From contig NZ_QNRH01000009.1 in assembly GCF_003314995.1 (NCBI RefSeq), forward strand, positions 1 through 64,000: a DNA stretch of 64,000 bases. Direction: 5' to 3'. Origin of the DNA: Pseudochrobactrum asaccharolyticum. GTDB taxonomy: Bacteria > Pseudomonadota > Alphaproteobacteria > Rhizobiales > Rhizobiaceae. Made by a program: the position numbers and the translations under genes. Below, in pieces: positions 1-64,000 of the stretch; positions within the stretch are counted from its first letter, which is position 1; each line of letters opens with the position of its first letter. The notes below the pieces were generated by a model. It worked only from the letters and a program-made list of their open reading frames with translations, was not told where the DNA came from and did not search any database.

Positions 1-12
1 CCCGTTCGGCCT

Positions 13-35
13 GAAATCGATAATCAATCGATTTC
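13..35. repeat. short perfect hairpin upstream of the tRNA
   Basis: Nine-base perfect arms (gaaatcgat / atcgatttc) with a five-base loop. A second small hairpin (tcaggc-tac-gcctga) lies at 54-68. Neither has a T-run, so they are not clear terminators. They fill the space before the tRNA gene, and no coding sequence was seen in 1-103. Confidence 0.4.
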
Positions 36-103
36 TATACGGCCTCACCTCATCAGGCTACGCCTGACTTCGCTCCCGGGCAGCAAGGCTCGACAATACT
101 TGA

Positions 104-180
<77 letters not shown>

Positions 181-214
181 AAATCACAAAAAAATTACAT
201 ATGATTACATAAAA

Positions 215-858
215 GGGTGTTTGTTAAGTTAAGTGTGTGATGTCGAGTCTGATACATGGTCACGAACCGTTGCAACGCTCCCGCTTTCAAACGGCAAGTG
301 GCTATTCTCAGCTCTGTTATTGAGGCCTTTGTACGACCAATGAACGAGGCTGAGAGCTACATTCGCCTTTGCGGCACCATAGGAGCGCAGTTTATCGTTG
401 ACGATCCGTTTTGGAGCAAAGCCATTGCGCTTCATCAATGCTATAAGCAGTCGCTTAGCAGCCTTCTTGTCACGCCGCTTTTGCAGTATTTCTTCGAGAA
501 CAGTGCCGCGTTGATCGACTGCGCGCCAAAGCCAGAACTTGGTTTCAGCACATTTCACCACGACTTCGTCCAGATACCAAACATCGCCGGGGCGAACTTG
601 TCGCCGTCGTAGATTACGAGCACTCTGCGGTCCAAACTTTGCGATCCAGTGCCCGATAGTCGTACATCCCACGCTCGAGCAGCATTTCTTTAACTTCACG
701 CAGGCTCAGGTTGAACCGCAGGTAAAGCCAAACGGCGTGAACAATGATTGCGGTGCGAAACGGTGATGCTTGAAATTGATAACTGGTATTTGCATCATCG
801 AAATTTACGATCAACCCAGCACGCAGGTAACCGCGAACCGCTTAAAGTGAAAACACCC
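215..858 (-). mobile_element. IS6-family insertion sequence, decayed copy 1
   Basis: The right end at 858 carries, read on the minus strand, gggtgttttcactttaagcg. A matching but imperfect end (gggtgtttgttaagttaag) starts at 215. The element encodes an IS6-type DDE transposase on the minus strand that is broken by several indels. The transposase-start end faces the CDPS islet. A related partial copy lies in the opposite orientation at 4345, so the two copies bracket 859-4344. No convincing target-site duplication is visible (acataaaa on the left, taatatgc on the right), consistent with later rearrangement. Confidence 0.8.
229..814 (-). pseudogene. IS6-family transposase, frameshifted
   Basis: The N-terminal part (starting near 814) contains VWLYLRFNLSLREVKEMLLERG, the usual IS6 helix-turn-helix region. 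After a frameshift near 690 the catalytic core continues with IGHWIAKFGPQ, DVWYLDEVVVK (first Asp), LWRAVDQ, the region with VNDKLRSYGAA (second Asp) and NNRAENSH (Glu). After NSHLPF the frame shifts again, and the expected RKRER-type C-terminus is found only by changing frame. The enzyme cannot be made intact, so mobility would need a helper in trans. Confidence 0.85.
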
Positions 859-896
859 TAATATGCCTGGAATAGCGGCTTACATACCCAATAACG

Positions 897-2292
897 CTAT
901 TTTTCTTCCTCAGATGAGTTTGAAGACATAATATTCATCGCTCTATTGTTTAACGCAATATACATAAGTAAAGATACAATTCCTATAAAAATGGATATAT
1001 AAAATAGCAATTGATAGGAACTATTTATATTGATGTAGCTGTGGGTAACATAAATAATCAAAAATCCTGCTAGCAAACCTCCGAATACACCACCAAGCTG
1101 CTGTATTATTCTGGTTATGGCACTTGTATCATGTATATATTCCTTTTCTGAATATTCAAATGGCGCCGCTAGAACTGAAATCGTTGCTATCCCCAAACCA
1201 GATCCACGAATTATGAAACCGATACATTCAAGGAACGTTCCTTCTTTCTGTATTATAATTATGCTAAATGCGGATACAAAAATACTTATAGATATTACTA
1301 AAAAAGAATTATAGTATTTTAAATTATAATATATAATTCTCCGCGCTAACCATGCTCCTATGCCCTGTAAGCCAAGCAGTATTCCTATATATATTGTTGA
1401 GTACCCCCCCTTCGATTGACTTAATCAGTGGAAAATATATTAGAAAACTGTAAAATATAAATGACGTAAGCAATCCCATAACTAAAGAAGATGAGTATTC
1501 AATTTTTTTGAATTGCGATAAATTCAAAAGATGATTGGTAGATTTGTTATTAAATATTATAGATACTATAAGGATTAATATTCCAGATAATAATAATACA
1601 AAATAGCAGTAAGATTCGCCATTAACTGAGATAATATTATTTATTGATAATGGTATTAAAATTAAAGACGAAAAAAATAACAAGAATAATGGTATATTTA
1701 CACTCAGGGAAATTTTTTCTGTTTTCGGAAAAAATTTAGTTCCGACAATCATTGAAATAATCACTAGGGGGGCATTTATAAAAAACGCCAGTCTCCAATT
1801 TAAACTCTCAGTAAGAATAGCTCCCAGCAATGGTCCCAAAGCTGGTGCAAACACAGCAGGGATAGCAATTAACGCCATTACTGATTTCAAGCGTTGCTTG
1901 CCAAACTGAATCGCCAACGCAGACTGCCCTAGCGGTAATAGCACCCCAGCACCAAGCCCTTGGAGACAACGTGATGCGATCAATGAAACCATATTGAGAG
2001 ATAACCCAACAAGCACTGAGCCTGAAAGAAAGATGAGCATGGCGTAAACCCATGCATTCTTTAATCCTTGAGTTTTGCTTATGACAGATGAGAGCAGTAT
2101 GCCTCCTGAGCAAGCCAGCATATAAGAGGTGATAGCCCACTGCATTTGTGTTATTGATGCGCTGATATCTTTTGATATACTAATAAGTAGAACATTGATT
2201 ATACTTGCATCAATAAGAGGTAGAATACTGGATAGCATAAGTGCAAATATAAGTTTTTTCTCGCTATTGGTGTAAATTGTAGGGTGATCCAT
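897..2292 (-). pseudogene. DHA2-type MFS exporter, interrupted at a G7 run
   Basis: Third gene of the CDPS operon. Its ATG at 2292 lies one base past the P450 stop, with an AGAGGG Shine-Dalgarno inside the P450 gene, so translation is probably coupled. The first part (about 300 residues) is a drug:H+ antiporter-2 type permease with hydrophobic helices, WAITSYMLA, CLQGLGAG and a motif-C-like ALGPLLGA. The frame breaks at 1404-1410, seven consecutive G on the coding strand. Reading six G restores an open frame down to 897 and gives about 464 residues, the normal length for a 14-TM DHA2 protein, ending in an acidic SSEEEK tail. By analogy with YvmA of Bacillus it would export the cyclodipeptide product. 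It could be a true pseudogene, phase-variable or a sequencing error. Confidence 0.8.
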
Positions 2293-2293
2293 A

Positions 2294-3475
2294 TCAAACC
2301 CTCTTAAGATAATATTCAATTGCACCACGCGTATAAACGCCATCGAATTTGGGTGGCTCGGCTTCTACATAAGAGTTAATGATGGGGACTAACTTTTCAA
2401 GCGCAATGCTTAATTGCATATTTGCAAACTGGGCGCCGATGCAAACATGCATCCCCGCTCCATACGAAAGGTGACTTTTGTAGCTTCTGTAGGGGGCAAA
2501 AACAGAAGGAGAAATAAAATATTTTTCGTCTCTATTTGCAGAAGGTATCAGAGAATATATTAGTTCTCCAGCTCTAAAATTTACTCCTCCAATACAACTA
2601 TCAACTTCAATTAACCTTGGTATAAGATGCACGGGAGGTGTTAACCTCAAACATTCTTGAATTATAAGATTATGAGAACAACTTCCGTCTAATAATTTAT
2701 CGGTATAATTTTTATCCCTATATAAATGATAGATACAATTAGCCAAAACTTTATCGACAGGCTCAGATGCGGCTAATAATATATTTAAAGTCAGCGCTAC
2801 AATATCACTATCATTTATTATATTATTATACTCACTATCTTTTAATATAAATGAAATAATATCAGATTTTAGAGATATTTTTCTTTCATCTATCAATTTC
2901 AAAATAGCAGATTCAAGTTCCTCCGCTGATAACAAAGACGATTTTTGGGTGCCTTCCGATAGATTAAAACCAATTGCGAATTTCAAAATATTTTTAAGTC
3001 TTACATGGAACCAGTCAAATTGCGAATGATCTATTCCAATTATTTCAAATGTAGAAAGAATAGCAAATTTATTACCTAACTCTGCAATGAAATTAAATTT
3101 GTCTTTACCTGACAAATCAATAATTAATGAATCAAATATTTCTATAAGTTTTGGTTTATAATAATACTTGAGGATATTACCAGTAAATTGTTGTAATATA
3201 ATATGCCTTTTTATTCTATGCTCTTCCCCTTCCATCTGAGCCAATACCTTACCTTTCATAATTGGCTCTGCCCGTTCTGCTAACGGTTTGGTCGTATAAA
3301 TATTGTGATTTTTTAAAATATGCCTAACAGCGTCATAACTAATTGCCAAATGAGAATTTAGTGTCTCATCAAAAATAACGTCTTCTGATTTATTTAAATT
3401 ATCAATTAATACATATGGATTTACATTATATATATCTGATAAAATCCCGGGGAAATGACTTTTCTCAATAAACAT
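2294..3475 (-). CDS. cypX: cytochrome P450, CypX-like cyclodipeptide oxidase
   Basis: A 393-residue P450, close to the roughly 405 of Bacillus CypX, which oxidises cyclo(Leu-Leu) to pulcherriminic acid. Recognisable features are TTKPLAERAEPIMKG and LAQMEGEEH near residues 60-85; an I-helix LLAASEPVDK that lacks the usual acid-alcohol pair, as CypX also does (AATEPADK); the ExxR motif ECLR followed by PPVHLIPR; and a heme loop YGAGMHVCIG with the cysteine ligand, where the usual Phe is Tyr. A good Shine-Dalgarno (AAGGA) precedes the ATG. The gene follows the CDPS gene by 38 bases and touches the exporter. Its DNA is very AT-rich compared with genes at 5-8 kb, which suggests transfer. A redox partner is not encoded nearby. 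The family assignment is strong; the exact substrate is inferred. Confidence 0.88.
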   Translation of the reverse strand: MFIEKSHFPGILSDIYNVNPYVLIDNLNKSEDVIFDETLNSHLAISYDAVRHILKNHNIYTTKPLAERAEPIMKGKVLAQMEGEEHRIKRHIILQQFTGNILKYYYKPKLIEIFDSLIIDLSGKDKFNFIAELGNKFAILSTFEIIGIDHSQFDWFHVRLKNILKFAIGFNLSEGTQKSSLLSAEELESAILKLIDERKISLKSDIISFILKDSEYNNIINDSDIVALTLNILLAASEPVDKVLANCIYHLYRDKNYTDKLLDGSCSHNLIIQECLRLTPPVHLIPRLIEVDSCIGGVNFRAGELIYSLIPSANRDEKYFISPSVFAPYRSYKSHLSYGAGMHVCIGAQFANMQLSIALEKLVPIINSYVEAEPPKFDGVYTRGAIEYYLKRV

Positions 3476-3513
3476 AGGTTGATCCTTTTTCTTAGAATTT
3501 TATAATAAATATA

Positions 3514-4149
3514 TCACCCATGATCTTTAATAATAATTTTTGTTTTTGAGTAAGGATTTAATAAAATATTGCCACTATATATGTATTCTACTATAGGCCA
3601 AGTGCAATAGTATGATACGTGAATAATATCGTTAGTTTTTATTAAGGTGGAGGGTGCTATAATAAATGGCAATTCTCTTAATATATAATTTGTTGCAACA
3701 TTTAATTTATCTTCATCAATTGTATTTTTGCTAAATGTCGCGTTTTTCCTCTGGAGAATTGCTTTGTATGATTGCTCTTTACATATAGAACAAAATAATT
3801 CGTCATTGTTAAATAAATAATTTACTTTTTCATACAAATAATCATATATAGCAATATTATAAAAATCGGAAAATTTTAAAACTTTATCACAATATAATGA
3901 ACTTTCATTATTTTTTAGAAAGCAATTTACCGCTCGCTCAGTACGGTAAAACTCTTTTCTTGATTTCTTTCTAGCTTTATTAACATCATCACCACATCCC
4001 ATTAATAGATATTTAGCTTCTTCATAAGGATGCAATACATCTACACATTCATAATTCTCAAACCCCCATTTTAACATTCTGGTTAGATAAAATTCATTGA
4101 ATTTTGAGTTGAATGGGCTAATACCAAATAAAACGTGTGATTTTTTCAT
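3514..4149 (-). CDS. cyclodipeptide synthase (YvmC/AlbC family)
   Basis: About 211 residues (216 if ATG 4164 is used; 4149 has a weak GAG at better spacing). The family uses two aminoacyl-tRNAs to make a diketopiperazine. The N-terminus reads HVLFGISPFNSKF, matching the YvmC motif GISPFNS whose first Ser is the nucleophile that carries the aminoacyl group. LKWGFENYECVDVL and EAKYLLMGCG follow, then a basic helix (KARKKSRKEFYR) of the kind that contacts tRNA. NYILRELPF supplies the conserved Tyr and, four residues later, the catalytic Glu. SYYCTWPI near residue 185 aligns with the AYHRPW segment of YvmC. It is somewhat shorter than YvmC (about 248), mainly at the ends. Next to a CypX-like P450, cyclo(Leu-Leu) is the likely product; this is inference. 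Confidence 0.85.
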   Translation of the reverse strand: MKKSHVLFGISPFNSKFNEFYLTRMLKWGFENYECVDVLHPYEEAKYLLMGCGDDVNKARKKSRKEFYRTERAVNCFLKNNESSLYCDKVLKFSDFYNIAIYDYLYEKVNYLFNNDELFCSICKEQSYKAILQRKNATFSKNTIDEDKLNVATNYILRELPFIIAPSTLIKTNDIIHVSYYCTWPIVEYIYSGNILLNPYSKTKIIIKDHG

Positions 4150-4344
4150 TTTTATTACTCGCATAGTAACGATTAATTCAAATCACAATAAAATTGTAAT
4201 CTCGCTTTAATACAAATGAATGAAAATGCAAAATTATAAACACAAATAATCAATATTGAATCTAAATTGTTGATTATTATATTTCATTATATACGAATAT
4301 AACACATAAATTTAATTCAGATAATAACAATATATAGTGTAAAG
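4150..4344 (-). promoter_or_regulatory. AT-rich promoter region of the CDPS operon
   Basis: This stretch between the CDPS start and IS6 copy 2 is extremely AT-rich and must hold the operon promoter unless the IS supplies one. It contains an inverted repeat aataatcaa (4245-4253) / ttgattatt (4270-4278) with a 16-base spacer. That could bind a regulator or simply reflect base composition. No regulator gene such as the MarR-type YvmB of Bacillus is present between the IS copies, and I see no clear Fur box. Confidence 0.4.
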
Positions 4345-4557
4345 AGGTGTTTTCACTTTAAGCGGTTTGCGGTTACCTGCGTGCTGGTTTGATCGTAAAT
4401 TTCGATGATGCAAACACCAGTTATCATTTTCAAGCGCCACCGTTTTGCACCGCAAATCATTGCTTACGTCGTTTGGCTTTACCTGCGGTTCAACCTGAGT
4501 CTACGTGAAGTTAAAGAAATGCTGCTCGAGCGTGGGATGTGCGTTTGCTATGAGACA
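4345..4557 (+). mobile_element. IS6-family insertion sequence, truncated copy 2
   Basis: The end ggtgttttcactttaagcgg and the next roughly 200 bases are nearly identical to the inward end of copy 1 but point the other way. The encoded N-terminal fragment (ATG at 4405) includes VWLYLRFNLSLREVKEMLLERG and then CYET, after which similarity stops at about 4557. The DDE core is missing. The cut lies only about 35 bases from the stop codon of the neighbouring doxX-like gene, so the element was deleted up to that gene. Confidence 0.8.
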
Positions 4558-4592
4558 TGGAAAGCAGACAGCCGACGTCTCTCACGGATATC

Positions 4593-5015
4593 TTAGACCG
4601 GTGTTATTCCGGAGTTCATCCAGAAAATCATGATGAGAAGCAGCAGTCCGCCCACCAAGGAGATATGCTCAAGAACGAAATGAAGTTCTTGTGTTCGTCG
4701 AGGCTCGGAGCATCTCCAAAACGCATGACCAAATGGAATTGTGAGAAGAGTGAATATAGAAAGAGCGCCTGCACCATACCACCCCCACTGATTGAAATCC
4801 GTGATAATCAAAAATGAAGCAACACCCTGAAGAACAATCGCTCCTGCTGCAACAAAACGCGGACAGGGTAGACCAACCCTTTGTACTGCACCTGCAAAAG
4901 CATTGAAATTTATTAACCCGAGAAAGACCTCTGACCAAAATAATGTTGTAATCATGATCCGTACAAAGAGGAACATGAGCGGACTATCCGCAATTGAGTG
5001 AGCAATGCTCGACAT
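4593..5015 (-). CDS. DoxX family membrane protein
   Basis: 140 residues with four hydrophobic segments: about 15-35 (MFLFVRIMITTLFWSEVFLGL), 58-75 (AAGAIVLQGVASFLII), 80-100 (WGWYGAGALSIFTLLTIPFGHAFW) and 115-133. The FGHAFW motif and overall pattern are typical of DoxX/DoxD-like proteins, small inner-membrane proteins often linked to respiration or redox stress. The sequence appears complete, and base composition is closer to the host than to the CDPS islet. No operon partner is obvious, since pdhA stops about 195 bases upstream. Confidence 0.75.
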   Translation of the reverse strand: MSSIAHSIADSPLMFLFVRIMITTLFWSEVFLGLINFNAFAGAVQRVGLPCPRFVAAGAIVLQGVASFLIITDFNQWGWYGAGALSIFTLLTIPFGHAFWRCSEPRRTQELHFVLEHISLVGGLLLLIMIFWMNSGITPV

Positions 5016-5209
5016 AACTTTTCACCATATAATATGAGTGATTTCGTGTGGTGCAGTTTAAGGCGTGCGGCTCGTGTTTTGTTCTTCTTTTAGAGCCACA
5101 TACGATATCCGTATGGCCTCTGCTGATTGATATCTAAGAGGTCGACATCGACACGGCAGAGACCAGTCTTAAGACTGCTTCTTGCAGAGAAATATCCGGT
5201 TTCGCGTCA

Positions 5210-6199
5210 TCACGCATAAACATCCGTATAAAGTTGTGCCGGATCGGGCAGGGGCGCAGATTTGGCGAAGGTAACTGCCTCCGCGACAATTTCTTTGACC
5301 TCGTTTTCGATCAGTTTAAGGTCATCTTCGGTTGCATGTCCGTGTTCGAGAATACGAGCGCGCGAACGGTCAATGGGATCGTTCGCGTTCTTGACCTTTT
5401 GCACTTCATCACGTGAGCGATATTTTGCCGGATCTGACATTGAATGTCCCCGATAACGGTAGGTAAGCATTTCGAGGATGAATGGCCCTTTGCCTGCTCT
5501 TGCATGTTCGACGGCGCGCAGGCCGGCGGCGCGTACGGCCCGTACATCCATAGCATCGACCTGCTCGCCGGGGATGTTAAACGATAAGCCGCGCTGCGAG
5601 AGATTCAGGTTAGCCGACGCCCGCTCAACACTGGTGCCCATGCCATAGTGGTTATTCTCGATGATATAGACAACCGGCAGATCCCAGATCTTGGCCATGT
5701 TGAAACTTTCATAGACCTGCCCCTGGTTGGAGGCACCGTCGCCGAAATAGGTCAGGCAGACACGATCATTGCCACGATATTTGTTGGCGAATGCGAGCCC
5801 CGTTCCGATGGAGACTTGCGCCCCGACAATGCCATGTCCGCCGAAGAAACCTTTTTCAGGCGCGAACATATGCATGGATCCGCCCTTACCTTTCGATATC
5901 CCATCCATGCGTCCGGTGAGTTCGGCCAGCACAGCCTTCGGGTCCATGCCCGTCATTAGTGCATGACCGTGATCGCGATAGGCAGTGATGACCTGATCAC
6001 CTTCACCGATTGTCATCTGCATTCCGACAACGACAGCTTCCTGTCCTATATATAGGTGGCAGAAACCTGCAATCAGTCCTTCGCCATACATCTGCCCGCA
6101 ACGTTCCTCGAAGCGACGGATCAATAGCATGTCGCGGAAGGCTTTCAGTTCTTCGTCTTTGCTGAAGACGAAATCGGTGTCAGCATTGTGCTTGGCCAT
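5210..6199 (-). CDS. pdhA: pyruvate dehydrogenase E1 alpha subunit (orphan copy)
   Basis: Thiamine-diphosphate-dependent E1 alpha chain. The start MAKHNADTDF at 6199 has an AGGAAC Shine-Dalgarno. The N-terminal FVFSKDEELKAFRDMLLIRRFEE, the HLYIGQEA segment, GKGGSMHMF, the TPP motif GDGASNQG...NN (IIENNHYGMG) and the loop RYRGHSMSDPAKYRS are all present. The length (329) fits alphaproteobacterial PdhA without its Ala/Lys-rich N-terminal extension. The E1 beta, E2 and E3 genes that normally follow pdhA are absent, so this is an extra copy that either needs a beta subunit from elsewhere or is a relic. Only about 40 bases separate it from the SMR gene, suggesting co-transcription. Confidence 0.9.
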   Translation of the reverse strand: MAKHNADTDFVFSKDEELKAFRDMLLIRRFEERCGQMYGEGLIAGFCHLYIGQEAVVVGMQMTIGEGDQVITAYRDHGHALMTGMDPKAVLAELTGRMDGISKGKGGSMHMFAPEKGFFGGHGIVGAQVSIGTGLAFANKYRGNDRVCLTYFGDGASNQGQVYESFNMAKIWDLPVVYIIENNHYGMGTSVERASANLNLSQRGLSFNIPGEQVDAMDVRAVRAAGLRAVEHARAGKGPFILEMLTYRYRGHSMSDPAKYRSRDEVQKVKNANDPIDRSRARILEHGHATEDDLKLIENEVKEIVAEAVTFAKSAPLPDPAQLYTDVYA

Positions 6200-6240
6200 G
6201 GTTGTTCCTTTAATTTCAAATGAGCAGAGAGCACCAAGGC

Positions 6241-6558
6241 TCAACTGCTCGTCAGTTTGAGACCGACGATCCCGCTAAGCGTGACCGAGATCCAAAAGAG
6301 GCGGACGAAGGTTGCCGGTTCGCGGAAGACCACAATGCCGACGACGATCGAGCCGATGGCGCCGATGCCCGTCCAGACCGCATAGGCCGTGCCGAGCGGC
6401 AGCACCTGAAGTGCTTTTCCAAGCGCGTAGATGAATGTGGCGAGTAGGATGAATGACAAGATCGACCACGATAACCGGCTGTAGCCGTCTGCCATCTTCA
6501 CACATATGGCCCACGCGACATCCAGCAGGCCGGAGACGATGAGAAGTGTCCATGCCAT
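6241..6558 (-). CDS. SMR-family small exporter (SugE/Gdx type)
   Basis: 105 residues with four membrane helices, beginning MAWTLLIVSGLLDVAWA. The motif LPLGTAYAVWTGIGAIGS is diagnostic of the SugE/Gdx branch (guanidinium or quaternary-ammonium exporters) of the small multidrug resistance family. The membrane-embedded acidic residue in helix 1, normally Glu in GLLEVxWA, is Asp here. That residue couples substrate and proton binding, so transport properties may differ. The gene precedes pdhA in the same direction. The start at 6558 was chosen because it matches the family N-terminus. Confidence 0.85.
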   Translation of the reverse strand: MAWTLLIVSGLLDVAWAICVKMADGYSRLSWSILSFILLATFIYALGKALQVLPLGTAYAVWTGIGAIGSIVVGIVVFREPATFVRLFWISVTLSGIVGLKLTSS

Positions 6559-6944
6559 CGTTGTTTCCACTCCTGTGTCCATTCTCTCAGCTGTTCATTT
6601 CGTCATGCCTGGCAAACACGAAATGCACTGGCCTGACACAAGGGGCGATGATAGGAACCCTTGCGCGAATTGCGCGCTGTATTTTGGCAAGCGGGATTTT
6701 CCGATCGGCAATCCTGCCGTCAGACAGGGCAGGATGTCATCCGTTCATCGTTGTCACGACGAAACAGTTGCATAGCAGCACGATCACAGGACTGGTCAGG
6801 CTTGCAATCTGGCAAAAATTTTTTGCCGAATTGCAACGCCGGCAGGCGGGATTTACGTCTATTGTAAAAAGCCGGATTACTCTGTCCGGGGAATTTTGTG
6901 TTATTGCTATTTCCAATTAGCAAGAGAAAATATTAAAATGTGCT

Positions 6945-7886
6945 ATGTATTTGCAGAATGGAAAGAACGTGAGCGACTGGAATGAATTCAAAATTGTTCT
7001 GGCGGTTGCACGTGCCGGCTCGTTGGCCGGAGCGGCGAAGGATTTGGGACATGACCATTCGACGATCTTCCGGTGGCTGAACGCGCTTGAGAAGCGGAAG
7101 GCCGTTCAGCTTTTCGACCGGACTTCCGGCCAGTATGTCCCCACTGATGCCGGCGCTCAGATGGTCTTGGCGGCGGAGCGGATGGAAGCTGAAGCACTGG
7201 CGCTTGATCGATCAATTACAGGTCAGGACACACGGCTTTCGGGCAAGCTCAAGGTCACCTCATCTGAGACGCTAGCCTATCGGATCCTGAACGAGGTTCT
7301 GGCAAGTTTCCGTCATGAGCATGGTGGTATCGAGATTGAATTGCTCGTTGATAACCGGCAGCTTGATCTCCTGCGACGTGAGGCCGATATAGCGATCCGT
7401 GCTACGCGGCCACATGAAGGCGAGCTGTTCGGCCGCAAGATCGCATCGACGCCGTGGACTTTTTACGGCAGCAGCATCTATCTGTCTGAGCATGGCAGCC
7501 CGACCGACCTTGCTTCCCTTTCAGGACATGCCGTCATCGGTTGGGATAGCGGTGCTGTCGCGGCGGCATCCGAGTGGTTGACGAAAAACATATCGCCCCA
7601 TGCCTTTTCCTATCGTACCAGCAGCCTCATTAACCAGCTCATGGCGGTGAAGGCCGGTTTGGGGGTGGCGCTTCTGCCTTGCTATCTCGGCGACCAGGAG
7701 TCCGATATCGAGCGGATTCTGGAGCCGCTTGATGAACTGACCAGAGAGTTGTGGCTAATTACACATAAGGATTTGCGTAACACGGCACGCGTGCGGGCGT
7801 TCTTTGATCATGTCGGCGGTGGATTGCTGGCACGACGGTCGCTTCTGGAAGGCGATCTGTCGGGGACATTCGAAGAGATGGATTGA
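6945..7886 (+). CDS. LysR family transcriptional regulator
   Basis: 313 residues. The N-terminal winged helix spans about 12-70 (FKIVLAVARAGSLAGAAKDLGHDHSTIFRWLNALE), followed by a LysR substrate-binding domain (KLKVTSSETLAYRIL onwards, with DIAIRATRP and LGVALLPCYLG). The HDHSTIFRW recognition helix is typical of the AmpR/GcvA-like branch. It is divergent from the SMR-pdhA pair and convergent with the GST gene. An internal GTG at 6969 (VSDWNEF) would give the more usual LysR N-terminus. The target is unknown; the divergent SMR promoter is the simplest guess. Confidence 0.9.
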   Translation: MYLQNGKNVSDWNEFKIVLAVARAGSLAGAAKDLGHDHSTIFRWLNALEKRKAVQLFDRTSGQYVPTDAGAQMVLAAERMEAEALALDRSITGQDTRLSGKLKVTSSETLAYRILNEVLASFRHEHGGIEIELLVDNRQLDLLRREADIAIRATRPHEGELFGRKIASTPWTFYGSSIYLSEHGSPTDLASLSGHAVIGWDSGAVAAASEWLTKNISPHAFSYRTSSLINQLMAVKAGLGVALLPCYLGDQESDIERILEPLDELTRELWLITHKDLRNTARVRAFFDHVGGGLLARRSLLEGDLSGTFEEMD

Positions 7887-7908
7887 TCGCGCTCCTATTG
7901 GATGGATA

Positions 7909-8526
7909 TTATTTGATCAGACCTTCCGCTATGAGCGTGTCCCGTACACTCTTGCGCTCCGCGATTTTCGACTGATAGTGTGCCAGATTGGGCCACGCTG
8001 CCAGATCAATATCCCGGCCTTTCGACCAGTTCACGATGGTAAAGCAATATGCATCGGCAATGGTGAAGCGATCGCCCACGAGATAGTTGTGGTTGGCCAG
8101 ATAGTTGTCGAGCAGGTGGAAACGCTCGTGAATCCTTTGCTTCGCAACTTCGGTTGCCTGTTCACCATATTCGGGATGAAACAACCAAGGGCTGAATGTT
8201 TTGTGCAATTCTGAACTGATAAAGGTCAGCCATTCGTGCATCCGGTAGCGGTTGAAGCTACCCTGCGGGGGCATCAATCCCGCTTCCGGTTTCTGATCGG
8301 CCAGATAGATCAGGATGGCAACACCTTCGGTCAGCACTTGGCCATTGTCGAGTTCAAGGATCGGGACGACACCCTTCGGACTGACATCCTTGAGATCTCG
8401 GCCATCTTCGACGCGGTGCGGTACGCTGCGAATATCGACCTTGATCAGATCGAGAGCAATATCAGCCTCGGTTGCAGTGATGTGGGCGGCCATTGAGCAG
8501 ACACCCGGCGCATAATAGAGTTTCAT
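7909..8526 (-). CDS. gst: beta-class glutathione S-transferase
   Basis: 205 residues from MKLYYAPGVCSMAAHI. The Cys at position 10 is the hallmark of bacterial beta-class GSTs. The thioredoxin-fold domain includes SPKGVVPILELDNGQVLTEG (cis-Pro and the glutathione-binding Glu), and the C-terminal helical domain carries LVGDRFTIADAYCFTIVNW. It conjugates or reduces with glutathione in the cytoplasm. An upstream in-frame extension to 8571 lacks family similarity and was not used. The 3' end is convergent with the LysR gene. Confidence 0.9.
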   Translation of the reverse strand: MKLYYAPGVCSMAAHITATEADIALDLIKVDIRSVPHRVEDGRDLKDVSPKGVVPILELDNGQVLTEGVAILIYLADQKPEAGLMPPQGSFNRYRMHEWLTFISSELHKTFSPWLFHPEYGEQATEVAKQRIHERFHLLDNYLANHNYLVGDRFTIADAYCFTIVNWSKGRDIDLAAWPNLAHYQSKIAERKSVRDTLIAEGLIK

Positions 8527-8571
8527 TCCAGACTCCCTGCCTCTTATTGTATAAGAAACAGAATAACGCAT

Positions 8572-9125
8572 TGTTTTACTATCGCGAATTGGAAGGTGGC
8601 AAACTCATATTGCAAGACCGCAGTATTAACGTGAGAGTTTACCGAAGCTAGAAATGCCGATATTGCCATCGGCATTTCTTCCAGAAGACACTTTGTTTTA
8701 TTCTTCAGGCTTGCTGGAAGTGCGAGGCGCTTGTTTGTAAATCGAAGTCGAGCGATTTAGACAGCCTGTTTACATGCGTGAAATGTTGGTCGTTAAAACC
8801 ACGAACGGGCGCAACAGGTGTCCGATGTCGCATAAACCATGTCATCAATACTCCGAAAATTCGTCTGCGGCAAATATTGCAATGGCTTGTCTACGTTTTG
8901 TGTCCATGGTCAAAGCTTATGTATCGGTAATTTAAATTATATATCAATACAATAAATTGATCATCAAAATTTCAAAAAAGAAATATAAATAAATTTGACA
9001 ACGCAGACGAAGATGGATTAAATGAATATTATTTTCTAATTAATTTATAAATAAGAAATTTATCCATAATTTGCATCATTTAAATATTTATATTTTTTAT
9101 TAAATTATTTATATCATAGGTAAAA
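8572..9125. other. intergenic, AT-rich toward the right
   Basis: No gene is seen. It contains an isolated 11-bp hairpin at 8651-8678. At its left edge is the 19-base sequence taagaaacagaataacgca (8552-8570), which recurs at 10557-10575. From about 8930 the DNA becomes very AT-rich, leading into the lipoprotein pseudogene. Confidence 0.5.
8651..8678. repeat. perfect 11-bp hairpin
   Basis: gaaatgccgat / atcggcatttc with a six-base loop (attgcc). There is no T-run on either side. It sits upstream of gst and does not end any visible gene, so it may be a relic terminator, a protein-binding palindrome or an RNA structure. Confidence 0.5.
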
Positions 9126-9535
9126 ATGTATATTGTATTTAATTTATTTTTTAAAAATATAAAATTTACAAAAATATTGTCATTTATATTTTTTGGCATA
9201 TCCCTGGCAGGCTGCGGCGGACGAAATGCGCACCAATCGCTGCAACAAATCCAACCGATCGTATTTTTGACTGTGCGGGAATTTCCCGTGAGTTCTTAGC
9301 GAATGAACGCTCAATACAAGCAACCCTTAAAGAGCGCACTCTCTCTCAAGGAAAAAATGTTGCAGTTGGAGCAGCAGGGCTGGTATTTTTTCCTGCATGG
9401 TTTTTTCTCGATCCTAAATCTCCTGAGAAAAAAGAGATAGACGCCTTACGTAATCGTAATAAAGTCCTGGAAGATATCAATCTCTCTAAAGGATGCGGGC
9501 CTATCAGATCACAAATGAATACGATTTATAAATAA
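9126..9535 (+). pseudogene. small lipoprotein gene, frameshifted
   Basis: The start ATG at 9126 opens a basic, hydrophobic signal sequence ending in a lipobox FFGISLAGC, so the product would be lipidated at that Cys. Directly after the lipobox (about 9210-9225) the frame is lost, and the next stop is at 9300-9302. In another frame the sequence continues TDRIFDCAGISREFLANERSI, then GAAGLVFFPAWFFLD, and ends KGCGPIRSQMNTIYK at 9535. Together this makes about 135 residues with a second membrane segment. The family was not recognised. One indel explains the break, so it could also be a sequencing error. Confidence 0.6.
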
Positions 9536-10667
9536 CCTCAAAGCCGTTATATAGAGGTGACGTTGCCCCCGAGTTTTATTCAGTTTTGAATTCGTTCCGG
9601 CGGTTTTTATTACTGTCATTAGGTTGTTTGTAACGTGGTGCTGTTCGGGCTTGTATCCGGGGTATGGCATCGCCAAGAAGATGGAGTCGTTTGAATTTGG
9701 TGTGCCGGCCAATCGGCACAATGAACACTGCGGCTTGCGCCATTGCAATACTCGACGCCACCTTACGTCACCGCTTCACGTTCCGGGAGCTGACGTCGGA
9801 CATTGTCGAGCTTCGCCGGGCTTTGAATGCTCGGAAGCTCGATGCCGAATATCTTGATCCGCATCTTTTGAGTTAAACTGACCATAGCGTGCTTAAGGGA
9901 ATGTAACGTCGTTAGTTTGAGTGCGAGGAGGACTTGCCGACCCTTCACTGGCAGTTTGCCTGCCGGTTTGATCTGTTGTCCGATGGCATAGCACTCAACC
10001 GGATCATGAGGACGGCCGTAGTTCGTTTTCTACGCGTTTAAAACAGCAGTACAAGCCAGCAATCAGGTGTTTCAGAACAGAAGCTGCATCTCCCATCCCT
10101 TTACGCACATGATCTTTGGAACAGGCAATGCCTATGCCAGAGATGATTTGTTATTCGAAATTTGAACGTATGATGCTGATGTAAGCTTGAGGTTTTGCAG
10201 AATTACCCCAAAGAGCAGCCGGTCTTGAAGATTGGCGCCACTTTTATCACTGACCATTTTGTTCGAAACACCACCACTTGCCACGGTTTTTTAAAGGGAC
10301 AACATACGATACTGATATTTCTGCGCGTAGATAGTATGAAATCGGGGTCTGACCGTTATGGTCAACAGCCGATTAAGATAGACCCATTGCCTTTCACATT
10401 TATAGAAGTCTCGTCAACACGCGAAGAAATGACGCTTGGCTTTTATGTCTTTGAACCTGAGCCGTAATCTATGACGAGTAGCGAGCTGCCCACCAGGGCA
10501 ATGTAGCATGATGAAAGTCGACCCCAAGTTTAGCCATGATTTCCTGATGATTACGCTAAGAAACAGAATAACGCACGTAGAAGAAAATCGCGTAAAGAAT
10601 GACACTTTGGGGAAATGGTTTTTTGAAGTCCATTACCAGCAATTGTTGACTCACTCATTATTCGCCC
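9536..10667. other. no recognisable gene; decayed DNA
   Basis: Only short unsupported reading frames occur on either strand. The minus strand between about 10010 and 9763 can be read as a continuous RPHDPVECYAIGQQIKPAGKLPVKG-like segment, which hints at an old coding remnant of unknown family. The 19-base repeat at 10557-10575 is shared with 8552-8570. This looks like degraded accessory DNA. Confidence 0.4.
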
Positions 10668-10713
10668 CAATGGTGATATAGCTCAGCAAAAGTGGAAAAT
10701 TTGCGATATTACC
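10668..10713 (-). mobile_element. IS6-family end remnant
   Basis: The sequence around 10670-10710 (ggtgatatagctcagcaaaagtgg... ending tttgcgat) closely resembles the end of the IS6 remnant at 19461-19505 (ggtggcatagctcaacagaagtg... tttgcgac). It is a solo fragment without transposase and marks an old insertion or deletion next to dadA. Confidence 0.55.
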
Positions 10714-10742
10714 GGAATGTGACTTGTTTTCTATGGGTAGTC

Positions 10743-11978
10743 TCAAAATTCTCTGTCAGAGAATTGTGTTTGACGACCTGCGATGCGATCAGCCAGCAGT
10801 TTTGCGCTGCCCGTGCTCAGTGTAAATCCTAAGCTGCCATGCCCGATGTTGAGCCAAAGATTGCTCAGTGATCCTTGCTTGATTAATGGAGAGCTGCTTG
10901 GGCGTGCAGGGCGTAATCCTGCCCAACAAACGGGATCAGCTGAGGCTCTTAAGTTTGGAAAAAAGCTTGAAACTTGTTTTTTGAGCAAATTAATGCGGTG
11001 ATTATTCAGGTCTTTGGAGGCGTCGCCGACATCAACCATTCCGGCAACACGCAACCGATTGCCTAGTCTCGCATAAACAACTTTATTTGCAATGTCGCTG
11101 ACACTGCAAAGAGGCGCTTCACTCTCCTGAGATAATGTATAAGTAAGGCTATATCCCTTGAGGGGATAAACTAAAGGGTTGGCCTGATGTCGCTGGAGCA
11201 GGGACTGTGCTCCGACGCCATTAGCAACAACATAAGCATCAAATTGCAATTCTCCTGCCGATGTTTGTAATGAGGTTATTTTACCAGCGCTGGCATTAAG
11301 CTTCTTTACATCCGTATTGAACATGAAATGTACATCATTTTTTAATCGGAGGTACATTTCTTGGCAAAATTTATAACTGTCAGCTGAATCTTCTTTTGAC
11401 ATAAACAAGCCTCCAAAGACTGTTTGCTGACTAGATATCAATGCCGGTTCCAGTTGCAAACACTCCTCACGGGAAAGCTGTTGATATTTATCACCACCAT
11501 GGGTGACTTGGAATTGTAACTGTCTGGCGGCAGCGGACAGGCTTTCTTCATTGCTATAAATGAGCAGTTTTCCTTTGGAGGAAAAATCACAATCCAATAG
11601 TTCCTTGCTCATCAACTCGTGATAGAGCTCGCGGCTTTCTAAAGCGAGTTTGAGTAAGCTTAATGTATATTTTTGAGTCACATGAGTACGACATAAGCTC
11701 AAAAATTTTAAGCCCCATCGCCATTGGTTCATATCCGGGCGGACTTTAAAATGCAGCGGGGCATTTTTGTCTGTCAGCCAAAATGGCAATTTTGTCAGTA
11801 CTGAAGGTTCGGCAAGTGGTGTTACAAAATTATAGCTTAATTGCGCACCATTTGCGTAGCTGGTTTCTTGACCGACACTATTATTTCTCTCCAAAACAGT
11901 CACTTGATGACCGTCTCGCCTTAAATAGTAGGCTGTAGTTAAACCAATAATACCAGCACCAACGACAACAATATTCAT
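10743..11978 (-). CDS. dadA: D-amino acid dehydrogenase (FAD-dependent)
   Basis: 411 residues. The N-terminal dinucleotide-binding motif reads VVVGAGIIGLTTAYYLRRDGH, followed by ETSYANGAQLSYNFVTPLAEP, the signature of DadA, which oxidises D-amino acids to 2-oxo acids and passes electrons to the respiratory chain. The C-terminal WAGLRPARPSSSPLI and NIGHGSLGFTLSTGSAKLLAD are also DadA-like. It is the last gene in line after a Pot-type ABC importer (71-base gap), suggesting that the importer brings in a D-amino acid or related amine. The start MNIVVVGAG at 11978 is preferred over ATG 11987. Confidence 0.88.
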   Translation of the reverse strand: MNIVVVGAGIIGLTTAYYLRRDGHQVTVLERNNSVGQETSYANGAQLSYNFVTPLAEPSVLTKLPFWLTDKNAPLHFKVRPDMNQWRWGLKFLSLCRTHVTQKYTLSLLKLALESRELYHELMSKELLDCDFSSKGKLLIYSNEESLSAAARQLQFQVTHGGDKYQQLSREECLQLEPALISSQQTVFGGLFMSKEDSADSYKFCQEMYLRLKNDVHFMFNTDVKKLNASAGKITSLQTSAGELQFDAYVVANGVGAQSLLQRHQANPLVYPLKGYSLTYTLSQESEAPLCSVSDIANKVVYARLGNRLRVAGMVDVGDASKDLNNHRINLLKKQVSSFFPNLRASADPVCWAGLRPARPSSSPLIKQGSLSNLWLNIGHGSLGFTLSTGSAKLLADRIAGRQTQFSDREF

Positions 11979-12049
11979 TCTAAACAAGCCTGTATTTAGA
12001 CTGAAACGTCAGTCTATTATTACGTAATCGAGCATGAAAAGCAGATGCT

Positions 12050-13108
12050 TTATGGAAGTATGATACTTTCCTCAGCCTTAAAACAGACGAAGACTTTTGT
12101 ACCGTCTGCATGTATTCCTGTTCTGGCAGTTCCGTAAATGATGACTTGTTTTTTGTTCTCAAGATCAACGGTATAAAGTGCACGATCTCCGGAATACGTC
12201 GAACAATGTATGGTGCCCTGTAAAGATACGCGACCATCTATTGCGGGTTCAAGATTCACGCAGGCATCTTCAGGACGGAGAATGAATGCAACTTTTCCGG
12301 TATGTTTTGTGCCAGGTAAGGCGAATTCTATGTTGTCAAATTTAAACATAGCGCCTTTTTTATCTTTTCCTTCGGAGATTTCACCTTCAATTAGGTTTGA
12401 TTTGCCGATAAAATCGGCAACAAAGCGTGTTGTCGGGCGACGATAAAGGTCGAATGCACTGGCGAATTGTTCAATACGGCCGTTATTCATCACCGCAATG
12501 CAATCTGACATATGCATCGCTTCTTCTTGATCGTGGGTTACATTTATAAATGTAGTTCCCAGTGTTTTATGAATTTCCCGCAGTTCTTCCTGAAGATCAA
12601 CACGCAATTTCTTATCAAGTGCTGACATTGGCTCATCAAGTAAAAGTAAGTCGGGATTGAAAACCAAGGCACGGGAAAGTGCGACACGTTGTTGCTGCCC
12701 ACCTGATAGCTCGCTTGGTTTTCGCTTGGCGAACTTTGAAAGCTGAACAAGATCTAACATAGCATGAACACGTTTGCTGATTTCATCACGCCCCATACGT
12801 CTGACACGTAGCGGATAAGCAATATTATCAAAAACGGACATATGCGGGAATAACGCATAGCCTTGAAATACAACGCCGAAATTTCGTTTTTCGGTTGGCA
12901 CCCCGGACACATCGCTGCCATTCATCATAATGGCACCTGAGGCCAGAGGTTCAAAACCTGCGAGCAATTTCAAAAGTGTTGTTTTTCCGGATCCTGATGG
13001 GCCAAGTAATGTTACAAAAGCACCCTTTTCAATATTGATGGAAACATCAAATAAAGCTTGTGCATTTCCGTAGAATTTGTTGACGTTTTTGATTTCAATA
13101 AATGACAT
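12050..13108 (-). CDS. ABC importer ATPase, PotA-like
   Basis: 352 residues. Walker A GPSGSGKTT near 36-44, Q-loop FQGYALFPHM, signature LSGGQQQRV, Walker B LLLLDEP and the H-loop HDQEEAMHMSD are present. A C-terminal TOBE domain (about 280-350, ILRPEDACVN) marks the spermidine/putrescine/iron-type (MOI/POPT) importers. It energises the two permeases encoded directly upstream in the same transcript. Confidence 0.92.
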   Translation of the reverse strand: MSFIEIKNVNKFYGNAQALFDVSINIEKGAFVTLLGPSGSGKTTLLKLLAGFEPLASGAIMMNGSDVSGVPTEKRNFGVVFQGYALFPHMSVFDNIAYPLRVRRMGRDEISKRVHAMLDLVQLSKFAKRKPSELSGGQQQRVALSRALVFNPDLLLLDEPMSALDKKLRVDLQEELREIHKTLGTTFINVTHDQEEAMHMSDCIAVMNNGRIEQFASAFDLYRRPTTRFVADFIGKSNLIEGEISEGKDKKGAMFKFDNIEFALPGTKHTGKVAFILRPEDACVNLEPAIDGRVSLQGTIHCSTYSGDRALYTVDLENKKQVIIYGTARTGIHADGTKVFVCFKAEESIILP

Positions 13109-13127
13109 AGTCTTTTCCCGACGACGA

Positions 13128-13907
13128 TTACTTAGCCGTTTTTGAATTTTTTTGTGCCCAGTTGAGGAACAACAGGAACAAGAAGCTCACAATTGATAAG
13201 AGCAGTGCCACAACCACAATGGTTGGTTGAAGACGATCGCGCAGACTGGCAAACAATGCGATTGGCAATGTTGTTGTATCCGGCGACACCAAAAAGAGTG
13301 CAACAACGACCTCATCAAATGAGGTTATGAATGCAAAAATCGCACCGGCAATAAAGCCCGGGGCTGTGAGAGGTAAAGTAATTCGCCAAAATCGATGTGT
13401 ACGACTTGCACCAAGTGAGGCGGCCGCTCTGTCCAGATCCGGATTTAACAGTTTTAGCGATGTCATAACTGACAAGAAAACGAGCGGAGCGCCAAGAATT
13501 GCATGTGCAAGTATGATTGATGTATAGCTTCCTGCAATCATCATTCGACCAAAAGAATAGGCGAATGCAACACCTATAACAATACTTGGTAGTACGAGTG
13601 GTGAGACGAATAGTGCTGTCAGAATAACTTGCGCCAGACGACCGGTAAGCAAAACTCCGATCGCTGCCATTCCGCCGATTAATGTAGCTACAATCATCGC
13701 CCCTAGAGCAACGACCAGGCTATTCAACAGGGCTTTGCTCCAAATCGCTTCCTGATACACATGGTAAAACCAGTCGAAGGTAAAACCTTCCATCGGATAT
13801 GTCAGGAATGAGCTGTCATTAAAAGCTAAAGGCAGGACAAGTAAAAGAGGCAGCGCAAGAAAAGCTATACTGATTGTCAGGCTGATCCAATAAATAAAAC
13901 GGGACAT
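13128..13907 (-). CDS. ABC importer permease, PotC-like
   Basis: 259 residues with six predicted helices. The cytoplasmic coupling motif DRAAASLGASRTHRFWRITLP (EAA loop) is present near residue 165. It begins one base after the PotB-like gene ends, so the two are translationally linked. It forms the membrane channel with that protein. Confidence 0.9.
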   Translation of the reverse strand: MSRFIYWISLTISIAFLALPLLLVLPLAFNDSSFLTYPMEGFTFDWFYHVYQEAIWSKALLNSLVVALGAMIVATLIGGMAAIGVLLTGRLAQVILTALFVSPLVLPSIVIGVAFAYSFGRMMIAGSYTSIILAHAILGAPLVFLSVMTSLKLLNPDLDRAAASLGASRTHRFWRITLPLTAPGFIAGAIFAFITSFDEVVVALFLVSPDTTTLPIALFASLRDRLQPTIVVVALLLSIVSFLFLLFLNWAQKNSKTAK

Positions 13908-13908
13908 A

Positions 13909-15087
13909 TCAGAGTGTGCTCCTCTTTCGTGTCATTGCATAACGAAGTGCGGCATAGATCGACAGAAGAAGGATTACACTGAATAAAAGAAGCATGGACA
14001 GGGCCGCAGCCATACCCCAATTGAGGTGTTTCTTGATAAATTCTGCAATATAGAAAGAGAGCATCTGGTCATTAGGCCCACCTGTCAGTGCTGGCGTTAC
14101 ATAGAACCCTAAAGCCAAAATAAAAACGGTACCGCCTCCTAAAGTGACACCGCGCAAACTCTGTGGAAAATATACACGTATGAATGTCTCTGCCACGCCG
14201 GCTCCCAAACTGCGGGACGCATCTTTCTGTGCAGGCGGAATGGTACGCATAACATTGATCATCGGTATGATTGCAAATGGCAGCAACACATGTGTCATAG
14301 CAACAATTGCGCCAAAGCGATTGAAGATCAACTGAATTGGTTCTGCGATAAAACCTAGTGATATGAATAGGTTATTAATCAAGCCACTAGTCTGCAAAAG
14401 GATGACCCAAGCCACTGTCCGAACAAGGATAGAGGTCCAAAAACTCAGCAGCACCACCATCATTACGAAACTACCAAGGCGGGCACTGCCATTTGCTACA
14501 ACATAAGCAAGGGGATAGCCGATTAACAATGTCAATATTGTCACCTGCAAAGAGATCATCAGCGTGCGTAACATAATTCGCAGATAAATATCTTCGCCGG
14601 GCTTTACGGTGAGATGGCCGCTGACATCATAGGATACACCTATAGCTTTTGCCAAATGACGCATTGTATAGGGGCTGGTATTGCTTTCCAAAACGTCCCA
14701 ATACTTATCCTCAGCCCATCTTTTATCAAATGCTGTCAGAGCAGTGTAATTTTTTTCTATTCTCTCAACATTTTTTGCTGTGTTTAGAAACAGGCTTCGA
14801 AAACCACTGATTTCTTGATTAAGCATACGCGCCATTTCACCTTGCTCGCGTACACTCATTGCGCCGATGTCTTGTATTAAAGCTGCCGCTTTCTCATTCT
14901 GATCAACGCTGCCAACATATGCATTAAAATGGGTAAAACGATTGCTCATCTCACTATTATCAACGCTCAATGACATAATACTGCCAAGCGGAAGCAAGTA
15001 GACAAACAAATAGATCGCACATGGAACCAATAACAGCAAGAATGCCGCTAGATGTTTTTGTAAATGGTTTTTAGAGAATTTTGTCAC
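13909..15087 (-). CDS. ABC importer permease, PotB-like
   Basis: About 392 residues from a GTG start at 15087, which has a GGGGGGA Shine-Dalgarno at proper spacing; the upstream frame to 15150 runs through a stem-loop and is less likely. After the first helix there is a periplasmic insert of roughly 130 residues (about 50-175), a feature of some Pot-type permeases. The main permease domain and EAA loop (KDASRSLGAGVAETFIRVYFP) follow. Confidence 0.88.
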   Translation of the reverse strand: MTKFSKNHLQKHLAAFLLLLVPCAIYLFVYLLPLGSIMSLSVDNSEMSNRFTHFNAYVGSVDQNEKAAALIQDIGAMSVREQGEMARMLNQEISGFRSLFLNTAKNVERIEKNYTALTAFDKRWAEDKYWDVLESNTSPYTMRHLAKAIGVSYDVSGHLTVKPGEDIYLRIMLRTLMISLQVTILTLLIGYPLAYVVANGSARLGSFVMMVVLLSFWTSILVRTVAWVILLQTSGLINNLFISLGFIAEPIQLIFNRFGAIVAMTHVLLPFAIIPMINVMRTIPPAQKDASRSLGAGVAETFIRVYFPQSLRGVTLGGGTVFILALGFYVTPALTGGPNDQMLSFYIAEFIKKHLNWGMAAALSMLLLFSVILLLSIYAALRYAMTRKRSTL

Positions 15088-15117
15088 AGGCTTCCCCCCG
15101 TCACATAAGCAACTGTC

Positions 15118-15143
15118 ACCCCCGTCATTTGCAGGACGGGGGT
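15118..15143 (-). promoter_or_regulatory. intercistronic stem-loop after the binding-protein gene
   Basis: A nine-bp GC-rich stem (acccccgtc / gacgggggt) with an eight-base loop lies between the binding-protein stop and the permease start. There is no T-run after it in the direction of transcription. It is best read as an mRNA-stabilising or processing structure that allows more binding protein than permease. Confidence 0.55.
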
Positions 15144-15165
15144 ATTTCAAGCAGATGAAGTAAGA

Positions 15166-16197
15166 TTAACGGGATGACCAGTTATTCCAGCGTTCCATAA
15201 GTTCTTCGCCGTGATCAATCCAGAATGCATCATTGAGAAATAAAGCTTCAGCAATATTATTTCCGACTGGTACGGACTCAGCCACGCCAGGCTCCATAAA
15301 TGCTGCAGCTTTCATATTGGTAGGGCCATATGGAAGAACTTTGGAAAACACAGCCTGATTTTGAGGCGTATTAACAGTGCTCAGGAACTCCAGAGCCAGT
15401 TCTTTATTCGGCGAATTAGCAGGGATTGCCCAGACATCTATATTGTAAATGTGGTTTTTCCAGACGAAATTAAGTGGTTTCCCCTCCTGATTGGCCATAA
15501 TAATACGCCCATTATGAGCCGTGCTCAGTGCAACATTGCCTGCTGCCATCCACTCAACAGGCTGAGAACCTGACTCCCAATATTGCAATAGGTCTTTAAT
15601 CGTATCCATTTTAGCAAAAGCACGATCAACACCCTCAGGTGTATTCAGAACGTCATAGACTTTATCAACCGGCACGCCGTCTGCCATCAAAGCATATTCT
15701 AAATTCAGCATTGGCTGGTTTTTCATGCCGCGCTTACCTGGATATTTCTCACGGTCAAAGAAATCTTTCCAGTCTTTAGGGGCATCAGAGAAGACATCGG
15801 AATTATAAGCGAAACCATTACCGATGACCACATTACCTGCGCCACAGGTCTGTACGGCAGCCTCCATTAGATCATCTTTATGAGCTACTTTATCCCACTC
15901 AATGACCTCGAAGAGACCTTCATCGCAGCCCATCTGAAGGGTAGGGCCTTCTGTAATGACCAGATCCCACTTAACATTGCCGGTATCGGCCATAGTTTTG
16001 AGTTCAGCTAAGCCGCCTAAATAGATTGCTTCCTGATATTTAATGCCTTTGGTTTTTGTAAATGGTTCGAAATAAGCTGTGCGTGCAGCATCCTGAAATT
16101 TACCACCATAACCGGCAATGGTAAAATCACGTGCATTGGCAATATTAGCTGCCATAATTGTACAAGTAGCCAAGAGAGCTAGTTTGAGATAACGCAT
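15166..16197 (-). CDS. periplasmic binding protein, PotD-like
   Basis: 343 residues from ATG 16197, which has a GGGGTGG Shine-Dalgarno; an in-frame extension to 16245 is not needed. The signal peptide LALLATCTIMAANIANA is followed by the mature start RDFTIAGYGG, typical of extracellular solute-binding protein family 1 (Pot type), with GNGFAYNSDVF and VEWMAAGNVALSTAHNGR further on. It captures the ligand, possibly an amine or D-amino acid given the dadA neighbour. Confidence 0.9.
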   Translation of the reverse strand: MRYLKLALLATCTIMAANIANARDFTIAGYGGKFQDAARTAYFEPFTKTKGIKYQEAIYLGGLAELKTMADTGNVKWDLVITEGPTLQMGCDEGLFEVIEWDKVAHKDDLMEAAVQTCGAGNVVIGNGFAYNSDVFSDAPKDWKDFFDREKYPGKRGMKNQPMLNLEYALMADGVPVDKVYDVLNTPEGVDRAFAKMDTIKDLLQYWESGSQPVEWMAAGNVALSTAHNGRIIMANQEGKPLNFVWKNHIYNIDVWAIPANSPNKELALEFLSTVNTPQNQAVFSKVLPYGPTNMKAAAFMEPGVAESVPVGNNIAEALFLNDAFWIDHGEELMERWNNWSSR

Positions 16198-16228
16198 GTT
16201 CCACCCCTTTGTTGTTGTTTTTGCATCT

Positions 16229-16879
16229 TTATTCCGTGTTATCAAGAGAAGTACGTGCTTCCTCCAACGCTTCTAATGATTGAGTTGTAAGTTCTTTTGG
16301 TAAGGCTTTAACCAGGAAGTTCAGGGCATCTGTGATGCGCTGCTGTCCTGCTTTTTCTCTTAGAGGTATCCCCAGAAAGCATTCTTCCGTTTTTGCGCGC
16401 AGATTGAGATACAAAATGCCTGCAAGCATTACGGAAACAACGGCGGGAATATCAGCTTCTTTTGTCAGGCCATCGACACGATTGATAAATGAACGTGCCG
16501 CTCCTTCACGTCTGGTTGCGAGCTGAGCGCTGACTTCATTTCGTTCAATCAGCTCCCAACGCCGCACTTCGCATAATGCGGCATTATTTGTCAGAGCATC
16601 CATCTGGTCATGCAGCATTGCTAAAATAAGTTCTGACGGTGTCTTTTGACTGGTTTCGTCTTTCTTAAGAAGTTCAGTTTTCTGCGTCCAAAAATCCTGC
16701 TCCTTCATCCATGCCAGCATGAGTTCGGGCATACCGCCAAAGTAGCGATAGATTAATTCACGGCTTACACCTGCGCGTTTAGCTACAGAATTGATACCGA
16801 CACCGGACATACCGGTTTCGCAAATTTGCTCACCTACAGCCTGTAAAATTGCTCTTTCTGTATTTTCGCGCCTAGACAT
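16229..16879 (-). CDS. TetR family regulator of the Pot-like operon
   Basis: 216 residues. The N-terminal TetR helix-turn-helix (ILQAVGEQICETGMSGVGINSVAKRAGVSRELIYRYFGG) spans about 10-50, and the helical ligand domain is variable. It is first in the same direction as the importer genes and 31 bases before the binding-protein start, so it is probably part of the operon and autoregulated. A clear palindrome lies about 60 bases upstream of its start. Confidence 0.9.
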   Translation of the reverse strand: MSRRENTERAILQAVGEQICETGMSGVGINSVAKRAGVSRELIYRYFGGMPELMLAWMKEQDFWTQKTELLKKDETSQKTPSELILAMLHDQMDALTNNAALCEVRRWELIERNEVSAQLATRREGAARSFINRVDGLTKEADIPAVVSVMLAGILYLNLRAKTEECFLGIPLREKAGQQRITDALNFLVKALPKELTTQSLEALEEARTSLDNTE

Positions 16880-16938
16880 TTATGTTCCCTGAAGGTGTTG
16901 CGTCAGCCATTTTTTTGTTTGTCATTTATGTAAAATTA

Positions 16939-16962
16939 AAATGTGACACAGTGTTCACATTT
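16939..16962. promoter_or_regulatory. palindromic operator candidate for the TetR regulator
   Basis: Perfect eight-base arms aaatgtga / tcacattt surround a partly symmetric eight-base centre (cacagtgt). The position, just upstream of the TetR-family gene at 16879, fits an autoregulatory operator. Confidence 0.55.
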
Positions 16963-18152
16963 ATAAAACGTATAATCGTAAATCTGTCAATATAAGAAAT
17001 TTAAGATTAAATCGGAGGTCATATTGGCTAGTCGGAAAGGGGGGCTCGTGATGTTTTCGTCAAAAACCGCTTATTTCAGACTTCAAGACGTGTGTCTGCG
17101 GGCTCTTTCCGCGCATGTTTGTTTGTGCTTTATATGTTATATTATCTGGTGTGTTTTTTAATAAAATGCTTCATTTTTGCGCTGAAATAGGTAGCTAAGA
17201 AAGACTATCTATATCGGTAATCTATAAAATTCTGGCCATTTTATTTTCCATGATGTCGACGTACTAGGTACTTGCCGATGCAAGGCCATTACCGATTGAT
17301 AAACGTGTCTGGCGGAACGAATACAGTATGAGGCAACGTAGTGCCGAGTGGCTGAAACGTGAAGATGAAAAGTTGAGTATTGTATGGAAACGAATTTACT
17401 CTGAGACACCTGACCAAGCTAAAAAGATCTTCTTGCTGAACAGAGATTGTGTAATAAATTCAAAGGTTTTATCTGTTTATTTTTGCGAATGGTGACTGGG
17501 TGTAGGGGGCCGGTTTTATATTCTTCTGCATGTCGCGCGTAGTTATTGAAGGACGCGTTAAAGCTCTGCAAAAGTATAAAGCATTCATCTCAGGCGAATA
17601 AAAATTTCATTTTATGACTTAGCGTCAATTTTAAACATACTCATGTGTCATATCTCTGTATTGCTGAGCGAGTTGATGCTGAGGACGGCTTTTATAATCT
17701 GACTTTACGGATAATGGCGACAGTTAGTTATAAATTTTTGTCAGAAGATCTCTGCGGGCGTTTTGTATCCAAGCATTTGGATGGAGTAGGTGCACGACCA
17801 TTGGGATATTTTCTCATCCTCTCGGACGATCTCGAGCAATGCGAAGGCTGTGTGTAGCGTTTGGCGGACTAACCGTTTGATAACTTCTTGACCAGAAATC
17901 TTAACTCACGTCAGAGGAGGCATCGTCTCCCAGAGATATTAATGCGCGAGATGCGAACGAGACTTTTTATGATGACATGACCGACCTCAGGCCTTGGGGG
18001 GACTATGCAAGGTGCGCATTCAATGAGCACCTGTTCGTGCTACACCAAAGCCGTGACATAAATCGGTTCAAGAAGTTGAAGATACAGCCGTTGCGGTCAT
18101 GCGACCATTACAGGCGCTTACCCTTGATCTATCTGCATTATGACAGGAGGGG
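16963..18152. other. about 1.2 kb without a supported gene
   Basis: Only short frames with no recognisable family (for example 17645-17857 on the plus strand) occur. Composition changes along the stretch, and no IS ends were identified. A GGAGGGGATG-type Shine-Dalgarno at the right end belongs to the siderophore-interacting-protein pseudogene. Confidence 0.4.
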
Positions 18153-18810
18153 ATGATGAAGGAATTTATCGCACAAACCCGTATTGAGCTGTTGAATTCC
18201 GATCATGTTTTGACGCAGGTGTGCGCGCATATGATTGAACATGATGCAGAAGTGGAAATGCGTGGTGAAAAGCGGGTTTTACGATTTCTGGACACGCAGG
18301 CAGATTTGACCTGTGAGGGAAATGAGGTGCTGATTGATGTCAGATCCAAACCCCTTGAGGGCATATATTTTACCCGTATGGCGCTGAGATCACATATTCT
18401 GGAGTTTTCTGAACATAAAATTCCGCTATTTGAATGGACCGGTGATGGTGAAACCATTGTTCGCCCACCGAATTTTCAGATTTTAGAGGTTGTGAGCTGC
18501 CAGAATATAACGCCGCATATGCGTCGGATTGCATTCAAAGCGGATAATATCGCACGCTTAATGAAACAGCTCTGCCCGCAATTGGTCGAATGTTGGAACA
18601 TTTACCGGAAACAGCGCGCGGTATTGCTGTGATTGAAGTGGCGGATGATGGTTCATCTGTTTATGTCCGGGCGGGGGCGAGTTTGATACTTTCCGCACAA
18701 TCCGCAGTAATTTACGCACAGAGTGCGGGCTTAAAAAACATGAACATCTGGTTGTTTCATATTGGCGTCGCGGTGCGGGAGCTGACTAGATTTTGTTGCA
18801 AAATTTAATT
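18153..18810 (+). pseudogene. siderophore-interacting protein (ViuB/SIP), deleted and frameshifted
   Basis: The N-terminal ~100 residues are a DUF2218-type domain (LLNSDHVLTQVCAHMIEHDAEVEM, GNEVLIDV). It is followed by the start of the FAD/NADPH-binding SIP domain (NITPHMRRIAFKADNIARLM). The frame then jumps over most of that domain. In the next frame (18590 onward) the SIP C-terminal piece MLEHLPETARGIAVIEVADDGS appears and ends in an IS6 remnant. Intact family members reduce ferric siderophores in the cytoplasm. This one lacks the FAD/NADPH core and cannot work. Confidence 0.75.
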
Positions 18811-19505
18811 TGATATAAAGGGTGGCTTAACGCTGCACACAATTATGCTGCGAGCTCAGTGAAGACTTGGACTAGCGAGTGCTTATCATTGGTGAACTGG
18901 TTTTTTAAGGGGCATATGAGCCATCTCGATATCAGCAATGGTAGCTGATGCGGAATTAAATGCTTTAAAGCCCGTCATCGGTTTGGTGATCCGTTTGATA
19001 AAACGCTGATGCTGCTCAAGTATATTGTTGAGGAGCCTGGTCTGCCGGATTTCAATGATGTCGCCGTTCCGGTGAGCTTCAGGATCGTGTTAACAGCCTG
19101 CTGGCAGCCAGATACAGAGTTTCGATAAATTGAAGTCAAGTGTTTGTCCGTCACGATCAATCGCCCGATATAAATAGATCCATTTGCCTTTGACCTTGAT
19201 GTAGGTCTCATTGACCCGCCAAGAACTGGCCGTATGACATATACGTATCTGAACCTGCGCCGCAATCTGAGGTGAGTAACGAACAACTCATCGGTTTAAG
19301 ACAGCATGATCGACGTATACGCTGCGTTCAGCCAAAATTTCCTGAAGGGCACGGTAAGAAATTGAATATCGGATATGCATACATGATGACACTTTTGCGA
19401 AAATGAGCCCCCCTTGAAAACGCCCGTCATCTCTTCACACCTCAATCAATCGCGTACATCAAGGGTGGCATAGCTCAACAGAAGTGAAAATTTTGCGACA
19501 CGATC
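18790..19505 (-). mobile_element. IS6-family element, decayed
   Basis: The left end shows ttttgttgcaaaattta and the right end ttttgcgacacgat, similar to the IS6/IS26-type terminus. On the minus strand the transposase is broken into pieces: a start near 19410 (MTGVFKGG), then in another frame WRVNETYIKVKGKWIYLYRAIDRDG with the first DDE Asp region, then RFIKRITKPMTGFKAFNSAS near the C-terminus. At least two frameshifts and an internal deletion make it inactive. It terminates the SIP pseudogene. Confidence 0.75.
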
Positions 19506-19527
19506 GTTCTCCGCTGACTATTCACAC

Positions 19528-20022
19528 TTATAAGGCGCCCGGATAGACCCTCACCGGGCGATTATCTTTCACAGATTCCATCACCACGAATGTCGAGGTA
19601 CTTGCTACATTGGGGAGACTGGAAATTTTTTCTCCCAATACCTCGCGATAGCGCCGTATATTGGAAGTGCGTACCTTGAGGAGATAGTCGAAAGAGCTTG
19701 CAATCATATGACATTCTTCAACTTCGCGAATCTTGCGCACGGCAATGTTAAAGGCCTGCAACGCAGATTCGCGCGTGTCAGACAATTTGACGGTCGTAAA
19801 AGCAATATGATCAAAGCCGAGCTTTTCGGGATCAATGGCAGCGCGAAAGCCCAGAATATAACCTTCATCGACGAGCCTTTTCAGTCTTGCCTGACAGGGC
19901 GTCTTAGAAAGACCGACTTTTTTCGACAGCTCTGTAACGGCAATTCGCCCGTCTTCACTCAGAACTTCGAGGATGCGGCGATCAAACTGATCCAAATCGT
20001 CTACAGATTCAATTTTTCGCAT
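19528..20022 (-). CDS. putR: Lrp/AsnC regulator PutR
   Basis: 164 residues from ATG 20022; the longer frame to 20268 overlaps the putA promoter and start and is not supported. An N-terminal helix-turn-helix (FDRRILEVLSEDGRIAVTELSKKVGLSKTPCQARLKRL) is followed by a RAM/AsnC ligand domain (GFRAAIDPEKLGF... CHMIASSFDYLLKVRT). It is divergent from putA with about 155 bases between them. This is the alphaproteobacterial arrangement in which PutR activates putA in response to proline. Confidence 0.92.
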   Translation of the reverse strand: MRKIESVDDLDQFDRRILEVLSEDGRIAVTELSKKVGLSKTPCQARLKRLVDEGYILGFRAAIDPEKLGFDHIAFTTVKLSDTRESALQAFNIAVRKIREVEECHMIASSFDYLLKVRTSNIRRYREVLGEKISSLPNVASTSTFVVMESVKDNRPVRVYPGAL

Positions 20023-20176
20023 GCGAACAGCCTTATAATGCTTCAATAATAAGATTATATTGCCTAAAATTTTGTCAAATGAAGGCAGAATGGTATTTAT
20101 ACCAATGGTAATGTGCATACAATTTAAATGATCGCATTCGGACAAATCCGGTGTAGTTTTTTTGAGAGCCATATCC

Positions 20177-23100
20177 ATGAACGACATGTCTTCTGCCCCC
20201 AAGGTTCCCGTTTTTGAAAGCTTTGCACCGCCAGTGCGCGAACAAAGCGAACTTCGCCAGATTATCACTGCCGCCTATCGCCGTTCCGAGCAGGAATGTG
20301 TGACGGCTTTGGTCGAACAGGCAACCTTGCCAGAAGATACGCGCAAACAGATCCGTGCGACCGCACAAAAGCTGATAGAAGCCTTGCGTGCCAAGCACAA
20401 AGGCACGGGCGTCGAAGGTCTGGTGCATGAATATTCACTGTCGAGCCAGGAAGGTGTGGCACTGATGTGCCTTGCCGAAGCTCTGTTGCGTATTCCGGAT
20501 ACTGCAACACGTGATGCGCTGATCCGCGATAAAGTTTCTAATGGTGACTGGAAATCTCACGTGGGCGGCGGTCGCTCGCTGTTCGTCAATGCGGCCACGT
20601 GGGGCCTCGTCGTTACCGGCAAACTGACCGGTACTGTCAATGATCGCGGCCTTTCGGCTGCACTGACCCGTCTGATCGCCCGTTGCGGCGAACCGGTTAT
20701 CCGTCGCGGCGTCGATATGGCAATGCGTATGATGGGTGAGCAATTTGTCACCGGCGAAACCATTGATGAAGCGCTGAAGCGCGCCAAGTCACTTGAAGAG
20801 CGCGGCTTCCGCTATTCCTACGATATGCTGGGTGAAGCTGCGACCACCGCTGCTGATGCCGAACGCTATTACAAGGACTACGAAACTGCGATTCATGCCA
20901 TTGGCCGTGCATCGGCAGGTCGTGGCATCTATGACGGTCCCGGCATTTCCATCAAGCTTTCCGCGCTGCACCCACGGTATGTTCGTGCTCAGAGCGCGCG
21001 CGTTATGGACGAGCTTCTGCCAAAGGTGAAGGCGCTTGCTGCGCTTTCGAAGAAATACAATATCGGCCTGAACATCGATGCCGAAGAAGCTGATCGTCTG
21101 GAGCTGTCGCTCGACCTGTTACAGGGCCTTTGCGAAGACCCTGATCTCGCAGACTGGGAAGGCATGGGCTTTGTTGTGCAGGCCTATGGCAAGCGCTGCC
21201 CGTTTGTGCTTGATTTCATTATCGATCTTGCCCGCCGCAACAATCGTCGCGTCATGGTTCGCCTCGTCAAGGGCGCTTACTGGGATGCTGAAATCAAACG
21301 TGCGCAGGTTGATGGTCTGGAAGATTTCCCGGTTTACACCCGCAAGGTTCACACCGACGTTTCCTACATCGCTTGTGCCCGCAAACTGTTGGCTGCGACC
21401 GATGTGATATTCCCGCAATTCGCAACCCATAATGCACAGACGCTTGCAACTATTTATCATCTTGCAGGCACTGATTTCAAAACAGGCAAGTATGAATTCC
21501 AGTGCCTGCACGGCATGGGTGAGCCGCTTTATGATGAAGTTGTCGGCCCGTCGAAGCTGGGTCGTCCGGCTCGTATTTATGCGCCGGTTGGTACGCATGA
21601 AACGCTGCTAGCATACCTCGTTCGCCGTCTCCTCGAAAACGGCGCAAACTCCTCTTTCGTCAATCGCATTGGCGACAAGAGTGTTTCCATCGATGATCTG
21701 ATTGCTGATCCGGCAGAAGTCGTGCGTTCCATGGCCGTTGTTGGTGCGCGTCATGACCAGATTGCGCTGCCGGAAGGCCTTTATGGCGCTCGTCAGAATT
21801 CGGCTGGCTTCGATCTGTCCAATGAAGTGACACTGGCTGAACTGAGCAAGGTTTTGAAAGAAACCGCTTCGCGCGCATGGACTTCCGAGCCGAAGATTGC
21901 AGGTCATAAGCCATCAGGTGCAGGTCGTCCGGTTCTCAACCCCGGCGATCATAATGATGTTGTGGGCTCAGTCATTGAAGCATCGGAAGCCGATGTTGCC
22001 AAGGCCATGCAGATTGCAAACAAAGCGACTGCAACATGGTCAGCGGTTTCGCCTGCAGAACGCGCTACCTGCCTTGAACGCGCCGCCGATATCATGCAGC
22101 GCGATATGCCCGCTTTGCTTGGTCTGATCATGCGTGAAGCTGGTAAGTCCATGCCAAACGCTATCGCTGAAGTGCGTGAAGCCATCGATTTCCTGCGTTA
22201 TTATGCAGAGCAGACCCGCCGCACATTGGGCGTCGGACATAAACCGCTTGGCCCGATTGTCTGCATCAGCCCTTGGAACTTCCCGCTGGCTATTTTTGCC
22301 GGTCAGATCGCGGCAGCTCTCGTTGCCGGCAATCCGGTTCTGGCAAAGCCTGCCGAAGAAACCCCGTTGATTGCCGCGCAGGGCATCCGTATTCTGCATG
22401 AAGCCGGTATTCCGGCAGATGCGCTGCAACTGCTTCCGGGTGATGGTCGCGTGGGTGCGGCTCTTGTTGCAGCTTCGGAAACCTGTGGCGTGATGTTTAC
22501 CGGTTCGACCGAAGTGGCACGTCTCATTCAGGCGCAGCTTGCTTCGCGCCTGCTGCCAAATGGCAAGCCGATCCCGCTGATCGCCGAAACCGGCGGCCAG
22601 AACGCCATGATCGTCGACTCCTCGGCACTGGCTGAGCAGGTTGTGTTCGACGTTATCGCTTCGGCTTTTGACAGTGCTGGTCAGCGTTGCTCGGCTCTGC
22701 GTGTTCTATGCTTGCAGGAAGATGTTGCTGACCGCATTCTCACCATGCTCAAGGGCGCGCTCAAAGAGCTTTCCATTGGTCGCACCGACGAGCTGAAAGT
22801 GGATATCGGGCCGGTCATCACTGAAGAAGCCAAGGATATCATCGAAAAGCACATCGAAGGTATGCGTAATATCGGTCGCAAGGTCGAGCAACTGCCGCTC
22901 GGCGATGGAGCGCAGAACGGTACTTTCGTTGCACCGACGATTATCGAAATCGACAGCTTGAGTGATCTCAAACGTGAAGTCTTCGGTCCGGTTCTGCATG
23001 TAGTGCGCTACAAACGTGCCGACATGGATCGTCTGATCGATGATATTAATGCGACCGGTTATGGTCTGACCTTTGGTCTGCATACGCGCCTTGATGAAAC

Positions 23101-23860
23101 GATTGCCCATGTTGCGGATCGTATCCGCGTTGGCAATCTCTACATCAACCGCAACGTTATTGGCGCTGTGGTTGGCGTGCAGCCATTTGGCGGTCGTGGT
23201 CTGTCGGGTACGGGTCCAAAGGCTGGCGGACCGCTCTATCTGGGTCGTCTGGTTGAAACGGCACCGATCCCGCCGCGCCATTCGTCGGTTCACAGCGATA
23301 CAGCACTGACCGAATTTGCCAAGTGGCTTGGTCTTCGTGGCATGAACGATCTGGCACAGGCAGCGCGTGAAACCGGCAGTGCCTCGGCGCTCGGCCTCAA
23401 TCTTGAACTGGCTGGTCCTGTTGGTGAACGCAACGTCTATGCTTTGCATGCGCGTGGTCGCATCCTTCTGGTACCACAGACTGAAACCGGTCTTTATCGC
23501 CAGCTGACCGCCGCACTTGCTACCGGCAACAGTGTGGTCATTGATGAGACATCAGGTCTGCGCTCAGTGTTGAAGGATCTGCCAGCAAGCGTTGCATCGC
23601 GTTTGGTCTGGTCGAAGGACTGGCAGGCGGATGCGCCATTTGCCGGTGCGCTGGTTGAAGGTGACAGTGCCCGTATCGTTGAGGTCAATCAAAAGATCGC
23701 AGGACTGCCGGGACCATTGGTTCTGACACAGGCCGCATCTTCGGAAGAGCTGGCTAACAATGTAGAAGCCTATTGCCTTAACTGGTTGCTGGAAGAAGTC
23801 TCGACTTCGATCAACACCACAGCGGCAGGCGGTAACGCCAGCCTGATGGCAATCGGCTGA
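20177..23860 (+). CDS. putA: bifunctional proline dehydrogenase / P5C dehydrogenase
   Basis: 1227 residues from ATG 20177; a TTG-initiated extension to 20162 is less likely. Proline is oxidised to P5C in the proline dehydrogenase domain (roughly 180-470; YSYDMLGEAA, GISIKLSALHPRY, RLVKGAYWDAEIK) and then to glutamate in the aldehyde dehydrogenase domain (about 570-1020; PWNFPLAIF, the ETGG glutamate, catalytic Cys in DSAGQRCSALRV). A C-terminal domain of about 200 residues resembles the region that seals the substrate tunnel. No N-terminal ribbon-helix-helix domain is present, so regulation depends on PutR. A strong terminator follows. Confidence 0.97.
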   Translation: MNDMSSAPKVPVFESFAPPVREQSELRQIITAAYRRSEQECVTALVEQATLPEDTRKQIRATAQKLIEALRAKHKGTGVEGLVHEYSLSSQEGVALMCLAEALLRIPDTATRDALIRDKVSNGDWKSHVGGGRSLFVNAATWGLVVTGKLTGTVNDRGLSAALTRLIARCGEPVIRRGVDMAMRMMGEQFVTGETIDEALKRAKSLEERGFRYSYDMLGEAATTAADAERYYKDYETAIHAIGRASAGRGIYDGPGISIKLSALHPRYVRAQSARVMDELLPKVKALAALSKKYNIGLNIDAEEADRLELSLDLLQGLCEDPDLADWEGMGFVVQAYGKRCPFVLDFIIDLARRNNRRVMVRLVKGAYWDAEIKRAQVDGLEDFPVYTRKVHTDVSYIACARKLLAATDVIFPQFATHNAQTLATIYHLAGTDFKTGKYEFQCLHGMGEPLYDEVVGPSKLGRPARIYAPVGTHETLLAYLVRRLLENGANSSFVNRIGDKSVSIDDLIADPAEVVRSMAVVGARHDQIALPEGLYGARQNSAGFDLSNEVTLAELSKVLKETASRAWTSEPKIAGHKPSGAGRPVLNPGDHNDVVGSVIEASEADVAKAMQIANKATATWSAVSPAERATCLERAADIMQRDMPALLGLIMREAGKSMPNAIAEVREAIDFLRYYAEQTRRTLGVGHKPLGPIVCISPWNFPLAIFAGQIAAALVAGNPVLAKPAEETPLIAAQGIRILHEAGIPADALQLLPGDGRVGAALVAASETCGVMFTGSTEVARLIQAQLASRLLPNGKPIPLIAETGGQNAMIVDSSALAEQVVFDVIASAFDSAGQRCSALRVLCLQEDVADRILTMLKGALKELSIGRTDELKVDIGPVITEEAKDIIEKHIEGMRNIGRKVEQLPLGDGAQNGTFVAPTIIEIDSLSDLKREVFGPVLHVVRYKRADMDRLIDDINATGYGLTFGLHTRLDETIAHVADRIRVGNLYINRNVIGAVVGVQPFGGRGLSGTGPKAGGPLYLGRLVETAPIPPRHSSVHSDTALTEFAKWLGLRGMNDLAQAARETGSASALGLNLELAGPVGERNVYALHARGRILLVPQTETGLYRQLTAALATGNSVVIDETSGLRSVLKDLPASVASRLVWSKDWQADAPFAGALVEGDSARIVEVNQKIAGLPGPLVLTQAASSEELANNVEAYCLNWLLEEVSTSINTTAAGGNASLMAIG

Positions 23861-23882
23861 TTATACTTGTAATATGCATTTG

Positions 23883-23909
23883 AAAGGCGGCCTACAGGCC
23901 GCCTTTTTC
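23883..23909 (+). terminator. rho-independent terminator of putA
   Basis: An 11-bp stem aaaggcggcct / aggccgccttt with a two-base loop, running into a T-run, 22 bases after the putA stop. Confidence 0.9.
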
Positions 23910-23959
23910 ATTTGTGTATGAAAGCGGATGAATTGTCAGGCGGGGGTTGCCAAGTGAGA

Positions 23960-24325
23960 TAAGCTTGGAGTTTCCGGTATCGATGTGGCGTGAAATCACC
24001 GAGTTCTTTTCCCTGGTTGAAGGGGGGCGTTTCGCGTGAGATTGTCTCTTATACAGTATGGGCCTATCACTGGTTTGTGCTCAGTGCGGCCGATGTGGAG
24101 GATCTGCTGGCTGAGCATGCCGTGATCGTCCGCAGGGAAACTGTCCGCCTCTGGATCAATCGCTTTGGCTGCCATTTTGCTCATTGTATTCGCAAAAACT
24201 GGCCAAGATCGAATGATCAATTGGATATGGATGAGGTCGCCATTACGATTGCCGGGAGAACGCTCTGGCTCTGGCGAGTAATTGATGCGGAAGGTGATGA
24301 GCTGGCCTGCTGCCGGTTTCATATA
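23960..24325 (+). mobile_element. IS6-family remnant (N-terminal half)
   Basis: The reading frame from 23990 begins with the IS6 motif region (FPWLKG... REIVSYTVWAYHWFVLSAADVEDLL), continues RRETVRLWINRFG, and reaches the first DDE Asp in LDMDEVAITIAGRTLWLWRVIDAEGD, then diverges and stops at 24331. The second half is gone. A one-base indel near 24025 distorts LKGRRFP. It belongs to a different IS6 subgroup from the copies at 0.2 and 4.3 kb. Confidence 0.75.
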
Positions 24326-24344
24326 CAGTGAGTTAAGATACTCC

Positions 24345-25510
24345 TCCTGAAGCGAAGAATATGAATACAGAGAAGAATATTCAGCCGCGAGTATAAGCTT
24401 ACGGCAGTTAATCTGGTTAAAGAGCGTGGGGTTACACTTGCTCAGGCAGCACGCGATCTGGACGTCTACGTGAGTGTCTTGCGCAAATGGATTAGGGAAT
24501 ACGACGACGATTCAAGCCAGTCCTTTTCTGGAAAAGGGCATATGAAGCCGGATTAGTAATCAAGCAGGTGAATCGATTACCCGGCGGAACACCGCAGCCT
24601 ACTTTGCCAGAGACGCGATATGAAGTTCGCGTTTATTGCAAAGCACCGCTCGATCTGACCGGTGGCAGGGTTGTGCAAAATATTAGGAGTTTCTCGTTCA
24701 GGCTTTCACGCGTGGTTCAATTGTTCTTCAAGTAAACGTGCACGCTATGATGGAGTGCTGCTGGAAAGGATCAAGCAGAGTTTTCAGTCCAGTGACCGTA
24801 CTTATGGTGCCAGACGAGTCCGGCACGATGTTCTGGTGGAAGGGGTGTGCTGTGGTCTTCATCGTATCGAGCGGCTGTTGCGCTTGAATGCGCTGAGAGC
24901 CAGGCCGAGGCGGCGTGGTTGCCAAAAGATATCGGTGAATCATGTTTTCATCATACCAAATGTGCTGAACCACCAGTTCACGGCAAATCGTCCGAACCAG
25001 AAATGGGTAGCCGACTTCACCTATATTTGGACAGCAGAAGGCTGGTTGTATGTCGCAGTAGTCATCGATCTGCTCTCACTCCGTGTCGTTGGCTGGTCAA
25101 TGAATGCCAATATGACGGCTCAGCTCGTTACTGATGCGCTGATCATGGCGTTCTGGCGTCGGGGAAATCAGATGCACTCCTGCATCATTTTGATCAAGGA
25201 AGCCAATATACGAGCGAGCAGTTCCAGCGTCTCATAGGAGATCACGGAATTACATGCTCAATGAGCCGATCTGGAAACGTCCGGGACAATGCTGCAATGG
25301 AGAAAGCTTCTTCTCATCGTTGAAAACAACAGGAAAGGTGTATCGAACGTGGAATGATGCCAAAGCGGATGTGTTCGATAACATTGAACGCTTCTACAAT
25401 TCTAAGTGGCGACACTCGACTATCCCAGCCCCAATGGCTTTGTGTTTAGTCCACATGCGGAAACGCCGCAACACTAGGAATGCTAAGCGATTTATTCGTA
25501 AATTGTAGTC
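24345..25510 (+). mobile_element. IS3-family element, decayed (orfA and orfB fragments)
   Basis: OrfA can be read from about 24378 (REYKLTAVNLVKERGVTLAQAARDLDV... WIREY) to the stop at 24556. The linker to orfB is shortened. OrfB (24662-25237) contains GVSRSGFHAWF, DRTYGARRVRHDVL, the core NQKWVADFTYIWTAEGWLYVAVVIDL with the first Asp, then loses frame in the HHSDQGSQY region. A third piece (25254-25508) carries FFSSLKT with the catalytic Glu and ERFYNSKWRHSTI. Several frameshifts make it inactive. It adjoins the IS6 fragment, so this site has accumulated insertions after putA. Confidence 0.85.
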
Positions 25511-25793
25511 AAGCCAGAGACATTAGCCGATACGTCGAGGTGAGCGGGTTATGAAGCGCGGTAAACCTGCACGTCATCTACAATGCATCTTATTCTGGCA
25601 CCGTCAACTGTTCTAGATATTGCTAAAGATATGTGGCGGGCAATCGCGTGCATAAAATTTACTCAAAACAATACTATAGACATAACTACGCTCAATCTGA
25701 TCTTCACCTATAATACATAACTTCCGTCCCATCTATCGATGGGATCGTCTCCGCCATTGATTTTCTTTATCGCCGATTAAGCCCACGCGGTCT
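25511..25793. other. intergenic, nothing recognised
   Basis: No gene, terminator or repeat of note. It separates the IS3 remnant from the AraC gene. Confidence 0.5.
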
Positions 25794-26558
25794 TTATTTT
25801 GTGTCTTTCCGGCCGTAACGGGTCGGTGATGTGCCGAAAAACTTGCGAAACATTGCGATAAATGCACTGACGCTTTCATAGCCGAGCCGGAAAGCAATAT
25901 CAGTCACACTATGCCCGCTATCCAGTAGGGACAGTGCTTCCATCAGGCGGATTTGTTGCTTCCATGTAGTCAGGCTCATGCCGGTTTGCTCACGAAACAT
26001 CCGTGTGAAGGTTCGCCGTCCCATCGCCGCATAAGACGCCCATGCATCCAGATCGCGCGGATCGGACGGGTCTTCGCTAATAGCCTTGCAGACCCGCAAC
26101 AAGCGCGGATCAGACGGCATTGATACACTGTAAGGCGCGGCGGGCATGGCTTTGAGCTCAGTGATCAGCAGCTCCGCAATCTTCATATCGCGTTCGCTTG
26201 CAGGTTGGCTGCGGTCAAAGGATACGACTTCGACAATTAATGCACGCAGGAACTCGGATATTTCCATCAGGATACAGCCGTCCGGCAATTCCGCGCTGTT
26301 CTCGAAGTAAAGTGTGCGCAGAGCAACACTGTCGCGACAGGAAACCTCATGTCCCATTCCCGCCGGTATCAGCAATGCGCGTTGCGGCGGCACGGTATAT
26401 TGTGCAGCAGTGGTGGAAACAGACATCACACCGGTAATAGCGTAGAGCAGTTGCGGGCGCTCATGGCTGTGCCACGTATCGGTAAAACCGGCGCTATATT
26501 CATCCGACAGGCCGATGACCGGACAACCATTATTTTTTAAATCGCTCGAATGCTTCAT
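25794..26558 (-). CDS. AraC family regulator with N-terminal cupin
   Basis: 254 residues from Met 26558 (MKHSSDLKNNG); the in-frame extension to 26666 is possible but has no similarity. A cupin-like sensor (WHSHERPQLLYAITGVMSVSTTAAQYTVPPQRALLIPAGMGH) is followed by two C-terminal helix-turn-helices (ASYAAMGRRTFTRMFREQTG and VTDIAFRLGYESVSAFIAMFRKFFGTSPTRYG). This layout matches the NimR/YdhC-type regulators, which often control adjacent transport or detoxification genes. It is divergent from the esterase gene by about 165 bases. Confidence 0.88.
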   Translation of the reverse strand: MKHSSDLKNNGCPVIGLSDEYSAGFTDTWHSHERPQLLYAITGVMSVSTTAAQYTVPPQRALLIPAGMGHEVSCRDSVALRTLYFENSAELPDGCILMEISEFLRALIVEVVSFDRSQPASERDMKIAELLITELKAMPAAPYSVSMPSDPRLLRVCKAISEDPSDPRDLDAWASYAAMGRRTFTRMFREQTGMSLTTWKQQIRLMEALSLLDSGHSVTDIAFRLGYESVSAFIAMFRKFFGTSPTRYGRKDTK

Positions 26559-26723
26559 TTGTGACACATATCCGTCAGACAGAATGTCAAACAAGCACAA
26601 ATCTGGCTTAAAAACGAGCGCTTTGCCCGAGATACATATTTTTTGGCCCTTTTTCGATAGAAGCATTACTGCCGATTGCCGATGGTTGTCCTATAATAAT
26701 TTTATAATGTATGGGAAATTGGT

Positions 26724-27686
26724 ATGCTGGCCAATAATCAATCGGGTGACGGCACGGATATTGATCCGGATATTCGGGAATTCATCCGGATTACCTCACA
26801 GGACTACAACCGCTTCGCCGGCGACGATCCTGCCAGTATCCCGCAGCGCCGTCTGACTGCAGAAAAGGTGCGCGAACCTTGGGTTCAGGGTGGCCCTGCG
26901 ATGCACAGCACGCAGGACGTGGTGCCGGAAACACTGGGCGTACGCATCCGTATTCATAAAAATGGTGCGGAACGGGCAAAGGGGACGTTGCTTTATATTC
27001 ACGGCGGCGGCTGGGTTATTTTCAGTATGGATACGCATGACCGTCTGATGCGCGAATATGCGGCGCGCAGTGGTCTGGATGTTGTTGGTATTGATTATAG
27101 CCTGTCGCCGGAAAACCGTTATCCGACAGCGCTGAACGAGATTTCTGCCACTATTGACTGGCTTAAAACCTATGGCGAGCAATATGGTCTGAATGTTGAC
27201 CGCCTCGCAATCGGCGGGGATTCTGTTGGCGCGAATATGTCTCTGGCCATATGCATAGCGATGCGCGATCGGGGTACGCCATTAGATGCGATGATCCTGA
27301 GTTATGGTGCTTATGATACCGCGCACCGGCCTTCCTATGACCGGTTTGACGGCGCTAATTATATGCTCACATCTCAGGAAATGGTTGGCTTCTGGCAGGA
27401 TTATCTCGGCAACCAGCCGATAGAAACAGCGCCGCTGGCACGACCAATCCATGCTGATTTAGCCGGTCTGCCGCCTGCATTCTTATGTATTGCGCCTTGC
27501 GATGTGCTTGCCGATGAAAACTACGCGCTGGCGGATAAATTGAAGGCAGCGGGTGTTGATACGACCAGTGTTGTCTATGCGGGCGCGACCCATAGTTTTC
27601 TGGAAGCTGTATCAATATCCGGACTGGCTGATCAGGCGCTTAGTGATGCCTCAGACTGGCTAAAACGCCTTTTCAATCAAGCATAA
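26724..27686 (+). CDS. alpha/beta hydrolase, HSL-type esterase
   Basis: 320 residues. The oxyanion motif YIHGGGW near residue 92, the nucleophile elbow GGDSVGAN near 168 (Ser), the acid in CDVLADENY and the base in GATHSF form a complete catalytic triad of the hormone-sensitive lipase (bacterial family IV) class. It is cytoplasmic, without a signal peptide. The substrate is unknown; the neighbours (divergent AraC, downstream FMN-binding protein) suggest a small inducible detoxification or catabolic unit. Confidence 0.88.
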   Translation: MLANNQSGDGTDIDPDIREFIRITSQDYNRFAGDDPASIPQRRLTAEKVREPWVQGGPAMHSTQDVVPETLGVRIRIHKNGAERAKGTLLYIHGGGWVIFSMDTHDRLMREYAARSGLDVVGIDYSLSPENRYPTALNEISATIDWLKTYGEQYGLNVDRLAIGGDSVGANMSLAICIAMRDRGTPLDAMILSYGAYDTAHRPSYDRFDGANYMLTSQEMVGFWQDYLGNQPIETAPLARPIHADLAGLPPAFLCIAPCDVLADENYALADKLKAAGVDTTSVVYAGATHSFLEAVSISGLADQALSDASDWLKRLFNQA

Positions 27687-27708
27687 AATCCAACAGAGTA
27701 ACTGACCA

Positions 27709-28317
27709 ATGGCCGATTATTTTTCAAAATGGACACTTGCAGATATCTGCGATCTGATTGCGGATTATCCAATGGCGTCCATTATCAGTGCCGGTGTTAC
27801 GGACTGTGCAGATATCTCTGTCAGTGAAATGCCTATGCTCTTGGATCTGGATGCGGATGGTCAGCCGGTTAGTCTGCTCGGGCATTTCCCGTTAAGGAAC
27901 CCGCATTATGCGGTCTTGAAAGAGCAACCGCGTGCGGTTTTCAGCTTTCACGGCCCCAATGATTATGTGTCGCCGTCCCATGCCGGTAAAAGCGACTGGG
28001 CGCCGACATGGAATTTTGCGACAGTGCGCATTATTGCGGACGTGTATTTTGATGATGCTCTGACTGATGAGGCTTTAGAGCGTGTCGTTGCGCATATGGA
28101 GCGCAATCAGCAAGAACCGTGGAACCTGTCGGCTCTCGGTGCCCGTTATGAAAAATTACGCAGTGGTGTCATGGGCTTCCGCGCACAAATCCGTTCTGTT
28201 TCCGGTCGTTTCAAGCTCGGGCAGGATGAGAGTGACGTGGTTTTTGAAAATATCTTGAACCAGCACAGCAATGAGCCTTTGCGCGAATGGATGATCCGTA
28301 TGCGAGGCCGTCAATGA
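27709..28317 (+). CDS. FMN-binding, PaiB-like protein
   Basis: 202 residues of the FMN-binding/PaiB family (split-barrel flavin-binding fold), with LLGHFPLRNPHYAVLKEQPRAVFSFHGPNDYVSPS and TWNFATVRI as the recognisable core. Members are annotated as negative regulators or flavin oxidoreductases. It follows the esterase by 22 bases and is probably co-transcribed. Confidence 0.82.
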   Translation: MADYFSKWTLADICDLIADYPMASIISAGVTDCADISVSEMPMLLDLDADGQPVSLLGHFPLRNPHYAVLKEQPRAVFSFHGPNDYVSPSHAGKSDWAPTWNFATVRIIADVYFDDALTDEALERVVAHMERNQQEPWNLSALGARYEKLRSGVMGFRAQIRSVSGRFKLGQDESDVVFENILNQHSNEPLREWMIRMRGRQ

Positions 28318-28352
28318 CTGTAGCGGGCGCACGAAAACACACTTTAACGGAT

Positions 28353-28769
28353 TTATGCAGGTCCAAGAAACAAATGCGTTTCGGTTTTGGCAACGCCTTC
28401 CATCGCACGCACCGTGGTTACCAGACGATGAAACTCGTTCATGTTGGGAACTTCGATCTCGGCGATCAGATCCCAGCTGCCATTGGTGATGTTCAGTGCG
28501 GCAAAGCCGGGGTTTTTGCGCAGGCTAGCAATGACGTTTTTAATGTTCCTGCCGGTCAGCTCAACCATCATAATCCCTCTGATCATATCCGTCGGACCAT
28601 GATCTTTAAGACGAACGGTGAAACCGGCAATCATACCCGAGGCAATCAGGCGCTCCATCCGGCTTTGTACGGTTCCGCGAGCGACGCCGAGAATACTGGC
28701 GAGGGTCGGAATAGAGGCGCGGGCATTGATACGCAATTCAGAAATGAGGCGCTGATCCAGATCGTCCAT
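28353..28769 (-). CDS. Lrp/AsnC family regulator
   Basis: 138 residues from MDDLDQRLISELRIN at 28769. It has an N-terminal helix-turn-helix (ASIPTLASILGVARGTVQSRMERL) and a RAM-type domain (GIMMVELTGRNIKNVIASLRKNPG, GSWDLIAEIE). It is divergent from the amino-acid importer that starts at 29023 and likely controls it. Confidence 0.88.
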   Translation of the reverse strand: MDDLDQRLISELRINARASIPTLASILGVARGTVQSRMERLIASGMIAGFTVRLKDHGPTDMIRGIMMVELTGRNIKNVIASLRKNPGFAALNITNGSWDLIAEIEVPNMNEFHRLVTTVRAMEGVAKTETHLFLGPA

Positions 28770-29022
28770 AATACCTGCTGACTGACTATTTAAACAATCT
28801 GCTGAGTATAAACGCAAAATAATGCGTTATTCTATACATAATTGACGTTTTCGCTGATCGCATGGTTCGATAGCGTGGTGCTAACAAGAAAACCGGATAA
28901 GTTTCTGACCTAAAAACGGCCAAGGGAATATCCGGATAAATTATCGAACTATCAGCAAAATTTATCAGGTCAGGGCAAGCCTGTTATCGCAACTTTGCCG
29001 GTTTTTAAAAAATGGGGAATTT

Positions 29023-29799
29023 ATGAAAACGTTTTTATCTTCTGTAATCGCTGCCGGCATCGGTGCATTTCTGGCTTTGACACCGGCTGCACAGGCTGAT
29101 GATCTGGATAAGATCAAGCAAAGCGGTGAACTGCGCGTTGCCATGAGCGGTGTGTTTGCGCCATTCAGCTTTGTTGATGACAAAAATGAAGTTGTCGGCT
29201 TCGACGTGGATATCAGCAACGAGCTTGCCAAGCGTCTTGGCGTTAAGCCGGTGATCATCACCACAGCTTTTGACGGTATTATTGCAGGTCTTCGCGCAGG
29301 CAAATTCGACACTGTTATCGGCAGCATGAGCATTACACCTGAGCGCGAAAAAGCCGTTGATTTTGCAGGCCCTTATTATCGCGGCGGACGCGGCGTATTT
29401 GTGGCTGAATCGTCACCGATTAAAACTCTCGAAGAGTTGCAGACCAAAACACTCGGTATCATTCTTGGTGAAACCAGTGACAAATGGGCGCGCGAAAAAG
29501 GCGGCTGGACAATCCGTACCTATAAAGGCATCCCGGAACTGCTGCTAGAACTGCGCGCCGGTCGTGTAGACGGTATTGCAACCGATGATATTCCTGTACT
29601 GATCGCGATCAAAAACGGTAATGAAAAGGTTCGCCAGCTCGATACGCCGGAACTGCAGGGCTCGGACAATGTTGGCATTGCGATCCGCAAAAACAATCCT
29701 GAGCTCAAAGCTGCTCTCGACAAAGCACTAGATGATATGAAAGCCGACGGCACCTACGAGAAAATCTCGATGAAATGGGTTGGCCGCGACATTCGCTAA
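29023..29799 (+). CDS. polar amino-acid ABC binding protein
   Basis: 258 residues of solute-binding family 3. The signal peptide (VIAAGIGAFLALTPAAQA) is followed by DDLDKIKQSGELRVAMSG and the family motifs FSFVDDKNEVVGFDVDISNELAKRLG and GSMSITPEREKAVDFAGPYY. It is first in the importer transcript and followed by a long stem-loop that may limit readthrough to the permeases. Confidence 0.92.
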   Translation: MKTFLSSVIAAGIGAFLALTPAAQADDLDKIKQSGELRVAMSGVFAPFSFVDDKNEVVGFDVDISNELAKRLGVKPVIITTAFDGIIAGLRAGKFDTVIGSMSITPEREKAVDFAGPYYRGGRGVFVAESSPIKTLEELQTKTLGIILGETSDKWAREKGGWTIRTYKGIPELLLELRAGRVDGIATDDIPVLIAIKNGNEKVRQLDTPELQGSDNVGIAIRKNNPELKAALDKALDDMKADGTYEKISMKWVGRDIR

Positions 29800-29812
29800 T
29801 CGCATAATTCAG

Positions 29813-29888
29813 GCCGGAGTTCTGTTTTGAAGCGTGTTGCATCCAATAGGTTCATTGAACTGCGACATGCTCTGACACTCCGGCTTTT
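29813..29888 (+). terminator. terminator/attenuator between binding protein and permeases
   Basis: gccggagt (29813-29820) pairs with actccggc (29877-29884) and is followed by TTTTGTTTTG. The loop is long (about 56 bases), so it is a plausible partial terminator that sets the binding-protein to permease ratio. Confidence 0.5.
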
Positions 29889-30004
29889 GTTTTGAAAATA
29901 TTGGATTTTTCAGATTTGCATCGCCGTTTCTGAAACAGATATTTCATGAATATAGCTATGCCGCACCATTTTAATGATGCGCGATTAAAGAGATTGGGGG
30001 ATCG

Positions 30005-30652
30005 ATGGATTTCTCTTTGATGGCGGAAGTGTTCCCGTTTTTCGTGAATGCCGCTATTGTTACTATTCATATTTCAGCATGGGCATTTCTCATCGGTATT
30101 ACCGTCGGTGCGATTGTAACCGCTGCCAAACTGTCCCGTTTCTGGCCGGTTCGTTATCTGGGCATTGCCTATGTCAGTGTGTTTCGCGGCACGCCTTGTC
30201 TGCTGCAATTATTCGTCTTGTATTTCGGCGGGCCACAGATCGGGTTGAACTTCGACCCGTTTGTTGCCGGTGCGATCGGCCTCGGGCTCAATATTGCGGC
30301 CTATATGGCTGAGGCCATGCGTGGTGCCATCCTGACTGTTGATGGCGGACAGGCAGAGGCAGCGCGCTCTATCGGTTTCAGCCGCGAACAGGCAATGTTC
30401 TATATTGTACTGCCACAGGCTGGTCGCCTGATGATCCGCTCTATTGGCGTTAACACGATTATGCTGGTTAAAGGCTCTGCCCTTGTTTCTGCCATTTCCG
30501 TGGTGGAGCTGACCTATACCGCACAGCGTTTTATTGGCTCGACCTATCGTCCTTTTGAAATTTTCGGTGTTGCTGCGGCAATCTACATGGTGCTGATTTA
30601 TGTTATTTCGCGCTTTGTCGATTACGCTGAAGCCCGCTTTGCGCTTAAATAA
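30005..30652 (+). CDS. amino-acid ABC permease 1
   Basis: 215 residues with about five helices, of the HisM/GlnP family. The motifs VSVFRGTPCLLQLFVLYFG and the coupling loop EAARSIGFSREQAMFYIVLPQAGR are typical. A GGGGGAT Shine-Dalgarno precedes the ATG. It pairs with the next permease. Confidence 0.92.
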   Translation: MDFSLMAEVFPFFVNAAIVTIHISAWAFLIGITVGAIVTAAKLSRFWPVRYLGIAYVSVFRGTPCLLQLFVLYFGGPQIGLNFDPFVAGAIGLGLNIAAYMAEAMRGAILTVDGGQAEAARSIGFSREQAMFYIVLPQAGRLMIRSIGVNTIMLVKGSALVSAISVVELTYTAQRFIGSTYRPFEIFGVAAAIYMVLIYVISRFVDYAEARFALK

Positions 30653-30663
30653 AGGGTGATCTC

Positions 30664-31320
30664 ATGGAACTCGATTTCTCCATCGTCCCGCCCTATACGG
30701 AATTATTGCTGACCGGATTTTACTGGACGCTGATAATTGCAGTATCGGCGGGGATTGTCAGCTTTATAGGCGGTATTCTTTTTGCTTTGCTGGTGCTTTA
30801 TGCGCCCGCAGTGATCCGCTATCCGCTGCGTTTCTTTATGTGGTTGTTCATGGGAACACCACTGCTGTTACAGCTGTTTTTGCTCTATTACGGGTTGTCG
30901 CAAGTCGGCATTAACATCCCCGCATTGTGGACAGGGATCATCGGATTGGGACTGCACTTCGCGGTTTATAATGCCGATATTTTCCGCACGTCTATTCTGA
31001 CAGTTGATGTCGGGCAGACGGAAGGTGCACGCTCTATCGGCTTTAGCAATGTGCAGACATTGCGCTATGTGATTGTGCCGCAAGCTGTGCGTAATGCCTT
31101 GCCGCAGGCGGGTAATAATCTGATTGCGCTGCTGAAAGACACGGCGATTGTTTCTGTTCTGGGCATTACCGAACTGGTGCATGCATCCCAGCAGGCGATC
31201 AGCGAAACCTACAGCCCATTTGAATTCTACATCACCGCAGCTGTGATGTTCTACATCCTTAATCTCATCCTCGAAGCCGGCCTGCATTGGATGGAAAAGA
31301 AAGTGGAGGCCTATCGATGA
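30664..31320 (+). CDS. amino-acid ABC permease 2
   Basis: 218 residues of the HisM/GlnP family, with [18 protein letters not shown] and the coupling loop [24 protein letters not shown]. It starts 11 bases after permease 1 (AAAGGGTGATCTC before the ATG), and its TGA overlaps the ATPase start as ATGA. Confidence 0.92.
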
Positions 31321-32081
31321 GCGATAGCAAACCAATGGTTGAAGTGCGCAATGTCCATAAGGCCTATGGCGCACTGGAAGTTCTCAAAGGTATTGATCTC
31401 TCGGTTGAGCGTGGCCAGATCATTGCGATTATCGGCCCCAGCGGCTCCGGTAAAAGCACATTGCTGCGCTCCATCAACCATCTTGAAACGGTGAATTCCG
31501 GCGAAATTTTGCTGGATGGCGTACAGGTCAACCAGCCGCTGAGCGGCCGCGCTTTTGAAAAACATATCAATTTCGTGCGTCAGCAGATGGGGATGGTGTT
31601 CCAGCACTTCAATCTATTTCCGCATCTCAATGTGATGGATAACATCACGCTCGGGCCGATCAAACTGAAAGGCAAATCCAAGCGTGACGCTCAGGAACTG
31701 GCAGTTTCCTTGCTTGAAAAAGTCGGCCTTGCCGACAAAGCAGAGATGTATCCGTCACGTTTGTCCGGCGGGCAGAAACAGCGCGTAGCCATCGCCCGTG
31801 CATTGGCGATGCAACCTAAAGTCATGCTGTTTGATGAAGCCACCTCGGCGCTCGATCCGGAATTGGTGGAAGAGGTAAACCTCGTGATGAAGCAACTGGC
31901 GCAAGAGCATATGACGATGCTCATTGTGACCCATGAAATGCGCTTTGCCAGCGAGGTCGCCGACAAAGTTCTGTTTATGGATAAGGGCGTTGTTGTGGAG
32001 CAGGGCAAGCCTGAGGATATTTTCACCAATCCGCAGAATGAGCGTACCAGAACATTCCTGAGAAAACATCTCAATCAATAA
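31317..32081 (+). CDS. amino-acid ABC importer ATPase
   Basis: 254 residues. Walker [11 protein letters not shown]-loop [16 protein letters not shown], signature [17 protein letters not shown], Walker [13 protein letters not shown] and the H-loop [12 protein letters not shown] show the GlnQ/HisP class. The start at 31317 overlaps the permease stop by four bases. Confidence 0.94.
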
Positions 32082-32204
32082 GTGAAATCAGACCGGTCAC
32101 AGCATCTGAATTGAAGTTGCTGTGACCGCCCCCCTTAACGCATCTCCTGAGCAACCTGTTTTTGATGAAGAACGGGAACGGGAAACTATAGACTGAGAAA
32201 AACC

Positions 32205-33881
32205 GTGACATCATTCAATACAACTGAAGTTAATGCATGGCAGCCTGCAGAGCGCGTCCGACAATTGTCCTACCAAATGGTGCGATGGCCGAGTGAAACC
32301 GGAACTGCAGGCGAGGCTGAATTCGCTCCGAAACTGGTCGAACTGCTGCGTAAAATTCCTTATTTTCAGGCCAATCCCGATGATATTGCTGTGATTGACA
32401 GCCACGGTTCTCCGATGACGCAAAATGTCGTGGCGGTAGTGCGCGGCAAGGGGCGCAAAGCACTGGCCTTCGCCGGACATTATGATGTTGTTGAAACCGG
32501 TAATTACCGTGATCTCAAACATCTGGCATTTGAGCCGGATGCCTTGCTGGAAGCTTTGTTGGCTGACTTAACAAGCAGGCCGCTTGCGCCGAACGAAGCA
32601 AAAGCACTGAGCGATTTCCAGTCCGGTGATTTTATTCCAGGACGCGGCATGCTGGATATGAAAAGCGGTGTCGCAGCGGGTATTGCTGTGCTTGAACATT
32701 TCGCGACAAAGCAGGATCGCGAAGGCAATCTGCTGCTGTTTGTAACACCTGATGAGGAGCGCGGCTCGCGCGGTATGCGCAGCCTGCGTGATGCCTTGCC
32801 TGCTCTGATGCAGCGCTGGAATCTGGATATTGTTGCGGGCGTCAACCTCGACGCCACCAGTGATCAGGGTAACGGCTCTGAAGGCCGTGCAATTTATCGC
32901 GGGACAATTGGCAAGCAATTGCCGTTTGCCTTCGTAGTCGGCAAGCCATCCCATGCGGGTTATCCGTTTGAAGGCATCAGCGCGCATTTGATCGCCTCGG
33001 AAATTATGCGTGCGGTGGAAGCCAATGCCGACTTGAGTGACACAGAAGGTAATGAAGTGTCGCCTCCGCCAATCTGTCTGGAAGCACGCGATTTCCGTGG
33101 CGGCTATGAGGTAACGACACCTGAGCGCACCTGGATTGCGTTTAACTGGCTGGCACATTCGCGCTCACCGGACGCTTTGTTTCAGCACTTCCAGTCGATT
33201 GTCGGTGATGCACTGCATCGTGCAATTGGTCATTTCAACACGCATGCACAAACCTATGCCAAATTGCTGGGAACCGAACAATCGGCAAGTGATCATGAAG
33301 GCCGTGTGATGACAGTTGCCGAATTGCGCGCTGAGGTTGTCCGTATCGGCGGTGATGCGGCGCTCAAGCGGATCGAGGAACTGGAGCAGAAACTGTCAGT
33401 CCATGACAATCCGCTGCTTTTGACCCGCGAACTCGTTGACCGGATGGTTGTTGAGGCACGTATTACCGGCCCGACTGTGATTATTGGCTTTGGCAGTCTC
33501 GTTTATCCGCATGTGCATATGGGCAATGAAACTGCCTTAGAACGCGAATTCAGTGCGGCGCTGGATGCGGCACGCCTGACGATTGAGCAGAGATTTTCCA
33601 CGACGATCAAATATCGCGATACCTTTGCCGGTATCTCGGATATGAGCTTTTTCGGTTACAAACCGGATGCTGCGGATAGTCAGGTTGTCTCAGAGAACAC
33701 ACCGGCATTGCAGTTTATTGATCAGGTCTCATCCGATGCGCTGACCTATCCGGTCGTCAATATCGGCCCTTGGGGACGCGAATATCATCAGCGGCTGGAG
33801 CGTGTTTATGCGCCTTATGCTTTTGATACTCTGCCAAGATTTCTCAATGAAATCGTGAAGAACGTCTTCAAAACAACTTAA
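32205..33881 (+). CDS. M20 family peptidase, RocB-like
   Basis: 558 residues, the length of the RocB (arginine-utilisation) branch of M20 metallopeptidases. The metal and catalytic region includes FAGHYDVVETGNYRD (His-x-Asp), GRGMLDMKSG with the bridging Asp, and TPDEERGSRG with the catalytic Glu pair. PWGREYHQRLERVYAPYAF closes the C-terminus, with a late His ligand. It is cytoplasmic. It follows the amino-acid importer by 120 bases, so it probably cleaves an imported amide or small peptide. Confidence 0.85.
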   Translation: MTSFNTTEVNAWQPAERVRQLSYQMVRWPSETGTAGEAEFAPKLVELLRKIPYFQANPDDIAVIDSHGSPMTQNVVAVVRGKGRKALAFAGHYDVVETGNYRDLKHLAFEPDALLEALLADLTSRPLAPNEAKALSDFQSGDFIPGRGMLDMKSGVAAGIAVLEHFATKQDREGNLLLFVTPDEERGSRGMRSLRDALPALMQRWNLDIVAGVNLDATSDQGNGSEGRAIYRGTIGKQLPFAFVVGKPSHAGYPFEGISAHLIASEIMRAVEANADLSDTEGNEVSPPPICLEARDFRGGYEVTTPERTWIAFNWLAHSRSPDALFQHFQSIVGDALHRAIGHFNTHAQTYAKLLGTEQSASDHEGRVMTVAELRAEVVRIGGDAALKRIEELEQKLSVHDNPLLLTRELVDRMVVEARITGPTVIIGFGSLVYPHVHMGNETALEREFSAALDAARLTIEQRFSTTIKYRDTFAGISDMSFFGYKPDAADSQVVSENTPALQFIDQVSSDALTYPVVNIGPWGREYHQRLERVYAPYAFDTLPRFLNEIVKNVFKTT

Positions 33882-33891
33882 AATCCATGAA

Positions 33892-33936
33892 AATCTGAGT
33901 TGAAGTGCTTCATTTATATGAAGCACTTCAGATTTT
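33892..33936. terminator. bidirectional terminator between convergent genes
   Basis: tgaagtgcttcat (33901-33913) / atgaagcacttca (33918-33930) forms a 13-bp stem with a four-base loop. It is flanked by A-rich sequence on the left and gatttttc on the right, so it can end transcripts from both rocB-like and rraA-like genes. Confidence 0.85.
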
Positions 33937-34596
33937 TCATTTGTGACGGGATGTTTGCATATTGAACATTTGCTGAATGGTTTGTCCGCTGCGGATGCCA
34001 TGGAGCCACGCCTGTTCTTTGATAATATGCGCCTGAGCCGCCGCGAGAGTTTCTTCGGCGCGTTCCAAAGGTACGATCACAACACCATCATCATTGCCAA
34101 GCACAATATCTCCGGGACGAACAACTGCGCCTGCCATGGAAATTGCACCATCAATGATACCACCGAAACCATGATGAGGACCGCGGGGAACGACCGCTTT
34201 GCAAAACATATTGAATTGTAGCTGGCGCACTTCTTCGACATCACGGATGGCACCGAAAACAACTGCACCGCCCAGTTTGCGATGGGCTGCCTCTGCGGTC
34301 ATGATACCGCCCCATACGGCGGTATCGTCAACACCGCCCGCATCAACGACGATGATTTCTCCGGACAGTGCTTCACCGATCAATTCACAGATACTGCCGC
34401 AATCACCGGCCATTGCCGTGACGGTGCGTGCCTGCCCGCACAGTGTGATGCCGGTTGATACAGGCTTAATGACAGCGCTCATCGCTTGTGTCCGGTTCAG
34501 ACAGTCTGAAGCCACAGCGGGAGGGATCGCGCGCCATGCATCGAGTGCTACGTCGGAGAGTTTAGGAAACGGGGCGTTTAATTTTTGAAATGCCAT
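33937..34596 (-). CDS. RraA-like / HMG-aldolase-like protein
   Basis: 219 residues from MAFQKLNAPF at 34596. The RraA/MenG fold motifs GQARTVTAMAGDC, GEIIVVDAGGVDDTAVWGGIMTAEA, GAVVFGAIRDVEEV and PGDIVLGNDDGVVIVP are clear. The family includes RNase E inhibitors but also 4-hydroxy-4-methyl-2-oxoglutarate/oxaloacetate aldolases. Here, behind a hydroxyacid dehydrogenase in a transport operon, an aldolase or decarboxylase role is more likely. Confidence 0.85.
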   Translation of the reverse strand: MAFQKLNAPFPKLSDVALDAWRAIPPAVASDCLNRTQAMSAVIKPVSTGITLCGQARTVTAMAGDCGSICELIGEALSGEIIVVDAGGVDDTAVWGGIMTAEAAHRKLGGAVVFGAIRDVEEVRQLQFNMFCKAVVPRGPHHGFGGIIDGAISMAGAVVRPGDIVLGNDDGVVIVPLERAEETLAAAQAHIIKEQAWLHGIRSGQTIQQMFNMQTSRHK

Positions 34597-34624
34597 TGTG
34601 GCATACTCCTTCACGCACTGGATT

Positions 34625-35647
34625 TCAGTGGCTGTGCTGTTCCCAGCCGGGATTCACATTGTTACGAATTTTGTTGCGCAGGAGAAAATCCAGCATGATT
34701 TCAGCGGAGAATGTGCGCATATCCACATATCCGGCTTCAGAATAAAAAGCAGCATGAGGGGAGACGATGAACCTACCTGCAAGCCAGTCCTCTTCATTGC
34801 GCCATGCTTCGAGCAGAGCCGGCGCAGGGGACGGTGGTTCCACCGGCAGAACATCCAGTCCGGCTGCGGCGAGTTTTCCGCTCTGTAAGGCACGATAAAG
34901 CGCGTCAATATCCACCAGACCGCCACGCGCAATATTGATGAGAATACTATTGTCGCGGAGCTGTGCCAGCAGATCGTCATTGATCATTGTGCGGGTCTCA
35001 GCCGACAGCGGCACATGCAGGCTCACAATGTCTGAGGCTGCAAGCAGTTCTTCGAGAGTTTGTTTGCGCTCAAAGCCAATGCCCAGCTCGTGCCCTTCCG
35101 GCAGATAGGGGTCGTAATAGGCAATTTTCATATCAAATGCTGCGGCACGTCGTGCAACGGCAGTACCGATACGGCCAAGTCCGATAGCACCGAATGTCAG
35201 GCCGCGAAGACGACGGACAACAGGTGCACCTTCCGCCACGAAACCTGTAACCGGATCGGCTTTGAGGCGTTTTTCATAAGTGCCAAGGCCGCGTGTCAGA
35301 TAGAGCAACATGGCAATGGCATGATCCGCCACTTCTGTCGTGCCGTAGTTTGGTACATTCGACACGGCAATTCCGGCTTTGCGACAGGCATCGACATCCA
35401 CATTATCGAAACCGACACCAACGCGGACAATAAGTTTGCAATTATCCAGCAGGGCAACCGTTTGTGGGGCAATGCGCATGCGATGCCAGACCAGAATACC
35501 GTCACATTCCCGCCAATGCTGTTCAGGAATAGCGGAAGGGTCAGTCTCGTCATAAATCAAATATTCAAACTGGTCACCGGAGATGGCGCTTTCAATCGCC
35601 AGATCCCGCAAATGTGCATCCGGCACCAGAATTTTGTAAGTCCGCAT
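34625..35647 (-). CDS. D-2-hydroxyacid dehydrogenase (CtBP-like)
   Basis: 340 residues. The substrate domain is split around the NAD domain (about 105-290) with the nucleotide motif GLGRIGTAVARR. The catalytic residues are Arg in NIARGGLVD, Glu in LDVLPVEPP and His in SPHAAFYSE. NVPNYGTTEVADHAIAMLLYLTRG is characteristic of the CtBP-like branch. It interconverts a 2-oxo acid and a D-2-hydroxy acid. It sits between the importer ATPase (20-base gap) and the RraA-like gene. Confidence 0.9.
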   Translation of the reverse strand: MRTYKILVPDAHLRDLAIESAISGDQFEYLIYDETDPSAIPEQHWRECDGILVWHRMRIAPQTVALLDNCKLIVRVGVGFDNVDVDACRKAGIAVSNVPNYGTTEVADHAIAMLLYLTRGLGTYEKRLKADPVTGFVAEGAPVVRRLRGLTFGAIGLGRIGTAVARRAAAFDMKIAYYDPYLPEGHELGIGFERKQTLEELLAASDIVSLHVPLSAETRTMINDDLLAQLRDNSILINIARGGLVDIDALYRALQSGKLAAAGLDVLPVEPPSPAPALLEAWRNEEDWLAGRFIVSPHAAFYSEAGYVDMRTFSAEIMLDFLLRNKIRNNVNPGWEQHSH

Positions 35648-35667
35648 AAATTCCTCCCGAGAATATA

Positions 35668-36417
35668 TCAGAGCACTTTGGATAAGAATGATTTGAGGCG
35701 CGGGTCATTCGGGCTGCCGAAAAAGCTTTCAGGCTCACCATGCTCAACCATGACACCGCCATCGGTGAAGAAAACCTGATCGGCGACTTCCTGCGCAAAA
35801 CGCATTTCATGCGTGACCAGCACGCAGGTCATGCCTTCTCCGGCAAGATCACGGATAACATTCAGTACTTCCTGCACCATTTCCGGATCGAGCGCAGCGG
35901 TCACTTCGTCGAAGAGAATGATTTCCGGTTGCATTGCCAGCGCACGCGCAATAGCCACACGCTGTTGCTGCCCGCCGGATAACTCTCCGGGATAGGCATT
36001 TTCTTTGCCGGATAATTGCACTTTCGCGAGCAGTTTGATCGCACGCTCACGCACTTCCTGTACATTGTGTTTCAGCACCTGAACGGGTGCCATCATAATA
36101 TTCTGCAGCACAGTTTTATGCGGAAACAGGTTATATTGCTGAAAGACCATCGAAACTTTATGGCGTAGCGGCACCAGCTGCTTTTCTGAGCGCAACTGTT
36201 CAACCTGAAAGTCGCTCACACGAATACTGCCGCGGTCAATCGGAACAAGGCCGTTCAGGCACCGCAGTAAAGTGGATTTTCCGGAACCGGAAGGGCCAAT
36301 GATACAGGCCACCTCTCCCTGCCGGATATTCATGGAAATACCTTTCAGGACGGCAACGGAGCCATAGTTCTTGTAGATATCAGCGACTTCGATAATAGGT
36401 GGGAATGATGTGGTCAT
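35668..36417 (-). CDS. amino-acid ABC importer ATPase
   Basis: 249 residues of the GlnQ/HisP class: Walker [62 protein letters not shown] and THEMRFAQEVAD. The start at 36417 is one base from the upstream permease stop, indicating translational coupling. Confidence 0.94.
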   Translation of the reverse strand: MTTSFPPIIEVADIYKNYGSVAVLKGISMNIRQGEVACIIGPSGSGKSTLLRCLNGLVPIDRGSIRVSDFQVEQLRSEKQLVPLRHKVSMVFQQYNLFPHKTVLQNIMMAPVQVLKHNVQEVRERAIKLLAKVQLSGKENAYPGELSGGQQQRVAIARALAMQPEIILFDEVTAALDPEMVQEVLNVIRDLAGEGMTCVLVTHEMRFAQEVADQVFFTDGGVMVEHGEPESFFGSPNDPRLKSFLSKVL

Positions 36418-36418
36418 G

Positions 36419-37219
36419 TCATTTGCCTTTAATCAGGCGGCGCTCAAGGGCACGCGTCCAGGTCGCCAACGGATAGGCGAAAAGAAAAAACAGCAGGAGA
36501 ATGTAGAGATAAATTGCCGTCGCATATTCATCACCATCGCTGGCTATGACTGTTTTGCCTATGGAGAGAACATCTGAAGTACCGGTAACGACCACAAGGC
36601 TGGTGCCGATAAACAACATTGCATAGGTGGTCATCAGATTGGGCATCATCATCGGCAAGGCTTGAGGCAAAATGATTGAGCGCAAAATCTGGCTACGACG
36701 ATAACCGAGTGCCCGTGCAGATTCCCACTGCCCGTCGGGTACAGCGCGAATACCGTTGCGGAAACCTTCCGCAATATAGGCGGTCACCGGTAAGGACAGA
36801 CCAATAACAGCTTTAAGAAACGGCGACACAAAGATACTGGTGCCCAAAATAGTCATGCGGAATGGCAGCAAATAGAGCATGGCATAGAGCACAACCAGCC
36901 ATGGCGACGAGCGCAGCAGGTTCATAATCAGGACTGCTGTGGTGCGGATCATTTTATTCGGCGATACCATGGCACCGCCGAGGAAAAATCCGGCGACCAG
37001 TGCAATCATCATTGAGCATATGCTGATGATAATATTCGCTGAGAAACCGCCGCCAAAACCTGAGAAATCCGAGCTGCCAGTGAGCAGTTGCGATGACCGG
37101 TCGGTCAGGACTTTGAGAGCCGCAGCACTGTTTTGCCCGTAGGTGATAAAGAGAATGGCCAGCAAAGCGGCGATGACGCCAAAGAAGCCGAGAACAGCTG
37201 AGGTTGTATCTCTGTTCAT
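36419..37219 (-). CDS. amino-acid ABC permease 2
   Basis: 266 residues from MNRDTTSAVLGFFGVI at 37219, whose ATG overlaps the TGA of the preceding permease (ATGA). The coupling loop ESARALGYRRSQILRSIILPQALP and MNLLRSSPWLVVLYAMLYLLPF mark the HisM family. It has a longer periplasmic segment after helix 1 than permease 1. Confidence 0.9.
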   Translation of the reverse strand: MNRDTTSAVLGFFGVIAALLAILFITYGQNSAAALKVLTDRSSQLLTGSSDFSGFGGGFSANIIISICSMMIALVAGFFLGGAMVSPNKMIRTTAVLIMNLLRSSPWLVVLYAMLYLLPFRMTILGTSIFVSPFLKAVIGLSLPVTAYIAEGFRNGIRAVPDGQWESARALGYRRSQILRSIILPQALPMMMPNLMTTYAMLFIGTSLVVVTGTSDVLSIGKTVIASDGDEYATAIYLYILLLFFLFAYPLATWTRALERRLIKGK

Positions 37220-37941
37220 TGCATTGCTCCTGCGCCAAATCCCGGAATTGCGAAAGCTTTTGCGATTTGTTTCGCGAGCAGAACAACCAGTGTGGTAATG
37301 ATCAGATAGATCAGCCACAGCACGATCATCACTTCGAGATTGAGAAATGTTTCCAGCGTAATTTGCGTGGCAAAAAACATAATGTCGGTCACGGCGACAA
37401 GGGCAGCCTGCGCTGATGTTTTAATCAGGCTGACCACGTTGCTGGTCATGTTCGGGATGGTCATACGCAGAGCGATCGGCAGTTCAATAAAGCGGAAAAT
37501 CTGCAAGCGGCTGTAGCCCATGCTTTTTCCGCCTTCGACCGTTTGTTTTGGTACGGAATTAATACCGGAACGGATGATCTCAATGGCGATTGCACCATTA
37601 TACAAAGCCAGCGAAATGACGACGCAGGCAAAACCGGAAAGCAGTGGTATGCGCTCTCCTGTTGCCGCATCCGTATAGGTCAAACCTAAATCAGACAGCA
37701 TGAAATACAGAAAAAACAACTGCACCAGTGGTGGCGTGTTTCTGAACAGATCAATCATAATAATCGTCAAAGATTTGGCGACAGGGATGTTGAAATGGAT
37801 GATGGCCGCACCGGCAATGCCGATTATCAGCATCAAAATTGTGCCGACACCAGTGATGGCGAGGGTCGTTTTCAAGCCTTCCAGTAACCAGCTCTGATAG
37901 AGCGGGTCTGCAAGCCATTCAAAATCGAGACCGAATATCAT
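37216..37941 (-). CDS. amino-acid ABC permease 1
   Basis: 241 residues of the HisM family, with DLFRNTPPLVQLFFLYFMLSDLG and the coupling loop EGGKSMGYSRLQIFRFIELPIALR. It follows the binding protein by 69 bases. Confidence 0.91.
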   Translation of the reverse strand: MIFGLDFEWLADPLYQSWLLEGLKTTLAITGVGTILMLIIGIAGAAIIHFNIPVAKSLTIIMIDLFRNTPPLVQLFFLYFMLSDLGLTYTDAATGERIPLLSGFACVVISLALYNGAIAIEIIRSGINSVPKQTVEGGKSMGYSRLQIFRFIELPIALRMTIPNMTSNVVSLIKTSAQAALVAVTDIMFFATQITLETFLNLEVMIVLWLIYLIITTLVVLLAKQIAKAFAIPGFGAGAMQ

Positions 37942-38010
37942 GATTTAGTTCCGGTAATGCGCCGGTTATCGCCTTGAGCAATCGTTGCGGATAACCGGCA
38001 TTGCTGAGTT

Positions 38011-38844
38011 TCAGTGTCCGGCAGCTTTGGCGTCGGCTGCGCGTTTGGTCACATATTCACTGGTGCCCATATTGTAGGCTTTTTCAGCATCGACCAGCAG
38101 GCCGGAAGCTTCGGCGGAAAGAATGGCCTTGTTCACTTCTTCAAGAAAACGCTGTTCGTTTTTACGCACGCCGCCTGCAATCGGGATATAGTTGAAGGTG
38201 TCCAATGCGATTTTATATTTCTCACCCCACTCAGGATCAGACAGTTTCTGCTGAAGAATAGGGCCGTCAAAGGCAACTGCACTGCAACGGCCGTTCTGGA
38301 AAGCTTTAAACATATCGGCAGTGCCGGTGAGCAGCACGGTTTGTGCGCCATAAGTGCCGGTGAGCGTACGGTTATAAAGATTGCCCTGCATGCCGCAGAG
38401 TTTCTGTCCGCGCACATCTTCCCATTTGGTTATTGTGGTATCTTTGGGCGCGAGCAGAACAATGCCTGCCATATTGTAATATTCTTCAGTGAAATCGATA
38501 ACTTTGGCACGTTCTGCATTCACACCGAGTGTCGCCAAAATGAGATCAATGCGACCTGCATTCAGCAGTTCAATGCGGTTGGACGCGACAACCGGAACCA
38601 GTTCGATTTCATTTTCAGAGCCGACAATTTTGCCTGCAATATATTTTGCAAGGTCGATTTCAAAACCTTTCAACTCATCATCTTTGGTCAGAAATCCGAA
38701 AGGGACGTAATCGTTTTTAATGCCGACAATCAGCTTGCCCCGGGCTTTGACTTCATCAAGCTGGTCGGCATGAGCGACCGCGCTGAATGTCAGGCCCGAA
38801 AGGATTGTCAGAAGTGAAAGCTTGAAGCATGACTTCGCGATCAT
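38011..38844 (-). CDS. polar amino-acid ABC binding protein
   Basis: 277 residues from MIAKSCFKLSLLTIL at 38844, with a signal peptide ending AVAHA before DQLDEVKARGKLIVGIKNDYVPFG. The family-3 motifs FEIDLAKYIAGKI and NAERAKVIDFTEEYY are present. It is first in an operon with two permeases, an ATPase, a hydroxyacid dehydrogenase and an RraA-like protein, and is divergent from a LysR regulator. Confidence 0.92.
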   Translation of the reverse strand: MIAKSCFKLSLLTILSGLTFSAVAHADQLDEVKARGKLIVGIKNDYVPFGFLTKDDELKGFEIDLAKYIAGKIVGSENEIELVPVVASNRIELLNAGRIDLILATLGVNAERAKVIDFTEEYYNMAGIVLLAPKDTTITKWEDVRGQKLCGMQGNLYNRTLTGTYGAQTVLLTGTADMFKAFQNGRCSAVAFDGPILQQKLSDPEWGEKYKIALDTFNYIPIAGGVRKNEQRFLEEVNKAILSAEASGLLVDAEKAYNMGTSEYVTKRAADAKAAGH

Positions 38845-38974
38845 AGAAATTTCCCCTTTTAATTTTGTGCATTGCCGCTGGCATTTATCTGAAGTTTTGC
38901 ATGCCATGAAATGCTTTTTAAAAAAGTTATAGACAAATTTTATATAATTAATAATACTATTTTCTTTGTTAAAA

Positions 38975-38989
38975 ATAAGATTATCTTAT
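38975..38989. promoter_or_regulatory. LysR-type binding palindrome
   Basis: ataaga-tta-tcttat, flanked by further T/A, fits the T-N11-A dyad of LysR regulators. It lies 12 bases before the LysR start and in the divergent promoter with the binding-protein gene. Confidence 0.55.
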
Positions 38990-39001
38990 ATAGGATGCGC
39001 A

Positions 39002-39892
39002 ATGTATATCAGGCAACTCGAGGCCTTTAAGGCTGTGATGTCGATGGGAAGTGTCAGCCGCGCGGCTGAGTTGCTCTGTATTTCCCAGCCTGCTGTCAGC
39101 CAGCTTATCAATCAGCTGGAGCTTTATTGCGGTTTTCCCCTCTTTGAACGCAAAGGCAAACGTCTGCATCATACGAGAGAGGCGGAAGCTTTGCTGGTTG
39201 AAGTTGAAGCCATGTTTACCGGCGTTAATCGGGTTGCACGCGTTGCTGCGGCGCTGAGAGAGCAAAAATGGGGGGCTTTATCTATTGGTGCATTTCCGGC
39301 AATTGCGCGTCGCGTATTGCCAAAGATCGTGGCGGATTATGTTGCTGTGCGCAGTGATGTTGTGTTTCATTTACAAAGTATGCGCTCGCGCAGTCTCATT
39401 GATGCTGTTGCCAGTCATCAGCTGGATTTCGCGGTTAGTTTTATTCCGGGTGACAGGGATGAAATTGAGAGTATTCCGCTACAAACATTAAAGGCGGTTT
39501 GCATTCTGCCTGTTGGCCATCATTTGTCTGGCAAACAGGTGATACACGCGCAAGACCTGGCCGGAGAACCCTTTGTTTCTTTAGGGCCGCAGGATCAGTC
39601 GCGTATGCTGATTGATAAGATTTTCGATGATCTGCAAATATCGCGCAAAATGCAGATCGAAACCGGTCAGTCGGAAACAGCTTGCTCATTCGTAGCTCTG
39701 GGAGCGGGGGTTTCAGTTGTTGATCCGATCAGTGCGGCTGGTTGTAGTGAAAACGAGCTGATTGTCAGGCCTTTTGAACCGGATATTACTTTTAATATTT
39801 GGCTGATACGCCAACGAATGCCGGTTAAATCGGCTGTGGCTGATCATTTTATCCGGTTCATGAGCGATAGGTTATCTGCAATAAATATTTGA
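39002..39892 (+). CDS. LysR family regulator (NocR/OccR-like)
   Basis: 296 residues from MYIRQLEAFKAVMSMGSVSRAAELLCISQPAVSQLINQLE, a textbook LysR winged helix. The effector domain includes LDFAVSFIPGDRDEIESIPL and LGAGVSVVDPISAAGC. The N-terminus resembles the opine/octopine regulator branch, which controls divergent amino-acid-type importers, as here. It is convergent with the HTH gene at 40675, with only three bases between the two stops. Confidence 0.9.
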   Translation: MYIRQLEAFKAVMSMGSVSRAAELLCISQPAVSQLINQLELYCGFPLFERKGKRLHHTREAEALLVEVEAMFTGVNRVARVAAALREQKWGALSIGAFPAIARRVLPKIVADYVAVRSDVVFHLQSMRSRSLIDAVASHQLDFAVSFIPGDRDEIESIPLQTLKAVCILPVGHHLSGKQVIHAQDLAGEPFVSLGPQDQSRMLIDKIFDDLQISRKMQIETGQSETACSFVALGAGVSVVDPISAAGCSENELIVRPFEPDITFNIWLIRQRMPVKSAVADHFIRFMSDRLSAINI

Positions 39893-39895
39893 ATA

Positions 39896-40675
39896 CTATG
39901 TCAAAATATCATTTTTCATTGTATCTGCCGCAAAATATTTTTTCACCGGCTCCGGCAACTCATGGCTGTCATAGCTATAGCGCCCGCATTTTTTGATCAG
40001 GTTTTTAATATTGGTATTTTTGTTTAATTTTCTCCAGATTGTTCTGGCAGCATAGGGCATATTATCGTGTTTCCAGGACACGCCAATCGTTAAACCTTTC
40101 AAATATTTTTTTTGGTGCATCTCAAAAGGTTGTAATATTGTTTCTGCAATAATTGACGGATGGCGGTGGCTTTTCTCAACGATAAATATTTTATTTCTGC
40201 TCATGGAAAATAAACCGCTGTACTTTGACCTTTGCTGTACCTCATCAACCGGATCGTAAATTCTTTCTATGGATTTAACTTGTATCCAGTCCCTCTCCTG
40301 TCTTATCCGCGTAAATGAGCAAATAATGAAATCCGGCCATGATGGTGAGACATGATATGTCTGATAATCACCGAGATATTGCTCAATATTGGAGAGCTCC
40401 GCATTAAAAAAGCTGAGAATAAATTCTGAATGACTGGGCGAGTTAGAAAAGATACCGGAGATTTTGGTGCGAAATTGCTGTGCAGACAGACTGAAGTCAT
40501 CCGGCAACATCTGAAAATATGCTGCAATTTTCCTCAAGTTAAACGGTGACGGGCGCGCGCATCCGTTAATATAGCGGTTAAACTGCTGTCTGTTGATACC
40601 AAGATTCCTGCAAACTTCTGAAATGGAATGACGCGTTGAGCAGGCCAGCTTCAGATTTTCCGAAAAATCACTCAT
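39896..40675 (-). CDS. XRE-type HTH protein with unknown C-terminal domain
   Basis: 259 residues. Residues about 5-60 form an XRE/Cro-like helix-turn-helix (STRHSISEVCRNLGINRQQFNRYINGCARPSPFNLRKIAAYF). The remaining 200 residues form a domain I do not recognise, with SWPDFIICSFTRIRQERDWIQVKSIERIYD and a basic KKYLKGLTIGVSWKHDNMP segment; it may be a ligand sensor. It is divergent from the peptide importer, and phased 10-base repeats lie just upstream of its start. Confidence 0.75.
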   Translation of the reverse strand: MSDFSENLKLACSTRHSISEVCRNLGINRQQFNRYINGCARPSPFNLRKIAAYFQMLPDDFSLSAQQFRTKISGIFSNSPSHSEFILSFFNAELSNIEQYLGDYQTYHVSPSWPDFIICSFTRIRQERDWIQVKSIERIYDPVDEVQQRSKYSGLFSMSRNKIFIVEKSHRHPSIIAETILQPFEMHQKKYLKGLTIGVSWKHDNMPYAARTIWRKLNKNTNIKNLIKKCGRYSYDSHELPEPVKKYFAADTMKNDILT

Positions 40676-40697
40676 AAAAATCCCCCTATATAGAAGA

Positions 40698-40736
40698 GTG
40701 TAAACTAGCGTAAAAAAGCGTCAACCAGCGAAATTG
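40698..40736. promoter_or_regulatory. 10-bp phased direct repeats between HTH gene and peptide importer
   Basis: Three to four tandem units (gtgtaaacta, gcgtaaaaaa, gcgtcaacca, gcgaaattg) with exact 10-base spacing, one helical turn. They begin 23 bases upstream of the XRE-type gene start. They look like an array of binding sites for that regulator on one face of the DNA. Confidence 0.5.
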
Positions 40737-40853
40737 TTTTCAGTAAACGTCCTTGACTAAGCTTGAGGCAGAAAGCGGATCACTGCAGAAAGCCGGAGTA
40801 ATAATAATGTCCGGACTGTAGCCGGTTGCATTCTGAGCTGGGAGGCTATTTAT

Positions 40854-42455
40854 ATGAAAAAGGTTAGTAATTCTGTTTCAGCTAATGAGCAGGTTCTGCA
40901 ATTGAACCGGCGTACGCTAATTAAAAGCGGTACAGTAATGGCCGGTTTTGCTCTTGCCGGTGGAGCAACTGGTTTTTTATCTTTGACAGATGCCGCAAAA
41001 GCGCAGGAGCCAAAACGCGGCGGCCATCTTAAGATTGGTCTGGAGGGGGGCGCATCAACGGATTCACTTGATCCTGCAACCTACAGCAGCACCGTATCCT
41101 TTGTTGTGGGGCGCACATGGGGCGATACGCTTGTTGAAACAAATCCGGAGGATGGCTCTGCAGTGCCGTCGCTGGCGACGGAATGGACACCATCGGCTGA
41201 TGCATCGCAATGGACATTTAAAATTCGCGATGACGTTAAATTCCACAATGGCGAGAAAATGACACTCGATGATGTTGTGGCCTCATTACAACGTCATGCA
41301 GATAGTAAATCGCAGTCCGGCGCTTTCGGATTATTGCGGTCGGTGGTCAAAATCGAGGCAGTGAATAATGAACTGGTCATCACACTGAAAGAGGGGAGTG
41401 CTGATCTGCCGCTGATAATGAGTGATTATCATCTGATTATTCAACCGAAAGGTGGTGTTGATAATCCGCTGGCAGCGATTGGTACCGGTCCTTATAAAGT
41501 TGAATCCTATCAGGCAGGGGTGCGGGCGTTATTTTCGAAAAATAAGGACGACTGGCGATCAGACCGCGGTTTTGTCGACAGTGTTGAAATCTTGTCGATG
41601 AATGATACGACTGCACGTATTGCTGCATTGTCTGCCGGTCAGGTTCATTATGTTAACCGGATTGATCCCAAGACAATTTCACTGCTCAAGCGCTCGCCGA
41701 ATGTTGAAATTCTTAGTACATCCGGCAAAGGCTTTTATTGTTTTCCGATGCATTGCAACACAGCGCCCTTTGATAATAATGATCTGCGGCTTGCTTTGAA
41801 ATATGCAATTGACCGTGAGGCAATGGTTAAGTCCATTCTTGGCGGTTATGGCAAGGTCGGTAATGATTTCCCGATCAATAATAATTATGCACTTGCGCCG
41901 GACGATATTGAGCAGCGCGTATATGATCCGGATAAAGCTGCCTTTCATTTCAAAAAATCAGGACATGACGGGGCAGTTGTATTGCGCACATCGGATGCGG
42001 CTTTCCCGGGCGCTGTAGATGCCAGTGTGCTGTTTCAGCAGACTGCTAAAAAAGCAGGAATCCAACTGGAAATTAAACGTGAACCGGCTGATGGTTACTG
42101 GACGAATGTCTGGAATGTGCAGCCTTTTTGCGCGTCCTACTGGGGGGCACGTGCCACGCAGGATCTGTTCTATTCCACATCCTATCTGAAAACCTCAGAG
42201 TGGAATGATACCCGTTTTATGCGTGATGATTTTGAGAAGCTGCTTATGCAGGCGCGCGCCGAATTGGATCAGGATAAGCGCAAAGCGATTTATCGCGAAA
42301 TGGCGATAATGGTACGTGATGAGGGCGGACTGATCCTGCCAATGTTTAATGATCACATTGGCGGCTGTGTCAAAAAAATGAAGGGTTATGTGGCAGATAT
42401 CGGCAATGACGCGTCGAACGGCTATGTTGCTTCGCGCGTATGGCTTGATGCCTGA
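40854..42455 (+). CDS. peptide-type ABC binding protein (family 5), Tat-exported
   Basis: 533 residues of the DppA/OppA family. The N-terminus has a twin-arginine signal (LNRRTLIKSG followed by the hydrophobic TVMAGFALAGGATGF), so it is exported folded through Tat. The mature part starts near KAQEPKRGGHLKIGLEGG, with the family core DDVKFHNGEKMTLDDVVASL and GTGPYKVESYQAG. It is first in an importer operon with two permeases and a fused ATPase. Confidence 0.9.
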   Translation: MKKVSNSVSANEQVLQLNRRTLIKSGTVMAGFALAGGATGFLSLTDAAKAQEPKRGGHLKIGLEGGASTDSLDPATYSSTVSFVVGRTWGDTLVETNPEDGSAVPSLATEWTPSADASQWTFKIRDDVKFHNGEKMTLDDVVASLQRHADSKSQSGAFGLLRSVVKIEAVNNELVITLKEGSADLPLIMSDYHLIIQPKGGVDNPLAAIGTGPYKVESYQAGVRALFSKNKDDWRSDRGFVDSVEILSMNDTTARIAALSAGQVHYVNRIDPKTISLLKRSPNVEILSTSGKGFYCFPMHCNTAPFDNNDLRLALKYAIDREAMVKSILGGYGKVGNDFPINNNYALAPDDIEQRVYDPDKAAFHFKKSGHDGAVVLRTSDAAFPGAVDASVLFQQTAKKAGIQLEIKREPADGYWTNVWNVQPFCASYWGARATQDLFYSTSYLKTSEWNDTRFMRDDFEKLLMQARAELDQDKRKAIYREMAIMVRDEGGLILPMFNDHIGGCVKKMKGYVADIGNDASNGYVASRVWLDA

Positions 42456-42481
42456 CATTGCTTACGTTCTGTGTTTTGGAG

Positions 42482-42503
42482 GGTAACGCAATGATGCGTT
42501 ACC
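42482..42503 (+). promoter_or_regulatory. hairpin after the binding-protein gene
   Basis: A nine-bp perfect stem ggtaacgca / tgcgttacc with loop atga, embedded between ggagg and cctcc that extend the pairing, 24 bases after the stop. With no long T-run it is more likely a stabilising or partially terminating element between dppA-like and dppB-like genes. Confidence 0.6.
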
Positions 42504-42562
42504 TTTCCTCCACCTGAATACAATCCTCAGCCCTGTGCCGTTTGTAAAAGTCAGGATATTCC

Positions 42563-43537
42563 TTGATTGGTTTTAGTATCAGACATCCTTTGCTGCTGAT
42601 GATTTTGAAACGTGTAATTTTAAGCTTTGGCTTATTGGTTATGCTGTCACTAATCATCTTTTGCGGAATTGAATTATTGCCCGGAGATTTTGCTTCGACT
42701 TATCTCGGACAATCAGCCACACCGCAGGCAATTATGAATATAAGGACCGAGCTTGGTCTGGATCGGCCATTGCTTGGACGATATTTCTCGTGGCTTGGCG
42801 GTTTGTTGCATGGGGATCTTGGTATGTCATGGGCAAACCGCAACTCTGTCAGTGAGCAGATTGCGTTTCGGTTAGGCAATTCCCTGTTTTTGGCTTTGTG
42901 CGCCGCTGTAATTGCAGTACCGCTGGCCGTCACTCTTGGTCTGATTGCAGTGCGTTATCGCGACAGGTTTCCGGATAAGCTGATCAATATTGCCTCACTC
43001 GCTGCGATCTCATTGCCGGAATTTTTTGTCGGCTATCTGTTGATTTTGTATTTTGCCGTTCAGTTCGGAATCGCGACATTTCCCGCAACTGTTTATGAGG
43101 GTATGTCCCTGAGTGAGCGTTTGACCGCTGTTGCATTACCGGTTGCGACACTGGTTATGGTCGTTCTGGCTCATATGATCCGTATGACACGTGCCGCGAT
43201 TTTAAGTGTGATGTCCTCTGCATATATTGAAACAGCAGAACTCAAAGGTCTGAGCTCCCTGAGGATTATAGCACGCCACGCCGCGCCAAATGCAGTGTCC
43301 CCGATTATTACGGTCGTTGCTTTGAATATGGCCTATCTGATTGTAGGTGTGGTCGTGGTTGAGGTGGTTTTTGTCTATCCCGGTATGGGACAGTACATGG
43401 TAGATGCCGTTACCGTCCGTGATATGCCGGTTGTGCAGGCTTGCGGCCTGATCTTTGCTGCCATCTATATTTTTCTCAATCTTGTGGCGGATATTCTTTC
43501 CATTCTCGCCAATCCGCGTCTGAGGTATCCGAGATGA
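42563..43537 (+). CDS. peptide ABC permease, DppB-like
   Basis: 324 residues if a TTG at 42563 with AGGATA upstream is used; ATG 42599 is the alternative. The N-terminal ILKRVILSFGLLVMLSLIIF, LPGDFASTYLG, LGLDRPLLGRYFSWLGGLLHGDLGMS and the coupling loop ETAELKGLSSLRIIARHAAPNAVSP are classic DppB features. Its stop overlaps the next gene as ATGA. Confidence 0.9.
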   Translation: MIGFSIRHPLLLMILKRVILSFGLLVMLSLIIFCGIELLPGDFASTYLGQSATPQAIMNIRTELGLDRPLLGRYFSWLGGLLHGDLGMSWANRNSVSEQIAFRLGNSLFLALCAAVIAVPLAVTLGLIAVRYRDRFPDKLINIASLAAISLPEFFVGYLLILYFAVQFGIATFPATVYEGMSLSERLTAVALPVATLVMVVLAHMIRMTRAAILSVMSSAYIETAELKGLSSLRIIARHAAPNAVSPIITVVALNMAYLIVGVVVVEVVFVYPGMGQYMVDAVTVRDMPVVQACGLIFAAIYIFLNLVADILSILANPRLRYPR

Positions 43538-44352
43538 GATTTCGTGATATGCCGCTTATCGTGTGGCTTAGTCTGTTTTGCCTGATCACTATTGTTATTT
43601 GTGCTGCTTTTGCGCAATGGGTCGCGCCCTACGGGGAAGGCGATATTGTCGGCGATATATGGGCACCTATGAGTTCTGAGTTTTGGCTCGGTACTGATAA
43701 TCTTGGCAGGGATATTCTGTCGCGACTGATATATGGCGCCCGTACCACGCTGTCGGTGGCACTATTCGCGACATTAATATCCTTCATATTGGGAATGGGA
43801 TTAAGTTTTTTCGCAGCACTTAACCGCGGTATTGCCGATCAGATTTTATCCCGTTTCAATGATATGATGATGGCGATCCCGACTTTGATTTTTGCGTTGA
43901 TTGTTTTGGCAATGCTGCCGCAGAAAATCTGGATTTTGATATTGGTGATGGCTTTATTGGATTCCACGCGTGTTTTTCGTATCGGCCGCGCTGTTGCTCT
44001 GGATGTAGTGGTGATGGATTTTGTTGAGGCGGCACAATTACGTGGCGAGGGTAAATTCAAAATCATTATCAAAGAGATATTGCCCAATACAGTTGCACCT
44101 TTATTCGCTGAGTTTGGCTTGCGCTTTGCTTTTGCCATTCTCTTTCTTTCGACGCTGTCCTTTCTCGGATTAGGAATTCAGCCGCCTGCTGCAGACTGGG
44201 GCGGTATGGTGAAAGAGAATAAAGACGGCATTATTTTTGGTGTTCCTGCAGCATTGGTTCCTGGCGCAACAATCGCTCTGCTGACAATCTGCATTAATCT
44301 GATCGTAGACTGGCTGATGCGCAGTTCTGCAAAACAAAGACAGGAGCAGTAA
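43534..44352 (+). CDS. peptide ABC permease, DppC-like
   Basis: 272 residues from MRFRDMPLIVWLSLF. It has a periplasmic segment with FWLGTDNLGRDILSRLIYGARTTLSVAL and the loop EAAQLRGEGKFKIIIKEILPNTVAPL, typical of DppC. It partners DppB in the membrane. Confidence 0.91.
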   Translation: MRFRDMPLIVWLSLFCLITIVICAAFAQWVAPYGEGDIVGDIWAPMSSEFWLGTDNLGRDILSRLIYGARTTLSVALFATLISFILGMGLSFFAALNRGIADQILSRFNDMMMAIPTLIFALIVLAMLPQKIWILILVMALLDSTRVFRIGRAVALDVVVMDFVEAAQLRGEGKFKIIIKEILPNTVAPLFAEFGLRFAFAILFLSTLSFLGLGIQPPAADWGGMVKENKDGIIFGVPAALVPGATIALLTICINLIVDWLMRSSAKQRQEQ

Positions 44353-45966
44353 ATGTGTGATCTTCTGTCCGTTGAAAATCTGCAATTGTCTGTAACCCGC
44401 AACAATAATCGCTTTAAAAAATCTGGTGAGCAGACGCTGATTGTTGATGATATCTCTTTTAATTTAAAAAAGGGAAAGGTGCTGGGGCTCATAGGTGAAT
44501 CCGGTGCAGGAAAATCATCTGTCGGGCTTGCGACCATGGCTTACGGGCGTGGTGGTGTGGAGATTACCGGCGGCAAAATTGTGCTGAATGGTCAGGATAT
44601 TTTGCAGTTGCCGGTGTCGGGTATTCGTTGTCTGCGCGGCACCAAGGTCTGTTATGTGGCGCAGTCCGCTGCGGCTGCGTTTAATCCGGCGCATCGCATA
44701 GGCGATCAGGTGATTGAGGCGTCGGTTATCCACGGTTTGATGAGCCGCAGTGAGGCACAACAGCGGGCGCGCTATTTGTTTGGTGTTTTAGGTCTGCCGG
44801 ATCCTGACCGGTTTGGCAGCCGTTTTCCTCATCAGGTGTCGGGCGGCCAGTTGCAGAGGGCAATGACGGCTATGGCACTTTGTCCGAAGCCTGAGCTCGT
44901 CATTTTTGATGAGCCGACAACCGCTCTGGATGTGACAACTCAAATCGGAGTTTTAAAGGCGATCAAAGAAGCGATCCATGTTTCTGATACGGCAGCTCTT
45001 TATATCACGCATGATCTTGCCGTGGTTGCTCAAATTGCCGATGAAATCATGGTTTTACGTCACGGAAAGATGATTGAATATAATACTGCTAAAGCAATTA
45101 TAGAAAATCCGCAGCAATCTTATACGCGCGATTTACTGAATATAAGAAGCCGTGTTCATGTTCCGAAGAGCAGGGAGACACCGGTTATCTGTTCTGTCCG
45201 GCAGATCAGTGCGGAATATGCGCATCATGTAAAAGTTCTTGATGATGTTTCCCTTGATATCGGTAAAGGAAGAACCGTTGCTATTGTTGGGGAATCCGGT
45301 TCAGGAAAATCCACATTAGCTCGTGTAATTGCCGGTTTGCTGCCGGCAAGTCAGGGGCAGATTTCGTTCGAAGACAGGATATTACCGGCAAGTTTTCGTA
45401 AGCGTTCCTTTGAGGATTTGCGGCGTATCCAGCTGATTTACCAAATGGCGGATACGGCGTTAAATCCGAAGCATACTGTGCGTTCACTGCTGGCTGCACC
45501 TCTGGGACTCTATTTCGGGCTGCGTGGCCGGATAAAGGAGCAGCGTATTCTTGAATTGCTGGAGCAGATTGAACTGGGGCCGGAATTTCTTGATCGCAGA
45601 CCGGACGAATTATCGGGCGGTCAAAAACAGCGGGTGGCGATTGCACGCGCACTGGCTGCAAAGCCGGAGCTGATCCTGTGTGATGAACCGACATCTGCAC
45701 TTGATCCGCTGGTCGCGGAGGGGATTCTCGACCTCTTGATGCGCCTTCAGAAAGAAACACAGGTTTCTTACCTGTTTATCACACATGATCTGAGCGTTGT
45801 GAAAGCGATCGCCGATGATGTGGGTGTGATGCATAAGGGCAGGCTGATCCGTTTTGGCAGCAGAGACGAGGCGCTCTCACCGCCTTTTGATGCCTATACG
45901 GAGAAGCTTTTACGTTCGGTTCCTGAAATGAAAATCGGATGGCTGGAATCCGTTTTGAATGAATAA
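44353..45966 (+). CDS. fused dual ABC ATPase, DppD-DppF type
   Basis: 537 residues holding two complete nucleotide-binding domains. Domain 1: Walker A GESGAGKSS near 52, VSGGQLQRAMTAMAL, VIFDEPTTALD. Domain 2 (from about 275): [39 protein letters not shown]. In many importers these are two genes. The ATG directly follows the DppC stop with no gap, so the operon is tightly coupled. Confidence 0.93.
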   Translation: MCDLLSVENLQLSVTRNNNRFKKSGEQTLIVDDISFNLKKGKVLGLIGESGAGKSSVGLATMAYGRGGVEITGGKIVLNGQDILQLPVSGIRCLRGTKVCYVAQSAAAAFNPAHRIGDQVIEASVIHGLMSRSEAQQRARYLFGVLGLPDPDRFGSRFPHQVSGGQLQRAMTAMALCPKPELVIFDEPTTALDVTTQIGVLKAIKEAIHVSDTAALYITHDLAVVAQIADEIMVLRHGKMIEYNTAKAIIENPQQSYTRDLLNIRSRVHVPKSRETPVICSVRQISAEYAHHVKVLDDVSLDIGKGRTVAIVGESGSGKSTLARVIAGLLPASQGQISFEDRILPASFRKRSFEDLRRIQLIYQMADTALNPKHTVRSLLAAPLGLYFGLRGRIKEQRILELLEQIELGPEFLDRRPDELSGGQKQRVAIARALAAKPELILCDEPTSALDPLVAEGILDLLMRLQKETQVSYLFITHDLSVVKAIADDVGVMHKGRLIRFGSRDEALSPPFDAYTEKLLRSVPEMKIGWLESVLNE

Positions 45967-46037
45967 AATTTAAGTCAGCATCTGAGCATTAATTTTGGCT
46001 GTAAAAAAACCTGGTGATGAGCCGGGGAGGAGGAATA

Positions 46038-48032
46038 TTGTCTGGTCGTAAGTATAGTGTCATTGAAAATGAGTGGATTACGTTACAGGACAGTACGCGT
46101 TTGGCTGCTCGTATCTGGATGCCGGAAAATGCACTGGCCGATCCTGTGCCTGCAGTTCTGGAATTTCTGCCGTATCGTAAACGTGACGGCACCTGTGTCC
46201 GTGACGAGGCAACTTATCCGGCATTTGCAGAGGCCGGTATTGCCGGTATTCGGGTTGATATCCGAGGGTCTGGTGAATCCGATGGTGTCATTGACGGCGA
46301 GTATACGCCGCTGGAACTGGCAAATGCCTGTGAAATTATCGGTTGGATCGCGGAGCAACCATGGTCGAACGGCTCGGTTGGTATGATGGGTATCTCATGG
46401 GGTGGCTTCAACTGTATGCAGGTGGCGGCGCTTAAACCTCCGGCGTTAAAAGCCGTTATTTCCATCGCATCAACGGTGGACCGATATAATGATGATATTC
46501 ATTACAAGAATGGGACACATTTGTCGGCTCAGCTGTCATGGGCTACAACAATGCTTGCTTATCAGTCACGTTCGCCGGACAAAGCTATCACTGGTGACAG
46601 CTGGAAAGATATGTGGCTTGAACGCCTCAATGGCGGTCATTTTATGATGGAAGAATGGTTGTCTCATCAAACGCGGGATGCTTTTTGGAAGCATGGTTCG
46701 GTCGGTGAGAATTTTACAGACTATAACACGCCTTCCATGGTCATCGCGGGTTGGGCTGACGGCTATCGCAATACACCGTTCAAATCGGTAGAAAGTGGTA
46801 ATCGTCATTTCACAGCACTTATTGGTCCTTGGGTACATAAATATCCGCATTTTGCCTGGCCGAAACCACGCGCGGATTTCCTCGGAGAAGCGATTGCGTG
46901 GTGGAACCACTGGTTGCGCGGAGAAGCAAACACTGTTCCTGACTGGCCGCAACTGCGTGGTTTTATTCAGGATGGTCCCGTTGCGGGCGGACGACGCACT
47001 GAAGATCCGGGTTTTTGGGTAGCAAAATCTGTCTGGAGTCAGCCTGAGACGGAAATCTATAGTGCTAATACGGACGGTATATTGCAAAATGGTGTCTCAA
47101 ATGCTGCTGCTTGTCCTGTTTATATCCGCTCAGCTCTTGATACAGGGACAACCGCCGGTGAATGGTTCACACTGAAACCTGATGCGGAAATGGCAGGAGA
47201 TCAGGTGATTGATGACGAGAAATCCTATATTCTGGAAACAAAACCGTTCCAAGATGCCCGCTCTTATCTCGGGATTCCCGAAGTTGAACTGATCGTTGCC
47301 AGTAAGGCGCCGCTGGCAAATCTGGTTATACGTTTGGTGGATGTGCATCCGGATGGCCGGGCAACACGCATTAGTTTTGGTGTTCTCAACCTTGCACACC
47401 GGAACGGTTATGAACATCCGGAGCCGATGCCCGTGGATGAGCCGGTGGCTATCCGGATGCGTCTTGATGCCTGCGGTTATCGCCTCAAAGAGGGGCATCG
47501 CCTGCGTATTGCAATTTCGACCGCTTATTGGCCGATGATTTTGCCTGATCCGTATAATGCAGGGATTACTATTGACCGGAGTTCGCTGAAACTATCGCTG
47601 CCGTTACTCGGAGAATGCGATTATATAGATATGAAACAACCGGACAATGAGGATCCGCTGCCACACTACCCGGTGCTCTGCCCGGCTGAAACCCGCAGAA
47701 CTGTTGAGCGGGATTTGATGAGCGGATGCACAAATTATAATATCTATGAAGATACCGGTATGAGCATGCATCCTGATACAGGACTGGCAACACGTCAGAC
47801 ACGGGAGGAGCAATGGTCAATCCATCCTGACAATCCGCTTTCAATGAAGGGAGTATGTGAATGGATGACTTTTATGGAACGTGGTGACTGGAAACTAAAA
47901 ACTATTGCCGGTTCACAAATGACCTGCACAGCAACATCATGGAAAATTTCTGCTTGTCTGCAGGCTTATGAAGGAGAGCAGCTGATCTTTAAAAAAGAAT
48001 ATGCTGCGGAGATTCCGCGAAATTATATGTAA
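46038..48032 (+). CDS. CocE/NonD family hydrolase
   Basis: 664 residues. A TTG at 46038 with an ideal GGAGGAGG a few bases upstream is the likely start; the ATG at 46014 would place that Shine-Dalgarno inside the gene. The X-Pro dipeptidyl-peptidase/CocE catalytic domain shows DIRGSGESDG, the nucleophile elbow GMMGISWGGFNCMQ, and the base region LIGPWVHKYPH. A C-terminal jelly-roll domain (about 370-620) follows, with LVIRLVDVHPDGRATRIS and RLKEGHRLRIAIS. No signal peptide is seen. Behind a peptide-type importer it likely hydrolyses the imported amide, ester or peptide. Confidence 0.88.
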   Translation: MSGRKYSVIENEWITLQDSTRLAARIWMPENALADPVPAVLEFLPYRKRDGTCVRDEATYPAFAEAGIAGIRVDIRGSGESDGVIDGEYTPLELANACEIIGWIAEQPWSNGSVGMMGISWGGFNCMQVAALKPPALKAVISIASTVDRYNDDIHYKNGTHLSAQLSWATTMLAYQSRSPDKAITGDSWKDMWLERLNGGHFMMEEWLSHQTRDAFWKHGSVGENFTDYNTPSMVIAGWADGYRNTPFKSVESGNRHFTALIGPWVHKYPHFAWPKPRADFLGEAIAWWNHWLRGEANTVPDWPQLRGFIQDGPVAGGRRTEDPGFWVAKSVWSQPETEIYSANTDGILQNGVSNAAACPVYIRSALDTGTTAGEWFTLKPDAEMAGDQVIDDEKSYILETKPFQDARSYLGIPEVELIVASKAPLANLVIRLVDVHPDGRATRISFGVLNLAHRNGYEHPEPMPVDEPVAIRMRLDACGYRLKEGHRLRIAISTAYWPMILPDPYNAGITIDRSSLKLSLPLLGECDYIDMKQPDNEDPLPHYPVLCPAETRRTVERDLMSGCTNYNIYEDTGMSMHPDTGLATRQTREEQWSIHPDNPLSMKGVCEWMTFMERGDWKLKTIAGSQMTCTATSWKISACLQAYEGEQLIFKKEYAAEIPRNYM

Positions 48033-48047
48033 ATGGTATACTATTTT

Positions 48048-48080
48048 CCCCTCAGCAGAAAATCATATGCTGCTGAGGGG
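48048..48080. terminator. hairpin between convergent operons
   Basis: An 11-bp GC-rich stem cccctcagcag / ctgctgagggg with an 11-base loop, between the hydrolase stop (48032) and the convergent ATPase stop (48091). Flanking T-runs are short, so termination strength is uncertain. Confidence 0.6.
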
Positions 48081-48090
48081 GACTTTCAGC

Positions 48091-48861
48091 TTATTTCTGC
48101 AGGGAAATGAACTTCTTGAAACGCTCAGAGCGCGGATTATCAAAAACTTCATGGGACGGGCCGTCTTCTTCGATACTGCCCTGATGCAGAAATACGACGC
48201 GGTTAGAAACATCGCGTGCGAAGCCCATTTCATGGGTCACAACCAGCATTGTGTGACCGGCTTCCGCAAGTGAGCGCATCACCTTCAGCACTTCCCCAAC
48301 CAGTTCCGGATCCAGTGCAGAAGTCGGCTCATCAAAGAGCAACAGGCGTGGTTTCATAGCCAGAGCTCTGGCGATAGCTGCCCGCTGCTGCTGGCCGCCG
48401 GACAGATGGCTTGGATAATTATCCCGTTTGTCCGCAATGCCTACCCGTTCAAGCAGTGCAAGCGCTTCGTCTTTTGCTTCGGCCTTGGTGCGTTTTTGCA
48501 GATAGACTGGAGCTTCCATGATGTTTTCAAGAATGGTCATATGAGACCAGAGATTGAAACTCTGGAACACCATCGCGACTTCAGTTCTGATCCGGTTGAT
48601 CTGGCGCATATCGGCGGCGATCATGCCCTGTTTGCCGGGTTTCATCAGGAGCTCTTCGCCATGAATGCTGACAGAACCGGAGCTTGGCAGTTCAAGGAAA
48701 TTGATGCAGCGCAGCATCGTGGATTTGCCGGAGCCGGAAGAGCCGAGAATGGAAATAACATCGCCTTCCGCAGCATCAAGATTGACGCCTTTGAGGACTT
48801 CCAGAGAGCCGAAGCTCTTGCGCAGATTACGGATGGAAACTGCTGGTGTTGTGGTTTGCAT
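48091..48861 (-). CDS. amino-acid ABC importer ATPase
   Basis: 256 residues, HisP/OccP type: [61 protein letters not shown] and [12 protein letters not shown]. The FNLWSH Q-loop is typical of the histidine/opine importer branch. Last gene of a seven-gene minus-strand operon. Confidence 0.93.
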
Positions 48862-48870
48862 GTTTTTTCC

Positions 48871-49596
48871 TCAGGCAGTTTTCAGCTTTGAAGCGGATTT
48901 AATCGTAGCGGGAGGACGGATATGGGCGGATAGCTTCCATTCCGAATAGGCAACGATACGGGTAAGGATAAAATTGAGCAGCAGATAAACAGTACCGGCT
49001 GCGATGAAGACTTCGACAGCGCGGAAGGATTCAGAAATCAGCTTTGCAGCAATACCGGTAATTTCCATCATGGTGATAACAGATGCGAGCGAAGTCGCCT
49101 TGACCATCAAAATGAGTTCATTGCCATAGGCCGGCAGTGCCTGACGGATAGCAATTGGAAAGATGATACGGCGCTGCAGCAAAAAGCCGGACATGCCGCA
49201 GGCTCTGGCCGCTTCAATTTGCGGGGCAGGAACGGCTTCATAGCCACCGCGGAAAATCTCGCTAGCATAGGCGGCCGTGTTGAGAGAGAGCGCAATCACC
49301 GCACACCAATAGGCGTCACGGAAGAAGCTCCACAATCCTAATTCCTGAAGGAACGGACGGAACTGTGCCAGTCCGTAATAGATCAGAAATATCTGCACAA
49401 GCAGCGGTGTGCCGCGGAATGCAAAGACATAAGCCTCTGAGATAAAAGCCAGAACCTTGATACCGGACAGGCGCAATACGGTCAGGAACAGTCCTAATAT
49501 ACCGCCGAAAAAGACAGCATATAATGAGAGTTCCAGTGTGAGAGGCACACCGCGTAACAGGGTGACGAAAGACGTGTAAAGAAACTGAAAGTCCAT
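48871..49596 (-). CDS. amino-acid ABC permease 2
   Basis: 241 residues, HisM/OccM-like, with EAYVFAFRGTPLLVQIFLIYYGLAQF and the coupling loop EAARACGMSGFLLQRRIIFPIAIRQALP. One base separates its start from the upstream permease stop. Confidence 0.92.
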   Translation of the reverse strand: MDFQFLYTSFVTLLRGVPLTLELSLYAVFFGGILGLFLTVLRLSGIKVLAFISEAYVFAFRGTPLLVQIFLIYYGLAQFRPFLQELGLWSFFRDAYWCAVIALSLNTAAYASEIFRGGYEAVPAPQIEAARACGMSGFLLQRRIIFPIAIRQALPAYGNELILMVKATSLASVITMMEITGIAAKLISESFRAVEVFIAAGTVYLLLNFILTRIVAYSEWKLSAHIRPPATIKSASKLKTA

Positions 49597-49597
49597 G

Positions 49598-50317
49598 TTA
49601 CGCTCTCCGGATGCCGCGTCGCGCTTTTTCTTCGGCGCGTTTGAAAATGATGGTCGAGATGAGCGTAATCACCAGATAGAGCATGGCCGCAGTGATGTAG
49701 AAGTCAAACGGACGGCGGGTGGAACCAGCGGCAATTTGCGACTGACGCAGCAATTCAACCAGACCGATCACGGAGATCAGCGCGGATTCTTTCAAGGCAA
49801 GCTGCCAGACATTTCCCAGCCCCGGAATTGCAAAACGCAGCACTTGCGGTGCGATAATCCGGCGAAACATCAAGAATTTCGGCATTCCCATCGACTTTGC
49901 GGCTTCAATCTCGCCGCGCGCGACCGAATTGAACGCACCGCGAAACACTTCAGCCTGATAGGCGGCGGAAACAACCCCGATAGCCATCGCACCTGTGAGA
50001 AACGTTGGCAGGCCAATAAAACCTTTGGCACCGAACAGGCTGCCGACCGCTCCCAGTGCAGCACTGCCGCCAAAATAGAAGAGGTAAATAACCAGCAAAT
50101 CCGGAATACCGCGCAGGATTGTTGTATATGTTTCTGCAAAAAAGCGGATTGGTCGGTTACCGGTGATTTTAGCCCAACTGATTAAGGCACCGATCATCGC
50201 GCCGATCAGATAGCCACAAAAAGCGACGGCGACAGTCATTGCAGCTGCAAGAAGCAGAGCATCTCCCCAGCCATTAGGCCCGAAGCCTATCAGTTCAAAG
50301 TAGCTGAATTGTTGCAT
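49598..50317 (-). CDS. amino-acid ABC permease 1
   Basis: 239 residues from MQQFSYFELIGFGPNGWGDALLL at 50317, HisQ/OccQ-like. ILRGIPDLLVIYLFYFGGSA and the coupling loop EAAKSMGMPKFLMFRRIIAPQVLR are visible. The extension to 50428 in the same frame lacks similarity and was not used. Confidence 0.91.
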   Translation of the reverse strand: MQQFSYFELIGFGPNGWGDALLLAAAMTVAVAFCGYLIGAMIGALISWAKITGNRPIRFFAETYTTILRGIPDLLVIYLFYFGGSAALGAVGSLFGAKGFIGLPTFLTGAMAIGVVSAAYQAEVFRGAFNSVARGEIEAAKSMGMPKFLMFRRIIAPQVLRFAIPGLGNVWQLALKESALISVIGLVELLRQSQIAAGSTRRPFDFYITAAMLYLVITLISTIIFKRAEEKARRGIRRA

Positions 50318-50467
50318 TGAAAATTCTTCACATGTGCTGGAGCGCAAGAGGCAAAATGCGCGTTCATTCACAAAAAGAGAGCATGGTGCAATAAGCTGGC
50401 TTCGCGAGAGGCTGGATGATTGCGCCATGCTCCGGTTTTGACGGATTTCAGAGGCAGGAAGTTCCGT

Positions 50468-51310
50468 TTAGTTTGCGGATGGTGTCAGATCCATCTGCAG
50501 CCATTTCATCGACAATTCGCGGATTGTACCGTCCTGAATGGCATCACCAATTGCTTTGTCGAAAGCTTCTTTCTGTTTGGTGTCGCCTTTAGGCAGTGCA
50601 ACGCCCACACCTTTACCGAAAACACCGCCGCGCAAACCGGCACCAACAACATGCATATCTTTGTAATCTGCATTGCTCATCGTGGCTGCAAAATTGGCGT
50701 GGTTGGCAAAAAGGGCATCAACACGACCTGCCAGCAGATCGAGATCCTGCTGTTCGGTTGATTTATACTCTTTGATTTCGATTGTATCTTTCAGATATTT
50801 TTCCAGAAATGCGACGCCGATAGTGGATGTTTGTACACCAATGGTCATGCCTTTGAGCTGTGGCTTCCACTGTTCAACCAGAGCTTCGAGTTTGGCAGGA
50901 TCGGCGTTGATATCAATTGTTTCACCGGTGCCCGGCAGCGTATCGAGAGGGCTGCCTTTCAGTGTTGCGAAACCGGTCAGAATATTCTGATAAGGAATAG
51001 AGAAATCAACGGCTTCTTCGCGCTTTGGCGTGATGGACATACCGGCGATAATCGCATCATATTTACCGGCTTGCAGGGCAGGGATCATGCCATCCCATTC
51101 CTGTGCACTGATGGTGCAGGTATAATTCAGACGTTTGCAGAGTTCTTTGGCGACATCGACTTCAAATCCGTCCAGAGTGCCGTCAGCACGGGTGAAGGTG
51201 AAGGGTGCATAGGCACCGTCAGTCGCAACGCGAAATTCTGAAGCGACGGCTGTGCTGACGCAACCGAATAAACCGAGCGAAACCAGTGCGAGTTTCAGCT
51301 TGCTTTTCAT
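50468..51310 (-). CDS. amino-acid ABC binding protein 1
   Basis: 280 residues from MKSKLKLALVSLGLFG at 51310, with a signal peptide ending CVSTAVA before SEFRVATDGAYAPFT. The Lys/Arg/ornithine-opine family motifs FEVDVAKELCKRLNYTC and GMSITPKREEAVDFSIPY are clear. It starts one base after the stop of the upstream amidohydrolase gene. Confidence 0.92.
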   Translation of the reverse strand: MKSKLKLALVSLGLFGCVSTAVASEFRVATDGAYAPFTFTRADGTLDGFEVDVAKELCKRLNYTCTISAQEWDGMIPALQAGKYDAIIAGMSITPKREEAVDFSIPYQNILTGFATLKGSPLDTLPGTGETIDINADPAKLEALVEQWKPQLKGMTIGVQTSTIGVAFLEKYLKDTIEIKEYKSTEQQDLDLLAGRVDALFANHANFAATMSNADYKDMHVVGAGLRGGVFGKGVGVALPKGDTKQKEAFDKAIGDAIQDGTIRELSMKWLQMDLTPSAN

Positions 51311-51311
51311 A

Positions 51312-52823
51312 TTAGGAATCCTTTTTCTGACCGTCAAAAGACGGGTAACTTGATGAGAAAATTTCGCTCACGGGAGGATGACCGAAAGTCCGGTCCGGAT
51401 AGAGAGATACAAGGCGATCGAATTGCTGCTGCGCCTGTTCGCGGGCAGCCGTGAAGTCAAAATCAGGAATAATGCCATCAGCCATGACAAAGCGGCCATT
51501 AATAATGACGGTTGAAATATCGCGGTTGGAACCGGCCATCATCAGGGTCTGGATCGGGTCGATCACATGGCCGATCCGGTCATTATCCATATTGATGACG
51601 ATGATATCGGCTTTGGAACCGGTCTGGAGCCTTCCCAGATCAGGGCGTCTTAATGCATCTGCGCCGCCGATGGTTGCAGCATCAAAATAATGCTCGGAAC
51701 GGACACTCTGTATGGAGTCGTCCTTAACGCGGGACATCATGATGCCGACCTGCATGTTCTGGATAAAATCCGGCGGCCACGTATCTGTACCCAGAGCAAT
51801 CCGGACACCTGCATTACGGAATTTGCTGAAACTGTCCATGAAGCTGCCATGCCGCGCGGAAACAACAGGGCAATGCACAAATGTTGCACCGGTATCACGC
51901 ATAATCGCCAGATCATCGCCTTTGCGGCTGACATTGCGGGAGCCGCAAACATACTCGCCATGCGGTAGCAATGAGCGGTCAGACAACAGACCAAGCGAGT
52001 TCAGCCATTCAAGCGGGCTAAGACCATAGGCATCAACAATCCGGTTAAACTCTGTATCGGATTGGCAGCAATGCAGACGGAACGGGATGTCGAGATCTTG
52101 TGAGGCCTGCACTGTCCGTTTGAGAAGCTCAGGCGTGCAGGTCTCAATCCGGTCCGGCGCCAGCATTGCTTTTACCAAGGAAGATGAGCGGCTTTCCATT
52201 TGTTCAGCAAATGCAAGCGCATCCTGAAAATTCTTTAGCCCACGTGCCTCATCAAAATAGAATTCAATGCTGCCGTCATCCTGAACAAATGTATTACCCG
52301 TTCTGTAGGCAGGGCCAAGATAGACACGCAGCCCTAACTCTTCGGCGCTGGTAGCAGCACTGGAGAATTCGTCATTGGTTTCTCCCCATTCCCGATAGAA
52401 CAGGGAGGCAATAGGCATAGCTGTGGTGATGCCGTTACGGATCAGCTGAGCGAAAGAATAGCGTTTTTGGAAAGCCAGTTCTTCTGCGGAGTACATTTCA
52501 TAAGGGCCGCGTTCCATATAGCTTTTTGGCCAGACGCGCCCTTTTTTCCATGAAGGTTGATTGTCAAAAGACAAGATTGTTGTGTCGATATCCGACAGTG
52601 CATCAAGGTCGATAAAACCCGGCGAAATAATCGCCGTTCCATAGTCGAAACGATGGGCAACATCGCCCTGATAATCATGCCCGACAAAGATGACAGTGTC
52701 GTTTTCATAGACAACACAGCCGTTTTCAAAGATTGCATGTTTGCCGTCTTGATGACCGATAACCCAGCGTGATGATAAGAGTACCGGACCGGATAGCGGG
52801 GCAGACGGAACAGATTTATTCAT
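51312..52823 (-). CDS. amidohydrolase-superfamily protein, atypical metal site
   Basis: 503 residues of the amidohydrolase/chlorohydrolase group. Where the family normally has an HxH metal motif (PGFIDxHxH), this protein reads GFIDLDALSD. Later elements are present: the His in PFRLHCCQSD, the His in LLPHGEYVCGS, and the Asp in IALGTDTWPPDF. RLQTGSKADIIVINMD near the C-terminus is the usual closing motif. It may use a different or mononuclear metal site, or a different reaction. It lies between two binding-protein genes in the importer operon, so it probably acts on the imported nitrogen compound. Confidence 0.82.
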   Translation of the reverse strand: MNKSVPSAPLSGPVLLSSRWVIGHQDGKHAIFENGCVVYENDTVIFVGHDYQGDVAHRFDYGTAIISPGFIDLDALSDIDTTILSFDNQPSWKKGRVWPKSYMERGPYEMYSAEELAFQKRYSFAQLIRNGITTAMPIASLFYREWGETNDEFSSAATSAEELGLRVYLGPAYRTGNTFVQDDGSIEFYFDEARGLKNFQDALAFAEQMESRSSSLVKAMLAPDRIETCTPELLKRTVQASQDLDIPFRLHCCQSDTEFNRIVDAYGLSPLEWLNSLGLLSDRSLLPHGEYVCGSRNVSRKGDDLAIMRDTGATFVHCPVVSARHGSFMDSFSKFRNAGVRIALGTDTWPPDFIQNMQVGIMMSRVKDDSIQSVRSEHYFDAATIGGADALRRPDLGRLQTGSKADIIVINMDNDRIGHVIDPIQTLMMAGSNRDISTVIINGRFVMADGIIPDFDFTAAREQAQQQFDRLVSLYPDRTFGHPPVSEIFSSSYPSFDGQKKDS

Positions 52824-52917
52824 GCTTCTTTATCCAAATTCTATTCAGGGAATATCAAAGGCAACGAGGCGTTTTTTACTTTGCCTTTGATAATGTCGTT
52901 TTATTTTAATGGGTTAT

Positions 52918-53769
52918 TTATTGGCTTGGTGTGATATCGCGCTTGAACCATTTGATCGCGAGTTTGGAGAGGCTGCCGTCAGCGATTGCGGCATTGATTG
53001 CCTCGTCAAACAGTGCTTTCAGCTCGGTGTCTTCTTTACGCAGGCCAACAGATTGCCCCCCGCCTAAAGGGCCGCCGGTAAATTCAGCACCGGCAAACAT
53101 CACCTGATCTGCACCGATATGAGCTAATGCCTGATCCAGCGTGACGGGGGAGGCCATAATGGCATCAATGCGTCCGGCAGCGAGATCAAGATCATGCTGT
53201 TCTGTGCTTTTATATTCCTTGTACTCAATATCCGGGAACATATCTTTCATGATCAGTGCTGCAGTTGTTGCACCCTGGCCGCCGATGACACTGTTTTGCA
53301 TCGCTTTACGCATTTCATCTGCGGCTGCGCGGGCTTGTTCCGGCTCTTTTTCCAGATCATATTTCTTGCCGAAGGCCATCTCTGCTAAAGGAGAGTCTTT
53401 GCGCACCAGAAATGCGGCCGAGCCGGTTGCATAATTTCTTGAAAAAGAAATGACTTTTTCCCGTTCTTTGGTCATCAGCATACCTGAGACAATGGCGTCG
53501 AATTTTTCGGCATTCAGAGCCGGTATCAAGCCATCCCAGTCCTGCACAATTAATTCGCATTTCACTTTCATACGCGGACATAAATTCTCAAGAAGGTCGA
53601 TTTCAAAACCGGCGAGCTTGCCGCCGGCTTCCGTAAAGTTCCAGGGGGCGTAAGCGCCCTCAGTGGCGATTTTGATTACTTTTTCACTCTGGCTATGTGC
53701 GGTTGCTGTCAGTGCTCCGACCAGAACCCCAAAAGCCAGCGCGGCTTTTTTCCCGTAATTATTGAACAT
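52918..53769 (-). CDS. amino-acid ABC binding protein 2
   Basis: 283 residues, family 3. The signal peptide FGVLVGALTATAHS is followed by IKIATEGAYAPWNFTEAGGKLAGFEIDLLENLCPRM and SGMLMTKEREKVISFSRNYA. It is a second binding protein in the same operon as binding protein 1 but with no permease of its own, suggesting that both feed the shared permease pair with different ligands. Confidence 0.9.
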   Translation of the reverse strand: MFNNYGKKAALAFGVLVGALTATAHSQSEKVIKIATEGAYAPWNFTEAGGKLAGFEIDLLENLCPRMKVKCELIVQDWDGLIPALNAEKFDAIVSGMLMTKEREKVISFSRNYATGSAAFLVRKDSPLAEMAFGKKYDLEKEPEQARAAADEMRKAMQNSVIGGQGATTAALIMKDMFPDIEYKEYKSTEQHDLDLAAGRIDAIMASPVTLDQALAHIGADQVMFAGAEFTGGPLGGGQSVGLRKEDTELKALFDEAINAAIADGSLSKLAIKWFKRDITPSQ

Positions 53770-53807
53770 CTGGCAATCTCCTCCTTATGCCTAATGTTGG
53801 TCTTTAT

Positions 53808-55010
53808 TTATCTGGGAGTAATCAGTTTGCCTTCCTTCGCAATCAGAGCGCCTTTTCTGTAAACGGCGCTGCGAACGGGGCGTGATGCAACAGCATCGGC
53901 GGGTGTTTCGGCATTGAGCAATATGAAACTGGCATCACAGCCTTCCTGAATGCCGTAATCCGCAATATCCATCATTCGCGCGCCGCCATAGGTAGCAAGC
54001 TTGAGCGCGAGTTCGATATTTTCATCGCTTCTGAAATCGTTTCTCTGGGATACAATGGCAGCTCTTTCAAGCATGTCTGCATTGCCGAAAGGTGACCAGG
54101 TATCGCGGATGCCATCACTGCCGGAACAGATATTGACACCCATGGCTGTGAGGTCAAAGACCGGCGGAGCAGCGCTGGATGCGCCGCCTTTGACCATCAG
54201 ATGAATACCGGCTTTGGCCAGTTTTGCACCTAAAGCGGCTAATGGTTTATCCGCCAACATACCAAGGCAGAAACCATGGCTGATTGTGACCTGTCCGGCC
54301 ATGCCTAAAGCATTGGTCCGTTCAATGATCATTTCCATTGCATATGCACCGAGGGAGTCCGGCTCATGCAGGTGGATATCAACCGGTTTGCCATAGCGCT
54401 GTGCCATGGAAAATACAGTGTCGAGATGCCCTTTCGCATCGCGGTCAACCTCGGAAGGATCCAGCCCGCCGACGATATCAGCGCCGTTCTGCATTGCAGC
54501 TTCCATAAGTTCTACGGTGCCGGGGCGGATCAGCATGCCGCTTTGCGGAAAGGCTACAATCTGGATATCGATCAGATCACGATATTTCTCGCGTGAAGCC
54601 ACCACGCCTTCGAGACCGCTCAGGCCATATTCTGTATCAATATCTACATGGGTGCGGATATGTGTGGTGCCGTAGCTGATGGCTTGTTCAATTTGTCTTG
54701 CTGACTGGCGCTGCGGATCAATGCCGAGTTCCCTCTTCATTGCTCTTTCATTTTCAATCAGTTCGATGAGTTCTGTGCCGACATCATTACGATACCACGG
54801 CATGCCCAGCAGGGTTTTATCGAGATGCGTATGGGCATCAATGAGAGAAGGCAGCATCAGCTGCCCGTATCCGTCCACGACCTCAAGAGCTTCGTGACTG
54901 ATCGCGCTGTTGTGATCGGTAACCGAGACGATCTTGCCGTTTTTGATCAGCACGTCTTTCAGCGCCCCTCCCTGAGGGCGTATTTTTGAAAGCAGGAAAT
55001 CAGCAGGCAT
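53808..55010 (-). CDS. amidohydrolase, cytosine-deaminase-like
   Basis: 400 residues. The complete metal ligands are visible: HxH in LIDAHTHLDKTLLG, HxH in PVDIHLHEPDS, His in VTISHGFCLG and Asp in CSGSDGIRDTWSPFG. The D-x-W-x-P-x-G signature and LDKTLLG place it in the CodA-like cytosine deaminase/aminohydrolase branch. It is first in the seven-gene operon. It likely deaminates or hydrolyses a cyclic or amidine-containing nitrogen compound brought in by the importer. Confidence 0.88.
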   Translation of the reverse strand: MPADFLLSKIRPQGGALKDVLIKNGKIVSVTDHNSAISHEALEVVDGYGQLMLPSLIDAHTHLDKTLLGMPWYRNDVGTELIELIENERAMKRELGIDPQRQSARQIEQAISYGTTHIRTHVDIDTEYGLSGLEGVVASREKYRDLIDIQIVAFPQSGMLIRPGTVELMEAAMQNGADIVGGLDPSEVDRDAKGHLDTVFSMAQRYGKPVDIHLHEPDSLGAYAMEMIIERTNALGMAGQVTISHGFCLGMLADKPLAALGAKLAKAGIHLMVKGGASSAAPPVFDLTAMGVNICSGSDGIRDTWSPFGNADMLERAAIVSQRNDFRSDENIELALKLATYGGARMMDIADYGIQEGCDASFILLNAETPADAVASRPVRSAVYRKGALIAKEGKLITPR

Positions 55011-55662
55011 ATTCGTTCTCTCCCATTCTGCAATTTCAGGAGCAGATCAGCCTGTTTAAACACAATACCTCACAGCTCTCAGGCCACAGGATTTCACCCC
55101 GTCAGAGCAATGCAGAAGGTTTTAAATGAATTCAAAATGATGAGCTGCTTCAACACGAACGGAGGGGTAGCCGGCTCTCCAGGCTTACCGCAACACATTG
55201 TGATGTTTACAGCTTTTAAAATTAATGAAACGTCGACTACCTCCTCATGGCAACGACGTACTCTCTCCCTATGATGACGACCGATGTTCAGCCGGTAATC
55301 CTGTTCAGAGCTTTAGTGTTATGGATGGCCTATATTATTGTCAATAATAATATTTACAAAATTGTATACAAAAATGAATTGCGAATAAAATATGGTGGGA
55401 TAACTGCGCTGTTATATGTGGAACTCTGCGGTGATGGTTCTGGCATGTGTTTTTTCTCTACAGCATGGCCATAGTAAGCCGCAGGAATCGTTCGTTAATC
55501 AGTATCGATAAACCTCGTTCCTATCAGGGACATGAGATTTGAGACCGGCAATATTATTTCCGGTTGACCCTCTAACTCTTTAAAATCAAAGGATAATTTC
55601 ACCTTAAACTGATCCATGCGTAAGAGGTTATGCTCAGGTCGATATACGGCTATACAAAGTAA
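55011..55662. other. intergenic, no gene supported
   Basis: It holds the divergent promoters of the amidohydrolase operon and the cupin operon. A frame at 55247-55474 has no recognisable family or Shine-Dalgarno. No repeats beyond those listed at 55663. Confidence 0.5.
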
Positions 55663-55726
55663 CAATCAATTTATTTATTGAATGATTGATTGAATGTAAG
55701 AGTCCGGTTTATGAATTGATCAATTC
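55663..55726. promoter_or_regulatory. redox-regulon operator, site 1
   Basis: caatcaat (55663-55670) and attgattg (55685-55692) form an inverted repeat. Its reverse strand contains cattcaataaataaattga, identical over more than 20 bases to the core of the palindrome at 57755-57804. A 14-base perfect palindrome gaattgatcaattc follows at 55713-55726, about 20 bases before the cupin start. Confidence 0.65.
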
Positions 55727-55746
55727 AGATAATCAGGAAATTTCTT

Positions 55747-56253
55747 ATGCATAAATATGAAGCTGGTATCACTGTCAGGGGCGCCAATGACGGCAAACGC
55801 TTAGCCTCGGCAGGTAATATTTACCGTATTCTCGCCAGCAGTGCAGAAACGAACAGTCGCTATGCACTGTTAGAAACATTGGTCGAACCGGGACAGGGTG
55901 CGCCGCTGCATCTGCATGAGCGCGAGGAAGAAGCCTTCTTCATTCTGGAAGGCGACATGGTTTTCTTTGCCGAGAATGAGAAAATCAAGGCACCGGAAGG
56001 CAGTTTTCTCAACTGCTCCGTCAATAGCGTGCGCGGTTTTCGCAATGAAACACAAAAAACAGCACGTATGCTGATCTTGCTGGCACCTCCCGGCCTGGAA
56101 GACATGTTTGAGGAAGATGGCGAGGTTCTGGAGAACACACATCCTTTCCGTGAAACGAAGATCAGCGGTGGCAGAGCATTATCCTGTCCGGTCATTTCAG
56201 AGCGTTTTGGCATCGTCAACATTGCGAAAGCGCTGCCTGAAAGTGAAGTCTGA
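55747..56253 (+). CDS. cupin-domain protein
   Basis: 168 residues with a single cupin-2 barrel. Motif 1 reads PLHLHEREEEAFFILEGDMVFF (His-x-His, Glu metal ligands), and motif 2 follows near residues 95-110. An AGGAAA Shine-Dalgarno precedes the ATG. The catalytic role is unknown; it could be a small metal-dependent oxygenase or isomerase. It leads a transcript with thioredoxin reductase and thioredoxin. Confidence 0.85.
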   Translation: MHKYEAGITVRGANDGKRLASAGNIYRILASSAETNSRYALLETLVEPGQGAPLHLHEREEEAFFILEGDMVFFAENEKIKAPEGSFLNCSVNSVRGFRNETQKTARMLILLAPPGLEDMFEEDGEVLENTHPFRETKISGGRALSCPVISERFGIVNIAKALPESEV

Positions 56254-56286
56254 TTGCTTTCTGCGACTATCAGAAATGAGGCAAAA

Positions 56287-57246
56287 ATGTCTGATAATGA
56301 ACATGCCCGTGTGATTGTTCTGGGGGCAGGTCCTGCTGGTTATACGGCTGCGATCTATGCGGCGCGTGCCATGCTGGAGCCTTTACTGATTACGGGAATA
56401 CAGCCGGGCGGCCAGCTGACAATCACCACGGATGTCGAAAATTATCCGGGTTTTGCACTTCCTGTTCAGGGTCCATGGCTCGTTGAACAGATGCAGGAAC
56501 AGGCCGTTCATATGGGAACGCGTATTGCATATGATATGATTACCTCGGTTGAGCTGGGTATGGATATCCATCGCCTGCATGGCGAAAGCGGCAAGATTTA
56601 TAGCTGTAACGCATTAATTGTCGCAACCGGTGCCAAAGCCAAATGGCTGGGTATGCCTTCTGAAGAATTTTATAAAGGCTTCGGTGTTTCTGCCTGTGCG
56701 ACCTGTGACGGGCCGTTTTTTCGGGGTAAAACAGTGGTCGTTGTGGGTGGTGGTAATACGGCCGTTGAAGAAGCGCTTTATCTGACCAATTTTGCTGATC
56801 GGGTGATTTTGGTACATCGGCGTGATCACTTGCGTGCTGAGCAGATCTTGCAACAGAGGCTGCTGGGCCATCCTAAGATTGAACTGCGGTTCAACACGAT
56901 TGTTGCTGAGATATCGGGCACAGATAAGCCGCGTCAGGTGACCGGTGCTGTGCTGCAAGATGTGACGACACAAAAAACCGAGCATATTGATGCAGACGGT
57001 GTGTTTGTTTCGATCGGACATGCGCCTGCGACAGAGCTTTTTGCCGGTCAGCTACCTCTGAAATCCGGTGGCTATCTGACGACTGAAGCTAACAGTTCCA
57101 GAACCATCGTGCCGGGCGTATTCGCGGCCGGAGACGTAGCCGATGATGTCTACAGGCAGGCAGTCACGGCTGCGGGTATGGGGTGCATGGCTGCACTGGA
57201 TGCTGAGCGATATCTCACAAAAATTGGCCTGTCACAGGCCACATAA
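56287..57246 (+). CDS. trxB: thioredoxin-disulfide reductase
   Basis: 319 residues from MSDNEHARVIVLGAGPAGYTAA at 56287, preceded by a GAGG Shine-Dalgarno. The FAD motif GAGPAGYTAAIYAARA, the redox centre CATCDG near residue 138, the NADPH motif VVGGGNTAVEEALY, HRRDHLRA and the C-terminal FAD motif GVFAAGDVADD are all present. It transfers electrons from NADPH to thioredoxin, here probably to the two thioredoxins nearby. A housekeeping trxB may exist elsewhere; this copy appears regulon-specific. Confidence 0.93.
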   Translation: MSDNEHARVIVLGAGPAGYTAAIYAARAMLEPLLITGIQPGGQLTITTDVENYPGFALPVQGPWLVEQMQEQAVHMGTRIAYDMITSVELGMDIHRLHGESGKIYSCNALIVATGAKAKWLGMPSEEFYKGFGVSACATCDGPFFRGKTVVVVGGGNTAVEEALYLTNFADRVILVHRRDHLRAEQILQQRLLGHPKIELRFNTIVAEISGTDKPRQVTGAVLQDVTTQKTEHIDADGVFVSIGHAPATELFAGQLPLKSGGYLTTEANSSRTIVPGVFAAGDVADDVYRQAVTAAGMGCMAALDAERYLTKIGLSQAT

Positions 57247-57276
57247 GTTCCTTTCAATCATTTGCGGAGTCGTAAA

Positions 57277-57603
57277 ATGAAAGTCGTATCTCTGAACAAT
57301 AATAATTTTGAAACACAGGTTCTGAAACATAGCGGCGTCTATGCTGTACGCTTCTGGGCGGAGTGGTGCGGGCCGTGCCGTGCGATGGAGCCGATGTATA
57401 AAGCCATGGCTGAGGAGCCCGCAGCTAAAGCCAGCTTTGGCGAGGTCGACATTGACAAGTCGCCGGAGATTGCTGCGGCTTTCGGTATTCGTGGTGTGCC
57501 GACAGTCATCCTGTTTAAAGACGGCAAGCCGGTCGAGCAGGTTGTGGGGCTGAGAGAGAAGAGCAAATACGCCGCACTGATTGAGCAGTTGGCAGCTTCT
57601 TAA
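57277..57603 (+). CDS. trxA: thioredoxin 1
   Basis: 108 residues from MKVVSLNNNNFETQVL (GGAG seven bases upstream). The active site FWAEWCGPCRAMEPM and the cis-proline GVPTVILFKDG are intact. It follows trxB by 30 bases and is the last gene before a terminator. Confidence 0.93.
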   Translation: MKVVSLNNNNFETQVLKHSGVYAVRFWAEWCGPCRAMEPMYKAMAEEPAAKASFGEVDIDKSPEIAAAFGIRGVPTVILFKDGKPVEQVVGLREKSKYAALIEQLAAS

Positions 57604-57635
57604 ACCCTTTAATTGACGCCTTTTAAAGCATTACG

Positions 57636-57673
57636 GCACTGTTCTGGCTTGATTGATCAGAGCAGTGCTTTTT
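57636..57673 (+). terminator. rho-independent terminator after thioredoxin 1
   Basis: gcactgttctg (57636-57646) pairs with cagagcagtgc (57658-57668) with one G-U pair, followed by TTTTT. Confidence 0.85.
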
Positions 57674-57754
57674 GTTGCATATATCTCAGGCGCGGGAATG
57701 GTTCTCACCATATAAACTGATCGTGAATTCGGGCTAAGTGGCTTGACAAGTTAT

Positions 57755-57804
57755 AACACCTCGTCAATCATTCAATAAATAAATTGAATGATTGACGAGG
57801 TGTT
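57755..57804. promoter_or_regulatory. long perfect palindrome, regulon operator site 2
   Basis: Arms of 21 bases (57755-57775 and 57784-57804) are perfectly complementary around an eight-base AT spacer (taaataaa). The inner half-sites are attcaa / ttgaat. It overlaps the -10/start region of the amidotransferase-like gene, ending four bases before its ATG, so a bound regulator would block transcription or initiation. The core matches site 1 upstream of the cupin operon. Confidence 0.75.
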
Positions 57805-57808
57805 TGAT

Positions 57809-58666
57809 ATGAATATCCTGCTTGGCATAAATGCTGCAGGTGCTGTGCGTGTCAGTGAGATATTGCCGCTGCTGCTGCCATACCGCTTGGAAGGTGATCT
57901 GGTTGAAAAAGCCTGGGGCATCAGCCTTCATCAGCAGAAGACCGCACGTCTTTTTAAAGACGATGTTACAGCACAAAAATCTGCCTATCGCGGTTTTACG
58001 CATGAGCATGAGGGGCACGGATTACTCGCACAAACTACACTATCTGAGGAGCAGGCTGCTCCGGCTTATGCGGATATAGCGCCCTTCGCGCGGGAACTGG
58101 GCGGACGGGTTTGGACATTTACCCATGACAGTGATCTGTCCAGTCTGGATCAGCACGAAGTGATTGGTTTCCGTCCGATTGGTACCAGTGCCGCAGAACG
58201 TGCCTTCTGTCTGCTTCTGGATACTGCAAGAGATTATCTTTGTGAGAATGGCGACATTCCTGATCCGCAGAAAATGCTGCACCGGCTGGCAAGGGAAACG
58301 TCGCAAATCTCAGCTTCCGGCCATTTCAATTATATGCTCAGCAATGGAGACTATCTCTTTGTCCATAGCCATACGCAGCTCGATATTCTGATGGCAGAGG
58401 ATGATGCGGAACAGCGGGATATCTGTGTGGTCGCCAGCCAGCAAATGACGGATGATGATTTCTGGTCATGTCTGCTGCCTCATTCTCTGACGATGATCCG
58501 CAATGGCAAAATTATCGGACAGGTACGCACAGAAAATCCGGCTGATACCACCATGCAGAAAAACCATGCTGCTTCTCTCCGGCAATTCCAGAAAAACCGG
58601 CTCGCTGCTATTGCAGAGCGTCAGGAGCAATGCGCCGGTGACGGGCATCTCTACGAGTGTAGCTGA
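57809..58666 (+). CDS. class-II glutamine amidotransferase-like protein without Cys2
   Basis: 285 residues from MNILLGINAAG at 57809; the ATG at 57788 lies inside the palindrome and is unlikely. It resembles YafJ-type GATase-II proteins: KAWGISLHQQ, GFTHEHEGHGLLAQTTL, GGRVWTFTHDSDL in place of AHNGQL, GFRPIGTSAAERAFCLLLD and SGHFNYMLSNGDYLFVHS. The family normally begins M-C-x-L-L-G, the Cys2 becoming the N-terminal nucleophile. Here residue 2 is Asn and the HNG loop is HDS, so glutaminase activity seems lost. It sits between two thioredoxin genes, pointing to a thiol-related or regulatory role. Confidence 0.7.
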   Translation: MNILLGINAAGAVRVSEILPLLLPYRLEGDLVEKAWGISLHQQKTARLFKDDVTAQKSAYRGFTHEHEGHGLLAQTTLSEEQAAPAYADIAPFARELGGRVWTFTHDSDLSSLDQHEVIGFRPIGTSAAERAFCLLLDTARDYLCENGDIPDPQKMLHRLARETSQISASGHFNYMLSNGDYLFVHSHTQLDILMAEDDAEQRDICVVASQQMTDDDFWSCLLPHSLTMIRNGKIIGQVRTENPADTTMQKNHAASLRQFQKNRLAAIAERQEQCAGDGHLYECS

Positions 58667-58733
58667 GGTGTTCTCTGATCACGTTTTTACTTTGGCGGCC
58701 TATCAGCCGCGCATCCGTTAACGGAGATAAACA

Positions 58734-59072
58734 ATGGCTGTGAAAGCCCTGACACAAAATAGTTTTACCAATGATGTTCTCAATAGTACTGCTCTCTATG
58801 CAGTGCGGTTCTGGGCGGAGTGGTGTGGTCCATGCAGAGCGATGAAGCCGCTCTATGAAGAACTTGCCGGAGAGCTCGCAAATATTGCACAATTTGCCGA
58901 GGTGGATATTGATGCCAATCCGGAAATTGCTTCAGCATGCGGCATTACCAGTATTCCGGCGGTGGTGATTTTTCAGGCCGGAAATATGGTTGACCATATT
59001 GTCGGTTTGGCACCTAAGAGTGCTTATGAGGCGATTTTGAAGGACTATGCGGCGGCTGCCGCTGCCGGATAA
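58734..59072 (+). CDS. thioredoxin 2
   Basis: 112 residues with a GGAGATAAACA Shine-Dalgarno region. The active site FWAEWCGPCRAMKPL and cis-proline SIPAVVIFQAG are intact. It is about half identical to thioredoxin 1 by eye, so the pair looks like a duplication. It follows the amidotransferase-like gene by 67 bases. Confidence 0.92.
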   Translation: MAVKALTQNSFTNDVLNSTALYAVRFWAEWCGPCRAMKPLYEELAGELANIAQFAEVDIDANPEIASACGITSIPAVVIFQAGNMVDHIVGLAPKSAYEAILKDYAAAAAAG

Positions 59073-59227
59073 AGCGGCGTCTTCAGACTTTCTCCACAAT
59101 TTCAAACTGACCACAGGACATGGTGACTTAAGACACCGTGGAGGTGTTGTTTGTCCCTTTTGCCTGCAATCCGAAATGAAACAGAATTTTGATGAATATA
59201 TCTCCTCAGATTATGCACGCATATTCA

Positions 59228-59637
59228 ATGTCCGAAAGTAAGCAGCGTACAGGTTTTGTTCTGCTGGCTTTTGTGCAGGCGACTTTGGTTTTTACCATCG
59301 CGCTGATCATGATTCCGCTGCCCAAAATTGCAACCGACTTCAAGTTAGACAGCGTATAAATGCCGTTTTTGCAGGTGGCTTATGGTTTGTCCTATTCGGT
59401 TCAGTAGTGATGTCGACCAGCAATGTGTCGGAACATCAGGCCGGACTGGCGGGCGGTGTGATGAACACGGCAATGGAGCTGGGACCGACAATCGGGCTGG
59501 CAGTCTTCATGTCCGTGGCAGGGCTGCGGGCAGATATCGTGGAAGGCTACGCACTGGCTTTTGCCGCAGGCACAGGAATTTATCTGTTGGTGACAATCTG
59601 GCTGATATTCTTGCCTAAGCGAACCGGCTCGCATTGA
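59228..59637 (+). pseudogene. MFS transporter with large internal deletion
   Basis: ATG 59228 opens MSESKQRTGFVLLAFVQATLVFTIALIMIPLPKIATDF, a typical DHA2 first helix, but stops at 59359. Downstream, another frame reads SVVMSTSNVSEHQAGLAGGVMNTAMELGPTIGLAVF and then a last helix ending FLPKRTGSH at 59637. The roughly 300 residues between are missing. It is a relic of a transporter that belonged to the redox regulon. Confidence 0.75.
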
Positions 59638-59642
59638 ATAAC

Positions 59643-59670
59643 AAAACGGGCGGTTCTGATCGCCCGTTTT
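59643..59670. terminator. rho-independent terminator
   Basis: A ten-bp stem aaaacgggcg / cgcccgtttt with an eight-base loop. A/T tracts on both sides make it functional in both directions between the MFS remnant and the convergent DUF2938 gene. Confidence 0.85.
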
Positions 59671-59695
59671 CATGCATGTTACAAGTAATCAATAA

Positions 59696-60193
59696 TTACC
59701 AGAGCGCGACGGTTAGCAGGGCTGCCAGATAAAGCCCGACACCAAAAACGCTATGGTTCATCAGACTGCGAAATCTTGCTGTGGCCGGTGCCGGTGTTTT
59801 GGATGCCGCAATACCAAAACCAAAGCCGGGCTGCATGATGAAAAAGGGGGCGGCAACACTGATGATACCGGCAGTCAATGCGGGAAGAATGGTCGGGCTT
59901 TGCGTCCATTGCAGACCTGCAACCAACAGTAACAGAGCTGCAAACACAATGCCGGTCACATAATGGGCAAACCAGCCGAGCGCCCGTTCTCCGGAAACAG
60001 GAGCGGCTTTCAAGATATTATCATGTTTGAATTTGCCTTGCGGCATATACAGAAGCCAGCGGCCGACAATCTTGTAATCCAGTGACGGAACAGAAAAAAC
60101 GCGTTTTAACAGGACTGCCCATAAGTCCATAATGATGGTTGCACCAATGCCGATGACAACGGCTCTGGTTAAAAGTTCAATTTCGGATGACAC
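59696..60193 (-). CDS. DUF2938-like membrane protein
   Basis: 165 residues with four hydrophobic segments (about 8-25, 68-92, 97-120, 140-162). VVIGIGATIIMDLWAVLLKR, GRWLLYMPQGKFKHDNI, GERALGWFAHYVTGIVFAALLLL and ITNAPFF-like MQPGFGFGIAASKTP match the DUF2938/YagU-like family. The function is unknown. Its start is close to the ArsR-rhodanese operator, so it is probably controlled divergently. Confidence 0.75.
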   Translation of the reverse strand: MSSEIELLTRAVVIGIGATIIMDLWAVLLKRVFSVPSLDYKIVGRWLLYMPQGKFKHDNILKAAPVSGERALGWFAHYVTGIVFAALLLLVAGLQWTQSPTILPALTAGIISVAAPFFIMQPGFGFGIAASKTPAPATARFRSLMNHSVFGVGLYLAALLTVALW

Positions 60194-60253
60194 AGTTTAC
60201 CTCATGAGAAGCGGGGCGCAGATTGATGATCTGCAGTAAATTTGACTGCTTTA

Positions 60254-60284
60254 ATCATACATTCAATTAATTGATTGATCAATA
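60254..60284. promoter_or_regulatory. regulon operator, site 3
   Basis: cattcaattaattgattgatc contains the same attcaat / attgatt half-sites as sites 1 and 2 with a shorter spacer. It lies in the divergent promoter between the DUF2938-like gene and the ArsR-rhodanese gene, about 22 bases before the latter, so it suggests autoregulation. Confidence 0.6.
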
Positions 60285-60305
60285 AGCGCGTGTTATAGAA
60301 AATCT

Positions 60306-60968
60306 ATGATTCAGGATGAGATACAAAACCAGTTTTTTGCAGATATTGCCGAGCTTGCGCGTGCTGTCGGTAGCGCGCAGCGTCTGATGCTGCTCCAACA
60401 CATAGCGCAGGGTGAACGTTCTGTTGAGCGTCTCGCGGAATTGTCAGGGCTGACAATCGCCAATGCCTCGCAACATTTGCAAAACTTGAAACGTGCGAAT
60501 TTTGTGCAGACGCGGCGCGATGGTAAAAACGTCTTCTACCGCCTTGCAAACGGACCGATTATTGAGTTGCTGACAGCGCTGACACGATTGGCTGAGTTTA
60601 ATCAGGCGGAAATCCGCTCGCTTGTCTCTGATAGTTTCCATCAGCGGGAACGACTGGAGGCAGTATCGCGTGAGGAATTGCTGGAGAGGCTGCGTGAAAG
60701 CAGTGTGACTATTCTGGACGTACGGCCGGAAGATGAATTTGCGTCAGGGCATTTGCCTGGTGCGATCAATATCCCTTTTACAGAACTGGAACAGCGCCTT
60801 TCCGAAGTTGCACGTGATCAGGAAGTTGTTGCCTATTGCCGTGGTTCAAAATGCGTGCTTTCACCGAATGCAGTCGCGATTTTACAGGCTAAAGGAATCC
60901 AAGCCCGCTTTTTGCAGGACGGTTTTCCGTCATGGAAAGCAGCAGGGCTGGATGTGGAAACTGAATAG
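60306..60968 (+). CDS. ArsR-family regulator fused to a rhodanese domain
   Basis: 220 residues. Residues about 10-95 are an ArsR winged helix (AQRLMLLQHIAQGERSVERLAELSGLTIANASQHLQNLKRANFVQTRRDGKNVFYRL). Residues about 115-215 are a rhodanese domain (VTILDVRPEDEFASGHLPGAINIPF) with the active-site loop YCRGSKCVLS that carries the persulfide-forming Cys. Such fusions are plausible sensors of sulfane sulfur or thiol state. Matching operator-like sequences here and before the cupin-trxB and thioredoxin-2 transcripts make it the likely repressor of the cluster. The effector is inferred. Confidence 0.9.
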   Translation: MIQDEIQNQFFADIAELARAVGSAQRLMLLQHIAQGERSVERLAELSGLTIANASQHLQNLKRANFVQTRRDGKNVFYRLANGPIIELLTALTRLAEFNQAEIRSLVSDSFHQRERLEAVSREELLERLRESSVTILDVRPEDEFASGHLPGAINIPFTELEQRLSEVARDQEVVAYCRGSKCVLSPNAVAILQAKGIQARFLQDGFPSWKAAGLDVETE

Positions 60969-60977
60969 CTTTGCTGC

Positions 60978-61505
60978 TTAAGACTTTATTTCGCGAATAT
61001 GTTTTTCAAGAAAACTCTTAATTGTATTTGCATCAGTATCAAGCATGTTGGTTTCGATCAGTAACGGGCTGCCGAAGTTTTCTGTCAGGGCTTTTGCAGT
61101 TTCTCTTGGCCGTCCCTGAGGTGTCTTAGCAAGATAGGCCTGTATATCTTTGAGATGCAGTACAAACATGGATGAATTATTGACACTGTAACCCGCAAGT
61201 TCTTCCCATGGCGCACTAAATCGTCCTGAGAAGCCATCTACGGTAGCGCCGGATGCGGATAAAATAACGCGTGGTTTCGGATTGCGTAAGCTGTTGAATA
61301 CGAAGCGCAAAAGGTAAAGTGTCAGCGTAAGACCTGCGAACATGAGCACATAAAAAATCGCCGGATTTCGCAGAGGCCTGATGATGCTCTCGGGATCAGG
61401 GCCATTGATAAGCATGACAATGACCGCAACAAGAAGCACTGCAACGCCAAAACCGCCCAATATCAGCTTGTGCTTTTTCTGGTAGAGATTCAGTTGGGTA
61501 TCCAT
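60978..61505 (-). CDS. membrane protein with PH-like domain
   Basis: 175 residues. Two N-terminal helices (about 15-35 and 50-68) precede a soluble domain of about 100 residues (PRVILSASGATVDGFSGRFSAPWEELAGYSV...) of the type seen in STM3941-like proteins. Function unknown. It is convergent with the ArsR-rhodanese gene, with nine bases between. Confidence 0.6.
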   Translation of the reverse strand: MDTQLNLYQKKHKLILGGFGVAVLLVAVIVMLINGPDPESIIRPLRNPAIFYVLMFAGLTLTLYLLRFVFNSLRNPKPRVILSASGATVDGFSGRFSAPWEELAGYSVNNSSMFVLHLKDIQAYLAKTPQGRPRETAKALTENFGSPLLIETNMLDTDANTIKSFLEKHIREIKS

Positions 61506-61581
61506 TTATGTTCTCATAATAAGAGCAAGATTAACCAATGCCGGTTTTTGTGCGCTGCAGTGACAAAATTTAATTCAGAAA

Positions 61582-61932
61582 TTATTCTTCAAAACCGCTT
61601 TCTGCAGCAGTAATTGATTTGCATGTGCCGTTATCTTTCTCCCCGACCATACGTTTATCACGGATAATGGTGTTCTTTGCGAGATCAATTTCCCATGCAA
61701 CCGAGCCTTCATTCAGGCTGGCTTTGCCATCGGCAAATGTGCCTTCAGCGGATCGTTCGCTGCCTGAGGCCGGTACATAAACGCCAAAAGTACCTTTGGA
61801 TTCATCGAGCGCAAAGTTGAACACTTGTGAGCCTGAAAATTCGCACGACAGATAGGTCGGTGCGGCAAAGGCAGTTGCTCCTGAAAAAAGCACGGCAAGG
61901 GTGGTAAGGGCGGTACCTGCAATGATTTTCAA
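61582..61932 (-). CDS. small secreted protein, unknown
   Basis: 116 residues. A clear signal peptide (TALTTLAVLFSGATAFA) is followed by APTYLSCEFSGSQVFNFALDE. Two Cys remain in the mature part (one near the start, one near the end), so a disulfide is possible. No family was recognised. Confidence 0.6.
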   Translation of the reverse strand: MKIIAGTALTTLAVLFSGATAFAAPTYLSCEFSGSQVFNFALDESKGTFGVYVPASGSERSAEGTFADGKASLNEGSVAWEIDLAKNTIIRDKRMVGEKDNGTCKSITAAESGFEE

Positions 61933-62178
61933 TTTGTAATCCTCGATTATATATTGATTGCGGAACGAAAATACAGGCTATTCAAAGCTTGCTTTTTGTT
62001 CTTACGATACAGTTCTATTCTGGGATATTTATCAAGATTGACAGGGATGTATCCTGCCAATTTAGAGCAAATCTTCAGACCATTTAAGAGATATCATGCA
62101 AATATCCGCATTGAGCTGCGCTATTAGACAGTGATGATACTGATCGGGACACGAGTTTTGCCAAAGGACTGGCATGGA

Positions 62179-62610
62179 TCATTCATACACTGCCGGTTTG
62201 ACGGGCTTATGATAAGTGAGCGCAGCATGGATACAGAATGACAGTTCTGTCACCGGCAGATCTGACTGAGCGGAAATGATTAAGGCACGGTTGCCCTCAA
62301 AGAGAAAATGACCAGTAAACTGTTCTCTGAATTGCTGAACGAGTGATGTTTTACAGTTGAAAAATAATGCACAATCATCCGGTGCAGATTTTGCAACGCC
62401 AAGACGAATTGTTGTGCCGCTTTTGCTGGCTGTGGTGAGATAGGCCGGTTCGCCCCATTTGAGTGTTTCTGTCAACGGGCCAATGGCCGGTGTTGTACTG
62501 GCAACTTCGTAAATTAATCTGCGAATTTCGATTAAGCGTGATCTTGCCGCTGCACTCAAGCGGGCAAAAGCAGCATCAATTTCGGCAGGTATAGCAGGAG
62601 TTACAGACAT
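62179..62610 (-). CDS. DUF1801 family protein
   Basis: 143 residues. The core LSAAARSRLIEIRRLIYEVA, ETLKWGEPAYLT and the region with KSGTTIRLGVAKSAPDDCALFFNC resemble the DUF1801 (YdhG-like) fold. Cytoplasmic, function unknown. The preceding gap of about 245 bases (61933-62178) shows nothing recognisable. Confidence 0.75.
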   Translation of the reverse strand: MSVTPAIPAEIDAAFARLSAAARSRLIEIRRLIYEVASTTPAIGPLTETLKWGEPAYLTTASKSGTTIRLGVAKSAPDDCALFFNCKTSLVQQFREQFTGHFLFEGNRALIISAQSDLPVTELSFCIHAALTYHKPVKPAVYE

Positions 62611-62656
62611 TATGGCTCAAACTTGCTGTAAGTTAAAACATCGGGAGCATGCGTCT

Positions 62657-63502
62657 TCATGATATCATTTTTCTGTAGTCTGTGAGCCCAATACCGGTAT
62701 GACGTTTGAAATATTTGCTCAGATAGGATGCATCGGTAAATTGCAGATCATCGGCAATTTGCTGCATTGATCTTTTGGGCTGTAATAACTGTTTTTTGAT
62801 TTCCAGAATGACTTGGCGGTCGATCAGAGTCTTCGGGGCATCGTTGAAAAAGCGTCTGGTCAGTTGTGAAAGGTAATAGGGCGTCACATTGAGCAGGCCG
62901 GCATAGAAAGCAACGTCGCGCTGCTGCCTGCAATGCAAAAATATCAGTTCCCAGAATTTCCAGCAGAGCGCTTCCTGTCTGCTATAGTCATTTTTCTCTG
63001 CAATATCGAAACCGGCTGTTTTATGGGAAAGCCATAAAAACAGGTTTTGAAACTGATTGACCAGAATGGTTCTCTGATATTGCAGCACTTGTTCCTGAAG
63101 TCGCGCGGTCATCTGCTCCCATAGCCGCAGAAAACTGATTGTATTGCTATCAGCAGTGAAAAACGGATGGCGGCTTAAAAACAGAAACAGTTCATTTGGT
63201 AAGCCATATGCAATATCTGCGGCCATGGAACGGTCAATCAGATAATAAGAACATGAAAAATTGGCTGATCTGTTTCTCACCATAGCGATGGAGTCATCGT
63301 AGAGAACCAGAAAATCATCTTTTTGCATCTGATAGCGCCGGAAATTAACATCAAATTCCGCAGACCCCGTCTGGCAGATAAGCAGCACAAGATAACTCAG
63401 AGACAAAAGCTGATTATCTGCCTCTGCGAGCGGGCCTACCCCCATCTGAAACTCATTGTCACTGGTCAGGCGGAGTGTGCTTTTTGTTTCTGTTTTATCC
63501 AT
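62657..63502 (-). CDS. AraC family regulator
   Basis: 281 residues. The N-terminal sensing region is variable; the C-terminal DNA-binding domain (about 185-280) contains VAFYAGLLNVTPYYLSQLTRRFFNDAPKTLID and MQQIADDLQFTDASYLSKYFKRHTGIGLTDYRK, the two AraC helix-turn-helices. It is divergent from the GNAT gene. Confidence 0.88.
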   Translation of the reverse strand: MDKTETKSTLRLTSDNEFQMGVGPLAEADNQLLSLSYLVLLICQTGSAEFDVNFRRYQMQKDDFLVLYDDSIAMVRNRSANFSCSYYLIDRSMAADIAYGLPNELFLFLSRHPFFTADSNTISFLRLWEQMTARLQEQVLQYQRTILVNQFQNLFLWLSHKTAGFDIAEKNDYSRQEALCWKFWELIFLHCRQQRDVAFYAGLLNVTPYYLSQLTRRFFNDAPKTLIDRQVILEIKKQLLQPKRSMQQIADDLQFTDASYLSKYFKRHTGIGLTDYRKMIS

Positions 63503-63639
63503 TGATCCATATAAAATATGTTAAAATCTACTATTTAGTTTTCATTATTACCTAATTTGCTTAATTCCTGTCGTTGTCAATCTCTCTGTCCTGTTTTTAA
63601 ACAACGCAACATTATTCAGGATAGGAAGCGAGAAAAACA

Positions 63640-64000
63640 ATGCTTAAAACAGAACGTCTCATCATGCGGCCATGGCTGGAGAGTGATGCAGCAAGTCTTT
63701 ATCAATATGCCAGTGACGACCGTGTCGGGCCGATCGCAGGCTGGCCGGCACACCAGAGTGAAGAAGAAAGCCTGGACATTATCCGTACTGTGTTTTCACA
63801 TCCGGCAATTTACGCTGTTGCGTTGAAAGAAGATAATGTTGCTATCGGCATGGCCGGTTTGCTGATTGGCAAAGACAGTAATTTTGACATTGCGGATAAT
63901 GAAGCAGAAGTCGCCTATTGGATCGGCGTGCCGTTCTGGGGGCAGGGTTTTATTCCGGAAGCGGTGAAAGAACTGATGCGCCATGCTTTTGAAGAACTGA
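63640..64000 (+). CDS. GNAT N-acetyltransferase, truncated by the window end
   Basis: The ATG at 63640 follows AGGAAGCGAGAAAAAC. The visible 120 residues begin MLKTERLIMRPWLESDAASLYQYASD, the RimJ/RimL-type start, and reach the acetyl-CoA-binding segment AYWIGVPFWGQGFIPEAVKELM. No in-frame stop occurs before 64000, so the gene continues outside the window. Confidence 0.85.
   Translation, partial: MLKTERLIMRPWLESDAASLYQYASDDRVGPIAGWPAHQSEEESLDIIRTVFSHPAIYAVALKEDNVAIGMAGLLIGKDSNFDIADNEAEVAYWIGVPFWGQGFIPEAVKELMRHAFEEL

What the first reader, a model, noticed from the sequence alone, without database searches (positions are those of the whole stretch)
859..4344. Pulcherriminic-acid-type CDPS-P450-exporter operon in an AT-rich islet next to tRNA-fMet
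Seen: a CDPS with GISPFNS and the Tyr...Glu pair in NYILREL; directly downstream a P450 with TTKPLAERAEP, LLAASEPVDK and YGAGMHVCIG; then a DHA2 exporter, all touching or overlapping and far more AT-rich than the genes at 5-8 kb. Known: Bacillus YvmC-CypX-YvmA make and export pulcherriminic acid from cyclo(Leu-Leu), and the unusual I-helix (AATEPAD) is a CypX trait. Inference: an alphaproteobacterial islet for an iron-binding diketopiperazine, acquired from a low-GC donor.
Basis: partly seen in the sequence, partly recalled or inferred. Interest (0 to 1): 0.9.

Follow-up and report, generated by a model that had tools for sequence, protein, structure and literature searches.

The report
Divergent pulcherriminic-acid-like diketopiperazine gene islet
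A small foreign stretch of DNA carries genes for linking two amino acids into a ring and oxidising it, as Bacillus does for an iron-binding pigment, but the sites that grip the molecule have changed in both enzymes, so it may make a different compound, and its export gene is broken.

Summary
Window 858-4345 is an AT-rich islet carrying a cyclodipeptide synthase (CDPS), a CypX-like P450 and a DHA2-like exporter on the minus strand, between two inverted IS6-family ends. Corrections: the exporter lies in two reading frames (broken as assembled) and is not of the YvmA type; the tRNA belongs to a segment repeated at contig ends (probably an rRNA-operon end). The nearest relative found is an intact, equally AT-rich three-gene cluster beside an integrase gene in Citrobacter braakii (CDPS 55%, P450 62%, exporter 49-56%). 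The two form a pair on a long branch, their P450s 30-37% identical to the other CDPS-linked P450s compared and below an NCBIfam cut-off that the Bacillus, Photorhabdus and Marinomonas members scored do pass. Catalytic residues are kept, but substrate-facing residues changed in both enzymes: CDPS pocket P2 (Met152 to Gln; 155, 159, 204 also) and subfamily residue His203 to Tyr; P450 active-site lining (His158 to Leu, Gln281 to His, Ile165 to Ala; 17 of 17 other rows keep His158 and Gln281). Best reading: a mobile, divergent branch of the CDPS-CypX pathway making an oxidised diketopiperazine. Pulcherriminic acid is possible but not shown; a related, perhaps undescribed, compound is about equally or more likely.

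The parts
858..4345 (.). AT-rich islet between two inverted IS6-family ends
   Evidence: inverted arms 748-857/4346-4455 and 661-749/4455-4543, 93-94% complementary; GC drop
3514..4164 (-). cyclodipeptide synthase (216 aa; alternative start 4149)
   Evidence: PF16715 E 5e-36; AF2 model TM 0.83-0.88 to YvmC, BtCDPS and S. haemolyticus CDPS; S16, N19, Y160, E164, Y185 aligned with AlbC S37, N40, Y178, E182, Y202; Y186 at the place of H203
2294..3475 (-). CypX-like cytochrome P450 (393 aa)
   Evidence: TIGR04538 326 bits, below the cut-off of 500; best fold match 7ow9, a staphylococcal CYP134A1 orthologue with cyclo(Leu-Leu); active-site table
1324..2343 (-). DHA2-like MFS exporter, first piece; probable start just after the P450 stop, about 2291
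   Evidence: MFS_1 E 4e-25, TIGR00711 E 1e-42; matches Citrobacter exporter residues 1-320
897..1400 (-). DHA2-like MFS exporter, second piece, in another frame
   Evidence: matches Citrobacter exporter residues 302-454 at 56%; not joined or mended here
221..857 (-). IS6-family element remnant, left bracket (truncated transposase ORF 229-699)
   Evidence: PF13610 E 5e-23, NF033587 E 7e-32 but below its cut-off; 276-859 is about 78% identical to IS6 copies on Rhizobium/Agrobacterium plasmids
4346..4556 (+). IS6-family end remnant, right bracket, inverted relative to the left one
   Evidence: 93% identical to 661-857 reversed; 87% to the IS6 copy of relative G284
104..180 (+). tRNA-Met(CAT), in a segment repeated at contig ends; a neighbour, not part of the islet

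Best explanation
The islet is a horizontally acquired biosynthetic cassette. The CDPS takes two aminoacyl-tRNAs, binds the first amino acid (probably Leu or another aliphatic residue) on Ser16, adds the second and releases a cyclic dipeptide. The P450, a divergent CypX relative, oxidises that ring, probably on its nitrogens as CypX is proposed to do. A DHA2-like MFS pump would export the product. Shown here: domain content, kept catalytic residues, fold matches, operon order shared with an intact Citrobacter cluster, foreign composition, the IS6 bracket, and the frame break of the exporter. Inferred: enzyme activities, the oxidised and possibly iron-binding nature of the product, and that product identity has shifted away from cyclo(Leu-Leu)/pulcherriminic acid because substrate-facing residues of both enzymes changed in the same branch.
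For: CDPS and P450 family matches. Catalytic residues aligned with four solved CDPSs. Fold matches to cLL synthases and to a cLL-bound CypX orthologue. 18 of 18 P450 relatives found in named genomes have CDPS sequence just upstream, intact in 15, split or interrupted in 3. Same three-gene order, intact, in Citrobacter. I-helix Pro in place of the usual alcohol, L64, R67, Y391 and T392 of CypX kept. Clade-specific changes: CDPS M152Q and H203Y against 15 of 15 other CypX-linked rows; P450 H158L and Q281H against 17 of 17 rows. Sister pair 100/100 in both trees. AT-rich in both hosts. IS6 bracket here and an integrase gene next to the Citrobacter cluster. Islet absent from the same place in relative G284.
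Against: The exporter is broken as assembled, so the cassette may be decaying or the assembly wrong at a homopolymer. Position 203 is not a clean marker: Tyr also occurs in a Streptomyces CDPS without a CypX-like P450 in the fetched stretch, and Lys in two alphaproteobacterial CDPSs. P2 positions 155 and 204 vary among the relatives too, and R67 of CypX is Leu in Photorhabdus. Changes fixed on a long branch may be drift rather than new specificity. No metabolite data. The P450 model has only moderate confidence (pLDDT 79) and low confidence around the heme loop.
Confidence: 0.7

Rival explanations
1. True pulcherriminic acid cassette: the CDPS makes cyclo(Leu-Leu), the P450 turns it into pulcherriminic acid, and the substitutions are neutral divergence.
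For: B-loop (L64, R67), I-helix and C-terminal loop of the P450 are kept; CDPS P1 keeps L65 and F185; best folds are cLL synthases and a cLL-bound P450; PMC5767969 (passage) reports that a Photorhabdus luminescens CDPS makes the Leu cyclodipeptide in a genome with the CypX-type enzyme.
Against: CDPS positions 152, 159 and 203 and P450 positions 158, 165 and 281 differ from all CypX-linked rows compared; TIGR04538 scores are 326 and 364 against a cut-off of 500, while one Marinomonas, one Photorhabdus and one Bacillus member score 562-686.
Confidence: 0.35
2. Dead relic: the islet came in with IS6 elements and is decaying; no product leaves the cell.
For: Exporter split in two frames; IS6 copies are remnants; related clusters are broken in Bartonella (CDPS split in 2 of 2; P450 cut in 1 of 2) and in 2 of 5 Photorhabdus loci.
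Against: CDPS and P450 ORFs are intact, and the second exporter frame stays open for 167 codons (0 of 20,000 resampled copies), so the break is recent or an assembly error at a G run.
Confidence: 0.35
3. The P450 does a different chemistry (for example C-C coupling as CYP121, or hydroxylation) on the cyclodipeptide, and the compound is unrelated to iron.
For: Window P450 only 30-35% identical to the CypX-type rows; active-site changes.
Against: The unusual I-helix proline and the B-loop residues of CypX are kept; CypX structures lead the fold search.
Confidence: 0.15

Closest known systems
Citrobacter braakii ATCC 51113 unnamed cluster (L027 5305-8515)
   Same: gene order, orientation, low GC, clade-specific pocket residues; CDPS 55%, P450 62%, exporter 49-56% identical
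   Different: exporter intact; an AraC-family gene 4295-5092(-) lies divergently upstream and an integrase gene 8556-9440(-) downstream instead of IS6
Bacillus yvmC-cypX with yvmB and yvmA (pulcherriminic acid)
   Same: CDPS-P450 pair, catalytic residues, CypX I-helix proline
   Different: P450 31-34% and CDPS 30-31% identical to the Bacillus/Priestia members compared; no MarR-like ORF seen in the islet; exporter DHA2-like instead of the divergent Bcr/CflA-like MFS seen in Priestia and Staphylococcus; pocket changes
Photorhabdus, Marinomonas, Winslowiella and Bartonella CDPS-P450 clusters
   Same: proteobacterial CDPS-P450 pairs; exporter with DHA2 as best model directly downstream in Marinomonas, Winslowiella and two Bartonella
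   Different: their P450s keep H158 and Q281; the complete CDPSs tabulated keep M152 and H203; Bartonella P450 groups with Winslowiella, not with the window

Membership tests
Cyclodipeptide synthase (PF16715/TIGR04539) | curated model score over cut-off | tested here: met
   124.8 bits against 27; 128.8 against 45
Cyclodipeptide synthase (PF16715/TIGR04539) | catalytic Ser37, Tyr178, Glu182, Tyr202 (AlbC numbers) | tested here: met
   S16, Y160, E164, Y185 aligned
NYH subfamily of CDPS | N40, Y202, H203 (definition seen in passages of PMC7613923) | tested here: not met
   N and Y present, Tyr at 203; no P203 of XYP either. The fold is nearer to NYH members (TM to query 0.83-0.88 for YvmC, BtCDPS and 6ez3, 0.71-0.75 for AlbC and Rv2275) than to the XYP members Fluoribacter, Nocardia and Rickettsiella (0.58-0.70). 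The S. haemolyticus CDPS itself aligns Thr at 40, so the triad is not strict.
CDPS-associated P450 (TIGR04538, CypX type) | score at or over the curated cut-off of 500 bits | tested here: not met
   326.3 bits; Citrobacter 363.8; Marinomonas 561.8, Photorhabdus 621.4, B. haynesii 685.8
CDPS-associated P450 (TIGR04538, CypX type) | I-helix proline instead of the usual alcohol (PMC7731078, section 10 read) | tested here: met
   P239 = CypX P237
CYP134 family | about 40% identity (naming rule, recalled) | tested here: not met
   28-33% in fold alignments with CypX structures and the staphylococcal orthologue; 30-35% to all 16 rows other than Citrobacter
Pulcherriminic acid pathway | cyclo(Leu-Leu) made and oxidised to pulcherriminic acid | not testable with these tools
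   no chemistry; pocket residues argue both ways
Pulcherriminic acid pathway | YvmA-type exporter and MarR-type YvmB regulator beside the pair, as in Bacilli | tested here: not met
   DHA2-like pump, no MarR-like ORF seen in the islet

The most novel reading that the evidence does not exclude
A second, undescribed chemotype of the CDPS-CypX pathway: both enzymes were retuned together to a cyclodipeptide other than cyclo(Leu-Leu), giving a new oxidised, possibly iron-binding diketopiperazine, spread between Enterobacterales and Alphaproteobacteria on low-GC mobile cassettes with a DHA2-like exporter.
Probability: 0.42. Interest if true: 0.66.

Novelty: new variant of a known kind. Interest (0 to 1): 0.5.

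Why it matters
Product prediction for CDPS pathways leans on pocket motifs. Here a CDPS and its P450 changed substrate-facing residues in the same branch, which offers a natural test of how the pair is tuned. The clusters in Citrobacter, the window, Bartonella, Marinomonas and Winslowiella extend CypX-type pathways among Gram-negative bacteria beyond the Photorhabdus case seen in passages of PMC5767969, with another exporter type. In the held open-licence library the phrase 'cyclodipeptide synthase' with 'Bartonella' gave 0 papers, and with 'Citrobacter' gave 4 (listing): in one, PMC6920838, both words sit in unrelated passages; the other three were not opened. Searches gave listings, some capped, in which I saw no paper on these clusters.

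Tried and rejected
Rejected: the tRNA as integration target. The first 180-206 bp recur nearly whole at contig ends C5, C11, C14 and C18 as well as here, as expected of an rrn 3' end. rRNA itself was not seen: Rfam was run on window 1-20000 only, and the contigs that I fetched around other copies stop within a few bases. Rejected: one alphaproteobacterial clade with the Bartonella P450s (p-AU 1e-7). Not supported: plasmid or phage carriage of close relatives. The best hits in 72,556 plasmid records are under 35% identical, with none in 50,697 phage records and none in viral contigs. Led nowhere: the genome-contig scan with the single CDPS found no relative; the sigma-70 scan was no better than shuffles (20 against a mean of 22.7); the Citrobacter DNA has no megablast match in E. 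coli; no paper on the staphylococcal P450 structure was among the 12 of 215 listed.

Rows dropped before counts: P450 tables and trees leave out L035 (short ORF), L043 and L044 (broken); CDPS tables and trees leave out L032 and L037 (split), L043 (interrupted) and L044 (intact, not added). The Legionella row served as CDPS outgroup; four generic P450s as P450 outgroup. The structure alignments A3 and A4 hold 13 rows each. The exporter tree holds the first window piece only.
Full report
What is there. Window 858-4345 is a compact AT-rich islet. On the minus strand it holds a CDPS gene (3514-4164), a P450 gene (2294-3475) and an MFS exporter in two frames (1324-2343 and 897-1400). GC is 27% for the CDPS, 32% for the P450 and 35% for the first exporter piece, against 52-56% for three neighbouring genes.

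Boundaries. The islet lies between two inverted copies of one IS6-family end. The left copy is a truncated transposase remnant (ORF 229-699). The right copy is about 200 bp. The left copy is about 78% identical to IS6 copies on Rhizobium and Agrobacterium plasmids, so the bracket looks alphaproteobacterial and the cargo does not. Five matching places occur in the own genome, two of them these brackets and the other three short pieces of 79-88 bp. In the genus relative with the most similar flank, G284, the DNA from 4590 on is 92% identical, but instead of the islet there are one IS6 copy and a transposase gene with integrase core. The P450 was found in 1 of 7 genomes of the genus, a CDPS in 2 of 297 genomes of the family (the other is a distant fusion protein) and in 1 of 398 of a phylum draw, the own genome. 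With the window CDPS as query, 3 of 385 genomes of the class match, own included.

The tRNA. tRNA-Met(CAT) at 104-180 belongs to a segment repeated nearly whole at the ends of four other contigs. I infer an rrn 3' end; rRNA was not seen in the held sequence.

CDPS. The AF2 model (mean pLDDT 86) matches BtCDPS, YvmC and the S. haemolyticus CDPS at TM 0.83-0.88 of the query length, rmsd 1.7-2.7 A. Alignment with solved sequences puts S16, Y160, E164 and Y185 on the catalytic Ser, Tyr, Glu, Tyr. N19 matches N40, but Y186 replaces H203, one of the three residues that define the NYH subfamily (PMC7613923, passages). P2 pocket positions (AlbC 152, 155, 159, 204, 206, 207) follow those mutated in PMC6173783 (passages), carried over to AlbC numbers by me. 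Among 15 CypX-linked rows other than Citrobacter, 15 have M152 and H203, 15 have G or S at 159, and none has K at 155 or C at 204; window and Citrobacter have Q152, K155, Q/K159, Y203 and C204. P1 is more like that of the cLL enzymes: L65 and F185 kept, F/Y186 to I/L, L/M200 to V/I. Against over-reading: Tyr203 is also present in a Streptomyces nigrescens CDPS without a CypX-like P450 in the fetched stretch, and Lys203 in two alphaproteobacterial CDPSs.

P450. The best solved sequences are CypX and its staphylococcal orthologue. The model (mean pLDDT 79, weak around the heme loop) ranks 7ow9 first, the orthologue with cyclo-L-leucyl-L-leucine bound (TM 0.87). PMC7731078 section 10 (read) lists CypX active-site parts: L64, R67, F-helix end 158-166, I-helix 229-237, 278-285, Y391 and T392, and an unusual proline in place of the oxygen-activating alcohol. 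In the alignment L64, R67, the I-helix proline, Y391 and T392 are kept. H158 becomes L, I165 becomes A and Q281 becomes H in window and Citrobacter only; the other 17 rows all have H158 and Q281, and I or V at 165. The score against TIGR04538 is 326 bits (Citrobacter 364) with a cut-off of 500, which the Marinomonas (562), Photorhabdus (621) and Bacillus haynesii (686) proteins pass; the other relatives were not scored.

Relatives. A scan of the 84,980-species genome collection with a three-sequence P450 profile gave 18 loci. All 18 have CDPS sequence just upstream: split in the two Bartonella loci, interrupted in one Photorhabdus. The two patterns used were strict, so this is a lower bound. 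The nearest is Citrobacter braakii ATCC 51113: CDPS 55%, P450 62%, exporter 49-56%, same order, intact, GC 30-31%, next to an integrase gene and a divergent AraC-type gene. It is rare there too: 1 of 17 genomes of that genus and 2 of 246 of that family, the second being half a P450 at a contig edge, 56% identical. In trees window and Citrobacter pair with full support in P450 and CDPS and at 95/97 in the exporter. The stems are long, and deeper placement is unsure (90/89 with proteobacteria for the P450). Bartonella P450s group with Winslowiella (99/99), while the Winslowiella exporter groups with Marinomonas (98/99): the cassettes seem to have been shuffled.

Exporter. The best model for the window piece, Citrobacter, Marinomonas, Winslowiella and both Bartonella pumps is the DHA2/EmrB family TIGR00711; Marinomonas (265 bits) and Winslowiella (231) pass its cut-off of 230, while the window piece (146), Citrobacter (173) and Bartonella (170, 180) do not. 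The Bartonella pumps are about 40% identical to the window pieces. The MFS in the YvmA position of Priestia and Staphylococcus is best matched by Bcr/CflA, below its cut-off. In the window the frame changes near a run of seven G at about 1404-1411; the two pieces between them cover the homologue. A recent break and an assembly error cannot be told apart here.

How it most likely works. Two aminoacyl-tRNAs go to a cyclodipeptide on the CDPS (family knowledge; catalytic residues shown). The P450 oxidises the ring. CypX is proposed to oxidise both ring nitrogens and then aromatise the ring to pulcherriminic acid, although the mutant enzyme studied gave what seemed a mono-oxidised product. The pump exports the product. 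The first step is well supported, the second supported in kind, the product unknown. PMC5767969 (passages) reports the CypX-type enzyme in Photorhabdus luminescens and a CDPS of that species that makes the Leu cyclodipeptide; it also says that one P. luminescens cluster holds both an NYH and an XYP enzyme, so that it is my assumption that the NYH-like L038 gene is the one tested. Photorhabdus enzymes keep M152, H203, H158 and Q281, which makes the changed residues of the window branch more notable.

Limits. No metabolite or expression data; host and donor unnamed; the literature search covers open-licence PMC text only. 'cyclodipeptide synthase' with 'Bartonella' gave 0 papers and with 'Citrobacter' 4, one of which I looked into without finding a link; searches are listings, of which 52, 90 and 109 show only part of the papers found.

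Noticed in passing
L032 5170-5956 and L037 5125-5939: Both Bartonella clusters have the CDPS split into two ORFs, and the P450 of B. florencae is cut short: the pathway seems to be decaying there.
   Followed up: partly
L043, L044: Photorhabdus thracensis CDPS and P450 are interrupted, and the P. bodei P450 is split, in otherwise related clusters.
   Followed up: no
L087 1417-3591: An alphaproteobacterial CDPS (Lys at 203) is fused in one long frame to a PAS domain and a histidine-kinase ATPase domain: a CDPS-sensor fusion.
   Followed up: partly
L002 1318-2610: A distant CDPS domain fused to a cyclic-nucleotide-binding domain in a genome of the same family as the window.
   Followed up: partly
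L026 4935-7689: Legionella lytica plasmid: CDPS gene overlapping a response-regulator gene.
   Followed up: no
L090 2923-5843: Streptomyces mirabilis plasmid: CDPS gene directly before a heavy-metal P-type ATPase, amid metal-responsive regulators.
   Followed up: no
L004 439-2658: A 739-aa frame with an N-terminal terpene synthase domain and a C-terminal P450 domain.
   Followed up: partly
window 8751-9250: A second AT-rich dip (GC 0.29) without an ORF of 150 aa or more, between host genes.
   Followed up: no
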